From: Arbacia lixula
Taxonomy: Eukaryota > Echinodermata > Echinoidea > Arbacioida > Arbaciidae
Assembly (NCBI GenBank): GCA_963669155.1
Contig: OZ022577.1
Coordinates: forward strand, 26,691,865-26,755,864
Length of the DNA stretch: 64,000 bases
Direction: 5' to 3'
A program made the translations under genes and the position numbers. Shown in pieces: positions 1 to 64,000 of the stretch (position 1 is the first letter of the stretch; every line of letters begins with the position of its first letter). The notes below the pieces were generated by a model. That model was given only the letters and a program-made list of their open reading frames with translations, did not search any database and was not told the origin of the DNA.

Positions 1-341
1 GTGGAAATCTTACTCTGTGACAAAGTGGGAAAGTACATAAATCTATGTGCATGTTTTCTGTAATTAATAGCATTGGACTATTGATAAATTAGAATGTTCA
101 AAAAAAGAATGAAATGGTGACTTTAAGGTAGATTTTGTCAAACTTCTCTGTGGGCCTTGAAGGCCATGATTTAATCTAAGGTATGGTATGTCGCATAACA
201 ATACTAACACATGACAAGGTCATTATAATGTGCAATGTGACAAGCAATTTTGATATTTAAGTGTATAATAATACCTGTAACTCAAAGGGAAATTTGACAA
301 ACTATTTAAATGCAAGTTTTGTATTTGAAACACATAATCAG
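1..341 (+). other. Intron sequence upstream of first visible spectrin exon
   Basis: AT-rich sequence with no exon I can support. By inference it is the 3' end of the intron preceding the SH3-encoding exon, because the next exon starts in mid-protein. Confidence 0.6.
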
Positions 342-542
342 GCACAGATGAAGGACAGAAGCTCACCTCGAGGTGATGAGGAAAACTTCACGACAGAGAC
401 AGTTGACGTCCCGTACGAGGTGGAAGAAGAACAGATTGTGCAGCGAGAGGTCATCAAGGAAGTGATTGAGGAGAGGAAGTACCCCCAGGTCAGGGCTTTG
501 TACAACTACAAGGGCCAGGACATGAAAGTAGCCAAGGGAGAG
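342..542 (+). CDS. SPTBN5: Spectrin exon 1: acidic linker and first half of SH3
   Basis: Encodes 67 residues. A glutamate-rich stretch (YEVEEEQIVQREVIKEVIEE) leads into the SH3 start VRALYNYKGQDMKVAKGE. The donor GTAAGG is at 543 and the exon ends in phase 0. A second possible acceptor six bases downstream would start the exon at 348 in the same frame. The SH3 domain is split by intron 1. Confidence 0.9.
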
Positions 543-3500
543 GTAAGGGTCATAGGTCAAAAAGGAGGAGCAAGAACCATCACATGGAGTACAATAAATG
601 ATATATATATATTTTTTTTTTTCATGTAACATGCTGTAAAGTGAACAACTGCCAATATCAATACCAACATCATATCACCCGTAGTAAATAGTAAATCACA
701 TTCTAATGTTTACAGATAATTGTGTACAGTATCTCCTTTACGTTGTAAAGTCACACACAATTTGAAGTGTTTCTGTTTTTTACTGTTGCTGTTGTTTTTA
801 TTCCAATAAACCATTTTCTATCTTTTTATATGTAGAGACCAAAAGTCCAAAAGCAATATAGATTCTTGTATCCATGTGGACACAAGAATCCACATTGCCC
901 AATCAATGGCTCACAACAGCTTCAACAAAAATAGAGTGAATAGCTGGAATAAAAACACACAATATCAATAATAACCATAACTTTTGATGATCAACTGTCA
1001 TGCAATTCTTCCTACCACATCATCCTTCGACTCTTTAGTCACATTGAAAGGATGATGAGAAACCCAATAAATACACACAAATGAATGAATTTCAGAGTGA
1101 CAAATTTCTTTAAAGTGTCAACTCAAGATGATTATGGCTACTTTACAATTCATCGTGCCCATCATCCTTCAGCTCATGATCCTGATAGAGAAGACCAATG
1201 GCGACTGGTGGAGCGTGCGCCGGTCCAACGCACAGGAGGGATTTATTCCAGCCAACTACGTCAAAGAGGTCGACCCCAAGATTGTCAAGAAGAAGGTCAA
1301 ACGCAAGGTCAAAGTCCCCGAGAAGGTCATGGTGAAAGTCACAAAGGTCAGGCAGGAAGTGATAAAGAAGCCGAAGGGCAAGGACAGGAAGAGTGCTCTG
1401 CAGAGGTCAGGAAGTGGTGAGTACAATGCATTTTGGGATATATTTAATGTAAGCCCTGTCTATTAGGAAAAGTGAATAAAGCCAACAAACTCCAACATTT
1501 GTGTTGATGTTTTTCATTTAGATACACAATTTGCACCTACCCTCAATGACTTTAACTCTTTGTGTACTAGATAAAATGCCACTGTAAACGTATGGTTGCA
1601 TCAGCAGTAGCATAAAAGAGGAAAGAAACCAAAGACAAATTAATTGGGTATATTTCACTTCACTAATTTCTCATTTTTAAGCAAGCCAATTGGGTCTTCA
1701 AGGCCTGCAGTTTTAGCCCTCTCATTGTCATTGGCATGAAGATGTGTAGTACGTCATTGGGGGTTTCAAGGCCTGGGAATGTAAGTGTTCAATGCAGCTG
1801 AAATATTGCTTCCCTCTGCAGTGCGAAGGCAGAGCCACCACTTTGATGAGGACAACATTGAGATGCGACTGGCCAGCATCAACAGCACCTACAAGAGGCT
1901 CTGCAAGCTGAGCGAGGCCAGAGCTAGGTACCTAGAGGATGCCATCAAGCTCTTCAGCTTCTACCATGACTGTGATGAGTTCCAGGACTGGATGAAGGAG
2001 AAGGTGGGCACTTTTAGATGTTTTGTAACCTTTTTATACCAGTTAAAATGCTGCTGAATTATTGTTTCAACTTCTACCAACCTTGAGTGGTTTTACTGGG
2101 GCCAGCTTTCATTTATTCCTGTAGAAATACTGCTTCTTTTGTGGTTTGTGTGAACTAACCTCTCACATTTGACCTCTGACATCTGACCTTTTTCTCTTAA
2201 TTCACTAGGAGAAGGCCCTGAAGAAGAAAGAGAGCTTCTCAGAGCATGTGGAGGCCACTCGTCGCAAATTCGAGAACCTGCTGACAGACCTGGTGGCCAA
2301 CCAGGGCCGAGTGGAGCGCATCAACAAGATGGCTGACCGCTTCGTGGAGACGGGCCACAGTAAGCAGGCAGACGTCCGCAGCCGCCAGAGGGAGGTCAAC
2401 GCACTCTGGCAGCGGCTCCTGCAGCTCAAGGCAGAGAAAGAGAAGATGCTGGAGGGGGCATCCAGGTAAAGGAGAACCTTTATGAAGAATCAATACAAAT
2501 GAATGCAAATAAGCAGGAGAATGGAGGCCTTGGGTATTGGTTCCTACGTATCATGTCATTATCATAGGCCCAGTGGTTAGCCTAGTGGATAGTCGTGCAA
2601 GCCTTCAAGCTATGGGCTTCTATTCTCTCTGCTTATTTTTGTAACAGATTGATCAATCAATCTTTTTATTGCAGAGAGAAACAACAAAGAAAAAAAAAAG
2701 AGACCAACTTTCAATAAACTTATGGAGAAAGTTTATGGTACTGCCCATTAAAGTTTTGTTTGGGGGATGGAGGACTCTAAGCTATTCTTGGTGGTTGCTT
2801 GGCTGTTCTTGGTGGATTGTAGTAGGACCTTATTAGTCCATTACAAACAATCAAACTCTAAATTCCATTGATTCCCGCCCCCCCTAGCATTGAGCTGTAC
2901 AACCACTCCTGGGGGGAGACCAAGGAGTGGATCATGGACAAGTTTCGGGCTCTGACCTCCGATGACCCCGGCAAGCAAGCGTTGCCCGCCGAGGCGCTCC
3001 AACGCAAGTATGAGAATCTCCAGAGGGAGCTAACACCCGTCATGGACAAACTACGCAAGCTGGGACTGCTTGCTCAAGCGTAAGAAATGATTGCTCAATC
3101 ATTTCTCTGTTAATTTATGTTATATTGCATTGATATGTATTTGTTTATGTGTCAATTTAAATTTTTTTCTTGTATGTGTGGACCCCTATGTGGGAGTTAG
3201 GATTCCTGTCTTTCACTGGTTTATTTCAATGATTAGTAATGATTAGGAATATTTTGTCTCGTTACATTCCTGCCAACATGTGGGCTTATGTTAAACTTGC
3301 CCCAGTTCTCTCTCTTTCTTTCTCCAGTACAAATGATGCCCAGAACAAACAAACAATATTTTAATACTATTTTGTGAACATAAAAATTATGATGGTGATG
3401 AAAGCAGCAGCGGTATGGTTAGAACTCTAGGCACAAGTCTATTTAAAACCATGAACATGAGGCACAAACCGAATGATCATAGCATGGTATTTAGATCACT

Positions 3501-6500
3501 GTTGGCACATAGTTTTCCAATTTCCTGAATATCAGTTTAATATATATTTGTATATACATGTACATGTAGCTAGGATAATTTTGGTACATTACTGGTACAA
3601 CATTGTTGCACCACTGAAATGGCCTAATGAGCAATGAAGCTGTTGGAATGGTATTTATGATCAATGATAAGTTACAATAAATGTAGAGCCAAAGGCAGTA
3701 GAACACTTTTGTATTTTTCGCAGAGTGAAGACGTCTTACCCTGATGAAGGGGACCACATCAGCGGCCGTCAGGAGGAGATCCGGAAGCTCTGGGACAATC
3801 TGGAGGACAAGGCTAGTGAGAGGAAGGCCCAGCTGGCCCAGTCCAGAGACATAACCATGTTCCACAATGAGTCTAAAGAGTTGGTGAGTGTCGGTCCTAG
3901 CATTGTTAGTCTAGAGGACAAGGCTAGTGAGAGGAAGGCCCAGCTGGCCCAGTCCAGAGATATTACCATGTTCCACAATGAGTCTAAAGAGCTGGTGAGT
4001 GTCGGTCCTAGCATTGTTAGTCTAGAGGACAAGGCTAGTGAGAGGAAGGCCCACCTGGCCCAGTCCAGAGATATTACCATGTTCCACAATGAGTCTAAAG
4101 AGCTGGTGAGTGTGTCGGTCCTAGCATTGTTAGTCTAGAGGACAAGGCTAGTGAGAGGAAGGCCCAGCTGGCCCAGTCCAGAGATATTACCATGTTCCAC
4201 AATGAGTCTAAAGAGCTGGTGAGTGTCGGTCCTAGCATTGTTAGTCTAGAGGACAAGGCTAGTGAGAGGAAGGCCCAGCTGGCCCAGTCCAGAGATATTA
4301 CCATGTTCCACAATGAGTCTAAAGAGCTGGTGAGTGTGTCGGTCCTAGCATTGTTAGTCTAGAGGACAAGGCTAGTGAGAGGAAGGCCCAGCTGGCCCAG
4401 TCCAGAGATATTACCATGTTCCACAATGAGTCTAAAGAGCTGGTGAGTGTGTTGGTCCTCTCATCGTTAGTCCAGAGGACTACACTAGTAAGAAGAAGGC
4501 CCAGCTGGCCCTGTCCAGAGACATTACCGTGTTCCACAATGAGTCTAAAGAGCTGGTGAGTGTGTTGGTCCTCTCATTGTTAGTCCAGAGGACTACACTA
4601 GTAAGAAGAAGGCCCAGCTGGCCCTGTCCAGAGACATTACCATGTTCCACAATGAGTCTAAAGAGCTGGTGAGTGTGTTGGTCCTGGCATTGTTAGTCTA
4701 GAGGACAAGGCTAGTGAGAGGAAGGCCCAGCTGGCCCAGTCCAGAGACATTACCATGTTCCACGATGAGTCTAAAGAGCTGGTGTGTGGGTTGATCCTTG
4801 CATTGTCAGTCCAGAAGACAAGGCTTATTTTATTTAGAGCAATGAATGTGTCAGTTCGAGGAGCGAAAGTGTGATTTAAATCTTTATTTTTGCCAAATTA
4901 AATTTTTCAAATCATTCAAATCGAAGAGTTAATTACGAAGTTGATACATATATTAGATCAACAGAAAGTTATCAACCTTGTGCAGATATTTAAGCTCTTT
5001 CATTTGTGGCATATTTATGATTTGTAATACTTGACATAAAACAAGCTTGCTAATGTGTTAAGAGGTCACTTATGAACTACAGAGTGATTCATCACTTAAC
5101 ACCAAGAAAGTATATGCTATTGCCTTCTCTGTTTGCAGCTGGCTTGGTGTAATGAGATGAATGGGAAGCTACTGGACACAGAGCAAGCCAAGGACGTTGC
5201 AGGGTCTGAAGATCTGCTCAAGAGACACAGTGACCTACTGCAGGACATAGAAGCACATGGAGACAAGTCAGTTCACAAACAAAAGCCCTTGAGTAACTTG
5301 ACAATAAAAGTCTTGAATGATAAGATGATGTTTAACACCATATTGAAAGTCTTGGATGATATAAACGTGGCTAGTATCTATTTGAGACATGATTTGAGAC
5401 ATGTATTATTCCTTGAGCCTGATTCATCAATATGATATGTGTTTTAAATGTTGGTTTAATTCTGTCATTGCATCCCTCCAAGTTATCTGTTAAATGATGA
5501 ATAAATCAACATTAAAAGTCTTGAAAAGGTAGAATTTTTCTGGTATCTAGCATGGTTTAAAAAGAAATAGTCATTTATTTTATTCCCCAGCTCTACACCT
5601 CAATATGTTATAAATATTATATAGGTGTTGTTAACAAAACAGACACTTTTGAACAAAAATAAACAAAAATGTCTGAGGGGAGCAGGTTTTGTGACATTTC
5701 ATGTTTTCATATTCTTGTGAGAATTCTTACAATATTCACAAAGATTTTGATTTTCTTTTTTTTTAAAATCAAGAACAGCATTTGGTTGTATATCAGATTA
5801 TTAATTCAAACACAACAGTATCCATTCCACTGTCCAGTGCCATCATAGTGTCATTAATAAATCCTTATGCTTCTGGCAGAAAGCACCTTGTGGATTGGCG
5901 TATGGCATGTTGAGTTCAAAATTCATGGTTCATTTTTATTTGACTGATAACTAAATCTAGCTTCTCTTCATTTCTATCTCAAGGTTTACAAAGCTCACTA
6001 AGCTTGGGACCCAGCTGCTGAAGACATTGCCTGAGTCGATGACCATTGGCCACAAGGTGGAGAAACTCGCTGCCATGAAGGATGATCTGAAGCACAGATG
6101 GAACAAGAGAAACACGCACCTGAAAGATGCCTTGGACCTAGCTGTAAGTGTGCTCGTCTCTTGGAAGGAGAATGAAACCCCAGCAATAAGTTGACTTAAA
6201 TAAAAGCTGACAAATTAGAGAAACAGAGTAGCAAAAGTTTGAGAAAAATCAGACATATCATAAAGAAGTTTTTTTGTGTTTAAAAATTTTCATCATTAGC
6301 CCTGTAAGTTTGTTTTGTAAATCAAAGGTAGGCAAATTATGCTCTAGGCTTTTTCTTATGTGTGCATGATACAAGCACAATGACAATTCTATTGTATGTC
6401 ATTTCAGACCAATGGTTTCCATCAGTGAAAATTTGATTAAGATATTTGATTCCGTATTTATGCAAAGTCAACAGGCAACACAAGTGTGTGGATATATGTA

Positions 6501-9500
6501 ATTGTCAAATACACTTTATTAATTGTTGTTTGAAGAGTAATGCTATGAATTAATAATTGAATATCATATGACAAAAGATCAATTTTCATGATACTGTATA
6601 TGCTTATTCTATTAATTCTCACATAATAATTCTTACATTATTATCTCTTTGTGTGTCACATGTGCATATCTTCACCAGTAATACATGTAAATCCTATAGA
6701 GCAATATTTAGTCTGGCACAGAAAGGGTTAACTAATGTTACTTTGTTCTCGTTTCCCCCCATGTTTGCTCTGATCTGTATCTTGTAGGTGTTCAACCGAG
6801 AGGCAGACCAGATCGATGCAACAACGAGTGGCCATGAAGACTTCCTGGACTTCAATGCATTGGGGGTACAGTAATTTTGCCCATCACTCCTCAATCAAAC
6901 ATATGTCCTTCTTTGTAACCTTCTCAGTCCCATAGGACATACACTTTGTCATAATTTATGTGGAAATTTGATTGTTTAGTACTTAGAGAATTTACCAATT
7001 TGATGTTTTAAAAAAAAGAGTCTTTCTTATTCTCACACAAATTTATGAATAAACTATAAATATAATTGATAGTTTAACAATCTTCATAGTTTGGTTTATT
7101 TGAGAAGTGTTGAATGTGTTTGAATTTTTTCTTGTAAATCCCTTTAATTCATGTGTCGTATGCAGAAATGTGTGTGTCTCATTGTCGTAGCAAGAGTCAA
7201 AGAATTGATTAAATGCAAAGAACAACAGTATTTATTTCGTAAAAGCATGTCTTGAGTTTTGGCTTTTGCGAACCCTGATCTGATTAGGACTTAAACAATT
7301 GCCATGGCACCGCAGTAACATAGGGGATGAAGCTTAATTGCACCCTATGACGAATTGTAATTTCAATCATAACCCGCCCTCTATTGTCCATGCAGCAGAT
7401 TACGAGGTGCTTAGTATTGAGTGGAGAAAAGTCAGCCTGGAAAAACGCAGGCTCATGAAATAACATGTCAATTTGTTTCATTCAAATATGAACCCTTTTT
7501 GTTGTATCTTTCCCTATTTAACATGTGATTCTTCATTCTGCAGAGCACTGTTGAAAGTGTGCAATCCCTGATGAAGAGACACAAGGACTTCATGAAGAAG
7601 TTTGACCTTCAGGAGGAGAAGGTCAAAGGGCTGACAGACATGGCCAGTGCCCTCATTGACAGACAACACTACGCAAAGAACTTGTGAGTGTGAATAAGGC
7701 TTGTATTATTGGAATGAAAGGAATTTGTTATTGTGAACAAAATGTGTACTATGTGAATGCAAAACGCTTGTGAGCAAGATGTGTACTTTTAAGAACTCAA
7801 AGAACTTGTGAGTTTAGCAAGGCGTGCACTTTGTGAATGCAGCTATGGCATTGAATTCAGCCTACCCAAAACAAATTTTATGATTCAAAGTGCATGATAA
7901 TGACAAAAATAATTTGTCCGTTTGTCCTGTGTAGTGTTGCTTCTCGCAGAGATGCCATTGTCGATAGAAGGAATAAGGTGAAGCAGCGAAGTGAGGAGAG
8001 ATTTCAGTCCCTGAAGGAATCACAAGAACACCTTGAATTTGTCAGAGATGCTGATGAGGTAAGTAACCAGTTACTTCAGCGATGTCAAATCCCCGGGTCC
8101 TTTGTAATATACTCTGAAATGAAAAATGGGTTACCCAATCCCAGGAAACCTAGCAAACACAACTTGGAACTCTTATTAAAGCATTATAAATGAGTGGCAT
8201 TGATGTTTGCTATACTTGTTAATTGGCAAATCGGTTTCAGTAGGATTGTTTTAAATGTTGCCTGTCAGTCTGTGAAAGAAATGTTTCTATGAGGGAATGC
8301 CATGAAGAAATTGATTTTCATAAGATGTTGGTCACTCTCTAAATCTATTCCATTAAAGAATAAATGTCAGCTTTCTAATTGCCATGAAATGCATAATTGA
8401 TAGGAGTATGCTCACTTTGATTGATCGTTCTTTGCATTTTTACGTTGATTCCATTTATGGTGGAGTTTATTGTGGGTTGATTATAATCTATATAAATTAT
8501 AATTTAGGGTTTGTGCTCTAAAAAATGATGGAATAAATTATTTAACCAGCCATATTTTCATATCGCCATAAAAGTGCTAATGTTTTGCACTTCTATCAAC
8601 ACTTCTACCAACCTGAAGTACTTTTACTGAGCCTTTGTATACTCCCGATGCCATCCTCATGCCATTTAATTTCACTAAGTTGATTTCTTCTCAGCTGCTT
8701 GGGATGTAACATGGTGACAATGCATACCCAGAATCCCTATTGAGTTGTGGCTTGGTATTCTTTATCCAAAATCAGATGGCATGAGGAAGTCTTAAGGAGT
8801 AGACAAAAGCTTGTCCCAGTAATATTACTGAAGCTTGGTAGCGGGAAAAACGGCAGTGTATCATATAACCCAACCAATGAAAGTATTTTGTATTAAAGCT
8901 ATCTTTGTTTAACCCTTTGCTCACCAAACAAAATGCTACTCCATAGGAAATTTATGTATTACTTGTGCAAAAATGCCTCAGTGGTGCAAAAATCGTTCAA
9001 ATGATGTGAATGGTTTCGTAGATGTCGCTGTGGATTGCAGAGAAGTTTGCCATTGCTGAGGACAAGTCGTACCGAGAGCTGACCAACATTCCGGGAAAGG
9101 TCAAGAAGCACCAGGCCTTTGAAGCAGAGATTGTGGCCAACAGGGAGAGGCTGGACAAACTCAATGAGGTATGTCAGGGTTGGAGCAGTGTTTGTTTTCA
9201 GGACACACTTTCCGTTTTACTTATCATTCGGGAGAAATGTGAGCTGTTGCCATAAAACTGTGATAAAGTCATCAGACATGGATTGTAATCATCGTGTAGT
9301 GCCTAAATAAATTCTAAGCATTCATATATGTCACACATATTTATATTGGACTTGCTGCAAAGAAGGGGAAGAAATGAAAAGAGAGGGCCCCGTCTTGTAA
9401 AGAGTTGCGATTGATCTGGATCATAAGTCCAATTCCCTACCTGGAATGAACAGTTATGCTTGATATCAGTCACAACTTTTTAAATGACAGGTCATTTATC

Positions 9501-12500
9501 TCAACTATTGTAAATGACTATTAATCATACCAACTCAATTAAGGATGGTGCAAGGTGGTTCAAGTATGTCGTCACTCTCTCCCTCGTGTGTCCTTTGTTG
9601 CCCAGACTGGCCAGGCCCTTATCGCCTCCCAGAATACACATGGCGACGAGACCCAGGCCCTGCTCCGAACAATCCAGTCGCGCTGGTCGGAGCTGCGGTC
9701 CCGCGCCGAGGACCGTGGCTCCAAGCTGCAGCAGGCACTGCAGGAGCAGGAGCTGATCCGGGAGGTGGAGGATGCAGCCGTCGTCATCCAGGAGATGGAG
9801 GTTGCCATGGCAACACAGGATGCGGGCCAGGACCTGAGGAGCGTCAAGAATCTGCTGAAAAAACAGCAAGTAAGGCGGACGTCGCAACTAACCACTGCCT
9901 GTTGCTGCAATATTTTATCATTCCTGTTTAGCAGTCAAATTATTTGCGGACTCCAAGCTGTTTTGTTTTCAGAGCTTCTAAAAATTCCATATTTTGAATA
10001 AATACAATCTGTGCAATCACTCTTTAAATATCATTCATTAAATATCATATCATTCGTTTTATGTTTTTTGAATATCACATATCTTGAGAACTGCTGGATA
10101 GATTCTCGAGTGGTAAGAGAGGAAGTATTTATTTTACATCCCGTAAGCATTCCTTTTTCGTGTACACACTCGAGGCGTGTTCGATGGAGCATAAATTCCA
10201 TGAACATTTGGCGAAGAACTAGTTATGTTCTAGACTAGAATCTGTTAACGTCCAAGGTGTTGTATTAAACAAATAGTTAATACTCCTAATTCATGCTGTG
10301 GAACAAGATTTTGTGTTTGAGGAAAGATGAGATGTTGATTCAACTTGGCTTTGCCTCATTGACTAGAGCGCCTAACCTTTCACCTCATGCAAAATCTTGT
10401 ACCATCACACTCATGACCATTCACTCTTTGTAATAGATCATGGATGAATGATTACATGTCCACTGTTTTTGTTTTTCAGTTGCTAGATACAGAGATTTCG
10501 CTGCAGGCAGCGCGGCTACAGGGACTGTCCAAGCAAGCGCAGCAGCTAGAGACCCAGGGACACTTTGATGCAGACAAGATCAAATCAGAGACAGCTTTCA
10601 TCAACCACAAGTAAGAGAGAGATACACAGTCTGTTTCTTTTTCTTTTCTTCTACTAGTGTTTTAAATTCCTAGTTAAATGGTACTTTCGTTCAAAAAAAC
10701 ATTTTCTGCATTCTCCTTTATTAGTCGATATGTAACCTCCTTTTTTTTCTTTCCTCTTCTCCCCTTTCTCTCCATTAAGGATTATGTAGTATGCTTGTAT
10801 TTTTTTCATATGGGGTAATAAGTAAACTGTATCCCATGTGTATAACTGTGAAATGGGACCATTCCAACAAGCCTGCATGCTTTTTATTGTTCTTGCCGCA
10901 AACTTTTTATTCTGCACTCTTGAAAATTATTTTTTAAAGAAGAAATAACCGAGATTGACATTGAAAGAATTGAAATTGGGGGCATTGAGGCTCTCGCAGA
11001 ATTTTTAGAGACACACTCTGTCTTCAGCCACCCTTCATACATCCACCTACTGATCGTAAAATAATCCACTAGTGCAATGTTCAGATTTAAGAGGAATTTT
11101 GGAATACCCCCCCAGGTTCAAGGAGCTGCAGGCGCCAGCAGCCAAGAGACGACACCAGCTGGAGGAGTCTCTGAGGGTGCAGCAGTTCTACCATGATGTA
11201 GACATGGAGCTTCAATGGGTGCGAGACCACGCCCCTGCAGCCACCTCTACCAACTACGGCAGGGACCTCACCTCCACACAGAGCATGCTCAAGAAACATC
11301 AGGTGGGAATTTATTTAATCTTAGTTAAATGTAGACAATCATACAAGGTACAATGATATTTATATAGTCTTTTTGAATTCAGTTCAAATATTGTATATCA
11401 TTATTATAAAAATGTCTTTCCAGAAATAAGTTTTTCATTTTTATCCTGCCAGAAACTTGAGGCTGAGCTGACCGGTCACCAGCCGGCCATTGATGGGGTC
11501 CTCAGCACCGGTCAGGGTTTGATCGACGCTGGTCACTTTGCCCTCCAGGAGGTCCAGGAACGGTGCCAGGACCTGTCCCTGGCCTGGGACCAGCTGCAGG
11601 ACCAGGGGCTGGCCAGGAGGAAGCAACTGGACATGGCCTTTGAAGCCCAGCAGGTACTGGATTCATAACGCCTCCATGACCAGAGGGAAAGTTAACATTA
11701 TTTTGGCTTTCATATTAGCAACCTTAAAAAAATAGAACGTTGTGAATTAAGACAACATGAAAAATATGGTCTAGTGCAATAATTATGCCTATTTGAAGAG
11801 CAAAAATTTGATTTCAGCTGGTCCAGCCTGCTACCAATTTGAATATTGAATAAGAAGTGTGGCCCTTTTGCAGGTCAACAGAATCAAAATGTGGAAATAC
11901 CACAGGGAATAGAAGAAAATACTGTGTATTAACTTCCCTCACATTACTAGAACTGGACACTGACTTGAAGCTGGAATATATTGATCACTACCATGAAAAA
12001 TTCAGCAGTTCCTGCAACTTATAGACCAAGACCGCAATAGTGCACATCACAACTCTTTGGACTGCAGAGTAATGCTTTGTTGCGCTGCACTGTGCAGTAT
12101 GATGTGCTATATGAATGTAGAATATGGTTGCAACTTAAAGAAGCGTTTGGAACATAAACTAGAATAGTTTGTCACTCTTCCTGAAATGGTTCAAGGCTAT
12201 GACTATGAGATTTCATGCATGATATTGTTAGGGTTTACTGTTGATCCAGGCCGGGTTTTGTTATTTCTTTTAGGGGTAACACTACCTTTGAAATGTGATA
12301 CTATTATGCATTTACAATTAACTATCTTCCCTTTGACAGTACTACTCTGAAGTGGCAGAAGCTGAGTCCTGGCTGAGTGAGAAGCTGTCGTTGTCCAGTC
12401 TGGCTGACTATGGCAAAGACGAGGATGCCACTGAGAAGATGATCACCAGGAACAGGGTAGGTTTAGTGTTAATGTTATCCACAGAACGTATCAGAAATGT

Positions 12501-12913
12501 CAACCAGTACAATGGTATTGTATTAAGTACATAGTAGAGTATATAGTGTTGAGTATAATACAATTTTATTGTGATGTTCCCAGGCCCTGGTTCAATCTAC
12601 TCCGCAGTAAAGAAACTGGTTTGTACAGTATTATGCAGAAGATCAGCTTCTCTTCTCTGGTCGCATAAAGTGACATGATGATGGTGATGATGGAGATGAA
12701 AGTGATGGTGATGTCACTATAAATGTATGCCAAGTGAGGGGGGCAGAGAGACAGGAGTTACCAAGATGGAGTCAGTTCAATGATAAAGGGCATTTGGTCC
12801 TTTCTCGTCATTATATTTCAAACTGTGGTTGTAGTTGTGTTGATTGGCTGCACAACCTAGCAATATGATGATGGTGATGATGGTAATGATGGTGATGATG
12901 ATGGTGATGATGG

Positions 12914-12951
<38 letters not shown>

Positions 12952-12954
12952 GCA

Positions 12955-12990
<36 letters not shown>

Positions 12991-12993
12991 GTA

Positions 12994-13038
<45 letters not shown>

Positions 13039-16000
13039 GTAATGATGATGGTGATGATGATAGTGATGATGATGGTGATGGTGGTGACAATAACATTGAT
13101 GATGCTGACAATGACATACCTGCCAATGACCATTGTTTCTGTTGCTTTGTTGGTAGGCCCTGGAGCAAGACATCCAGCACTATGAGAGTGTGATCAAGGC
13201 CTTGGAGGACCGCATCCACAGGATGGCAGCAGACAGCAACCCAGAAACAGAAGCTGTCTGTGAGAGACAGGTGAGAGCACCCATCTCAAACTCATTTCAA
13301 TAAAAGATTGTGACTTATTTCATAAGCATTCTGCTATATGTGATTATCATGTCTTTATTCATATTCACATATTTTGTATTATTACACATACAAGTCACTT
13401 TTTCAATACAATAAAACCGTGTATTAATTAACCTTCCAGAGGTTTGCTTGTTGGCATGCAATATTGTTAGCATATTAGCTGTCCTATGTATTTTATGTAA
13501 CCAGTATCAATGGGGAAATGAGTGCATTATTGTTACAATATTCAACTCTCGCCATGACAATTGCGCATGGGTTTGATTGCACGCGCACATTTTTTAACAT
13601 GCATGAGGCAGATTTGATACAGGTGAGTAAACCCCTGTTTCTCTCTTTCTTTCTTTTTTTGGTTTAAATTGAACCCATTGCTGTTGTCGTGGAAATTGGT
13701 ATGTATTATAATAATAATAATAATAATAATATTGGATTTCTTTTGTGATATATCAGATATATTGCATTCATCAGCACTGATGAATGCAATATGCCACTCA
13801 AGTGCATCCAATATTATATAAATCATAATGCTAGCAAGACTATTCACAGGTCAATTCCTTTTGTAACTAAGGCATGAAGAGACCGTTGATTAATACAGTG
13901 TAGGAGCCGATGGCATTGGCAGGGTTAAACCTCTTGGACCAAGGCATAAAGAGACCATTGATCTATAACACAATGTATGCATGCATGCATACACAGGCAT
14001 GTTTGTGAGCTAGCCCTCAATGATGATCTGAACAAGCCCAAACTCACAAGTAATGAGAAGAGATTGCTATGATCAGCTCAGAATCCTGATGGCATATGAC
14101 GATAATAAGCCCCCATTTGCTGGAAACACACTCGCGCAATGTATCATGTGGTGTAACGTATTGCACAAATTAATTTTTCTCCTAGGATGAGCTCCAGCAG
14201 CAGTATAAGAACGTGTTGGACCAGGCTGCTCACCGCACCTTCAAGTTGGAGCAGGCCAAGCTGATGCACCAGTATGCAAGGGAGAGCGATGAGCTGGGGG
14301 AATGGATTGAAGAGCAGTACCAGACGGCCAGTTCAGAGGAGTATGGGCAGGATTACGAGCATCTAGAGGTGAGGATAGGCAGAAGGGTTTAGAGGGGGAG
14401 AGGGAGGAGGAGGGGGAGAGGGAGGAGGAGGGGGAGGGGGGGGGAGGAGGAGGGGGGAGGGAGGGGAGGGAGGAGGAGGGGGAGAGGGGACGTGGTGGGG
14501 AGTGGATCGAAGAGCAGTACCAGACGGCCAGCTCAGAGGAGTATGGGCAGGATTACGAGCATCTAGAGGTGAGGATAGGCAGAGGGGTTTAGAGGGGGAG
14601 AGGGAGGAGGAGGGGGAGAGGGAGGAGGAGGGGGAGAGGGGATGTGGTGGGGAGTGAATCGAAGAGCAGTACCAGACGGCAGCTCAGAGGAGTATGGGCA
14701 GGATTACGAGCATCTAGAGGTGAGGATAGGCAGAGGGGTTTAGAGGGGGAGAGGGAGGAGGAGGGGGAGAGGGAGGAGGAGGGGGAGAGGGAGGAGGAGG
14801 GGGAGAGGGGATGTGGTGGGGAGTGGATTGAGGAGCAATACCAGATGGCCAGCTCAGAGGAGTATGGGCAGGACTATGAGCATCTAGAGGTGAGGATAAG
14901 CAGAGGGGTTTAGAGGGGGAGAGGGAGGAGGAGGGGGGAGGGAGGAGGAGGGGGAAGGGAGGAGGAGGGGAGGGGGGAGGAGGGGGAGAGGGGATGTGGT
15001 GGGGAGTGAATCGAAGAGCAGTACCAGACGGCCAGCTCAGAGGAGTATGGGCAGGATTACGAGCATCTAGAGGTGAGGAGGGGATGATGATAGGCAGAGG
15101 GAGGAGGAGGGGGAGAGGGGTTTAGAGGGGGAGAGGAGGAGGAGGGGGGGGGGGGAGGAGGAGGGGGGACGGGAGGCAGAGGGAGGAGGAGGGGGAGAGG
15201 GGATGTGGTGGGGAGTGGATTGAGGAGCAATACCAGATGGCCAGCTCAGAGGAGTGTGGGCAGGATGCAATGGAAGCATGACATGAAGTAGGGGCATCTT
15301 TGTCATGTTTTAATATTTCCTTTATTTAATCAAAATATCACCTTTTTTATGCAGGGTGACTACTGTATTAGAATTTTTATGCCTCCGCCACGAAGTGGCC
15401 GGAGGCATTATGTTTTCGGGTTGTCCGTCCGTCCGTCCGTCCGTCCGTCTGTCCCGTCCGGCCGAATCCGTTTGGGCAATATCTTGAGAACCGTTAAGCA
15501 GATTTGCTTCAAACTTGGTTCATGTATGTATTGCATGAAACTAATGAAGTGTGTAAAATTGGGGTCAAATCTGAGTGAGGTCAAAGGTCAATGAACTTTG
15601 TAAAAATTACACATTTTCTGAGAATAGCAAAGAGGCGGAGGCATATTTATCAACTGCGTGGCAGTCGAATTGCTCTAGTTAATTATTACAACTTTAGATG
15701 CAAGTGTATTTTCAAGAAAAATTCAGTAGAAACATTCAATGCTTTACATTTATATTACCTAAATTTGAGCCAATAGCATTGGCTTCAAATAAAAATTTAA
15801 TGTGCTTCATGTTCATCTTCAGGAGCTGAGTAAGAAGTTTGATGAGTTCTGTCGGCGGGTAGACACCGGTATGGACCAGTTCAAGCGCTGTGATCTGCAG
15901 GTGCAACGCCTGGTGTCAGAGAGACACGAGCAGAGTGACTCCCTGATCGAGAAGCAGGACAGTCTGCAGTGAGTAGTCAGGAGGAAGGGGTAGTCCATGG

Positions 16001-16046
16001 TTTACAGTCAAAGCTTGCCCCCTCCCAGTAATTTACCCACCCCCCC

Positions 16047-16142
<96 letters not shown>

Positions 16143-19100
16143 GCACATGCAGAGCTTCTCTAAGTGTTCCTATATTTATTTGTTCCCTTGATTCAAATTT
16201 TGTTATTTCAAGGAATTCTCCATACTGCATCATGCCCCTCGCAGCGACATCCAGATGATTTTTGCAGTTATGCCCATTTCCAGTCTCATACATTAGTACA
16301 CTAGACTGGAAGCGGATATGACTGCAAAAAATAAAAATGGGACAATTTTTTCTTCCATACAAACTGGAGAATTCTGAGAATTATTTTCTGTATATTGAAA
16401 AGAAATCAGGCTTTTGACATGATTTCTACTGGATGTCGAGCATGTCATCATATCGCTCCCATTGACCTCTCCTTGACCGCTCATTGACCTACAGACAAGC
16501 ACTGGACATGCTGACGGAGAGGATAGAGAGCAGGAGGGAGAAACTGGAGGCTGCAAGACAGATCCATCGCTTCAACCGCGACTACGAAGAAGCCATGTCT
16601 AGAATCCAGGTAGTGACCAAAACCAATGCGGATACCAGGGCCCTGTATTATAAAGAATTGCAATTGATTACAACTTGCCATGTGATTGATATCAATCATA
16701 ACTCTCTACATTAGAGATAGGAGATTAGACTTTTGATTCATTAAGATCAGTTGCAACTCTTTATAAGACAGAGCCCTGGTTTCATATTCATAGAACCTTA
16801 CTAGTCTAGTTTTGTACTCAAAATGCATGTAGCTGAATGCACTTTAGCAATTAACTAGGCTTAGGAAAGTTTCATGTATATGGCCCCTGATAATCATTAG
16901 AGAAGACATTGACATTTGGATGACAACATTGCTTATTTAAATGTTGACAACATTATTTTGGCTGTTTTGCAGCTGTTTAAGTGTGGAAGTTTCTCCTCAA
17001 AATATGAAAGATCAAATGTGTAACAAAAAAAAAAGCATGCAAATGTGAGTCATTCTGTGAAGGTAATATGCAATAAAATCTTAAGAGAAATGACTACAAT
17101 TATTTGAAAAAAATTGTCACAAAAAACAATTTGATATATCAATTTTTATGATGCTGCCTTTGTCATTTGTATTATAATTCTTTAATTGTTATCATTATAA
17201 AAATAAATAAAATCAATGATTATTGAGATTATCATGAACATTATATTCCTTTAGCATGTATGTAAATGTACTAATCATTTTCATTGTTATTGATATTGAA
17301 ATTGCAGGAAAAGTACGCCATTATCCCAGAGGATCTTGGGAAGGACGTGAACTCTGTGCAATCGTTAATTAGGACCCATGAGGCATTTGAGAATGATCTT
17401 GTTGCTCTGGAAGGACAAGTAAGATGAATTATATGTACCTTCTGTTCAATCCACTTAGTCCCATAGGTAATAAAGCATGTTGTACTTGACATGGGAATAT
17501 CATTATGTGGTACTGTGGGGGTTAACTCCTATCCCATATACAAGGCTGCTTTGTATGCTTAGTGTATATTTAATTGTGCAAGAGCGTAGCTGTGGTGCAT
17601 AACGAGTAAAATAGATGACTATGTGTCAAAGAATTATGTTTGAGTCTTCAACATTGGATTATTTTGTGTGTTATTCAACCATTTCCATTTTCCCAATTGT
17701 GTAGTACTACATGTATATGGGAAGAAGATAATTAACTTATAAGCAAATTTTTACTGTTTGGCTTTGTAAAGAACAGAAGCATGTGATTCAGTGGTGATTG
17801 TCAGTGCAGTTCATGTGTGTGAAAAAGATGAAGTAAAAAAAAAAGCTATTGTTCCACTCTTACAAAGTACTTTGGATTTATAATATGTAAAAACTGAACG
17901 GAATAAGGTTGGACACTGCATAGCAGAATGTGAGATATAAAGTATAACAAAACAGGCTCAAAGTTAACAAAATATCTAGTATCTGGTAATATTTATGGTT
18001 GTGATGGTGATGGTGATAGTTATGGTGGTGAAAGTGATGGTCATGGTGATGATGATGATGCTGATGTAGATGATTATGATGGTGATTATGGTCATGGTAA
18101 TGGTGAAATATGGATAATGGTGGTAATGATAATGATATTGATGATGATACTGATGAATTTTATGGTGATAATGTTGATGATGATGATGATGATGATGATA
18201 TGGTTGATAGTGATGATGATGGTCATGTTTATACAGTACTGATGATGTTGATAATGATAATACAGAGAGTGGTGATGATGATGATGAAGATGATGATGGT
18301 AACTATAGTGATAATATTAATGATGACACTGATGTCCCCCCCCCCCCCCTCTGCTTCTATCTCTCCCTCACAGCTGCAGACACTAGTAGATGAGGCAGGG
18401 CGGTTGCAGGAGGCCTACCCCGGTGACAACGCCCTTCAGCTGGAGGCCCAGCAGGGGGTGATGGTGTCTGACTGGGGCCTGCTGCAGGACAGGGCAGCTG
18501 AGCGCCAGCAATCCTTGCAGGCAGCGCACGACTTCCATCGGCTCCTAGCCACCGTGAGTCATTTAAAGTCAAAACTAATCTTTCTTAATTGAGAATGTGT
18601 TTTTAATGAAAGAAGTCAAGAAATTCAATAGAATTAAATTTTACTTTATGATTAGGGAAGCATAAGAACTAGCAGAACAATTTAAATACATACTCTATTT
18701 TGTGGGCTCAAAAAAAAAGCCCAAAATAATCTCAGAAATAGAAGAATTATTTAAAAAATATATATTCTCTTTAAAAATAGTTTTAAGCTATTTGTAGAAC
18801 ATATCTTATCAGCATACTTTGGACTCCATGACATCTACAGGCTAATCCTTATTTATTGGCATTCTGTCATTCACCTATCTCCCAACTCCACACACCCACT
18901 CCCAACTCAGTGCAAAGACCTGATCAAATGGTCAAACGAGGCCAGTCTGGAGATCCAGTCCGACATCGGGGTGAAGGCGGAGGACGATGTGTATGGCACC
19001 CTGACCCTGATCGACGACCACGGCCAGTTGAGGTCTGAGATCGAGGCTCGGGAGGAGAACTTCAGCTCCCTGGTGCAGGCAGGAGAGATTCTAATTCAGC

Positions 19101-22100
19101 AGGGACACTTCGCCAGCGAAGAAGTAAGGGAGCTTATTTTTATAGGAACCAAAGACCAGTCTTTATTCAAAGAAATGGAATGTTTTTGCAGAGGGACTGT
19201 AGATGATATCTCTGTTTTTCAATAGTATCATCTGTTTGCAAAAACATTCAATTCTTTGAACAAATACATGAATACAAACTAATGTTTTACTGGTATTTAT
19301 CAATCCTTTACAAAGCTGTTAGCAAAAACATGAAACCCTTTTGATTAAACAATGGTTCTACTGTATGATAGGAAATGGAACCCTTTGGTATTATATGCTA
19401 AGTATCATGTCATTATGTAAACCCAATTTGTCTCCATATTTTTCTTTGTTTTTAATGTGTTTTTTAACATATATATATTTATTTATGCCTCCGCCATGAA
19501 GTGGCTGGAGGGATGATTATATTTCTATATTTCTATATTTTATACTTCTCTCCTTAGATCCAGGAGCGGATTGAGGCAGTGCTCCAGGCCAGAGAGGACC
19601 TGCATGGCAGCTGGCAGACCAAGAAGGAGCGTCTGGACCAGGCTCACCAGCAGCAGCAGTTCTACCGGGAAGCCAAAGCCCTGGAGACACTCAGCAGCCA
19701 GCAGGAGGTAGGTCTTGTCTTTAGTGGGGTTGGGATCAAATCAGGATTTTAAAGGACATATAGTGTACTGGGAAGAGAAAAACGCCTTCAAAAGGTGATC
19801 TTGAGCAATCGTCTTGCCAATGGTCATAAATTCATGAATTGTCCATTTTAGAAACTTGCTGAAAGTTATTTGCCCTCAAATGATCCACATTTGGAGTAAG
19901 TAGTGATAAATACAAAATCCTCAAAATGTTCGGCCCAAATATTTTTGAGGATGTGTGATTTAATTATAAATTACTCCAAATGGGGATCATTTGAAGGCAA
20001 ATAACTTTCAGCAAGTTTCTAAAATGGACAGTACATGAATTTAAGACCATTGGCAGGAAGATTGCTCAAAAATCACCTTTTGAAGGCTTTTTTTGTTTTC
20101 CCAGTACAGTTTATTCCCTTGAAAAGAAAATGATTGGAATCTGAATTGTTTCATTGTGCAATACACTGTATGCATGTAGACTATAGTCTCTACAAAATGA
20201 GTTGTTTCAAACATCAACAAGGACATCAACATCATCAAAGTTCATGAAATGTGAGATTTGAAATGTTATTGTTAGGGTGTATAGGTGCTCCTTGCCTAGT
20301 TTCTTGATCTATGTAAAAAGGATACTCTCTATGTTTAAATTTTGACATACAAGGGATAGTATAACTTTATGAAAGATATGCGAAAGACCAGAGTACCAAC
20401 ATAACAAATGCTGAGCCATGCCAAGTTTCATGGCTTTAGCCCTCGTGTTCCCTCATCTACCAAGGTGTACCTGCAGAGCAGTGACGTAGGAGCCACGGTG
20501 GAGGAGGTGGAGGCTCACATGAAGAAGCATGAGGCCTTTGAGAAGCTGCTGGCCACCCAGGAGGAGAAGGTGAGACAAGCTGTGGGACATGTGACAGGAC
20601 CAGAAGTTAGGTCCTTACTTGTACATTGTATGGCAAGTGAGGGTAACTGAAAAAAGAACAAAGGAGTTACAAAGATGGAGTAGTTTAATGATAAAGTGGA
20701 CTAGTTTAATGATAAAGTGGACTTACGTTCTGTTCTTATCGTTGTACTTTCGCACTGTGGTTATTGTGCTAATTACTGCTTCATGATGCTACAATGCACA
20801 TTACCCCATCAACCTTCTAACATGCCGTTTCAAGGGCTTGTTACTCATATACTGGTCGCCTGGCTTCTAGACTCGAGCTACAGTGGACAAATCATTCTTT
20901 ATTTTGTCTCTAATATCTTAAATAGGAGAAGAGGAGAATTGTATCCTTGTGATAGTTTGGACTATAAATATCATATTTGGGTTTATCACTATATGCCATA
21001 CCTTCCCTTTACTTCTGTGATCATTACAAAGGCACAATGTAGCAACATATTTACAGTTTGAAATCATTTAAACAGTGTGCACATCACAAAGGGAAAGAGG
21101 TTCATTGAAGATATACTCCCATAAAAAGATAGATATCAGCCAATGTTACTGCTCAGTTTGTCTGTATGTCTGTATTACCATAGACCTAGCCATGATCATT
21201 TCATTGCAGCAGGAGAGGTGATATTCATGAAGTGGTTGTTGATTAATCTTGTTTTCATTGCAGGTGAACATGCTACAGGTGTTGGGCAGCCAACTCATGG
21301 ATGAAGGTCACTTTGATGCTCCAGGCATTGAGAAGAAACTTCAAGATGTAACTAAACGGTAAGTATCATTCAGGTTGACACCAATGTCTTGCACACTTTT
21401 CTTCTTTCTCTCTTTTTCTCATCTTGAGCAGCTCTTTTCAGGGCTATTCCAAAAGAATAGCCCTACAGTCCTTATAAGGACTATCACATGGTGTAACATG
21501 AAACTACCTCCCTTCCTTCAAGGAATGTAACCAATGTCTTGATTGAGTACCTCCACCACACATTGCCCATAACGTTGTTTCGATCATTAAGTCTCTTTTC
21601 CCGTCTTTTCTCTGTTTATATATTTGTACTGTAGAATTGATTTTGCTCTGTACAAATTGACTCTTGGCAAAGCTATATAGCTATGATGTTGCGCAACATC
21701 ACTGCTGTGTCAACTTAAGGGCAGGATTATAGATGTAAGTGTTATTGAGGAAAAGTGGTCAGTCATTAAATGAAAATGGGGTTACAAAACCGTTCTGAGG
21801 CCCATTTTGTGGTTTGTCCTGTAAAAATGGGAAAGAGTGAAAGATCAGAAGTGATATTGTACCAGATCCGGCCTTGAATACAAATACAAATGATGAATCA
21901 ATAACATTAAACTTGACAACTTATGAACGTTATAAACATACTAGCGTGACTCACAGAATTGTCTGTAGGAATTCAAAAATAATTTAGACACATAAGTAAC
22001 GAATTTTCATCTAGGATAGTCTGAGTTTCACTTGACCTATCCACAACCTAGATAGCAAGATAGTTGATGGTGCTTAAGTTAGTAGTCTCTGAAAAGAAAA

Positions 22101-25100
22101 TAATTTTTTTTTATTAATTCCGTAATATGTTTCATAGTCCCTCTGCAAACATATCTTTCATTTGGTTTGCATGTCACTTTCTGTGCATTGTTTCAACTTG
22201 TGTGTTACATTTTTTTCTCCATAGACGAGCCAGATTAAGAGATCTGAGTGCAGAGAGAAGACAAAAGCTGTCAACAGCAAAATTGTATGCACAGTTCAAC
22301 CGGGATATTGCTGAAGTGAGTATGCTATTATAGTTGCCAGTTCGAAAACCATATAAACACATGTTCCTTTTGATGAAGAACATATCTTTGAGATTTGTCA
22401 ATGTGATCACCACATCCCCTTGGATACTGAAACACAAGATACTGTCTGTATGTTGTGTATAGAACATAGTGTACCCCATATATCTTGTGAGATGGTGCTT
22501 TCATCAATTGTTGCGCAAATTGATGCGATACCTATTTGTGATCGCATTCATCCAAGTGCATGCCTGCAAGTTTGTAAGTTTCATATTAAAGTGATGATTT
22601 TGGTGTCGAACATCTTCCAATGACATGATTTATGATTTAGCTTTTTGAACTATTGTAGCTAATCATTGATTTAACTGTGTTGGTGATTATGGCAATGCTC
22701 ATTGTCGATTGGAAGATCCCATGCTTGGTACCTTTGATCTTCAGTAACAATTGTTGAAAAGCTATTAAATGAAATGAACGCACAAGTTAATTCTTTTATT
22801 GCCATCTTGATGTTTGGTTGCTGTCTGCAGGCCCAGGCATGGATTGGAGAAAAGTGGAAGACGTTTGGAGACGATGACCTAGAGTCCATCAGCAACCTGA
22901 AGGAGAAGATGAAGAGGCTGCAGAAACACCAGGCATTTGAGGCTGAGATCAAAGCTAACCAGAAACTCATCTCAGATGTCAAAAAGGTACTCATTAATGT
23001 GGCCATTTACAATGGCAGCAAACATGGGTGATTTCTCTAAAAATAGATTGTTTTTGAAGTCCAGCTTTATTACAGTTTTGGGATTGCTGTAATATACTTG
23101 ACTTAAAAAAAGCACATACTTTCCGTCATTTCATGAGTGTTCATTAAAGATTAAAGCATATCAGATGTATAGGTAATATACCTAATAATACATGCAGGTA
23201 TGGCAGTGTAAGACTCTTAAGAAAGGAAAACTGAAGAAGTAAATATATCTGACTCATATTTTCTTCCACATGGTTCAGCTATATCAGATAAGGAGTAAAG
23301 GGTCTAGGAATACATGTATAAAAGTTTGTAACCGCGTAACACTCTATAGAAGGAAAACAAACAAACATGAATATGTCCGACTCATATTTTCCTCCTGATT
23401 ACTCCAGGAGGGTGAGTCTCTCTTGAAGCAGCATCATCCTGACTCACCCGACGTCAAACAGAGACTCTCTCAGATGATGACATCATGGAGCGACCTGTGC
23501 AAGGCATCCACCAAGCGAGGGCAGTATTTGGAGGAGGTCCGAGACCTGATGGAATTCAACCAGAGGGCGGAGAAGACGGAGAAGTGGATCAGGGAGAAGG
23601 TAAGACCGGGGCCCTGTTGTAACTTAACAAGAATGATAAATACTGTGTAAACAGTTGTCAAATTGAGAGCTCATTGGCTGATCTGATCAGACATTTGAAA
23701 GATCTGGAGTAGAATTACTTTGTTTTGATAATGGGAGTAAAGAATAATGGGAATTTTGATTAATGTGTGTAATTGTGTTAAATATCTCTGCATTTCATCT
23801 TTCAGGAGGTGATGGTGTCTGTGCATGATGTGGGGAATGACTACGAACATTGCATGGAGCTCCAAAAGAAACTCAACGACATAGGAGCTGTAAGTAGACA
23901 TTTTCATGGCCATCCATAATAGAAGTTTGATTGCATTCTGTGGATGTTCTCCTCTTACTCTCAAATTTCATCGGTCCTTCAAAAAGTTTTTCACTGCTGT
24001 AAACAAGCAAATATGATATTGCACTAAAAAAATAGTTTAAGCTAGGATACAGTGTGTTCATTTTCTCCAATTAAAATTCAGTGAAATCTGCATAATCAAG
24101 GCCTATCAAGGGAGATGAGAAATGTGGTCTTAATGGACATGTTAATTAAGTGCAGGTTTTAATGAAAATCCTTGTGTGAGGGAAACAAAAGTGTGTTCAG
24201 ACAGCCTTTCTGCAGGTGGTCGCTGAAGCAGGTTTCAATGAATTCAGAATATTGAAGAAGTGTAGCTCCTGCAGCATGTTCATATATTTACTGGTCGGTC
24301 TTATCCCTTTCATTACTATTGGCATAGCAAATGTGTGGTAAGTTGATGTACTTGTCAAGGCTTGGTACTGAGAGGGTTACTCATTTTGAATGCTCCAGGA
24401 TGTGTCTGTTGATGATGCCTTTGTGGCTGGCCTGTGTCAGATGGGGGAGAAACTGATGAGAGAAGGCAATACGGAGCAGAGCGATGCTATCAGACACAGG
24501 ACCAAGGACATCAAAGCAAGGTCAGTGATCAAGGTCACAGCAGAGTCAAGCTTTTTCTCTTTCCAACCTCAAACAAATGTTTTATGTGGAGAGTCAGATA
24601 TGACAAAGATATTCCTCTGCCAATAGGGTGCTCTGAAAACTTTCAGAAGATTTATTGAAGTCCCTTCCTTCCAGAATATAAGAGTGTGAAAATGAAGAAA
24701 ACGTTCAAGTTGATACAAAGTAACACCTCTAAAAACCACAAACGAATATTTACTGTGGAGACTCAAATGGTAGGACAATGATATTCCTTAGCCTTCAGGT
24801 TGTGCTGAAACCTTCAAAAGTGTAATCAAACTCCTTCCTTCCAGAACATAGGACGAAGATGCAGAAAATTTTCAAGATGATACACATCAGCTCCTCTGGG
24901 AAGTTTAGCGTTTAACTTTCATAATAGCCCTATGAGTCCAGTAAAGGAAAGCTGAGGACCATATGCCACAGGGTCAAAGCCTTCTGGAAAATGGTCATAA
25001 GAATGAGTAACATGATGTGGAGCATGTGGGAATGGTAAATGGATATGACACACTGGCAGTCTAAAAGTATAAGTGGTTCCTTGTGCCCCCCCCCTCCCCT

Positions 25101-28100
25101 CAGCTGGACGGCCCTCCAGTCTGGCCTCACCAAGTATCGGACAAAGCTGACCAATGCGGCGGAGATCCATGCCTTCAACCGGGATGTGGATGATGTCAAG
25201 GAGAGAATCCATGAGAAAGTAAGTGCTATGAAAGGTTTACACCTCTCCCCCTAGATCTCAACACCACCTTTGCTGGAAAGTCTAGCAATCATACATTAAT
25301 GGCATTAATGGATTACATGTTTAAAAAAACCCAGTAATGTCATGTTGCATTCATCCAAGTGACAATGATACAGGTTATGAATCTTAATTGCATAATAGTG
25401 GAAAATTGGGCATTGTTTGCAAAAGCACAGAACTTACATTTTGAATTGCCTTTACTTTAGTACTTACAGGCTCAGTAACTGTTATGACACAGACTTCTAT
25501 AGTGCCTTTAAACCGTTCAGTGCCATAGGTGCATGACATGTGTAGAAAGTCAATGGGACTTTTCTAGCTTGGTTCTGAGAGGGTTATTTAAAAATATTTG
25601 ATTTGATTTTTCTTTCTTTGCAGAGAAATGCCATGGACAGTGAAGAGCTTGGCAAGGACCTGAGCTCGGTTGAGTCTCTCCTGAGAAGACACGGGGAGCT
25701 GATCAGGGACTCCACTGCCATAGAAACCAGACTCAAGGTGGGTGGCTACTGACGTAGTGTTTTTCTTTAGGGCCGTCTGTTTGTCGTTCATCTGCCTGTC
25801 CATCCTTCCGTCAATTTATACAGATTAACTCACTCACAGTCAAACCAAATTTGACTGAATTTCATCAAACGTGGTACAATCATAATACATGAAAGGTTAG
25901 GGTCAAATTACCAAAAAAAATTAGGCATGGGAATGCAAATTTTTATGAGGGATTATGATGTTACTGTTCAGAATAACTGCTTTCAACAATATTAGTATTA
26001 GTAATATTATATCATTAATATAACATTATTGTATTATTGAAATATCTCAGGATGATACAACAATTATAAAAACACCTCCTGTGTTAGGATCCATTTATTC
26101 AAAGTCTGTGGTAATAAGTTCCCCTGAGAGAACAGTTTTTACACTAATTAGACATTAATTGTGATGTTGCTTCAATTCTTAGGTTACTCTTATTTTAATT
26201 ACCATTGCTATCCTTTGCTATTATCATTGAAAACAGGAAATGCAACAAGGTGCAATGGAGCTGAGTCAGAAGCAGCCTTCCCAGAAGGCCACAGTGATGC
26301 AGACGCAACAGGAAGCAGAGGAGCAGTGGGAGGCCCTCTGTGACCTGAGTCAGCACAGGCAGGAGAGACTGGAGAGCTCCCTCGCCCTGCAAAAGTTCTA
26401 CAGGGATTACAGGGAAATGGTTAGCAAGAGATTTTTTTAGTGCAGAGCATCCTTCTCTTGTTTGATTTTCTTTTGTTTTTGCAATGTCCCGTTTGGACGT
26501 TTTTTTTTATACAATTACTTATTGTCCTTTACATTGATGTTACGATTGTCCTACACATTTATTTTGAGCATATGCCTTACAAGAGAGGCTTCATTACTCA
26601 ATCCTTACATAAGTGGCCTCCCTCAGCTTTCTTTGAATACACACTATTTTATACCAGTATTTCATCCCAAAGACTTTCACATTTTAATTTTTGTTAATGG
26701 TATGCTTTATTATTTGATCCTTCTTGTAAATTAGTCTTTAAATCCTTACAATAACCCTTGGGAAGATTGATAATAGGCGTTGTTATCATTTATACAAATT
26801 AGAATATATCAAACTCTGTCCCTTCTTGCCTACCTGTAAATTCTGTGCCTGCTTTATACAACATACTTTTTACAATGCATTTTTTTTCTCTTATATGCTG
26901 ACTAGATGAACTGGACGAAGCAGACGTTGAATCATATGGAGTCAGGCGAGCTGGCGAAGACCCCCGCAGAGGCAGAAAACCTATGTGAACTGCACAAGGA
27001 GATAAAGGTACATGAAGAAGATTTACTACAAACAATGTTTGATATCATTTTGTTGTTTTCCAGTGATTTATAGAATTGGCTATATATCTCTCCCTGCTTA
27101 ACATGTTGATAATTTTTGTTATTTTTCATTTGATAAAAGACTTTCAATTTAGTACATGAAATTCATGTTCAATTTATTCATGTTCCCCAAAAAAAGACAA
27201 CATGAAATATGTATATGCGTGTAATATGTCAACCTTAGGACTCGTCAAATACGTGCAGAACTGAGATGATTAGCACAGAGTGGTTGCCTACGTCATATAT
27301 AGATAACGGCACTAGAGGAACAAGAAATAAGTGTCATGTGAATTATTGGAACCGTGTGAAACCTGACCTTCTCTTCTGTGCATGTTCATCTCAACAGGCT
27401 GAGATTGATGGACGGAATGCAAAGTTGGACTCACTGGTAGCGACCGGCTCCGCCCTCGTCAACCAGGAGCACTACGCTTCCAGGGAGATCCGGGAATGCC
27501 TGGAGCACCTCCAGGATGGACGGATCCAGGTGGAGACGGCCTGGGAGAAGCGCAAGACGCTCCTGGCCCAGTGCTTTGACCTCCAGGTGTTCCAGGAGTA
27601 CATGGAGCAGGCGGAGAGCTGGCTGTCCTCCAAGGAGGCTTTCATCACCCAGGAAGATGCAGGGGTAGGTTGCCTAGTCATCATATTAGGAAATAGTAGT
27701 CATCTTACTAGGAGGTACAGTAGTAGTCATCTATTGTAGTAGTCCATGGTGTGACCTCCAGTTACTCCCGGACTACATGGAACAGGCACAAAGAGGCCTT
27801 CATCAGGCAGGAAGATGCTGGAGTAGGTTACTGAGTCATCTTCCTAGGAGATGGTAGTCATTTGTATTGTAGTAGCCCATGGTGTGACTTACAGTTACTC
27901 CAGAACTTCATTGATCAGGCAGAGAGCCAGCTCGTCTATATGGGCTTTTGTGATTTCGTTGACTGAATAATTCCTGGGGTAAGTTTCTTTGTTCTAGTAC
28001 CTACTAAGTGATGTTAGTCTTCTTGGTTCTACTAGTCCATGCCATAATAAGTCAATGATCAGGCTAAGAGCTATTTTTTAAAGGGACACGTCACTGAGCT

Positions 28101-31100
28101 TTTGTGGTGTGATATCGTTTATAGAGGGCGCTGCAATCGACGGCGTTCGGTGGCGGCCTTATCAGCCCCACCTCAGTGCCGGCACTACCCCACCCTCAAG
28201 ATCTGCAAAACTGTGTTAGCGTCGATCTCGAGCGTGTGTGTCACTAGCAATAGTCTTTGACACGCTTTGGTGCATGTACACAAAATGAACACATATGACA
28301 TGTAAAGTCACCCGTATCACTACAATTGCGTGCTTGTTTACCGAAGTTATACGGAGATTCCCGAATGTTAATTAATGTCATGTATCTTTGTTCCTTTGTA
28401 GGATTCCTTGACAATGGCTGAATCCCTGGCCAGGAAACACGAGGGGTTTGAGAAGACTCTGGAGAGCCAGGTGGAGAAGATTGAGGAGCTGCAGCAGTTT
28501 GCCACTCAGCTGGTGTCCGACGGTCACTACAATGCAGACTGGGTCCAGACCAAGTGCAAAACCATCTCTGAAAGGTCAGAAAAAGAAAAACAGCATTTTA
28601 CTCACCTCTATCAAATCTGCCTCGCGCATGTTAAAAAATGTGTGCGCGCAATCAAACCCATGCGCAGTTGTCATGGCGAGAGTGGAATATTGTAACAATA
28701 ATGCACTCATTTTCCCTATTGATACTGGTAACATAAAATACATAGGACAACTAATATGCTAACAATATTGCATGCCAGCAAAGAAACCTCTGGAAAGAAA
28801 AATTAATACAAGGTTTTATTGCATCGAAAAAGTGGCTTGTATGTGTAATAATTGTGAATATAGGCACCTGTGGCAGGCAAACACTTGAGACTGTTTTGTG
28901 ATTGCAGGAGGGACAAGCTATGGCAGGAGACGGAGGCAAGAAGGAAGCGTCTGGCTGAGTCCAGGGACATGCACCAGTTCCTGCAGGACCTGTACGAGGT
29001 AGGGTCCTGGATCAATGAGAAGACCCAGGTGGCCTCTGACGAGTCCTTCCGTGATCCGTCCAACCTGACCAGCAAGCTGCAGAAACACCAGACCTTTGGC
29101 GCGGAGGTGCTGTCCAACAGGGGCAGAGTGGACGCCGTCCAACAGGTCAGGAACTGGTGGACTTTTTTCTCTCCTGATAGTTCCCTTTCTTCCTACCTAA
29201 GATAAGAATGATCTCCCAATCACACAGACCATGTGCACTACCCTCAGCCAGTCTAATATTAAAATGCTAGTCCCAATGCACCCTTGGTTGTGAATAGGGG
29301 AAAGATGGGTACACACTGGAACTGCATGACAATGCCCAGAGCATCACTTATCTTCCTTGAAGTTATGAACAAAATTACAGGGCTAGTCAATACAGTTTAT
29401 TAAACTGACTAATAAATTCCCTATTATATGTCTAATTTTTCTGAGAACTTGAAAAGTGAAATTGGTGCATGTAATTCTTGTATGTTGACAGTGTATTCAG
29501 TGTTTGATGCAAAAAACATTTATATTCTAAATGCTATTCAAACCTTGGAGTAAAAAATATTTTTGACTAGTAGAAGTATGCATTTCTCGTATTGTCTTTT
29601 GAGAAAACCTGAGTGATCACAGTTTTTAGAAAACATATTAAAATCACATATATATCACAAATATCACAAATATATGAGAAGTAATACTAATTTGCTTTGA
29701 TGTGTTTGTGCCATGACTAAAACAAGAATGATGGCTTCTGTTTATTTTTTTTAGACTGGCCAAGCAATGATTAATCAAGAACACCATGGGGCCACAGAGA
29801 TCACAGAGAAACTGGCTGAACTTGAGCAACGGTGGCAGCATTTAATGGATCGGTGTGCATGGAAACAGAATCACCTTCAGCAGGCTTACAAAGTATACAA
29901 CCTTGTTTCTTGCTTAGTTTTATGTTAAACAGCAGTTTACAAATGGCAAGAAGGAGGGAAATTAACATGATATTACACTCATGATCTTAAGTTTGCAACT
30001 TTTTTTCATGCTTAGTTTTATGTCAGACACTTTCTTACAGGTAAGAAGAAGGAGGGCAATATATATGATATGACACTATTGATTTTAAGTATGCAACTTT
30101 GGTTCATGCTTAGTTTTATATCAGACACTTGCTTACAAATGACAAGAAGGAAGGAGATTTTTATGATATGACACTCTTGATCTTAAGTATGAATATTTTT
30201 CATGCTTTGGTTTATTTTAGATGCTTTTTTACTAATTACAAGAAGGAAGGCAACATATGTGATATTACACTCTTGATTTGAATTATGCAACACATGTCTG
30301 TTGATCTAAATTTATCTCAAGTCTGATCCCAGATCTGTAATGTACCGAGTTACGCTTTATATCAATTGCACTTCTTTATAAGACAGGGCCCTATATGCAC
30401 AGGCTTATGTCACCTCACAGTGCTTCCTGTAGATGTGATAATATTGCTTCTAACTCCATCGTCTCACAGGCCCATGTGCTGCAGCGTAGTGTGGATGACA
30501 TCTGTGAGTGGCTGAGTGAGGTGGAGAACCAGCTCCAGTCTACAGATCTGGGCAAGGACATGGCTAGTGTCAAGCAGCTTCTTAAGAAACATCAGGTATG
30601 TTATCTGTCGACTCCTACAGTGTTTCATTTCCATAGACTGAAGACATGCGCCGCTTGGTTCCCGGATGCAAAAGCTTTACATGCCTCAAAAGCATATCTC
30701 TTCTATAGGGCTCTTCTAAGTTTGCACCCCTCAAAACTATTTATCTTTTTTTCTTTCCTTTTTTTTTTCTTCAGGGCTTTGTTAATATGTTTTAAGGTTT
30801 TATCTCCCTCCAACTGCAAATGCACAATGATTGCCATCAGTTTGTATGAGTACATTGTATGAGTTGATTGCATTTGATTGAATGAATTATAGTCAACAAT
30901 TGTAATCACTGTGCGCTTGATCTCAGAGTCCACTGTTTACATACATGTAGGTACGTCCTAATGTTCTGTCGAATAAGGCTTTCATGAGAGAGAAAAAATG
31001 TTGGCTTGTGCACTGCTTCTCTTGGATAGGCTTTGGAGCTGGAGATTGAGTCGTATGAAGAGAAGGTGATTGAAACCAAACAAACAGCTGACACACTGAA

Positions 31101-34100
31101 AGCAGAAGAAAACTTCTTGGCTGATGACATGGTGAACAAGACAGATGCAGCATTTGAAAGGTAAGATGCATTTTAGTCATGTCATATGTTGTGATGGGAA
31201 ACATAATTCCTTATTATTTCACATTTAAGATAAGATTACATCCATTATTTGCATTTGAGTTTTTTTCATGAATCAATGATTTAAAGCAAGAGTTTTGTTT
31301 ATGGGGGAGAGGGAATATATAAATGAAATGTTTTTTTAACTTGAATACAATATTTGAAAAGGTAATCATTAAAACAACTACTATTTTACCAAAAGAGGCA
31401 GCTAAAATATTTAAAAACATAGAAAATGTGGAAACAAATTAAACACATTGCGAAAAAATGCATCCCGCTGTGAGAGAAAATGGCAAACAATACAGAAGGG
31501 AATTATACATTATGTATTGCTAAAGGGGGGGGGGGGGGTAGAGAGAGTGGGTGGGAGAGAGAAAGACTACAACATGGAGATCTTCTACATATGCATAGTT
31601 TTGGCAAGTTGACAGGTAGGCAATTATTGCAATTATTTAAAATGGCAATGAAAACATAACAAATCCTGTCTTGTGATTTTATTGTGATGTTGTGGTAACG
31701 GGTGACATAATAAAACATGCATCCTTCTGTCTTAAAGGTACGAAGCAGTGACAGAGCTTGCTTCGAAGAGGAAAAAACAGCTGGAGGATGCCTTCACTCT
31801 CTACAAGTTCCTCAGAGATGTGGAGGATGAGTTGTCATGGATACAAGAGAAGATGGCACTGGCATCATCCAGTGACTATGGCCAGTCGCTGAGTGAAGTC
31901 CAGAACCTAGTCAAGAGACACCAGGTAGGTTTTCAAGCTGCTGTGCTTGGAGATGTTATGAATGGTCAGATGAAGAAACTAGCTGTCATGTACTGATTAA
32001 TAAATAAATACTTAATTTCATTAAAAGAAAATCTACTCGACATCAACTGCTAGGCAGCTGGTCAGATTAGGATACTGATTTATATATTTGTAAATAAACA
32101 CCACATGAAATTGAATGTAATATCTGCTTGTCCTTTCAAGATGTTGGAGAGTGAGATCACTGCCCATGAGCCCCTGATTGCTGCAGTGTCCACCACTGCC
32201 CACCACTTACTGGACATTGACCACTATGCAGCTGGTCAGATCAAGAAGCAAGAGGCCCATCTCAACGGGCGATGGGGTCAGCTGAAGGAGGCAGCAGGGG
32301 AGAGGAGGAAGCAGCTCAGTGCTGCGCTTGACATCCAGAAGGTCAGTACTGCTCTCACAAACTTCAACCATTGTGGCTCAGGGCCATGAATTTAAACATC
32401 AAGAATTATAATTGATTCATCACGTGAAAGAGCATACATTTCTATACATGTTGAAACCTGTTATTGTTGTTTAGTGGTATGTTTTGCCATGTAATAATTT
32501 TTTAAATGTGAAATTAAAGTCAGGTTTGCTACCACTTTAAAGGTTGAAATACTTGCAAAGACATATTACTATCACTTAAGGGAGGTAAAAACCTAAGGAA
32601 ATCAGTATCTTGAGGGAAAAAAATCAGATGTACATTATTAAAGCTTACAAAATGATAGCAGGAAAGTGCACCTGCGCTTGCACATGAAGGCCACATTTTC
32701 AACAATTGCTACTCTATATAATTCTGCAAGCAATATGAACACATTGATCACTTTTGCATGTCATTCTTTCATCAGTTCTTCTCGGAGGTCATGGAAACGG
32801 AGGCGTGGCTGAATGACAAGCGCCCCCTCTTGGCGAGCCCTGACCTGGGGAGGAATGAGGACTCGGTGGTCTCCCTGCTGAAGAAGCTAGAGGTGCTGGA
32901 GCTAGATTTAGAGAGTTACGCTGGCACCCTCCAGGCCCTAGCAACAGCAGCCAGTAATCTGGTGGCTGCTGCCTCAGCAGAAGGGAAGCAGATACAGGAC
33001 AGACAGGTCAGGCAGCCAGGATTGGAACATTCAAACTCAAATTTATATTCATATTCGCTTAAAAATACTACATATAATAGATGATTACACTAATAGTAAA
33101 ATGCAGGCGCTAACCGAGAAGGTTCAAGCACCTGTTAGGGCTGATTAAAAGGTAATGCATGAAACATACACAATACTAACATGAGAGGAAAAAAGTACTC
33201 AACAATTACATGTACATTTGAATAATATCATAACAGTAAAGAAAAAATGAATTGTTTGCAACAGTTATTGATAATTGATTTGTCATTACAGCAGTCTTGG
33301 TTGATCCATCTTTTAAAAATTTACACAGTAGTTGGTGTGTCAATTCGCACTTTTCCTATCTTTCCTTTTATGTTTTCTTCACCTTAGACCAAGATAGAGA
33401 GCCAGTACCAGGAACTGCTAGGCCTACTGCAGACCAGGAAACTGGCACTAAAGGGTCACCTCAGGCAGTTTGAGTTCCTGCGAGAGATGGATGAAGCAAT
33501 GGACTGGATCCAGGAGAAAGAGGTCCTGGCACTGTCCGAGGACTACGGCAAAGACCTGGAACATGTTGAGGTACTTCCTCTTAATAGAATATTCTGTTTA
33601 ACTCTTTAAATGCTACATGTACCATATATTGTTTCACAAGTAAATATATACAAATCCCATAATAAACCATTTTATCTGGCACAAGAAGGACTCAGTGCAA
33701 TGTCATAATTTCTCACTGACCCATTGGGGGGAATAGTAAGCTCAGTCACAATCTAGCCATAATATAGAATGTGTAATTTGTTATACAATCATGTTTGATG
33801 TGTTTTTTATATGAAAGAATAAATTAATAAATACAAAATACAAGAACTCTCCTTCCTGCTCCGTCTCCCAGATCCTGCAGACACGGTTCCACAGCTTCAC
33901 CCGAGACATCCTGGGTGGGGAGGGGCGTGTCCAGGCCATCCAGACCAGGGCCAAAGTCCTCATGGACGAGGGCATCGACGACGACAACAGCATCATGGCC
34001 AAGTGCCAGGAGCTGGAGGTCAGGTGGGACGAGCTCAAGGAAGCTGCCAATGCCAGGACGCAGGTAAGAACAAACCTGTATAGAAAGACCACACTAGGGT

Positions 34101-37100
34101 GATAAAATGTGGCCTTTATGGACATGTTCCTTTAACCCATTGCTTACATTTAGTTTTGTGGGCTTTTGGAACACAGATCTAGTTAGAATGTCAACATTTG
34201 CCATTGAACTGCAGTAACTGAAGGGGTGTGGCTTAATTGCACCCTATAAGGAATTACAAGTTTATTTATAGTGTTTCGCCCATTGTCTGTACAGTAGATT
34301 ACTTCAAAAGTGAAGCTGCTTAGTATCTGAGTGGAAATAAGCCAGCCACTCATCCTGAGCCAGACTGAGAAAGACTGCCGCTCAATGTTCTGCAAATGAA
34401 TTACCGTCAAATTTGTATGGATAGGCCTCTCAAGGGACACAAGAAATCTGGTCTTTATGAGTGGGTGGACTTTCTATTCAGGTGGTCACTAGAGCAGGTT
34501 TCATTGGACGTCCCTCCCTCATTCTGTGCGAGATAGCTGCTGCTCTGGATGGTCAGAATGAATTGCAGTCAAACCTCTGTAGAAAGACCACCCAAGGGAG
34601 ACGAGTCATGTGGTCCTAATGAGCAAGTGGTCTTTATCTGCATGTTACTTTGATTCAGGTTTCAATGGGAAACATTGTTGAAGGGAAACACAAATTAAGA
34701 TAAGATTTTTCTGTGTGTTTACATCATTGCAAAATCTTGTTGTTATTTTCTATGCAGGCCCTTGCTGATGTGCGTGTGGTGCATGCGTTTGACCGGGACG
34801 TTGCAGAAACTCTGGCCTGGATCCAGGAGAAGGACAAGGCTGTGTCTAGCGAGGACTACGGTCATGACCTGCCCAGTGTCCAGGCTCTCATCAGGAGACA
34901 TAATGGATTTGAGGTACGTTTAAATTGTTCAGACTGTTACCGATCGTTCTCGTTCATATCAGATGATGTTCAGTTTCAGCCAAACAGCTGCATACTGGCA
35001 ATTAACAATGAGAAAAAACAAAGATACAAATATTGTGATAACATAAGTATTCTCTTCAAGCAGAGTTGATTATATGACACTGGTATAAACAATGTCAACT
35101 TCAATTTGATTTAATAGAGAATGCAAATAATTATGATTTACTTTAAAATTCATTGTTAAAGTCTTTTTAAAATCAGCTGATTTCAGCTACGCCAGCATTA
35201 AGATCCATCAAAATATAAAATTCTTATAGTTTCAATGCTCTAAAATGAACAAATAGACAATATTCTATTTCATCTTCTACCATATTTTAGTTATGACTGT
35301 GTGTTTTTCACCCAGCATTTAACAGTAATTGAGTTATGACCTGGGATTTGTATGTTTATATTCCTTTATTATTTCTGAATGACTAATAAAGTGATCTTGA
35401 AAATATTGGAACTCAGAGAGACCTTGTGGCTGTAGAGGAGAAGGTGAACTGCACCTCTGCCATGGCAGCTGAGCTAGTCGAGCAGTACCCCAACGCCTAC
35501 CAGCACATCAGTGATGAGAACGATGAGATGGTGACCGGCTGGAACGTGCTGCTAGAGAGGGCAGCAGGCAGGAAAGACAGGCTGACGCAGGCAGAGCAGC
35601 TGCAACTCTACTTCAACGAGTTCAGGGAATTGAGGTTAGTGTTTGTTTTATGTTTTTTGCTTGTCCGTCCATCTGTCCGTCCGTTTGTTCCACATCTGTT
35701 TGCACAATATCTTGAGAACCGTTCACCAGATTTGCTTCAAACTTGGTAAAATGTGATGACCTTTAACATTAAGTTCAATACACAGTAAAAGTGTAGTTTA
35801 TAATTTAATTGATTTATTCATACATACAATGTTTTAAAACAAGTAAACTGTTCAAAATATGTACCTGAATTTAACACATTCAGAACTGTACAAAACAGTG
35901 ATATGATATACAAAGAAGTTTGGGGAATTTGATAAATGATGCAATGATATCATGTGAATGTAATATTGTTTTTGTTGTATATGATGACATTTCATTGTTT
36001 TGATTACATGATTGTACAATGAATACTGAATCACAAATATTTCCTGAAGTGAAACCCTGTGAAATGAATTTATTTCGTTTTTGTTTCACCTCAGTACTTG
36101 GATAAATGAGATGAATGCCCTGTTATCATTGGCTGAGACACCCCATGATGTCAGCAGTTCAGAGGCCCTCATTAACAAACACTCTGAAACACAGCTGGAA
36201 ATATCCCTGCATGAACCCAACATTGCCAGCTTCGTGGATGCGGGCAAAAAGCTCATCGAAGAAGATCATTTTCTGGCAAAAGAGGTAAATATTTCCTAGC
36301 TTAAATAAGAGAAAGAAATAGAGTAAAGAAGAGACAAACAGACAGACAGACATACAAACAGTCAGTCAGATAAGAGTGCAAATGACAGGAGGAAGAAGAG
36401 GATGGAGAGAAATAGTGAGGCACAATAAATGTTTAAAAAATTAAAAAAAAGTTTGTCCCAGGCCTGTGCACGAGCAATGTGAAAGGCGTTATAGGATTGA
36501 TTTATACCTAGAGCATCGACATTGATCACTCCATACTCAATACAGTATATATTTTGAGAATGTGTGCTCTTTCCTGAGCTGGTGTGCATTGAGTGTAAAT
36601 TACTAGATACACTGAAAGCTCTCTGTCTTTGTTACACATTCTGTAATAGCCTACTTAGTGTAATTATCTGTCAATCATTCTGCAGTCTTTAATGTAGATT
36701 TCTCTGCATACTTCCTGCCTCTAAATTCTTGCTTTTGTGGACAGTGTATATTTCAAATCTTGAGTGTAGATTTCTTTATTTGTTTCCTGTTAATAAATTG
36801 TTGCCTTTGTGAAAGGTGTGTTTTTCACAACTTGTTTACTGGTTTTAGAAGAAATGTACAGTAACCGTTCAGTCTATTACCTCTCTCAGAAGTAGGCTAT
36901 TACTGCTTTTCAGTCTAAGTGCAGTTTCTGTATCATTTGGAGAATCAGGCAAACATAATAGATAATAGACGATAATGATAGATAGATGGATAATTATGTA
37001 TCATTTACATTGGATGATTTTAATAACTGTGACATAAAATGCATGGTTAGTTGCTTATTCTCTATGGGTGGTCCATCATTTGTGGACCCATTGTAACACA

Positions 37101-40100
37101 TGTCAACAATAGGAAATGTGTGGTGTAAGTGCATGTTAAAACCCAGCATGGAGAATTGGCCCCTTACAAATGTCACAATGAATGAGAGAGGTTGGGAGTT
37201 TTGCCTTGGAAATCACAGCTTCTGATGAGTTGTGGCTTGCATTATTCTGTCCTTCATGATCTTTCAACATTAAGCATTGAAATATGTGAACAAATATCAG
37301 GACATTCTAAGAGATATCAAAATGCTGCCTTAATCCTCAGGCTCAAAGACAAGATTAAAAAATAAACTATAACTATTTGTGTGCCATGGGTGCCCTTTTT
37401 CAGTCATGTGCACAAATCTCATAGTGCAATGTCCATGTAACACACAAAGGGGTAAAACTCAATTTGAAACTTTATCATTAAAAAATGGCGAAGTTAGTGC
37501 GAAAGTTGCCTAGCAACTGTACCAAAAGCCGAATGGTCATATTGTCCTTCTCCCCTAAATTCACGATTTTTCTAACTTCAAGATTTTTTTTCTGACTTCA
37601 AGATTTTTCTAACTTTCATGATTTTTTAAGCCCAATGACAATGGCACTATATTATTAATGAAATGTTGCAGTGGATTGTAACTCTCTACATGTGTACTTC
37701 ATGTATGTCACTAATGCATGCGATTTCCATAGTGCAGGAGTTTATCTGGCACACAGGGTTAAAGGCCAATGTGGACGAAATAATTTGATCAGTTGTAAAA
37801 CTCTGCAACTGGCTGATGGCAGGACCCAATCATGGGAATTTTGCAAGAGTGTGATGTCACATTTCCTCTCGTAGGTCCTTATAACTGCAAAATCTTGGCA
37901 AAATCATGTTTGAAATCAATTTGAAACTTGTCCACAGGTGGAGGCTAAGGTGGAGCAGTTGGAGCAGGCTTGGAGTGGACTCTTGGCAAAGAGTGAGGAG
38001 AGGCAGGCTGGCTATGAGGCCAAGCTGGATGCTTTCCTCCTGCAACGAGACTTGGAGTCTGCAGAGTCTTGGCTTAATAATAGGGACTCCATCTTACAGG
38101 ACCAGTCTTTCCTGGTGAGTTCATTGGTTGATTTAATAATGAAAAATGTTAAGTGATTGATGGATTGATTGACATTTCTTATTGAATGGTGGATTGATTG
38201 ACATTTCTTATTGGATAGTGGATTGATTGACACTCCTTATGGAATGGTGGATTGATTGACATTTTTTATTTATTTATTTATTTATTTATTGGTATATTTT
38301 TATAGATTGATTGAATAATGAAAAGTTGAGCTGAACGTTATTTAATACAGAGAGAGACATTGAGTTATTTCCTGCTCAGATGATTGATTGTTTAATGTAC
38401 TGACTGGTTTTGATTGTTTATTGATTGATCAAATGGCAATTTGGATTATTATCAAATGTGTTTGAAATTGAACATTACATAATCCTCTCACTAATTTATC
38501 ACAACATTTAATGTTTTTATGTAACATACGTTATGCAAAGCTATTGTAATGGTAATTTCCCTGTTGCTTGATATCCACAAGCTACCATCCATACTTATCA
38601 TTATTAAAGCCATCAAACTTTCAAATGTTAACAATTGGATTTTAGGATTTGGCCCCTTTTTACTGATGACCTCAGTTTAAAAGGATTCTATTCCTGGTGG
38701 TGTTTTGTTGCATTTTGCCCCATTGGCCACCTCGGAGGGAGATAATCCCTTTTTCAAGCGGCGAATCTCTAGTGCTGGAAGTCATTAGCATGACAATACA
38801 CCTGCTGACACAATATGGAGAGTCAAATCCCCAACTATACCCCTATCCAGCCAGTGCTTGTTACCTCCCTCTGTAAACACAAGTATACAATGATACAATG
38901 ATGCAGAACAGACTATCAGTAGTAGACAAGATATCCCATAAAAAGATTGTGAAGAGATCAAAAAAAGAATGTTGTCCTCAAGTTGCAAGAGGCTGTTTCT
39001 AAAAAAGAATTGCATGATATGAAGAAAAAAATTATGAAAGCGATTGGGGATACTTTGTCCATGGTCCAATGATTCTTTTAAGAAAGGATATTTTCCTAAT
39101 CCTCACACAGATTTTCTGCTCTCTTCTCTCTTCCTTTTCTATCCTCTACTTTTCTACTTACTGTCCTTAATCAATGAGTCTACTGTAGTCTTCACCATGG
39201 TAAATACTGGGTGGGAAGACCCACATGGGAAGCTACACACAAAGGGGGTATTATCTGTTAGTGTGTCCTTCAGAAATCTTCCTGGCCATTGAATTTTGGA
39301 ACTCTAATCTTTTTCCTTTACTGTATGTTTAAAATATTTGGTTGACCACCAACTCAGTCAGTTCAGCTCCATACAGTGGATGAAGAGAAAGCTCTCAAAA
39401 TGGTTTGAGCTAAATTAATGTGTTGTTTTCGTTTGCTACACAGGATGATTCTTGTGATATTGAAGAACTTTTGAAGAAACAAGAGGACTTTGAGAAGATG
39501 ATTGAAGTGCAGGAAGAGAAGTTTGCTGCCCTCACAAGGCTAACCAAGGTAAGAAAATTGTTCCCTGTGTGCATCAAGTTACAAAGTTACAGTTACATCT
39601 TGTTCTGCAGAATAATTATAGTAATCTCAAATTAAGATTTTTCCCCTAGTAGTGCTGTAATGATGTCTGAATATAAACAAATGATCTCATTGGATGTAAT
39701 GGTGCAAATGCAACTTCAGATATCGTTTGTTTAGTCAAAAGTTGGAGAAATTTATCATCTCCTTTAACATGATGCCCGTTTTCATATCATGTTGGGTCTT
39801 TGTGGAATGTTCTACTTTTTTCCTGCTTGGTTCATTATAAGGCTTGGATGACAGATTGATACTTTGAGGCTCCAAGGAAATAAGCCTTGCAGGAAATGGT
39901 TGTATTGAGGCTACCTCATGACCATGCGTTTCACTAGAACCAATAATGGCCGCTCATTTGAAAAATAAATCAGTTTGAGCATTTCAATTAAAATCTCTTG
40001 GCAGTGATACATGGCAAGGGCTATGTCAATCACAAACTCTTAGTTGCTGTTGGTGGCTTTTAGTAAGACCCCTACATGTTCCATACATGTCAATGTCGTT

Positions 40101-43100
40101 TCAGTCCACTTACTAAACGTCTGTATATCCCCTCCATGTTCACAGTTGGAGGCTGTGACTGGCCTGAACCGCCAGACAACACTGGATGACGTCCTGCGGG
40201 AATTTGACAAGGTGGAGAAGATGGGGGCGCCCCCCAAGGGAAGGGGCCTTCTCACCAGCCAGTTCACCATCGAGGAGGAGGATGAAGAAGCAGAGGAGGA
40301 ACGCAAAAACGTGAGAAAGATTTCATCTCTTTTTTTTCCAATGTGCCTTTCTTCTAAGAAACATTGCCCTGTCAAACTTAGCAAGTAAAGGCTACAAAAA
40401 TGTTACATCTATGTACACTCAAGCCTGTATAGGAAGAAATTTGGTCTTCCTGTACAGGCTATTTGAAGAGAGGTTTCAATGTAAAATATTCAAGAGAAAC
40501 AACAAACGTTGTCTTGCTATACAGGTGATTGCTATATCAAGTTTTAATGTATTAATACCCCCAAATTTGTTTTTCTCGACTGATTACATTTCTGCAGCTT
40601 CTTCAAGATGAGAACTTTGCGGACATGATGGAGGATATGTCGGGCCCCGCTCCTGCTGTATCAGACGACCACACAGATTCGGACATTGACTCAACCGATG
40701 ACCCAATATCATCTACGCACTCAGCTAGCCAAGAGGCTGCAATCCCCCAACCCAAGAGGACAAATCAATCCCACTCCCCTCCTCCTCTATCCCACATCAA
40801 GTCAGGAGCAGTCCCTAAGGGGCGTAGACCACCTCTCCGTTCTACAAAGGGAGCATCATTGAGTGATTCTAGCTCCGACCCATCTCACCAACAGCACCAC
40901 AATGACGTAAGGTCAGAGCTTCCACAGTCCAATGCGCGAGATCGTTTTAATCGAAGCGGTGATTGCAGGGAGAGTGGATTAAGTGATGAAGGTAGTAGTA
41001 ATGGCACTTGGCACATAAATGAAAAGGAGGAGAGAGGGAAGGAGTACAAAGGAGCACAAGTGAAAGTGAAACCAGAGGAAGAGGAGGAGGAGGAGGAGGT
41101 ATCTCCCCGGCCGTCTGGAAGACGCATGCTCATCCCCCGGATCAGCATCACTATGGCTGATATTGAGCTGCCAGCCTACTTTGACGTGGTTGAGCCGGAC
41201 ATCCAGAAGGCTGAGGCCGACCAGCTGGAGGAGATCATCCGACAGAACTCCGTCGAGGAAAACACCTCAGGAGCAGCAGGTGATACCGATGACAATGATT
41301 GTGAGTGTACGTCTATGGTTCAAAATGTAGCCCTTAAGGCTGCGGCTGATGACATTATCTGATTAGTTGTATGACTCTGCATCTGATGGAATCGTAAGAC
41401 CCTGTCCTTGTATTTGTGTAAGAAGTTGACATCACATTTCCTGCTGACTGCAAAATCATGGCAAAATCATGTCGTCTGTGGTGACGCGCTAGTCATCACT
41501 ACATGAGTCCAACTTTCACTAGATTGATGCTCCATGAAGGTTTAGAACAAATTTGTGACAAAACCAATACATAACATTAAAAATTTGATAAGAATTCTCT
41601 TTCCAAATGCAACAAGTCCATAATCAAGTCGGAGCTTGAAAGGAGATACTATTAGTTACACCCTGCTTGTTTACGGAATACGGGATATATCTACGTTCTG
41701 GTTCCATATTCCATGAGGCCAGAGGGCGAATGGAATATGGAACCAGAACGTAGATATATCCCGTATTTCGTGAAAACAAGCAGGGTGTGACGGTTTTATC
41801 TCTTTAAGTGTATTTATAAGACAGGTTGAAAGAATGTAACAAATAGCATTCCTGTAGGCAAGTTACTTGATTATGCATTAATTGCTAATTTCTCCAGCCG
41901 TGCATTTATTGTGCAGGACTGTTTTTTTTGCAGCGTTTACCTTTTTGCTCTGGGCCGATTGATCCAGCGCGCGGTGTATGCGCGTGTGCACGCAAGCTAG
42001 CTGCATGTGTATGCGCTTGCGCGTGTTGTTTTCACGTTCACGGAATACGGGTTCATATCCAGTGGTTGAAATCGCCACTGCGCATGTGCACAATGATGAA
42101 ATTGCATGGTAATACATTAAAACAATAACAACAACCAAACGTAAACAGGTAATACGGGCTCACATTACCCGTTTGATATTTTCAACCAAGTACATGAGGT
42201 AAATACGGGTTTATATCAAAGATAAATTGACCAATCAGATTACAGAATTCATGAAAATAATGGCCCACTAAGAGATAAATGCATATATACTCTGCTGTCA
42301 TATACAGTTCTCTTTATGCGAATAGCTGTGTCTTTGTGGTACTCACATGTCTCATGTGTGCTGTGTGGGATTTAGGTATGATGTGTGTACACAGCTCATA
42401 GAGAGAGACTAAGCTGTTATAATCTATTGATTGTATAGAACACAATGTTTGAAATTACAAGATCAAGGGTAGAAGTGCTGCAAAGTTTAACTTGAAATGT
42501 TTGACTGTAATCTTTTCCATTCCAGCCGATCTCTTAGTCGATGATGAGGACTTCCCCCTAGATGATGACGACCTAGCATTCCAGGATGACGACATTGATT
42601 TTAGCGACAATGATGATGACCTACCAGGTGTGTAATTATTATTCAAATTATACCCTGTTCAGAATAGCAACAATTCACCTATGGTCTCGATCCCAGGATC
42701 TCTCTCTGCAAGAGTCAAGGAGCTCTCGCCACTTTACCACACTGCTCCCAATGCACATTGGGAAAGATCAGGCCAGGTATAGATTCACAAAATCTCTGTC
42801 ACTGTTTGAAAGATGCTATGGGCAATATGGGCGTGTACAGCTGTGTTACTCCAGTCCTGTGTGATTCAACATACATGAGCTCTAGTGACCGCTCCATTGG
42901 TTGCAGTCTACCCTTCATTGACCAACGCTACGTCCCTAGTGGAACAGCAAAACAGGTCAACGTGAAGCTCTGTAAAGTAAATTTTGTCTCAGAGAAGAAG
43001 CAAGCCATATTGGTAAAGACCATGCTGTCATTTATTATGCTAATTGAAGGGGTTTCATGATCTTATATGACTTTGCTCCTTTCATCATGATAGCTGCCTA

Positions 43101-45654
43101 ACAGTGATAAAAGTTAAAGGAATTACTGTGTTTTGAGTTCTTCTTTTCTTATTTATTTATTTGTTTACTTACATGCATATTCATGTATCCTATTTGCTCA
43201 TTTATGTATTTTTATACCGCCAGGTCTGCCCGAGACCAAAACATCTCCAAGTGCTTCTAAAGATGAAGATGTAAGTTTCAACACTTGTCTTTGCTATCCT
43301 GTAACAAGTAAAAAGTTTGATAATGTGTCTGTGCATTGTTTACAAAAGATGATGAGAATTCCCTGGACTGACAGGGTAACCGATGAGAGAGCCATCGTGA
43401 AAAAGAAGCTTAGATTAGCACTAGACATTTGAATGTGTGTGTTTTTTATGCCTCCGCCACGAAGTGGCCGGAGGCATTATGTTTTCGGGTTGTCCGTCCG
43501 TCCGTCCGTCCGTCCGTCCGTCCGTACGTCCGTCCGTCCGTACGTCCGTCCGTCCGTCCCGAATCCGTTTAGGCAATATCTTTAGAACCGTTAAGCAGAT
43601 TTGCTTGAAACTTGGTACATGTATGCATTGCATGAAACTAATGAAGTGTGTAAAATTGGGGTCAAATCTGATTGAGGTCAAAGGTCAAAGGTCAATGAAC
43701 TTTGTAAAAATTGCCCAAAAATGACCTTTTCCACAATAAATCCAAATCCAAGGATGCGATTCTCATTGAACATGGTACAAAGATGGATCACAACTTGGGG
43801 ATAGACTAGTGACATTTTGGGTAAAATTCCTGAAAGGTCAGAGGTCAAAGGTCAATGAAATTTGTGAACATTTGCCAAAACTTAACCTTTTTCACAATAA
43901 ATCCAAATCCAAGGATGCAATTCTCATTAAACATAGTACAAAGATAGATCACTACTTGGGGATAGACTGGTGACATTTTTGGTAAAATTCCTGAAAGTTC
44001 AGAGGTCAAAGGTCAATGAACTTTGCCAAAATTGGCTAGAAATTGCCCCAAACTTTCAATTTTTCACAATAAATCCAAATCCAATAGTGCAATTCCAACC
44101 AAACATAGTGAAACGATGGATCACTACTTTTGGGTAGACTGGTGACATTGTTGGTGAAATTGCTGGAAGGTCAGAGGTCAAAGGTCAATGAACTTTGCAA
44201 AATTGATATTTTTCACAATAAACCCAAATCCAAATCCAATGGCGCAATTCTAACCAAACATGATACAGAGATGTATCACCTCATGGAGGTAGACTGGTGA
44301 AAGTTTGGGTAAAACTCCTGAGATTTCAAAGGTCAGTGAACTTTGCCAAAAATTAGCCAAAAATTGCCCCAAAGTGATAATTTTCAAAATACATCCAAAT
44401 CCAATGGAGCAATACCAACCAAACATGGTGCAAAGATGGATCACTACTAAACTGATGACATTTTTGGTGAAATTTCTCAAAGGTCAGGGATCAAAGGTCA
44501 ATGAACTTTGCCAAAATTGGCTAGAAATTGCCCTGAAATATATATTTTTCAAATTGAATCCTATACTAATGATTCAATTCAAACCAAACATAGTACAGAG
44601 ATGTATCACTTCATGGAGGTAGACTGGTGAAGTTTGGGTAAAATTCCTGAAAGGTCAAAGGTCAATGAACTTCACCCAATATTGGCTAATTTTAAACAAA
44701 CTTGATACAAGGATGGACTTAGACAGACTGGTTAGATTGGAAGTCAAGAAGTAAGAGGTCAAAAGTCAATGAACATTGCCAAACTTGGCTAAACTTGAAA
44801 AAACAGAATGTGATATTTTCATTTCACATAGGAGCAATGGTACATTGCCCACCAAACATACACATTTTCTGAGAATAGCAAAGAGGCAGAGGCATATTTA
44901 TCGACTGCGGGGCAGTCGAATTGCTCTAGTTTTAAGAGGGGAACATGTACTGTGTAAAAGTGGCTTGGAAAAGTTGGCTTTGATGGGGAAGAAAGCTGAA
45001 TGAGGAAAATAAGCATTGGAAGAAGGAAGATTACTTACATTTAGCAGCCTGACTGACTGGTTAGCTGATCAAGGGGTTGTTTACCATGACCATGAGCTGA
45101 TACAAAGAGCTCAGGAAAGAGAGTTGCAATACCAATATTCATTACATTGAAGTGGAGGTGTGCTATTCTTCCAAACTAGTATTTGCCTTGTATATAAAAT
45201 CTAGCATAAAAAAACATTATTCCATGAGTTATTTTACTATGTAGCAAACAGGTGTAGGTTCAAATTACTATTGTGCATGTTGTGGTTTCATTGTTTTTGA
45301 CAGAATATGATTAGTCCTCGCCCATCCCACACAGCCCCCCTACCCCCATCATCCAGCCAAAGGAATGGGCCTCCACCCCACAATGGGGTGAACGGAAACC
45401 ACCACCACCCTGAACATCCGCAGCAACCATCCTCATCACCACGCCCCTCCAAGACCACGCCCTCCCCACCACCAGGCGTGGCCCAGAAACCTAGGGTGGG
45501 GCGAGTGACTGCCGCACCCCCACCCCCAATCCATGTGGTGGATTTGAAGGGGCGGTCATTGTCATCCAGTGCTGGGGGCGGGGCTGGGGGGAAGGAGGGC
45601 AAGGAGAAGAAGAAACAACCCTCCATCAGCAGCATCTTCAAGAAGAAGAAGTAA
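342..45654 (+). CDS. SPTBN5: Beta-heavy spectrin (beta-V spectrin), 3' part of gene, 57 exons
   Basis: Large spectrin chain that pairs with alpha-spectrin to form the membrane skeleton; the beta-heavy family acts at apical membranes and in vesicle traffic (family knowledge). Seen here: window residues 49-103 form an SH3 domain (ALYNYKG at its start, NGDWWSV and GFIPANYV later), residues 104-148 a Lys-rich linker, residues 190-2820 hold 25 repeat starts spaced about 105 residues with the helix-A signature (for example FLRDVEDELSWIQEK), and residues 2820-3254 a tail. An SH3 domain followed by 25 more repeats fits the 30-repeat beta-heavy layout, not the 17-repeat conventional beta chains. The exons total 9,765 nt and every intron phase closes, with no frameshift. 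The 5' part (CH domains, R1-R4) is outside the window. No PH domain was found near the C-terminus. Exons are listed separately. Confidence 0.93.
1173..1416 (+). CDS. SPTBN5: Spectrin exon 2: second half of SH3 and basic linker
   Basis: Begins LMILIEKTNGDWWSV and completes the SH3 core (tryptophan pair, then GFIPANYV). It then runs into a strongly basic stretch (KKKVKRKVKVPEKVMVKV). In beta-heavy spectrins the SH3 lies inside repeat 5, so this linker joins back to that repeat. The donor GTGAGT is at 1417 and the intron is phase 1. Confidence 0.92.
1822..2003 (+). CDS. SPTBN5: Spectrin exon 3: end of R5 and helix A of R6
   Basis: Contains a helix-C-like segment (MRLASINSTYKRLCKLSE) followed by the helix-A signature FYHDCDEFQDWMKEK with its conserved tryptophan. 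The acceptor is CTCTGCAG, the donor GTGGGC, ending in phase 0. Confidence 0.93.
2209..2465 (+). CDS. SPTBN5: Spectrin exon 4: R6 helices B and C
   Basis: Encodes 85 residues plus two bases. It holds a helix-B stretch (HVEATRRKFENLLTDL) and the helix-C tryptophan region ALWQRLLQLKAEKEK. The donor GTAAAG is at 2466, phase 2. Confidence 0.93.
2888..3079 (+). CDS. SPTBN5: Spectrin exon 5: R7 helices A and B
   Basis: Helix A reads YNHSWGETKEWIMDKF, a weaker match to the consensus but with the WI pair kept. Helix B ends LGLLAQA. The acceptor follows a C-rich tract; the donor GTAAGA is at 3080, phase 2. Confidence 0.9.
3724..3883 (+). CDS. SPTBN5: Spectrin exon 6: R7 helix C and start of R8
   Basis: Contains IRKLWDNLEDKASERKAQ and ends in the helix-A start MFHNESKEL. 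The canonical donor GTGAGT at 3884 closes phase 0. The last part of this exon plus its donor is repeated in tandem eight more times downstream (see repeat 3798-4815); donors at 3995 and 4106 would also keep the frame. Confidence 0.9.
3798..4815 (+). repeat. Tandem array of exon 6 end plus splice donor, 9 units
   Basis: A 111-113 bp unit beginning near TCTAGAGGACAAGGCTAGTG repeats nine times; the first unit is the real 3' part of spectrin exon 6. Donor-site copies lie at 3884, 3995, 4106, 4219, 4330, 4443, 4556, 4669 and 4782 (the last altered to GTGTGT). The first two spacings are 111 bp, keeping frame; after the third donor a two-base addition leads to a stop at 4136-4138. Confidence 0.95.
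5139..5266 (+). CDS. SPTBN5: Spectrin exon 7: R8 helices A and B
   Basis: Continues helix A from the previous exon as LAWCNEMNGKLLDT and gives helix B with DLLKRHSDLLQDIEAH. The donor GTCAGT is at 5267, phase 2. Confidence 0.92.
5984..6143 (+). CDS. SPTBN5: Spectrin exon 8: R8 helix C
   Basis: Completes a split lysine codon, then FTKLTKLGTQLL and a helix-C segment MKDDLKHRWNKRNTHL with the conserved tryptophan. The donor GTAAGT is at 6144, phase 0. Confidence 0.92.
6788..6865 (+). CDS. SPTBN5: Spectrin exon 9: R9 helix A (no tryptophan)
   Basis: Only 26 codons: VFNREADQIDATTSGHEDFL and a short remainder. The FNRE start matches helix A, but the usual tryptophan is absent, so this repeat is atypical. 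The donor GTACAG is at 6866, phase 0. Confidence 0.85.
7295..7482 (+). repeat. Dispersed repeat, copy in intron 9
   Basis: AGCTTAATTGCACCCTAT, GCAGATTACGAGG and TGCTTAGTATTGAGTGGA resemble 34195-34385 in order and spacing. Confidence 0.6.
7544..7683 (+). CDS. SPTBN5: Spectrin exon 10: R9 helix B
   Basis: Encodes SVQSLMKRHKDFMKKFD and a second helical part ending DRQHYAKN. The donor GTGAGT is at 7684, phase 2. Confidence 0.92.
7935..8058 (+). CDS. SPTBN5: Spectrin exon 11: R9 helix C and start of R10
   Basis: Gives VASRRDAIVDRRNKVKQR and ends in EFVRDADE, the start of the next helix A. The donor GTAAGT is at 8059, phase 0. Confidence 0.92.
9022..9168 (+). CDS. SPTBN5: Spectrin exon 12: R10 helices A and B
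   Basis: Starts MSLWIAEKFAIAEDKSYREL and contains VKKHQAFEAEIVANRERL, a textbook helix-B sequence. The donor GTATGT is at 9169, phase 0. Confidence 0.94.
9385..9495 (+). mobile_element. Relative of the GGGCCCTG MITE in intron 12
   Basis: Starts GGGCCCCGTCTTGTAAAGAG and ends in GTCACAACTTTTTAAATGACA, matching both ends of the element at 16635 with divergence. Confidence 0.65.
9606..9869 (+). CDS. SPTBN5: Spectrin exon 13: R10 helix C and R11 helix A
   Basis: Encodes 88 residues: IQSRWSELRSRAEDRG (helix C) then LIREVEDAAVVIQEME, a helix A lacking tryptophan, and SVKNLLKKQQ at the end. Noticeably GC-richer than its introns. The donor GTAAGG is at 9870, phase 0. Confidence 0.93.
10480..10610 (+). 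CDS. SPTBN5: Spectrin exon 14: R11 helix B
   Basis: Encodes LLDTEISLQAARLQGLSK and the turn sequence TQGHFDADKIKSE. The donor GTAAGA is at 10611, phase 2. Confidence 0.92.
11116..11302 (+). CDS. SPTBN5: Spectrin exon 15: R11 helix C and R12 helix A
   Basis: Contains FKELQAPAAKRRHQLEES and helix A FYHDVDMELQWVRDH, ending MLKKHQ. The donor GTGGGA is at 11303, phase 0. Confidence 0.93.
11453..11653 (+). CDS. SPTBN5: Spectrin exon 16: R12 helices B and C
   Basis: 67 codons holding both LEAELTGHQPAIDGVLSTG and the helix-C part CQDLSLAWDQLQDQG. No intron separates B and C here, unlike many other repeats. The donor GTACTG is at 11654, phase 0. Confidence 0.93.
12340..12456 (+). CDS. SPTBN5: Spectrin exon 17: R13 helix A
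   Basis: Encodes YYSEVAEAESWLSEKLSL with the conserved tryptophan, ending ATEKMITRNR. The donor GTAGGT is at 12457, phase 0. The following intron carries a long GAT/ATG microsatellite. Confidence 0.92.
12755..12866 (+). repeat. Dispersed repeat, copy in intron 17
   Basis: GAGTTACCAAGATGGAGTCA then TTCAATGATAAAG and a later CAAACTGTGGTTG match 20662-20790 (GAGTTACAAAGATGGAGTAG). Confidence 0.6.
12867..13090 (+). repeat. GAT/ATG trinucleotide microsatellite
   Basis: Over 200 bp of nearly pure GAT/ATG units in intron 17. It creates long open frames of Met, Ile, His or Ser on both strands, which are artefacts. Confidence 0.97.
13157..13270 (+). CDS. SPTBN5: Spectrin exon 18: R13 helix B
   Basis: Encodes ALEQDIQHYESVIKALEDRI and ends TEAVCERQ. 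The donor GTGAGA is at 13271, phase 0. Confidence 0.91.
13358..13660 (+). repeat. Dispersed 290-bp repeat, copy 1 (intron 18)
   Basis: Matches the reverse complement of 28578-28868 along its whole length, for example GCGCATGGGTTTGATTGC and GGCATGCAATATTGTTAGC. No coding potential. Confidence 0.85.
14186..14368 (+). CDS. SPTBN5: Spectrin exon 19: R13 helix C and R14 helix A
   Basis: Contains LDQAAHRTFKLEQAKLM and helix A YARESDELGEWIEEQ, ending YGQDYEHLE. The donor GTGAGG is at 14369, phase 0. The last 70 or so bases plus donor recur in the following intron within a G-rich array (14298-15265). Confidence 0.92.
14298..15265 (+). repeat. Tandem array of exon 19 end plus donor with G-rich spacer
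   Basis: Six units of 150-200 bp. Each has a copy of the end of spectrin exon 19 (EQYQTASSEEYGQDYEHLE region), then GTGAGG and a polypurine GGGAGAGGGAGGAGG spacer of varying length. Donor copies lie at 14369, 14569, 14720, 14890 and 15073; the sixth unit lacks it. One copy has a one-base deletion. Read-through of the first donor stops at once (TAG), so the copies are not in-frame extensions. Confidence 0.93.
15374..15681 (+). mobile_element. TCCG-rich element, short form
   Basis: Starts TTTTTATGCCTCCGCCACG, holds a (TCCG)n stretch, and ends with AGAGGCGGAGGCATA followed by a TCGAATTGCTCTAGTT end. The ends are inverted copies (TATGCCTCCGCC / GGCGGAGGCATA). It looks like an internally deleted version of the element at 43442-44931 and has no transposase. 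An open frame rich in VRPS is an artefact. Confidence 0.82.
15823..15968 (+). CDS. SPTBN5: Spectrin exon 20: R14 helix B
   Basis: Encodes ELSKKFDEFCRRVDTGMD and QRLVSERHEQSDSLIEKQ. The donor GTGAGT is at 15969, phase 2. Confidence 0.92.
16051..16138 (+). repeat. CA dinucleotide microsatellite
   Basis: About 44 CA units in intron 20, after a C-run. Confidence 0.97.
16495..16609 (+). CDS. SPTBN5: Spectrin exon 21: R14 helix C and start of R15
   Basis: Completes a split glutamine codon, then QALDMLTERIESRREKLE and helix-A start FNRDYEEAMSRIQ, which has no tryptophan. The donor GTAGTG is at 16610, phase 0. Confidence 0.91.
16635..16780 (+). mobile_element. GGGCCCTG-ended MITE in intron 21
   Basis: The inverted ends CCAGGGCCCTGTATTATAAA and TTTATAAGACAGAGCCCTGG flank about 100 bases. 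A second fold-back (TTTCATATTCATAGAACCTTA and its reverse) follows directly to about 16890. Confidence 0.82.
17308..17418 (+). CDS. SPTBN5: Spectrin exon 22: R15 helices A and B
   Basis: Encodes EKYAIIPEDLGKDVNSVQSL and THEAFENDLVALEGQ, the typical LGKD and HEAFE signatures. The donor GTAAGA is at 17419, phase 0. Confidence 0.93.
17998..18335 (+). repeat. Degenerate GAT-type microsatellite
   Basis: Imperfect GATGAT/GGTGAT units in intron 22, ending in a C-run just before the acceptor of exon 23. An aspartate-rich open frame here is an artefact. Confidence 0.93.
18374..18553 (+). CDS. SPTBN5: Spectrin exon 23: R15 helix C
   Basis: Encodes LQTLVDEAGRLQEAYPG, VMVSDWGLLQDRAAERQ, and FHRLLAT at the junction to R16. 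The donor GTGAGT is at 18554, phase 0. The acceptor follows a GAT microsatellite and a C-rich tract. Confidence 0.92.
18911..19123 (+). CDS. SPTBN5: Spectrin exon 24: R16 helices A and B
   Basis: Starts CKDLIKWSNEASLEIQSD and continues with SEIEAREENFSSLVQAG, ending QGHFASEE. The donor GTAAGG is at 19124, phase 0. Confidence 0.93.
19485..19517 (+). mobile_element. Fragment of TCCG element end
   Basis: ATTTATGCCTCCGCCATGAA followed by GTGGCTGGAGGG matches the left end of the elements at 15374 and 43442 but is cut off after about 30 bases. Confidence 0.7.
19558..19707 (+). CDS. SPTBN5: Spectrin exon 25: R16 helix C and start of R17
   Basis: Encodes IQERIEAVLQAREDLHGSW and a glutamine-rich turn (HQQQQFYREAKALETL) that starts a helix A without tryptophan. 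The donor GTAGGT is at 19708, phase 0. Confidence 0.92.
19757..20115 (+). mobile_element. Long fold-back element in intron 25
   Basis: An inverted repeat with arms of about 150 bp: the left side (TAGTGTACTGGGAAG, GCCTTCAAAAGGTGAT, CTTGCTGAAAGTTATTTGCC) returns reversed on the right, ending TTCCCAGTACA. The centre has a second small hairpin (ATCCTCAAAA/TTTTGAGGAT). MITE-like. Confidence 0.88.
20465..20569 (+). CDS. SPTBN5: Spectrin exon 26: R17 helices A and B
   Basis: Encodes VYLQSSDVGATVEEVEAHM and KKHEAFEKLLATQEEK. The acceptor is AAG rather than CAG. The donor GTGAGA is at 20570, phase 0. Confidence 0.92.
20662..20790 (+). repeat. Dispersed repeat, copy in intron 26
   Basis: Partner of 12755-12866, with a small internal duplication (AGTTTAATGATAAAGTGGAC occurs twice). 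Confidence 0.6.
21264..21358 (+). CDS. SPTBN5: Spectrin exon 27: R17 helix B end
   Basis: Encodes VNMLQVLGSQLMDEGHFDAP and KKLQDVTK. The donor GTAAGT is at 21359, phase 2. Confidence 0.92.
22225..22315 (+). CDS. SPTBN5: Spectrin exon 28: R17 helix C and start of R18
   Basis: Encodes RARLRDLSAERRQKLSTA and QFNRDIAE. The donor GTGAGT is at 22316, phase 0. Confidence 0.92.
22831..22986 (+). CDS. SPTBN5: Spectrin exon 29: R18 helices A and B
   Basis: Encodes AQAWIGEKWKTFGDDDLES and LQKHQAFEAEIKANQKLI, close to the repeat consensus. The donor GTACTC is at 22987, phase 0. Confidence 0.94.
23408..23599 (+). CDS. SPTBN5: Spectrin exon 30: R18 helix C and R19 helix A
   Basis: Encodes RLSQMMTSWSDLCKAST and helix A FNQRAEKTEKWIREK. 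The donor GTAAGA is at 23600, phase 0. Confidence 0.94.
23806..23889 (+). CDS. SPTBN5: Spectrin exon 31: R19 helix A end
   Basis: 28 codons: EVMVSVHDVGNDYEHCMELQ and KKLNDIGA. The donor GTAAGT is at 23890, phase 0. Confidence 0.91.
24085..24240 (+). repeat. GTGGTCTTTATGAGC-type dispersed repeat, intron 31
   Basis: Contains GGGAGATGAGAAATGTGGTC, GGTTTTAATGAAAATCC and GCAGGTGGTCGCTGAAGCAG, the same order as in the copies in intron 47. Confidence 0.6.
24399..24520 (+). CDS. SPTBN5: Spectrin exon 32: R19 helix B
   Basis: Encodes DVSVDDAFVAGLCQMGEKLM and QSDAIRHRTKDIKA. The donor GTCAGT is at 24521, phase 2. Confidence 0.91.
25104..25218 (+). CDS. SPTBN5: Spectrin exon 33: R19 helix C and R20 helix A
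   Basis: Encodes SWTALQSGLTKYRTKLTNA and FNRDVDDVKERIHEK; the helix A lacks tryptophan. The donor GTAAGT is at 25219, phase 0. The acceptor follows a C-rich tract. Confidence 0.92.
25624..25737 (+). CDS. SPTBN5: Spectrin exon 34: R20 helices A and B
   Basis: Encodes NAMDSEELGKDLSSVESLL and RRHGELIRDSTAIETRLK. The donor GTGGGT is at 25738, phase 0. Confidence 0.93.
26237..26419 (+). CDS. SPTBN5: Spectrin exon 35: R20 helix C and start of R21
   Basis: Encodes a glutamine-rich B/C loop, then QWEALCDLSQHRQERLES and FYRDYREM. The donor GTTAGC is at 26420, a weaker site, phase 0. Confidence 0.91.
26906..27007 (+). CDS. SPTBN5: Spectrin exon 36: R21 helix A
   Basis: Encodes MNWTKQTLNHMESGELAK and EAENLCELHKEIK. 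The donor GTACAT is at 27008, phase 0. Confidence 0.91.
27398..27664 (+). CDS. SPTBN5: Spectrin exon 37: R21 helices B, C and R22 helix A
   Basis: 89 codons: AEIDGRNAKLDSLVATGSAL, IQVETAWEKRKTLLAQC and helix A VFQEYMEQAESWLSSKEAF. The donor GTAGGT is at 27665, phase 0. Degenerate copies of the exon's last 90 bases with donor follow in the intron (27577-28071). Confidence 0.94.
27577..28071 (+). repeat. Degenerate array of exon 37 end plus donor, about 3 units
   Basis: Units begin at TGACCTCCAG or close variants at 27577 (the real exon), 27752 and 27885, with a remnant near 28053. Copies two and three keep recognisable donor sequences (GTAGGT and GTAAGT) but have lost the reading frame. Older and more diverged than the arrays in introns 6 and 19. 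Confidence 0.85.
28402..28574 (+). CDS. SPTBN5: Spectrin exon 38: R22 helix B
   Basis: Encodes AESLARKHEGFEKTLESQ and VSDGHYNADWVQTKCK. The donor GTCAGA is at 28575, phase 2. The next intron is almost wholly made of a dispersed repeat. Confidence 0.92.
28578..28868 (-). repeat. Dispersed 290-bp repeat, copy 2, filling intron 38
   Basis: Inverted relative to the copy at 13358. It occupies nearly all of the 333-bp spectrin intron 38, from three bases after the donor to 39 bases before the acceptor. Confidence 0.85.
28908..29145 (+). CDS. SPTBN5: Spectrin exon 39: R22 helix C and R23 helices A, B
   Basis: 80 codons including the split one: LWQETEARRKRLAESRD, FLQDLYEVGSWINEKTQ and LQKHQTFGAEVLSNRGR. 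The intron seen at the FxRDxxE position in many other repeats is absent here, although GTAGGG occurs at that spot. The donor GTCAGG is at 29146, phase 0. Confidence 0.94.
29755..29892 (+). CDS. SPTBN5: Spectrin exon 40: R23 helix C
   Basis: Encodes TGQAMINQEHHGATEITE and AELEQRWQHLMDRCAWK. The donor GTATAC is at 29893, phase 0, and it is also the start of a tandem array in the intron. Confidence 0.92.
29893..30296 (+). repeat. Tandem array of about 97 bp starting at exon 40 donor
   Basis: Four units marked by GCTTAGTTTTATG at 29912, 30010 and 30108, and a variant at 30204. Each unit starts with a GTATAC/GTATGC-like sequence that aligns to the exon 40 donor; coding sequence is not clearly carried along. 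Confidence 0.85.
30325..30395 (+). mobile_element. Partial GGGCCCTG MITE in intron 40
   Basis: The right end CTTTATAAGACAGGGCCCT matches the element at 16635; the left half is weak. Confidence 0.55.
30470..30595 (+). CDS. SPTBN5: Spectrin exon 41: R24 helix A
   Basis: Encodes AHVLQRSVDDICEWLSEVE and LGKDMASVKQLLKKHQ. The donor GTATGT is at 30596, phase 0. Confidence 0.93.
31030..31160 (+). CDS. SPTBN5: Spectrin exon 42: R24 helix B
   Basis: Encodes ALELEIESYEEKVIETKQ and AEENFLADDMVNKTDAA. The donor GTAAGA is at 31161, phase 2. Confidence 0.92.
31738..31924 (+). CDS. SPTBN5: Spectrin exon 43: R24 helix C and R25 helix A
   Basis: Encodes AVTELASKRKKQLEDAFT and FLRDVEDELSWIQEKMAL, ending LVKRHQ; one of the best consensus matches in the gene. 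The donor GTAGGT is at 31925, phase 0. Confidence 0.95.
32141..32341 (+). CDS. SPTBN5: Spectrin exon 44: R25 helices B and C
   Basis: Encodes MLESEITAHEPLIAAVSTTA and LNGRWGQLKEAAGERRKQL. The acceptor is TTTCAAG and the donor GTCAGT is at 32342, phase 0. Confidence 0.94.
32776..33006 (+). CDS. SPTBN5: Spectrin exon 45: R26 helices A and B
   Basis: Encodes FFSEVMETEAWLNDKRPLL and LKKLEVLELDLESYAGT. The donor GTCAGG is at 33007, phase 0. Confidence 0.94.
33388..33570 (+). CDS. SPTBN5: Spectrin exon 46: R26 helix C and R27 helix A
   Basis: Encodes QYQELLGLLQTRKLALKG and FLREMDEAMDWIQEKEVL, ending YGKDLEHVE. The donor GTACTT is at 33571, phase 0. Confidence 0.94.
33872..34063 (+). CDS. SPTBN5: Spectrin exon 47: R27 helices B and C
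   Basis: Encodes ILQTRFHSFTRDILGGEGR and CQELEVRWDELKEAANAR. The donor GTAAGA is at 34064, phase 0. Confidence 0.94.
34195..34385 (+). repeat. Dispersed repeat, copy in intron 47
   Basis: Partner of 7295-7482 (GGCTTAATTGCACCCTAT, TGCTTAGTATCTGAGTGGA). Moderately diverged. Confidence 0.6.
34563..34705 (+). repeat. GTGGTCTTTATGAGC-type dispersed repeat, intron 47
   Basis: ACCTCTGTAGAAAGACCACC, GGGAGACG, GTGGTCCTAATGAGCAAG and CAGGTTTCAATGGGAAAC match related copies at about 24085-24240, 34420-34510 and 45836-45965. Confidence 0.65.
34758..34913 (+). CDS. SPTBN5: Spectrin exon 48: R28 helix A
   Basis: Encodes HAFDRDVAETLAWIQEKDK and LPSVQALIRRHNGFE. The donor GTACGT is at 34914, phase 0. Confidence 0.94.
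35417..35634 (+). CDS. SPTBN5: Spectrin exon 49: R28 helices B, C and start of R29
   Basis: Encodes RDLVAVEEKVNCTSAMAAEL, TGWNVLLERAAGRKDRL and YFNEFREL. The donor GTTAGT is at 35635, phase 2. A fragment of the TCCG-rich element lies just inside the next intron. Confidence 0.93.
35655..35765 (+). mobile_element. Internal fragment of TCCG element
   Basis: TCCG-type repeats followed by CAATATCTTGAGAACCGTTC and TTTGCTTCAAACTTGGT, matching the internal part of the element at 15374. It lies about 20 bases after the exon 49 donor. Confidence 0.75.
36095..36284 (+). CDS. SPTBN5: Spectrin exon 50: R29 helices A and B
   Basis: Encodes STWINEMNALLSLAETPHD and LINKHSETQLEISLHEPN. The donor GTAAAT is at 36285, phase 0. 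The next intron (36285-37937) holds no exon I recognise. Confidence 0.93.
37938..38114 (+). CDS. SPTBN5: Spectrin exon 51: R29 helix C and R30 helix A
   Basis: Encodes EQLEQAWSGLLAKSEERQA and the last helix A, FLLQRDLESAESWLNNRDS. By family knowledge this helix begins the partial repeat that binds the alpha-spectrin N-terminus. The donor GTGAGT is at 38115, phase 0. Confidence 0.94.
38153..38270 (+). repeat. 29-bp tandem repeat in intron 51
   Basis: About four units of GGATTGATTGACATTTCTTA-type sequence starting some 40 bases after the exon 51 donor. A TTTA-rich microsatellite follows to about 38290. Confidence 0.85.
39444..39548 (+). CDS. SPTBN5: Spectrin exon 52: R30 helix B (tetramerisation)
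   Basis: Encodes IEELLKKQEDFEKMIEVQEE then KFAALTRLTK. This closely follows the helix-B end of conventional beta-spectrin repeat 17, where the chain meets alpha-spectrin. The donor GTAAGA is at 39549, phase 0. Confidence 0.93.
40146..40310 (+). CDS. SPTBN5: Spectrin exon 53: end of R30 and start of tail
   Basis: Encodes LEAVTGLNRQTTLDDVLRE, a basic glycine and proline part (GAPPKGRGLL), then an acidic run IEEEDEEAEEERKN. The donor GTGAGA is at 40311, phase 0. Marks the change from helical to disordered sequence. Confidence 0.92.
40598..41300 (+). CDS. SPTBN5: Spectrin exon 54: large disordered tail exon
   Basis: The largest exon: 703 nt, starting LLQDENFADMMEDM. It is rich in Ser, Asp, Pro and His with an eight-glutamate run, and holds one more ordered-looking block (RMLIPRISITMADIELPAYF then DVVEPDIQKAEADQLEEII). 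No PH domain is visible. The donor GTGAGT is at 41301, phase 1; reading through it would meet a stop at 41360. Confidence 0.88.
41656..41790 (+). mobile_element. Near-perfect palindrome in intron 54
   Basis: Arms of about 58 bp (ACACCCTGCTTGTTTACGGA going in, ending in AAACAAGCAGGGTGT on the right) around a loop of 15 bases. A few mismatches only, suggesting a young fold-back or MITE insertion. Confidence 0.9.
42526..42627 (+). CDS. SPTBN5: Spectrin exon 55: very acidic tail segment
   Basis: Encodes SDLLVDDEDFPLDDDDLAF and a second Asp-rich block, ending LPG. Phase 1 on both sides, so it could be skipped without breaking the frame. The donor GTGTGT at 42628 is weak. Confidence 0.82.
43224..43270 (+). 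CDS. SPTBN5: Spectrin exon 56: microexon in tail
   Basis: 47 nt encoding GLPETKTSPSASKDED. The acceptor is CCGCCAG, the donor GTAAGT at 43271, phase 0. Called because both splice sites are good and it links exons 55 and 57 in frame; the peptide is low complexity, so support is moderate. Confidence 0.75.
43442..44931 (+). mobile_element. TCCG-rich element, long form with internal repeats
   Basis: Same ends as the short form, about 1.5 kb, inserted in spectrin intron 56. After the (TCCG)n block it carries about six degenerate units of roughly 165 bp, recognised by AAAGGTCAATGAACTTTG, AATAAATCCAAATCCAA and GGATCACTACTT. No protein-coding capacity is seen, so it would be non-autonomous. Confidence 0.82.
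45304..45654 (+). CDS. SPTBN5: Spectrin exon 57: last coding exon, proline-rich with basic end
   Basis: 117 codons including the stop TAA at 45652-45654. The sequence is proline-rich (for example HTAPLPPSSSQRNGPPPH and RVTAAPPPPIHVVDLKG), glycine-rich near the end, and closes KKQPSISSIFKKKK. The basic end might touch acidic membrane lipids and the proline motifs might bind SH3 domains; both are inferences. Confidence 0.87.
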   Translation, partial: NMISPRPSHTAPLPPSSSQRNGPPPHNGVNGNHHHPEHPQQPSSSPRPSKTTPSPPPGVAQKPRVGRVTAAPPPPIHVVDLKGRSLSSSAGGGAGGKEGKEKKKQPSISSIFKKKK

Positions 45655-48162
45655 GCACAGCAAACATAGAACTCCCTGATTTCTTGCATGTGTGTATTTG
45701 TGCATTGCAGAGATACAGAAGAACAGAACCTCAGTTCAACTTCAAAGCTGATTGCAATCAAAGTGAGAACGTATACAGCTGATTGCAGTGGATTGCAGTC
45801 AGTGATTATAATCAGTTTGCAGCTAATCTCAGGCTCCACAAATCTGCATAGAAAGGCCACTCAAGGGAGACCAGAAATGTGGTCTTTATGAGCAGGGTGT
45901 CTTTTATGTAAAAGCTAGTTTCATACAGGTTTCAATAAAAAAAAAAAGTTATGCGAGGGAACAACATGAGCATTGTTTAAGGCCTCTGAAGCTTTGTATT
46001 GTTAACTGTTGTAGGGTGATGGTCAATGTGTGAAGAGATATGTTTTGTTAATGGGAGAATCATGAACAATGACAGTGCCGTCAACAGCAACCCCATTGAA
46101 CCATCTCAGTACCATTGTCGCATGTTAATTACAACACAGTTTATTGCCTATGGGACAAAGAGGTTTCCAGAGTTGAAGATGATTCAGTAACATGGTATAT
46201 ATAGGCTTCCAAATTCTACCATTGATATTGTGTGACATTTTTATCATTAAATAAGAAAACATGGTATAATGCTAAGCAGGTAAAAGCTCACTCTTTATAT
46301 ATGCTATTTCCACTAAATAACCTTGCATTACATATATCTTCCAATATATACACTATTTCCATTATTCTATTGTGAGTCAAAATATCTAAATTATTTTTAC
46401 AAGTAATTATGATTTGTATTTTTTAATTATCACATCTTGCATTTTATGATACATTCAGTAATGATGCTGCATTCCATATTGCCTCTTTCTCTCTTCTACA
46501 AGCTCTTTCAAATTTTGTACAACTGAAATAGAAAAGTTAGAATGTACTTCCATTCATTTTTTCATGATATTTGTAAGAAAATGTCTACAATGTAGTGAGA
46601 TCAAATCCATCTTAAATGTAAATATCCATATAAATTTTGTGAGGTAATGTGAATGACTTGAAATGTCATTTTACGTTGCTTGAACTTACAAAAACCCTAT
46701 GAAGGAATCTTTGTTTAATGTTAAGTCTTAATAATATTTTTGAATGATGAATTCAATGGACTCAAATTATTTTAAATTTCAACTTTTTAGTGGTAATGTG
46801 CGATCATCCAAAGTGAAAATAATAGCTTGACTATGTGTGTGAACTATTGGTATTAAGGATTACATTAACTTTAGATATTCAAGTAACTTTGCCCATTAAT
46901 TTTTTGATCTAATACATATAATGCAATGCACAATGATTTGATACTTAAGATTATTATTTAGCAGGAATTGAACAAATTTTTTTGCGATTACCATTTTGGA
47001 TATCCTGTATAGTTTTGTTGTGAACTGCTGCCCTTAGGGGCACAAGCATGGTTAAAAAAAAATTAATTTTGGTATTTTGGAATTTAATCAAACTGTATAA
47101 GAAGAGCTCCTTGAATTTAAATTAGTATATTTGTATTGAAGTGATGATAAAGTGAGCTTAAAATGATAATCATTTAATCTTTAGATAATGTAAATTATTA
47201 TGTAGATAAAGAAGATTTTTGATATAACTGTATTTCCTTTATGATATAAACTCATTTGTTACTCAGTATTCCTCACTAGGCAATTGTGGCAATATATCCT
47301 TGTAGATTCTGTGAATAGTCCTATCTCTGATGTACATGTAGATACTTTATAATTGTATAACTTGTTTATATCACATAAGTTTTGAATCATGTGCACAAAT
47401 CCAGTTATCCAGCCTTATGTGAATATTATTTTTGTGTTGTGTGCGTATCTCTCCTTATTGGATGAAGGGTAACTCTTTATATAAGTATGTACATTTCTGA
47501 TTTTCCTTTAAATTATTGCAAGAAATTGTAGCTCAAAGCACCTATAATTGTGACTCAATGTGTGATCAGTGGGTAGATGCATAGCTGTAATATGTATATT
47601 TAGCAATGTGAGCATGACAATTCAATCACTGTAATTATTGTTATTGTATGTTTTGAGTTTATTGCCCTATCAGGCAATATACTTAATTGAACAAAATGTA
47701 GATTGTTTTAAGACTTTTTTGTCTGTCTTGTCAAACATATATTAATTTTCTTGTATCACAGGCATCATATTAAAGATTATGTGTTCATGTGTTCATGACA
47801 GATTAAATATCTTATTCATAGTTCATCACTGAAAGATACTAGTAAAAAATGGTGTAGGACATTTGTAAGCTGTTTGAATAGGTAATATTGCTAGTGGAAG
47901 CTGGAACTGTTACTTCATTTTGCAGTTGTCATTTCCCTTTTTTTAATGCGGTCATTATTTTATGTGTGTGATTGATTCCCTTATCAGAGAAAGTATGTCT
48001 TTGTATGAATCATGTAATGTTAGTTCTGATGTAACTATCAATTTGTTATTGTACTGTATGTCGTGCTGTAGTGTGACAGTAAGGTAATGAAGCTTAGAAA
48101 GACATTGCTAGTATATGATTTTTTGCTGCTTTATTGGGAAATCTAGAAGCCTTAGATGCAAT
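45655..48162 (+). other. Spectrin 3' UTR and downstream sequence
   Basis: AT-rich sequence with no convincing coding exon. AATAAA occurs at 45934-45939, but within a dispersed repeat. The true mRNA end cannot be fixed; later AATAAA motifs at 48354 and 48576 are also possible. Otherwise nothing recognised. Confidence 0.5.
45836..45965 (+). repeat. GTGGTCTTTATGAGC-type dispersed repeat after spectrin stop
   Basis: CACTCAAGGGAGACCAGAAA, TGTGGTCTTTATGAGC and CAGGTTTCAATAAAAAA. The AATAAA here belongs to the repeat and may or may not serve as a poly(A) signal. Confidence 0.65.
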
Positions 48163-51100
48163 GAAAAGAGTGTGCTAATGAACAAAAATGTGTAGAGAAC
48201 AGTACATAAAATTGCCGCTTCTGTGTAAATTTGGGGGCATTGGAAATTTTGTTAATGCTAGCAAAAGGAAAACACTTCAACAGTATCTTTTATGCAAATA
48301 TTTTATTAATCTTCATAGATATCAAAACAAGACATTATTGAAACAATTTGAGCAATAAATAATGTTTAAAATAGGTAAAAAGTCTTGTTGCTGTTCATAA
48401 AGAGAAACTAGTCTTACACATCAGAAAGTGGCTCTTTATGTTGAGTCATGACTACCGGTAATCATTTCTCTTTACATGTGAACATGGTGAAAAGATGTAC
48501 AAATTTTATGTCATATATGACTAATGTCAAAGTTACTTAATGGAATCATATGTTGTTCAATTCTGTTTGGAAGCCAATAAAAAAAATGGGGGGGGGGGGG
48601 GGACGTAAGTACCAACATGGGGATTTTATGTCAGTCCATATGTCATTTTATATTTGATTATTTTACGCTATATATATAAGAGGGTGAACTGAAAGGACAA
48701 CAAACTTCCACATAACTAGATATTCCATTTGAATAGTGTTGCATACAATTTCAATATGGGAGGAAGTGGATTCTATTTCCTGAATTATTTGCATTATTTG
48801 ACTGATTTGTGTAACACATTTTTCCTCTTTAGCTCTATATTCAGCAAAATGGTTTGTGTTAATTTTTTCGAAAGAAAAGAAAGCTATAGTTTCCATGGTA
48901 TTGTTTCATCATTCATGTCATTTATTTGAAAGTTGGAGAAGTGCTCCGTAATGTAGTTCTTGTGGGGTCTATGTGTTTTCTTTAAAAACAGTGGAGTTAA
49001 TGTTCATACTACAGGAAGTGTAAGGAGTAAATTGTGCCATGCAAGATATCACCTTGAGATCCATGTGTCAACTTTACATCCGTCCATTCCAACATTACCT
49101 GAAGATACATTAATGTGCTGTGGTTCCCACTAAGCCAAAATGTAATGAGATGGACCAACATACACACTATGTGAGAACTGTAGATTAAAACCTTGGTATT
49201 AATTGCGTAATTATTTGAGAAACTATTCCCATAGCTTCATGCTTTTGAGGGGGGAGGAGGGTTATTGGTCTACAATCTCTACAATGGTGTTAATTTTGCC
49301 TGTTATACCATTATTTTGTTTCCGTCCGCTTTGACACTCAAATGTTTGATGTACATGTATTGTGCTAACCAAAAGTCCTGTGTATTTCCTGCAAAAGCAA
49401 GACAGATTCTAATGGCAATTCCAGAAAAATTATTTCTTATATGAATGCCTCACTTTGACAGGGTTTCGTGACTGTATGTCTTATACTGTATGCAGACTCA
49501 ATCAGATGTATTACCAAATTAGGACGATAAAGTGTCATTTATCAAATTCAAGAATTATTTGTGTATACTTCCATCTATTTCTATATCATCAATCAAATTC
49601 TGTTAGTTAACTATTCAGTACTGTAATTTTTTTTTGTAAAAGCTTGACTACAATATATAAAATAAATCAATTAAAGTAATTGAATGTCTTGCATTGTTTT
49701 CAATGGTCTTGGTGCAGAGTGTGAGTGCTAAGATTAATACAGTAAACATCAATTATGCATGAGCCACAGAATACTGGAACTCGTGATAAGTGGGCAATTA
49801 TAGACAATACTGACACTAATCAGTTTAACTTCTATGAAATAAAACTATGTGGCTTGTGGGGAATATAGTGCAGTTCTTCATATCTATAATAAGAATAAAG
49901 TGTTCATGTGAAATATATACATTTTGCGAGCATAATGTTACGTAACAGCAGCAATAAAGCATTCAACATCCTGACACGTTCATTGTTGATTAATGATGTC
50001 AATATTGCACACCACACGACTGTGCCCAAATCTTCATTATCAAACCAATGTTTACACTTGACTTAAAAAAAAAAAACACAGATAGGGAGACAGCTTTTAA
50101 GGAATACAATTTTATTATTTCAGTCAACTATTGCGGCATTAGGCATCGCAAAAAATATGATAGCGTAGCATATGATTAGTTCATATTTCATATATTCCAA
50201 TAACACTTCGATGAGTGATTCCACATTCTCTCTCGATTCAGATTTGTCATCAATAATACTGCAGCCTTTCATTCTGAATCATAATCAGTAGTTAAACCCT
50301 ATCAGTCACTATCCTTAGAGTATTGCAGTTGCCTACACAGTGGTGGTGCGGCATTGGTGGTTGTTTTGGTTTGTGCTGTCGAATCAGTATGTGTCTTACA
50401 GTGGACAAGAAGAGTCGGGTTTTGATCTTGAGATCTAGCATCGAGGGGCTAAAGTGATATGTGTTGTATGCTGTTAACAGCAAGCATCACGGAAGCGCGT
50501 GGAGTATTGAAGTCGACCTGTGAAAAAAAATGTGCGGTGCTCCTATGAAATGTAGATATATTCCAGTTCCATATAATTATTTGCAAATATTGTATATTAC
50601 AAGTGAGCAGCACATAGTATATACTCCTATATGTGCCAAAATTGACTCATTCTTAGTGTTCTAAGGGTATCAGATGTTTTAACTCATGTTTGATATAATT
50701 AATCAAAAGTTAAAGCTTTTTTTTCTTTAAGTTGCGAAATCAGCATGCTTGATAATTTGTCCATGCACAGTAGGTTAATTTTGGTTGTTAATTGTTTAGT
50801 TCTTAATAAAATGTAATTGAACTATTTCATTCCCGTATGCTCTATTATATAAAGGTAGAATACAGTGAAATACACATTCAGGAAAGATTATGCACTGGCA
50901 GTTCTTGGCTTTCCTTGATATGTTGGCTTATTTCTTTAACAATTGTATGCTAAAATTTAAGGAAGAAGTTTTAACTTAAAGATTTAAGCTGTTAAAGGCT
51001 ATCAATAAGCCCAGTAAAAAACTTGGGCTGGCCTGATGACAACATGTACAGAGTGAGTTACTGATGTTGTTCTGTCTCTATCCTACTACATGTATTGCTG

Positions 51101-54041
51101 ATCAGAGTACTTCTGCTACATTACTACAACCACCACAAAGTGTTGGTTTGATCTTGTGAAACAACTGAAATTGTTCGTGTTGTAAATTATTCTTAAATTC
51201 TTATTGTTGTCTTGTTGATACGATTATGTCGACTGCTTTATTGTGTACTGCTTTCCATTGTTAATGCTAGATTCTTACTGATTCACTTATCCCAAATGCC
51301 CTCCATGATTTATTTTTGTATGGGCGTTAACCAAAATCTTCTTTAAATGCTTAGAATATTGACATTTTTTTTAATTAACTTTACTTTCGTAAAATGTCAC
51401 TTTTTGACATGATATGAATAAACCATTAAAACATTTAATAAGTTTTATGTCTAATGCTGCCACGCCCGACCGTAACAACAGCTTCCCATGCATTGCTCAT
51501 TCTTTCATCTATTCTTCTTACTCATTCAATACTTCATTTCATTTCCTATTTCAGGGGCGTGATTTTGACATCTTAAAAAGTTTTTAAAACACGTCTTTGT
51601 TGTTGAACATTGAAGAAAAATAAATTAATTTAGTTTCTTTGGTTAGTTGCTTCACTGTTGCTTCTTGCTTGAATAGTCAATTCCATTGTGCCTCTTACGT
51701 AGGAATTTAAAGTCGTTACACCAAAATAAATGAACCATCAATATTTTGTTTTTTACGTTTTACTATTAGTTTCTAACTACTGCTTCTGGCTTGACAAATT
51801 AGTTCCATAATCATCCTTCGTTGAGATTTCACATTTTTCATCTATTCACAGATTTGTGTTGCTGCTATTCCAGCATCCGATGTTACAGCAACATTTATTG
51901 ATACTTCTCACACAACGGGTGTTGCAACAACTTATGTTGGGACTGTACCTGCAGCCGCCATTGTAGCAACATTTGATGCTACATTCATGGAGTGGTTGTT
52001 TCAACGACATAATTTGCTGCTATTCCTACAGCCGCCGTTGTAGCAACATTGTGTTGCTACTGTACGAGCAGCAGCTATTCAGCAACTTAAGTTGCTACTG
52101 TATAAGCAGCCACCGTTGTAGCAACGTTGTGTTGCTACTGTACAAGCAGTGACTGTTGTAGCTACTTGAGTTGCTGCTATTCCTACAGTCGCCGTTGAAG
52201 AAATATTTTTTGATAATCTCCTGAAGCGCTTGTTGCATTTTTTTTTTGGCTAATACCTATGCAATGGTTGTTACAACAACTTCAGTTGCTACTGTACATG
52301 CAGCCACCGTTGTAGCAACATTATGTTGCTACTGTACAAGCAGTGGCCGTTATAGCGACTTAAGTTGTTGCTGTTTCTGCAGCATTGCTACTGTACAAGC
52401 AGTGGCCGTTATAGCGACTTAAGTTGTTGCTGTTTCTGCAGCAGCCGTTAGAGCAAAAGTGTTGTTGCTCTTCTACAAGGAGCAGCTGTTGCAGCAATAT
52501 TGTGCTTCTATTGTACTACATCAGCTGTATGTTGTCGCTGTTCTCTCAGCGGTTGTCGATATTGTTCATTGTATTTAATTTCTTGATACGTCTACTGATG
52601 CTGCTGACGCTATTGCTACATAGCTTGCTGCAACCGCCGATGCATGAATAAAAGCAATACATGTTGCTGCAACGTCGGCTACTCTGGATTAGCAGCAACA
52701 AAATCATGTGGAGGGATGAACAATGTCCAATTTCAACGAAGAATGGTTATAAACGTATTTGTCAAGCAAAAAGCAGTAGTTTGACACTAAAAGCGACAAA
52801 AACATGAGCACTATTTATGGTTGATTTGTTTTTGTATAACGGGATGACTTCTATTGTTATTGTATCTACGGCAGCCGTTGCAGCAACATTGTGTTGCTAC
52901 TGTAATACAACAGCTGTCTGTCGTCGCTGTTCTTTCAGCGGCTGTTGTTGCAGAGGATACTGTTTTAGTTTCTTTTGTTGATTTATGTTGATGTTGCTCA
53001 CTACATTGCTGTAGCAGTTGTTGTTACAATTGTTTATACTACTTTAAGTTAAGTTGATTTTGTTTGATGCGATCTTTCGTTTTCAGGCATAGGCCTATTG
53101 ACTTTTATCAGTACTATTTAAATATCCTATAATTGTCTTAAGATTAAGATTAATTACGGCTTAACTTCCATACCAATATTCAAGGTTATGATTTCCGACT
53201 TTCCGTACTGATGTTGTACATCATTCCTTTAAAAAAAATATTTTCCCTCATTTTATAAATTTAATTTTTTGCTCGACATATCTTCATTTTGGGTTAATTT
53301 TTCCATTTTGGTTTGCTCTTTTGTTAGGGTTGGATTTTTTTGTTGTTGTTCATATTGTTTTTATGATTTTGGGTGTTTTTTCGCCTTATCCTACTTGTGT
53401 TTTACATAAAAGTTTATTTTGGTTTATTTACTTTGTGTATCCCTATGGCTTACCCATGCGGTACTATTGCTATTGATGTTATACTTCGTGGTGGTAGTTG
53501 CAGAAATGAAGTTCAAGTACTCATAGCAGTAGTACATGTAACAGTAGTAGTTACACGTTATACGAACGTGGTAAAATTAGCTTTATAACTTTTGTCACAA
53601 ACTATTAACGTTGCTGTATACTTATGTGTTTGTTGGAATGATACCACCATTCCTTCATTAGTACTCTTTCACCTAAAATTATATTCATTTCTATTTAATT
53701 GTTTAATTTAATAGTAAGCGTATAATTTATCACCTTTGACTTTCACTTACATTTTGAGTGCATAATTATGAATGTTCTGGATATGCGCGAGACACATTTT
53801 TACAACTTTCTATTACAGTTCAAAATTTTTGCTACAATGAAAATGAAAGTGACCAGATAGGATCTCACAAGACCAGTGCATAGTCTTTCTTTGGTGTTTC
53901 TTCCTACATTTGCTTTTGGAACATATGTACATGTATCTTTTACATCATTATTGAAGCTGTGGCAACGCTTCTTGATGCAATGATACAATTCATCAAATTT
54001 GGGCGATGATGTCAATTAAACTTCAGCTTGCATGGCACAAC
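48163..54041 (+). repeat. Segmental duplication, left copy
   Basis: About 5.9 kb collinear in direct orientation with 58325-64000, at a few percent divergence plus indels. About 620 bp (48235-48860) is present only here. The first part may overlap the spectrin 3' UTR (AATAAA at 48354 and 48576). No convincing exon is seen in it. Confidence 0.93.
51857..52700 (+). repeat. Hairpin-rich degenerate tandem tract, left copy
   Basis: Units of about 39 bp are built on GTAGCAACA, a 3-base loop and TGTTGCTAC, giving 9-bp perfect stems (52040-52060, 52118-52138, 52312-52332), plus a 16-bp palindrome at 52081-52096. The tract starts with TGTTGCTG/CAGCAACA and ends with a similar pair. A 57-bp tandem duplication near 52326-52440 is found only in this copy. 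Confidence 0.85.
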
Positions 54042-54814
54042 TTGAAAAAGTGATTTAAGATTGCCAAAACTTTTACTTATAGTTATATCTATCCAAATAT
54101 ATTTCTCAGTATTTATGTTAGGATTTGTTGCATGTTTATTTGGATCTGTTTTCTAGTTGATTAAGTGAAATTATTGCCATATGATTCCAAGTAATGAGCT
54201 ACCGGAACTTAATTTAACAGCAAGGAGCCCTTAGCCTTTGCTGCTCTCAATTTGATGATTTTGGCCATTGTGTTGGCAGACTCGACTCCAGTTATCTTCC
54301 GTGATGCTGATTACCACATTCAGAGATTAGTTGCCTTCATGTACATTCGGCACATCTGAAATGTCATTAATGGGTTGCGATTGTATCTCCCCCTTTGCAA
54401 AGGAAGATCGGATGGGCGCAGGCGCAGAGGTGCAATGGACGGCTAATCTTATCCATTGTAAAACACATACTGATTCATATGTTAGTTAAAATCCGGACTT
54501 AATTTGTTTTCTAACTTGCAAAATCCTAACTCTAGTAATCAGTAAAACCATCTGGTGCTACGGAATAGTAATCCAGTTGAATTATGTATTGCCAATGTAT
54601 GACTAGACATGTTTTGCTACGCTCATTCATCAATAAACAATTTTGTTACATTTGAAATATCTGTTAGCCAATTAGATTTTTTTTGAATCACGCATACACA
54701 TCGATAATAGTTGATTTCAAAGATCCTAGCGTGCGTGTGCGAGTAGTGAAATATTTGAATGCAATAACTGCATTGATGTGATTATTGGTTGATAAATGAA
54801 TGCCTTTCGGGTGT
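54042..54814. other. Sequence between left duplication copy and unknown gene
   Basis: AT-rich with no coding signal. Likely 3' UTR or flank of the minus-strand gene, with a candidate minus-strand AATAAA at 54135-54140. Confidence 0.4.
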
Positions 54815-54904
54815 TTAACTTGTTATTGGTGGCAATGGTGGCGGCTGGATGTACTGGGAATCCAGGCGCTCGGCGAGCATGATCTTCAACTCAGCTTCGA
54901 TCAG
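54815..54904 (-). CDS. Unknown gene, last coding exon
   Basis: Starts LIEAELKIMLAERLDSQYIQ and ends PPPLPPITS with TAA. Its acceptor is preceded on the minus strand by an exceptionally long pyrimidine tract (GA-rich on the plus strand, about 54905-55085). A possible poly(A) signal in this orientation is at 54135-54140. Confidence 0.75.
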   Translation of the reverse strand: MIEAELKIMLAERLDSQYIQPPPLPPITS

Positions 54905-57749
54905 CTGCGAGGAGGAAGAGAAGGATGGAAGAGGAAGAGGGAAGAAGATGAAAGAGCAGGAGAGGGAGAGGAGAAGAAGATTTTAAAAAGAAGGCGAGGG
55001 GGAAGGGGAGAAACAGATGGAGAAGGAGGTAAAGAAGAAGAGGATGACGCAATAGAGCAAGAAGAGAAAAAAGAGGGGGGGGGAGGAATGCAGATTAAGA
55101 ATGGTGGTTAGGGTGAGAGAGAGGCATACTTGACAATGAATTGAATTAATCCCTATAACAAATAATCAGCATTGGAGTGAGGTTGCAAGCAAAGTGATAA
55201 CTTATAAAGCCAGTATTTCCTTAATCGTCAGCGAAATGATCGAATATACCAGCTGAATAAAGACAATTATCTCATTGTTTTCGGAGATAAGACAAAGACT
55301 ACACCGACAAACAAATCACAAACGTAAACCATGTAAACCATCAGATTAAGTCATGTTCACATGACTGCCAGTTTGATTCTTTACAAATGAGAATGCACCA
55401 TACTATAATCACTATGATATCCATTAAATTAAGCCTACAAGACGCAAACAAAAGTATTGCCATTTAAGAAAAAGACAAGGAGAAGGAAAAAGTGGATTTA
55501 AAAATCTAGGCATTAGCAATAGGCCTATGTGAGAGCGTTTCTGCTAAATATTGGCCAGAGCTTTCACTAACCTGCCTTCGTGCCCGGGCGGTCTCCATTT
55601 TAGCCTGCAGGCGGGCGGCCTGAAGAGGCTTCTTCAGCGAGAAACCATTGTAAATGGTGTACCCCGTGGTGTACGAGCAGGTCCCCGGAATGTCTAGCAT
55701 GATACAAGGCAACTATGTTAATATTTACACTCAAAAATCTGTTCGTCTATTCATGTCATTTATTATCCTGGTGGATGTTTCACCAAGCTGTTCGTAAGTT
55801 ACGAACGACTTTACGAACGACTGGTGATCCCTTCTTGTGCTAAATGCGATACCACACTTTGTTAATTGAGAATCTGATTTAGCACAAGAAGGGATGACCA
55901 GTCGTTCGTAAAGTCGTTCGTAACTTAGAAACAGCTTGGTGAAACACCCCCCAGGCAAAATAACACGATGCATTATGAAGTACAGTGTGGCATGCTTCAA
56001 AGAGTATGAATACTAAGAAACAAACAAAAAAATAATGTTCGAGTTTTACGCAAACATTGTTCAGGCGTTGTTCGTTGTCGCATCCACAAAATATGAGGAC
56101 TAAAAAAGATATTTAAAAAGTAACATCAAATGATACACGTACACTTTCAAATAACATGCGTCCTTGAGAAAGGGCAATTTCATAATAGGTGATTATAAGG
56201 GACGATGGTCTCGCATAAGACGTGTTCTGCAAGAGTCACTGATATCATTGATCCATCTTAGGCCATGTGAGGTTGCTCATTGGGCACTTAAACATCACGT
56301 GATTCCATGTCACCATATCGGTGACTGTTTTCCATCAGTAAACATGGTAAAGTGCTCCACTCTTATATATATATTTGCCCAAATACGCTAAGTATTGTAT
56401 CTTTTAGACCCACCACAAAACGAAATTATGACGGACCACATGAAAATACATGCACGGAGTATAATTTTTGAATTTGAACACAAAAAATAATAATCGGCTA
56501 GAATAATATTGCCTATCATGTTATGCCAATGCGTTATGCGTAAATTGAGCAGTTTAATGAACAAGCAAGTTACTGAATGAAATACACAATGTCTCCTCCT
56601 ATATCTATTCATTTCGTCTTGATTTTTGTGGAAAATCAATACACACAGATATCATTGAGGTCTTCTATACATGCGAACACACAAAAAAAATGAATAAGCA
56701 ATCAAGTTACTGAATGAAATACACGTTCTCTCTTCGTATATCTATCTATCTGTCGTCCACCCATTGACCTATCCATCGATCTATCTTTCACTCCCACCGT
56801 CTCTCGAACTTGGAGGATAGAATCCAGTGTAAGTATCTTATACATACCTGGCAAGTTCTCAATCTCCTCGCCATCTTCAATGTCTTCAACTTTCAAAGGA
56901 GGTGAAGGGCTCCTAGTCGTTGCAGTGTGATCTCCATCCCCTTTGACCTGCTTCTTGATATCCACGTCTGTAGCATCTTCGACGATATCGAAGGATAAAG
57001 GCGGGCTCGCAGCTACAGCCTCCTCATGTGTTGGGGGCTTAGGGAGTGCGTTGCCAGTAAACAGGGCATCAAGTTGCGCTGGTGTACGCACCACGGGGGG
57101 TGCGGCTTCCATCTCATTCTGCACAGGCAGCGGCCCGATCTAAAAAAAAAAACACGTTATAATGAAAAAAAGTAACGCTTTAGATAGAAATGCAAGCACT
57201 AGAAAGAAATCACCAAAATGACTATGGCGATATTGATTTAGAAACTGTGCCTTAAGAAACACCTTTTTTTAAAAAATGACTGTTTAAATGTATGATCGTT
57301 TTATTAGTCTGGAAAGAAATGTAAAAAAAAAGATATTGAGTTGATGTCCTAAATCGATATTTCGAAAAAAATAATATATGAATAAATATATATGCGCACG
57401 ACGCACCCCATTGTAACCACATTTTTAAAGCATGGTACTAGAAATACATGTATATTCATTTCCACATGAGATAGCTACTAGCATAACAGAGTTCAAACAA
57501 GCACACTATTTGACATGGCCATAGCTGATCATTTCACAATAGTACCATGCATTACATAGTAGCCATCTCTAAGAGAAGAGGTGATTAGAAATGAATTTCA
57601 CCCTCTGCAAATGACATTTGTTAAACTTTGTGACTTTTCGAAAACGGATATATATGTTACCTTGTGTTTCTTTTGCAAGCGCCTCTTAATTCTTTGCCAG
57701 CGATTGTTCCCCATGATCTTGTAATGAAGAGAACTTGTAAGGCGAAAAG
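54815..57749 (-). CDS. Unrecognised gene, four visible coding exons
   Basis: I do not recognise this gene. On the minus strand, exons 57661-57749, 56848-57139, 55572-55693 and 54815-54904 splice in frame with good GT-AG sites to a stop. From the first methionine (57714) it reads about 184 residues: a basic start (MGNNRWQRIKRRLQKKHK), a proline, alanine and acid-rich middle, a part reading TTGYTIYNGFSLKKPLQAAR followed by likely coiled coil (LIEAELKIMLAERL), and a PPPLPP end. The frame stays open upstream of that methionine to an acceptor at 57750, so there may be an earlier exon and a different start. No domain, signal peptide or membrane segment is visible. It lies between two copies of a segmental duplication and converges on the spectrin gene. 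Confidence 0.7.
54905..55085 (+). repeat. GA-rich polypurine tract
   Basis: About 180 bp of GAGGAAGAGAAG-type sequence. On the minus strand it is a pyrimidine tract ending directly at the acceptor of the unknown gene's last exon. An open frame on the plus strand is low complexity. Confidence 0.9.
55572..55693 (-). CDS. Unknown gene, third exon
   Basis: 122 nt encoding DIPGTCSYTTGYTIYNGFSL, then KKPLQAARLQAKMETARARR and Q. Its composition differs from the proline-rich exon before it and looks like the conserved core. The donor is GTTAGT, phase 0. Confidence 0.75.
55768..55955 (+). mobile_element. Fold-back element in unknown gene's intron
   Basis: Arms of about 75 bp with TTTCACCAAGCTGTTCGTAA and TACGAACGACTGGTGATCCC on the left, returned reversed on the right. 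The centre is about 28 bases. MITE-like. Confidence 0.88.
56848..57139 (-). CDS. Unknown gene, second exon
   Basis: 292 nt, starting IGPLPVQNEMEAAPPVVR and ending IEDGEEIENLP. It contains LDALFTGNALPKPPTHEEAV and a serine-proline motif (RSPSPPLKVED) that resembles phosphorylation sites. The acceptor follows a long T-run; the donor is GTATGT, phase 1. Confidence 0.75.
57661..57749 (-). CDS. Unknown gene, first visible exon
   Basis: Holds ATG at 57714-57712 and the basic peptide MGNNRWQRIKRRLQKKHK. The donor on the minus strand is GTAACA, phase 0. Eleven open codons precede the ATG up to the acceptor TTTCCAG, so it may be an internal exon. Confidence 0.65.
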
Positions 57750-58324
57750 CTGGAAACAAATCTGATTACCAGTAATATAAATCTTCAGATCTGCTATGTT
57801 GATGTTTTCTGTAATAACCCCGTTTCACGTTATGTTTACTTTAGCATACATTGCACCCTTGGCGTGTTCTGATATACCTTATGCGCGTATGACGTCATAA
57901 TGAAATGTGCGCTTAATATAAGTAGCCAATTTGCTAAGAAACGAATTACTGGCATGATACAGGAAACAAACATAATGAACGACTCACTTTTTAAAGTGAA
58001 AATATAAAGAATGTGGTATTGGGTTTTATTTGCGCTCGTATCTTTAATGTACAGTGTTTTCACAGAAGTCAAATTCATTTTCTCATCTAAGTTTGTCATG
58101 AAGAATTTGCGTTACTGCTTACTGCTCATGCGCCAAACGGTTGCCAAAACGTGTCTTAGTTACACATATGTCATAATGGAATAGCGTTGGCTGAACGCGA
58201 TGTGCATAATTACCTAGCTTAGTTTCCAGGCTGTTGGGAATTTCCGATCCAAACTGCAATATGCAATACACGGTCCTGGCTGTAGTAGATTAATCATGAT
58301 CTATGCCCTCTCCGGCTGGACGGA
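57750..58324. other. Sequence between unknown gene and right duplication copy
   Basis: No clear exon, RNA gene or repeat. An 87-codon minus-strand open frame at 57836-58099 has no splice-site or composition support. Confidence 0.4.
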
Positions 58325-61300
58325 GAAAAGGTGCTAATGGATAAAAATGTGTAGAGAACAGTACATAAAATTGCCCGTTCTTTGTAAATTAGTTTATGTA
58401 TAATTTTTTAAGAAAAGAAAGCTATAGTATATATGGTATTGTTTCATCATTCATGTCCAGCTATTATTCATTTGGAAGTTGGGGAAGTGCTCCTAAATGT
58501 AGTTCTTGTGGGATCTATGTGTTTTCTTTCAAAACAGTGGAGTAAATGTTCATACTACAGGGCGTGTAAGGTCCTAAGTAAATTGTGCCATGAAAGATAT
58601 CACCTTGAGATGCATGTGTCAACTTTACATCCTTCCATTACCGTTTGCATTCCAACATTACCTGAAGATACATTAATGCACTGTGGTTCCCACTAAGCCA
58701 AAATGTAATTAGATGAACCAACATACACACTGTGTGAGAACTGTAGATTAAAACCTCACTATTAATGGCATAATCATTTGAGAAACTATTCCCATAGCTT
58801 CATGCTCTTGAACGGGGAGGAGGGTTATTGGTCTACAATCTCTAAAATGGTGTTAATTTTGCCTGTTATACCATTATTTTGTTTCCGTCCGCTTTGACAC
58901 TCAAATATTTGATGTACATGTATCATGCTAACCAAATTGTATGTCCCTATAAATGTGTTTAGTTCCAGCAAAAGCAAGGCAGATTCTAATTGCAATTTCA
59001 GAAAAATTATTTCTGTTATGAATGCCTCACTTTGACAAGGTTTCGTGACTTTATGTCTAATACTGTAGTACACTCAATCAGATGTATTACCAAATTGGAA
59101 CGATAAAGAGTCATTTGTCCAATTCACGAAATCAATTTTTACTTTTATTTTTTTGAATTATTTGTGTATACTTCCATCTATTTCTATATCATCAATGAAA
59201 TTCTCTTAGTAAACTAGTCAGTACTGTATTCTTTTTTTTGTAAAAGCTTGACTACAATATATAATTTGAATTAATTAATCAAAGTAATTGAATGTCTTGC
59301 ATTGTTTTTAATGGTCTTGCTGCAGAGAGTGAGTGCTAAGATTAGTACAGTAAATATCAATTATGCATGATCCACAGAACACTGGTACTCGTGATAAGTG
59401 GGTAATTATAGACAATACGGACACTAATCAGTTTACCTTCTATGAAATAAAACTATGTAGTTTATGGGGAATATAGTGCAGTTCTTCATATCTATAATAA
59501 GAATAGAGTGTTCATGTGAAATATGTACATTTTGCGAGTATATGTTACGTAACAGCACTACCAAAGCATCCAACATCCTGACACGTTCATTGTTGATTAA
59601 TGATAATACAATGTACTCCAGAATAGCGCCACAATACCATTGCGCGCAGTCTGTGTAAATACATGTTCATGATGACATATTCCAACGTACCGCTTGCACA
59701 CCACAAGACTGTACCCAAATCTTCGTTATCAAACTAATGTTTACATTTGACTTTAAAAAAACACATAGGGAGACGGGTTTTAAGGAATACAATTTTATTA
59801 TTTCAGTCAACTATTGCGGCATTAGGCATCGCAAAAATATGATAGCGTAGCATATGATTAGTTCGTATTTCATATATTTCAATAAGGCTTCGATGAGTGA
59901 TTGCACATTCTCTCTCGATTCAGATTTGTCATCAATAATACTGCAGCCTTTTATTCTGAATCATAATAAGTAGTTAAACCCTATATGCAGTTTCCTACAC
60001 ACTGTTGGCGAGGCATTGGAAGTTGTTTTGGTTTGTGCTGTAGAATCAGTATGTGTCTTACAGTGGACAAGAAGAGTCGGGTCCCGTTTTGATCTTGAGA
60101 TCTAATATCGAGGGGATAAAATGATATGTGTTGTATGCTGTTAACAGCAGGCATCACGGTAGCGCGTGGAGTATTTAAGTCGATCTGTGAAAAAGTGTGC
60201 GGTGCCCCTATATGTAGACATATTCCAGTTCCATATAATTATTTGCAAATATTGTATATTACAAGTGAGCAGCACATAGTATATACTCCTATATGTGCCA
60301 AAACTGACTCATTCTTAGTCTTCTATTTGAAGGTATCAGATGTTTTAACTCATGTTTGATATGATTAATCAAAAGTTAAAGCTTATTTTTTCTTAAGTTG
60401 CGAAATAAGCATGCTTGATAATATGTCCATGCACAGTAGGTTAATTTTGGTTGTTAATTGTTTAGTTCTTAATCAAATTTAATTGAATCATTTCATTCAC
60501 CGTATGCTTTTAATACTTCTATGAATGTAGAATAAATTGAAATACATATTTAGGAAAGATTATGCACTGACAGTTCTTGGCTTTTCTTGATATGTTGCTT
60601 ATTTCTTTTACAATTGTATGCTAGAATTCAAGGAAGAAGTTTTAACTTAAAGATTTAAGCTGTTAAAGGAGGTCAATAAGCCCAGTAGAAAACTTGGGCT
60701 GGCCTGATGACAACATGTACAGAGTGAGTTACTGTTGTTGTTCTGCCTCAATCCTACTACATGTACTACTGATCAGAGTACTTCTACTACATTACTACTA
60801 CCACCACAAAGTGTTGTTCTGATCTTGTTAAACAATTAATATGTAGCATTGCAAATTATTCTGAAATTCTTATTGTTGTCTTGTTGATACGATTATGTCG
60901 ACTGCTTTATTGCGTACTACTTTCAATTGTTGATGCTAGATTCTTACTGATCCACTTATCCCAATTGCCCTCCATGATTTATTTTTGTGTGTGCGTGAAC
61001 CAAAATCTTCTTTAAATGCTTTAATAGGATATTGACATTTTTTTTTTTTACTAAACTTTACTTTCGTAAAATGTAATTTTTTTTTGACATGATATGAATA
61101 AATCATTAAAAACATTGGATAAGTTTTATGTCTAATGCTGCCCCGCCCGACCGCAACAACAGCTTCGCTAGTATTGCTCATTCTTTCTTCTATTCTTCTT
61201 ACTCGTTCTATACTTTATCAATTTGTGTGGTAGATTTTTTTTTGAGGGGTGGTTAGTTTTTTAATTTCATTTCCTATTTCAGGGGCGTGATTTTGACATC

Positions 61301-61677
61301 TTAAAAAGTTTTCAAAACACGTCTTTGTTGTTAAACATTTTACACGTTTGAAGAAAGAATGAATGAATGTAGTTTCTATGCAATTGGGTTGGTTAGTTAT
61401 TTTACTGTTGCTTCTTGCATGAACAGTCAATTCCATTGTATATGCACATATTAAAACGATTAAATAGTGCTGCTATGTGTTGGTCATTTATTTAACTATT
61501 GCCTCTTACGTAGGAATTTAAAGTCGTTACACCAAATTAAATGAACCATAAATATTTTGTTTTTTGCGTTTTACTTTTAGTTTCTAACTAATGCTTCTGG
61601 CTTGACAAATTAGTTCCGTAATGATCCTTCGTTGAGATTTCACATTTTTCATCCATTTACAGATTTGTGTTGCTGCT

Positions 61678-62453
61678 ATTCCAGCAGCCGACGTTACAGC
61701 AACATTTATTGATACTGTTCATACAATGGGTGTTGGAGCAACTTATGTTGCGACTGTACCTGCAGCCGCCATTGTAGCAACATTTGCTGCTACATTCATG
61801 GAGTGGTTGTTTCAACGACATAATTTGCTGCTTTTCCTACAGCCGCCGTTGCAGCAACATTGTGTTGCTACTGTACGAGCAGCAGCTATTCAGCAACTTA
61901 AGTTGCTACTGTACAAGCAGCCACCGTTGTAGCAACATTGTGTTGCTACTGTACAAGCAGTGGCTGTTGTAGCTACGTGAGTTGCTGCTATTCCTGCAGC
62001 CGCCGTTGAAGAAATATTTTGTTGACAACCTCCTGAAGCGCTTATTGCAGCAACATTTTTTTTGCTCATACCTATGCAATGGTTGTTATAACAACTTCAG
62101 TTGCTACTGTACATGCAGCCACCGTTGTAGCAACATTATGTTGCTACTGTACAAGCAGTAGCCGTTGTAGCGACTTAAGTTGTTGTTGTTTCTGCAGCAG
62201 CCGTTAGAGCAAAAATGTTGTTGCTCTTCTACAAGGAGCAGCTGTTGCAGCAATATTGTGCTTCTACTGTACTACATCAGCTGTATGTTATCGCTGTTCT
62301 CTCAGCGGTTGTCGATATTGTTCATTGTATTTAATTTCTTGATACGACTACTGATGTTGCTGACGCTATTGCTACATAGCTTGCTGCAACCGCCGATGCA
62401 TGAATAAAAGCAATAAATGTTGCTGCAACGTCAGCTGCTGGATTAGCAGCAAC
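61678..62453 (+). repeat. Hairpin-rich degenerate tandem tract, right copy
   Basis: Counterpart of 51857-52700, with the same stems and boundaries. Several substitutions differ, but most stem bases are kept. Confidence 0.85.
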
Positions 62454-63247
62454 AAAATAATGCGGAGGGATGAACAATGTCCAATTTCAACGAAGAATGG
62501 TTATGAAACGTATTTGTCAAGCAAAAAGCAGTAGTTTGACACTAAAAGCGACAAAAACATGAGCACTAATTATGGTTGACTTATCTTTTTGTAACGGGAT
62601 GACTTCTATTGTCACTGTTCCTGCGGCAGCCGTTGCAGCAACATTGTGTTGCTACTGTAATACAACAGCTGCCCGTCGTCGCTGTTCTTTCAGCGGCCGT
62701 TGTTGCAGAGGATACTGTTTATTTCAGTTTCTTTTGTTGATTTATGTTGATGTTGTTCACTACATTGCTGTAGCAGTTGTTGTTACAATTGTTTTTACTG
62801 CTTTAAGTTAAGTTGATTTATCTGTTTGATGCGATCTTTCGTTTTCAGGCATAGGCCTATTGACTTTTATCAGTACTATTTAAATATCCTATAATCGTCT
62901 TAAGATTAAGATAAATTACGGCTTAACTTCCATACCAGTATTCAAGGTTATGATTTCCGACTTTCCCTACTGACGTTGTATATAATTTTCTTTCAGAACA
63001 AATATTTTCCCTGATTTTATAAATTTTAATTTTTGCTCGACATATCATCATTTTGGGTTAATTTTTTCATTTTGCTTTGCTCTTTTGTTAGGGGATGGAT
63101 TTTTTATTTTGTTCTTCGTATTGTTTTTATTATTTTGGGTGTTTTTTCGCCTTATCCTACTTGTGTTTTACATAAAAGTTTATTTTGGTTTATTTTCTTT
63201 GTGTATTCCTATTGCTTACCCATGCAGTACGGGAAGTGACATCGTTA

Positions 63248-63250
<3 letters not shown>

Positions 63251-63284
<34 letters not shown>
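63251..63284 (+). repeat. TA dinucleotide microsatellite
   Basis: TA repeat present only in the right copy of the segmental duplication; the left copy reads straight through at 53461. Confidence 0.9.
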
Positions 63285-64000
63285 TTACTATTGCTATTGA
63301 TGTTATACTTCGTGGTGGTAGTTGCAGTAATGAAGTAGAAGTACTCATAGCAGTAGTACATGTAGCGCTAGTAGTTACACGTTATACGAACGTGGTATAA
63401 TTAGCTTTAGAAATTTTGTCACAAACTATTAACGTTGCTGTATACTTATGTGTTTGTTGGAATGATTCTACAATTCCTTCATTAGTACTCTTTCACCTGA
63501 AATTATATTCATTTATATTTAATTGTTTTATTTAATAGTTAGCCTATAATTTTTCACCTTTGACTTTCACTTTCATTTTGAGTGCATATTTTTAAACAGT
63601 ATTAGATGGTCCCTTCTATTAGGAATCCAAGTGAATTGATAACTTACAGGATCAGAATTGACGGTTTGCGTTGTTTGTTGCTTGTTAAGTTTGTCCAATC
63701 ACAGTTCCTGAAACCTTGAAATAATTATGAATGTTCTGGATATCCGCGAGACACATTTTTACAACTTTCTATTACAGCTCAACATTTTTGCTACAATGAA
63801 ACTTTAAGTGACCAGATAGGATCTCACAAGACCAGTGCATAGCCTTGCTTTGGTGTTTCCTCCTACATTTGCTTTTGGAACATATGTACATGAATCTTTT
63901 ACATCATTATTGAAGCTGTGGCAACGCTTCTTGATGCAATGATACAATTAATCAAATTTGGACGACAATGTCAATTAAACTTCAGCTTGCATGGCACAAC

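Follow-up and report, generated by a model that had tools for sequence, protein, structure and literature searches.

Minisatellite-like tandem duplications of exon/intron boundaries have been described in amphioxus under the name of “mirages”, in the Adh3, globin, troponin C and PGBD5 genes (PMC3087553, PMC3902484). Among the globin genes they are found in BflGb6 and BflGb9, and Ebner and others report them at both boundaries, with units of 10–160 bp and with concerted evolution inside the clusters from which the edge is excluded (PMC3087553). The Adh3 data together with RT-PCR suggest that regular splicing is undisturbed, despite the splice signals present in many of the copies (PMC3087553), and the PGBD5 paper suggests likewise for its own repeats of 60 and 108 bp, for Adh and for troponin C (PMC3902484). 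Among the matches listed in our literature searches, no mirages outside amphioxus were found; the name was searched only beside amphioxus terms, and echinoderms were searched under other words.

Zhuo et al. (2007, PNAS) reportedly derived human introns from tandem arrays. Internal tandem repeats are also described at exon–intron boundaries of human paralogs (PMC2812944), while in a potato gene an intron was gained by tandem genomic duplication (PMC4974935). The human cases resemble the locus presented here in that tandem repeats lie across exon–intron boundaries and are able to change splicing; the emphasis there is on new introns or alternative transcripts, whereas no new intron is evident here. 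The potato case is alike in producing splice-site copies by tandem duplication and differs in its outcome, since at our locus it is an existing intron that grows at its 5' end and none is seen to be gained.

The window, a stretch of 64,000 nucleotides, contains a part of a spectrin gene in which the end of exon 6 is tandemly copied at the start of the following intron (array 1; Table 1). This array (period 113, 9.1 copies, 95% matches, score 1725 in TRF) is far above chance. Its first unit is the end of exon 6 itself, and each unit comprises 81 exon-derived bases and 30–32 intron bases, the donor counted in; a partial tenth unit extends to about 4825. The donor-to-donor distances are 111, 111, 113, 111, 113, 113, 113 and 113 bp. 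The 113-bp length looks like the commoner form and the 111-bp length, seen in spacers 1, 2 and 4, like a variant. In a DNA search of the whole genome (607 Mb, 590 contigs) at least nine matches to the unit were obtained, all of them within array 1, so the locus was found as a single copy in the assembly.

Table 1. Positions of the exon-border arrays and associated features. Numbers refer to the window unless a piece is named; L034 and L035 are 10-kb pieces of two other spectrin genes; a slash marks the exon border.
Feature	Position	Strand	Basis or remark
Spectrin exon 6, authentic end TTG/GTGAGT	3724..3883	+	acceptor score, frame; end reset by hand from 4105
Exon 7, starts LAWCNEMNGKLLD; joined to exon 6 in the gene model	5139..5266	+	acceptor score 5.6
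Array 1: nine donor-bearing units of 111/113 bp and partial tenth	3799..4825	+	TRF, direct reading, genome search
Donor 1: GTGAGT after TTG	3884..3889	+	rough matrix score 3.14
Donor 2: GTGAGT after CTG, in frame, +37 codons	3995..4000	+	rough matrix score 4.24
Donor 3: GTGAGT after CTG, in frame, +74 codons	4106..4111	+	rough matrix score 4.24
TAG, in frame on read-through from exon 6	4136..4138	+	direct reading
Donors 4–9 (after 4218, 4329, 4442, 4555, 4668, 4781); the last is GTGTGT	4219..4787	+	
Second exon-end array: exon 14186–14368, GAG/GTGAGG, and copies	14186..15281	+	
Exon 27398–27664, decayed downstream copy 27789–27822 with donor GTAGGT 27823–27828, and part of another copy	27398..27960	+	
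98-bp x 4.1 array, mainly intronic unit, starting two bases before exon end 29892	29891..30291	+	
Last exon-like bases of copies, other spectrin genes	L034 8147–8480; L035 7736–8012	minus	
Exon-start (acceptor-side) duplication	L035 6336–6505	minus	decayed upstream copy; further fragment near 6231

These data confirm the observation made in the preliminary description, namely nine copies of the exon 6 end spaced by 111–113 bp, with two corrections of detail. GTGAGT, which had been ascribed to every unit, is present in eight of the nine, the ninth donor being altered. A two-base addition in the third spacer does exist; however, it is not peculiar to this spacer, because the same extra GT is carried by spacers 5, 6, 7 and 8, the distal ones included. 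The arithmetic of the reading frame was reproduced by translation and splice joins: exon ends at 3883, 3994 and 4105 keep the frame and would add 0, 37 or 74 residues. Read-through beyond donor 3 runs into the in-frame TAG, which would leave donors 4–9 with an mRNA carrying an early stop and thus block their productive use, as had been proposed. The insertion point between spectrin repeats R7 and R8 is consistent with our gene model, in which the repeat numbering is approximate. The repeat units were also considered as cassette exons and rejected: by reading only, an acceptor-like TAG would delimit an exon of 80 bases, which is out of frame, and the spacers of 28–32 bases look too short for animal introns.

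The exon model was built with a custom script over 114 kb (pieces L009–L012, the window and L013); its predicted exons contain errors, and its splice matrices, for which the host gene itself served as training set, give rough scores. A calponin-homology domain is recognised in an upstream exon (E 3.4e-8); further on, the gene encodes an SH3 domain (SH3_1 in Pfam, E 1.2e-5) and many spectrin repeats. A calponin-homology domain, an SH3 domain and about thirty repeats form the layout of beta-heavy spectrin, and the host gene is thus a beta-spectrin, probably of the beta-heavy-like kind.

When exon 6 is ended at 3883, it joins in frame both to the exon at 2888–3079 and to exon 7, and the latter junction gives the protein FHNESKEL-LAWCNEM, a normal-looking passage from one repeat to the next. 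The Pfam Spectrin score over R7–R8 is 208.8 bits for this join versus 203.4 bits with the 37 additional residues, which slightly favours donor 3883; four spectrin stretches are recognised by Pfam both with and without the insert. Domain recognition would therefore appear to tolerate the insert and not to favour it. The script, left unaided, placed the end of exon 6 at 4105 and called array copies as exons, because these copies are open and coding-like. Ended at 3994 or 4105, exon 6 would measure 271 or 382 nt, while the exon lengths in the host gene model have a median of 170.5 and a top of 267, apart from one of 385 in the uncertain tail. L035, however, has predicted exons of 276–301 nt, and on contig C13 spectrin repeats occur in an open frame of 559 residues; thus, exon length is no bar to the more distal ends.

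Compared with the authentic exon, the copies of array 1 show 11 distinct codon changes (grouped by hand) over their 81 exon-derived bases; 3 of these are synonymous and 8 nonsynonymous, against a neutral expectation of about 23% synonymous and 77% nonsynonymous, so the copies seem to change at about the ratio of unselected sequence. Units 2, 4, 5 and 6 are identical over these 81 bases, and since units 4–6 lie beyond the stop, their likeness to unit 2 results from turnover of the array and not from coding constraint. Within units 2–3 there is a single private change (Q to H in unit 3), too few to judge constraint. The authentic exon differs from the majority copy at three positions, all of them synonymous, which weakly suggests that the authentic exon may be the constrained one.

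Over their whole length, units 2 and 4 are identical and units 2–5 are 97–100% alike; to these, unit 6 shows 94–96% and units 7–9 show 88–92% likeness. Donors 1–8 are identical by direct reading, with most of the rest of the unit equally unchanged. By a rough shuffle model, about 21% of spacers 28–33 bases long would be in frame and open, so the short in-frame spacer of array 1 is unremarkable; its two in-frame spacers, one being a copy of the other, do not count as independent.

Array 1 has counterparts in the same gene. The last ~66 bases of the exon ending at 14368, together with the donor GTGAGG, recur with ends at 14568, 14719, 14889 and 15072, followed by a donorless copy at about 15216–15281; the spacer is GA-rich, one copy lacks one base and two copies contain TGA. 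Reading through from the real exon, a stop is met at 14390, which is 21 bases past its donor. The copies ending at 14568, 14889 and 15072 carry 2, 6 and 3 codon differences from this exon, and 2, 5 and 2 of these are synonymous (shared changes being counted repeatedly); this mostly synonymous pattern is not what a purely neutral reading predicts. After 27664, where another exon ends, the decayed copy has the appearance of an old mirage, and read-through from this exon meets a stop 72 bases past the donor.

A further exon, at 29755–29892, was added to the model by hand; its donor is the weak GTATAC, and the array starting at its end consists mainly of intronic sequence. In unit 2 of that array, the sequence TTTCTTACAG/GTAAGAAG at about 30030–30048 places an acceptor and a donor back to back and resembles a recursive splice site. 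Elsewhere in the window, at about 15380–15480 and 43448–43575, there is a pair of elements with the common start gcctccgccacgaagtggccggaggcattatgttttcgggttgtccgtccg and a GTCC run, probably a dispersed repeat.

A Pfam PF00435 search detected further spectrin genes in this genome, two of which were analysed over a single 10-kb piece each. The piece on contig C13 (L034) carries an exon-end array with six AAG/GTTAGT donors in units of 65–67 bp and a read-through stop 36 bases past donor 1; the piece on C2 (L035) carries one with three AAG/GTCAGT donors in units of 138 bp, where the stop lies 54 bases beyond donor 1. In L035, where the script misplaced the start of the array-bearing exon, an acceptor side with the start of its exon is also copied, about 130 bases upstream. 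Hence, in all four other donor-side cases (after 14368 and 27664, and in L034 and L035) the read-through stop precedes donor 2, and read-through cannot be what maintains those arrays.

Taken over the three spectrin genes, exon-border arrays amount to five donor-side cases and one acceptor-side case against about 88 predicted exons screened (61 + 14 + 13). The exon screen supplied four of the donor-side cases and the single acceptor-side case; the L034 case was detected by TRF and reading, the 40-mer screen having missed it because only about 15 exon bases enter its unit. In a control of 200 kb from contig C1, none of 9 usable exons had copies, which says little, 31 exons having been predicted there and 9 having passed score and length.

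Six of the 15 intron tandem arrays of the host gene start across a donor or no more than 50 bp from one, where random placement gives 1.4 (P 0.0016), and four have their end no more than 50 bp from an acceptor, where it gives 1.5 (P 0.05), with the 50-bp limit picked after some arrays had been seen, the random placements kept inside introns and simple repeats included. The exon set of this test was reduced by hand from 65 to 56: four calls at 4177–4781 were dropped, exon 6 was ended at 3883, the exon at 29755–29892 was added, and exons starting beyond 41000 or before −6000 were left out. We use this clustering of tandem arrays at donors as supporting evidence only. Upstream of the window, at 4455–4833 and 6415–6867 of piece L012, two long simple arrays (4 bp x 95 and 12 bp x 38) start 7 and 15 bases into introns and add to this clustering.

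The spectrin arrays agree with the amphioxus mirages in several respects. The unit spans the exon border and the splice signal, its size is similar (65–200 bp here), donor-side and acceptor-side cases occur in both, and in array 1, too, homogenised inner units are combined with a diverged edge. The differences concern the genes, which are spectrins here, and the organism: the genome contains a bindin match (contig C14, E 2.2e-65), bindin being a sperm protein known from echinoderms, so it is probably that of an echinoderm, either a sea star or a sea urchin, and not of a lancelet. GFP-family genes, which are abundant in amphioxus, gave no match in the genome search, but the control genomes gave none either and their absence is thus not shown. 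The evidence on splicing also differs in kind: RT-PCR stands behind the amphioxus globin report, while the spectrin arrays are read from DNA.

The preliminary description had seen in array 1 a protein segment of variable length, chosen by competition among donors 1–3. The anatomy and the frame arithmetic of this proposal stand: donors 2 and 3 are in frame with no stop before 4136, they exceed donor 1 on the rough matrix, the exon script by itself preferred the end at 4105, and the spectrin stretches remain recognisable around the insert. A selected segment is nevertheless little favoured, because comparable exon ends recur with stops before their second donor and the copies of array 1 change without coding constraint overall; an open in-frame spacer is expected by chance about once in five in our rough model, and in amphioxus, splicing around arrays of this type seems to be regular (PMC3087553). 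We consider this length variation very unlikely. Leakage to donors 4–9 might alternatively act as a valve of unproductive splicing, in which mRNA with a premature stop is degraded and the number of units sets the output of the gene. The TAG after donor 3 and the intact donors 4–8 suit such a valve, but the donors are not visibly selected over the rest of the unit (an alignment gap falls inside the donor, which makes the column count unreliable) and the ninth has been altered, so that it appears very improbable. One may also combine both ideas and suppose that alleles vary in unit number, donors 1–3 yielding three protein lengths and donors 4–9 degraded mRNA, whereby a fast-mutating minisatellite would set both the isoform mix and the output of a beta-heavy-like spectrin; to this, and to the broader supposition that exon-border minisatellites are a recurrent and still active process in this echinoderm-like genome, we give little credence.

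The array might, finally, be a product of read misassembly that artificially expanded a single exon end. Repeat arrays are a known weak point of assemblies, and one amphioxus mirage appeared to be aberrantly assembled in a draft genome (PMC3087553). However, the units of array 1 differ by shared and ordered substitutions and by the 111/113 length, the contig that carries them (C2) spans 39.9 Mb, and similar arrays occur in two other genes. An artefact is therefore highly unlikely, although the number of units could be off.

We suppose with considerable confidence that array 1 is a minisatellite of the “mirage” type, close to neutral, in which donor 3883 defines the exon. The same structure built of different sequences after 14368 and 27664 and in L034 and L035 favours this reading, as do the homogenised centre, the diverged distal units and the changed ninth donor. 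A segment running from the last part of exon 6 through its donor into the adjoining intron bases would have been tandemly duplicated, then expanded and homogenised to nine units by unequal exchange or replication slippage, which we infer to be the builder of the array. As copies are added on the downstream side of the authentic exon end, the outermost donor would still set the exon border and the copies would leave with intron 6, so that the array may well be close to neutral. Splicing most probably starts mainly from donor 3883. Where donors of equal strength compete, the choice often falls on the intron-proximal one, and donors 2–8 outscore donor 1 on the rough matrix, which makes some leakage to later donors plausible.

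Array 1 is thus most likely a neutral repeat of the kind already described in lancelets and not a built-in variation of protein length; it changes nothing that is known about spectrin unless RNA shows that donors 2 or 3 are used. If mirages are as frequent as this outside amphioxus, a second deuterostome lineage would possess natural series of donors that are nearly identical and compete in vivo. Such series would be useful for studying how the spliceosome chooses among 5' splice sites of equal strength, as well as the growth and origin of introns.
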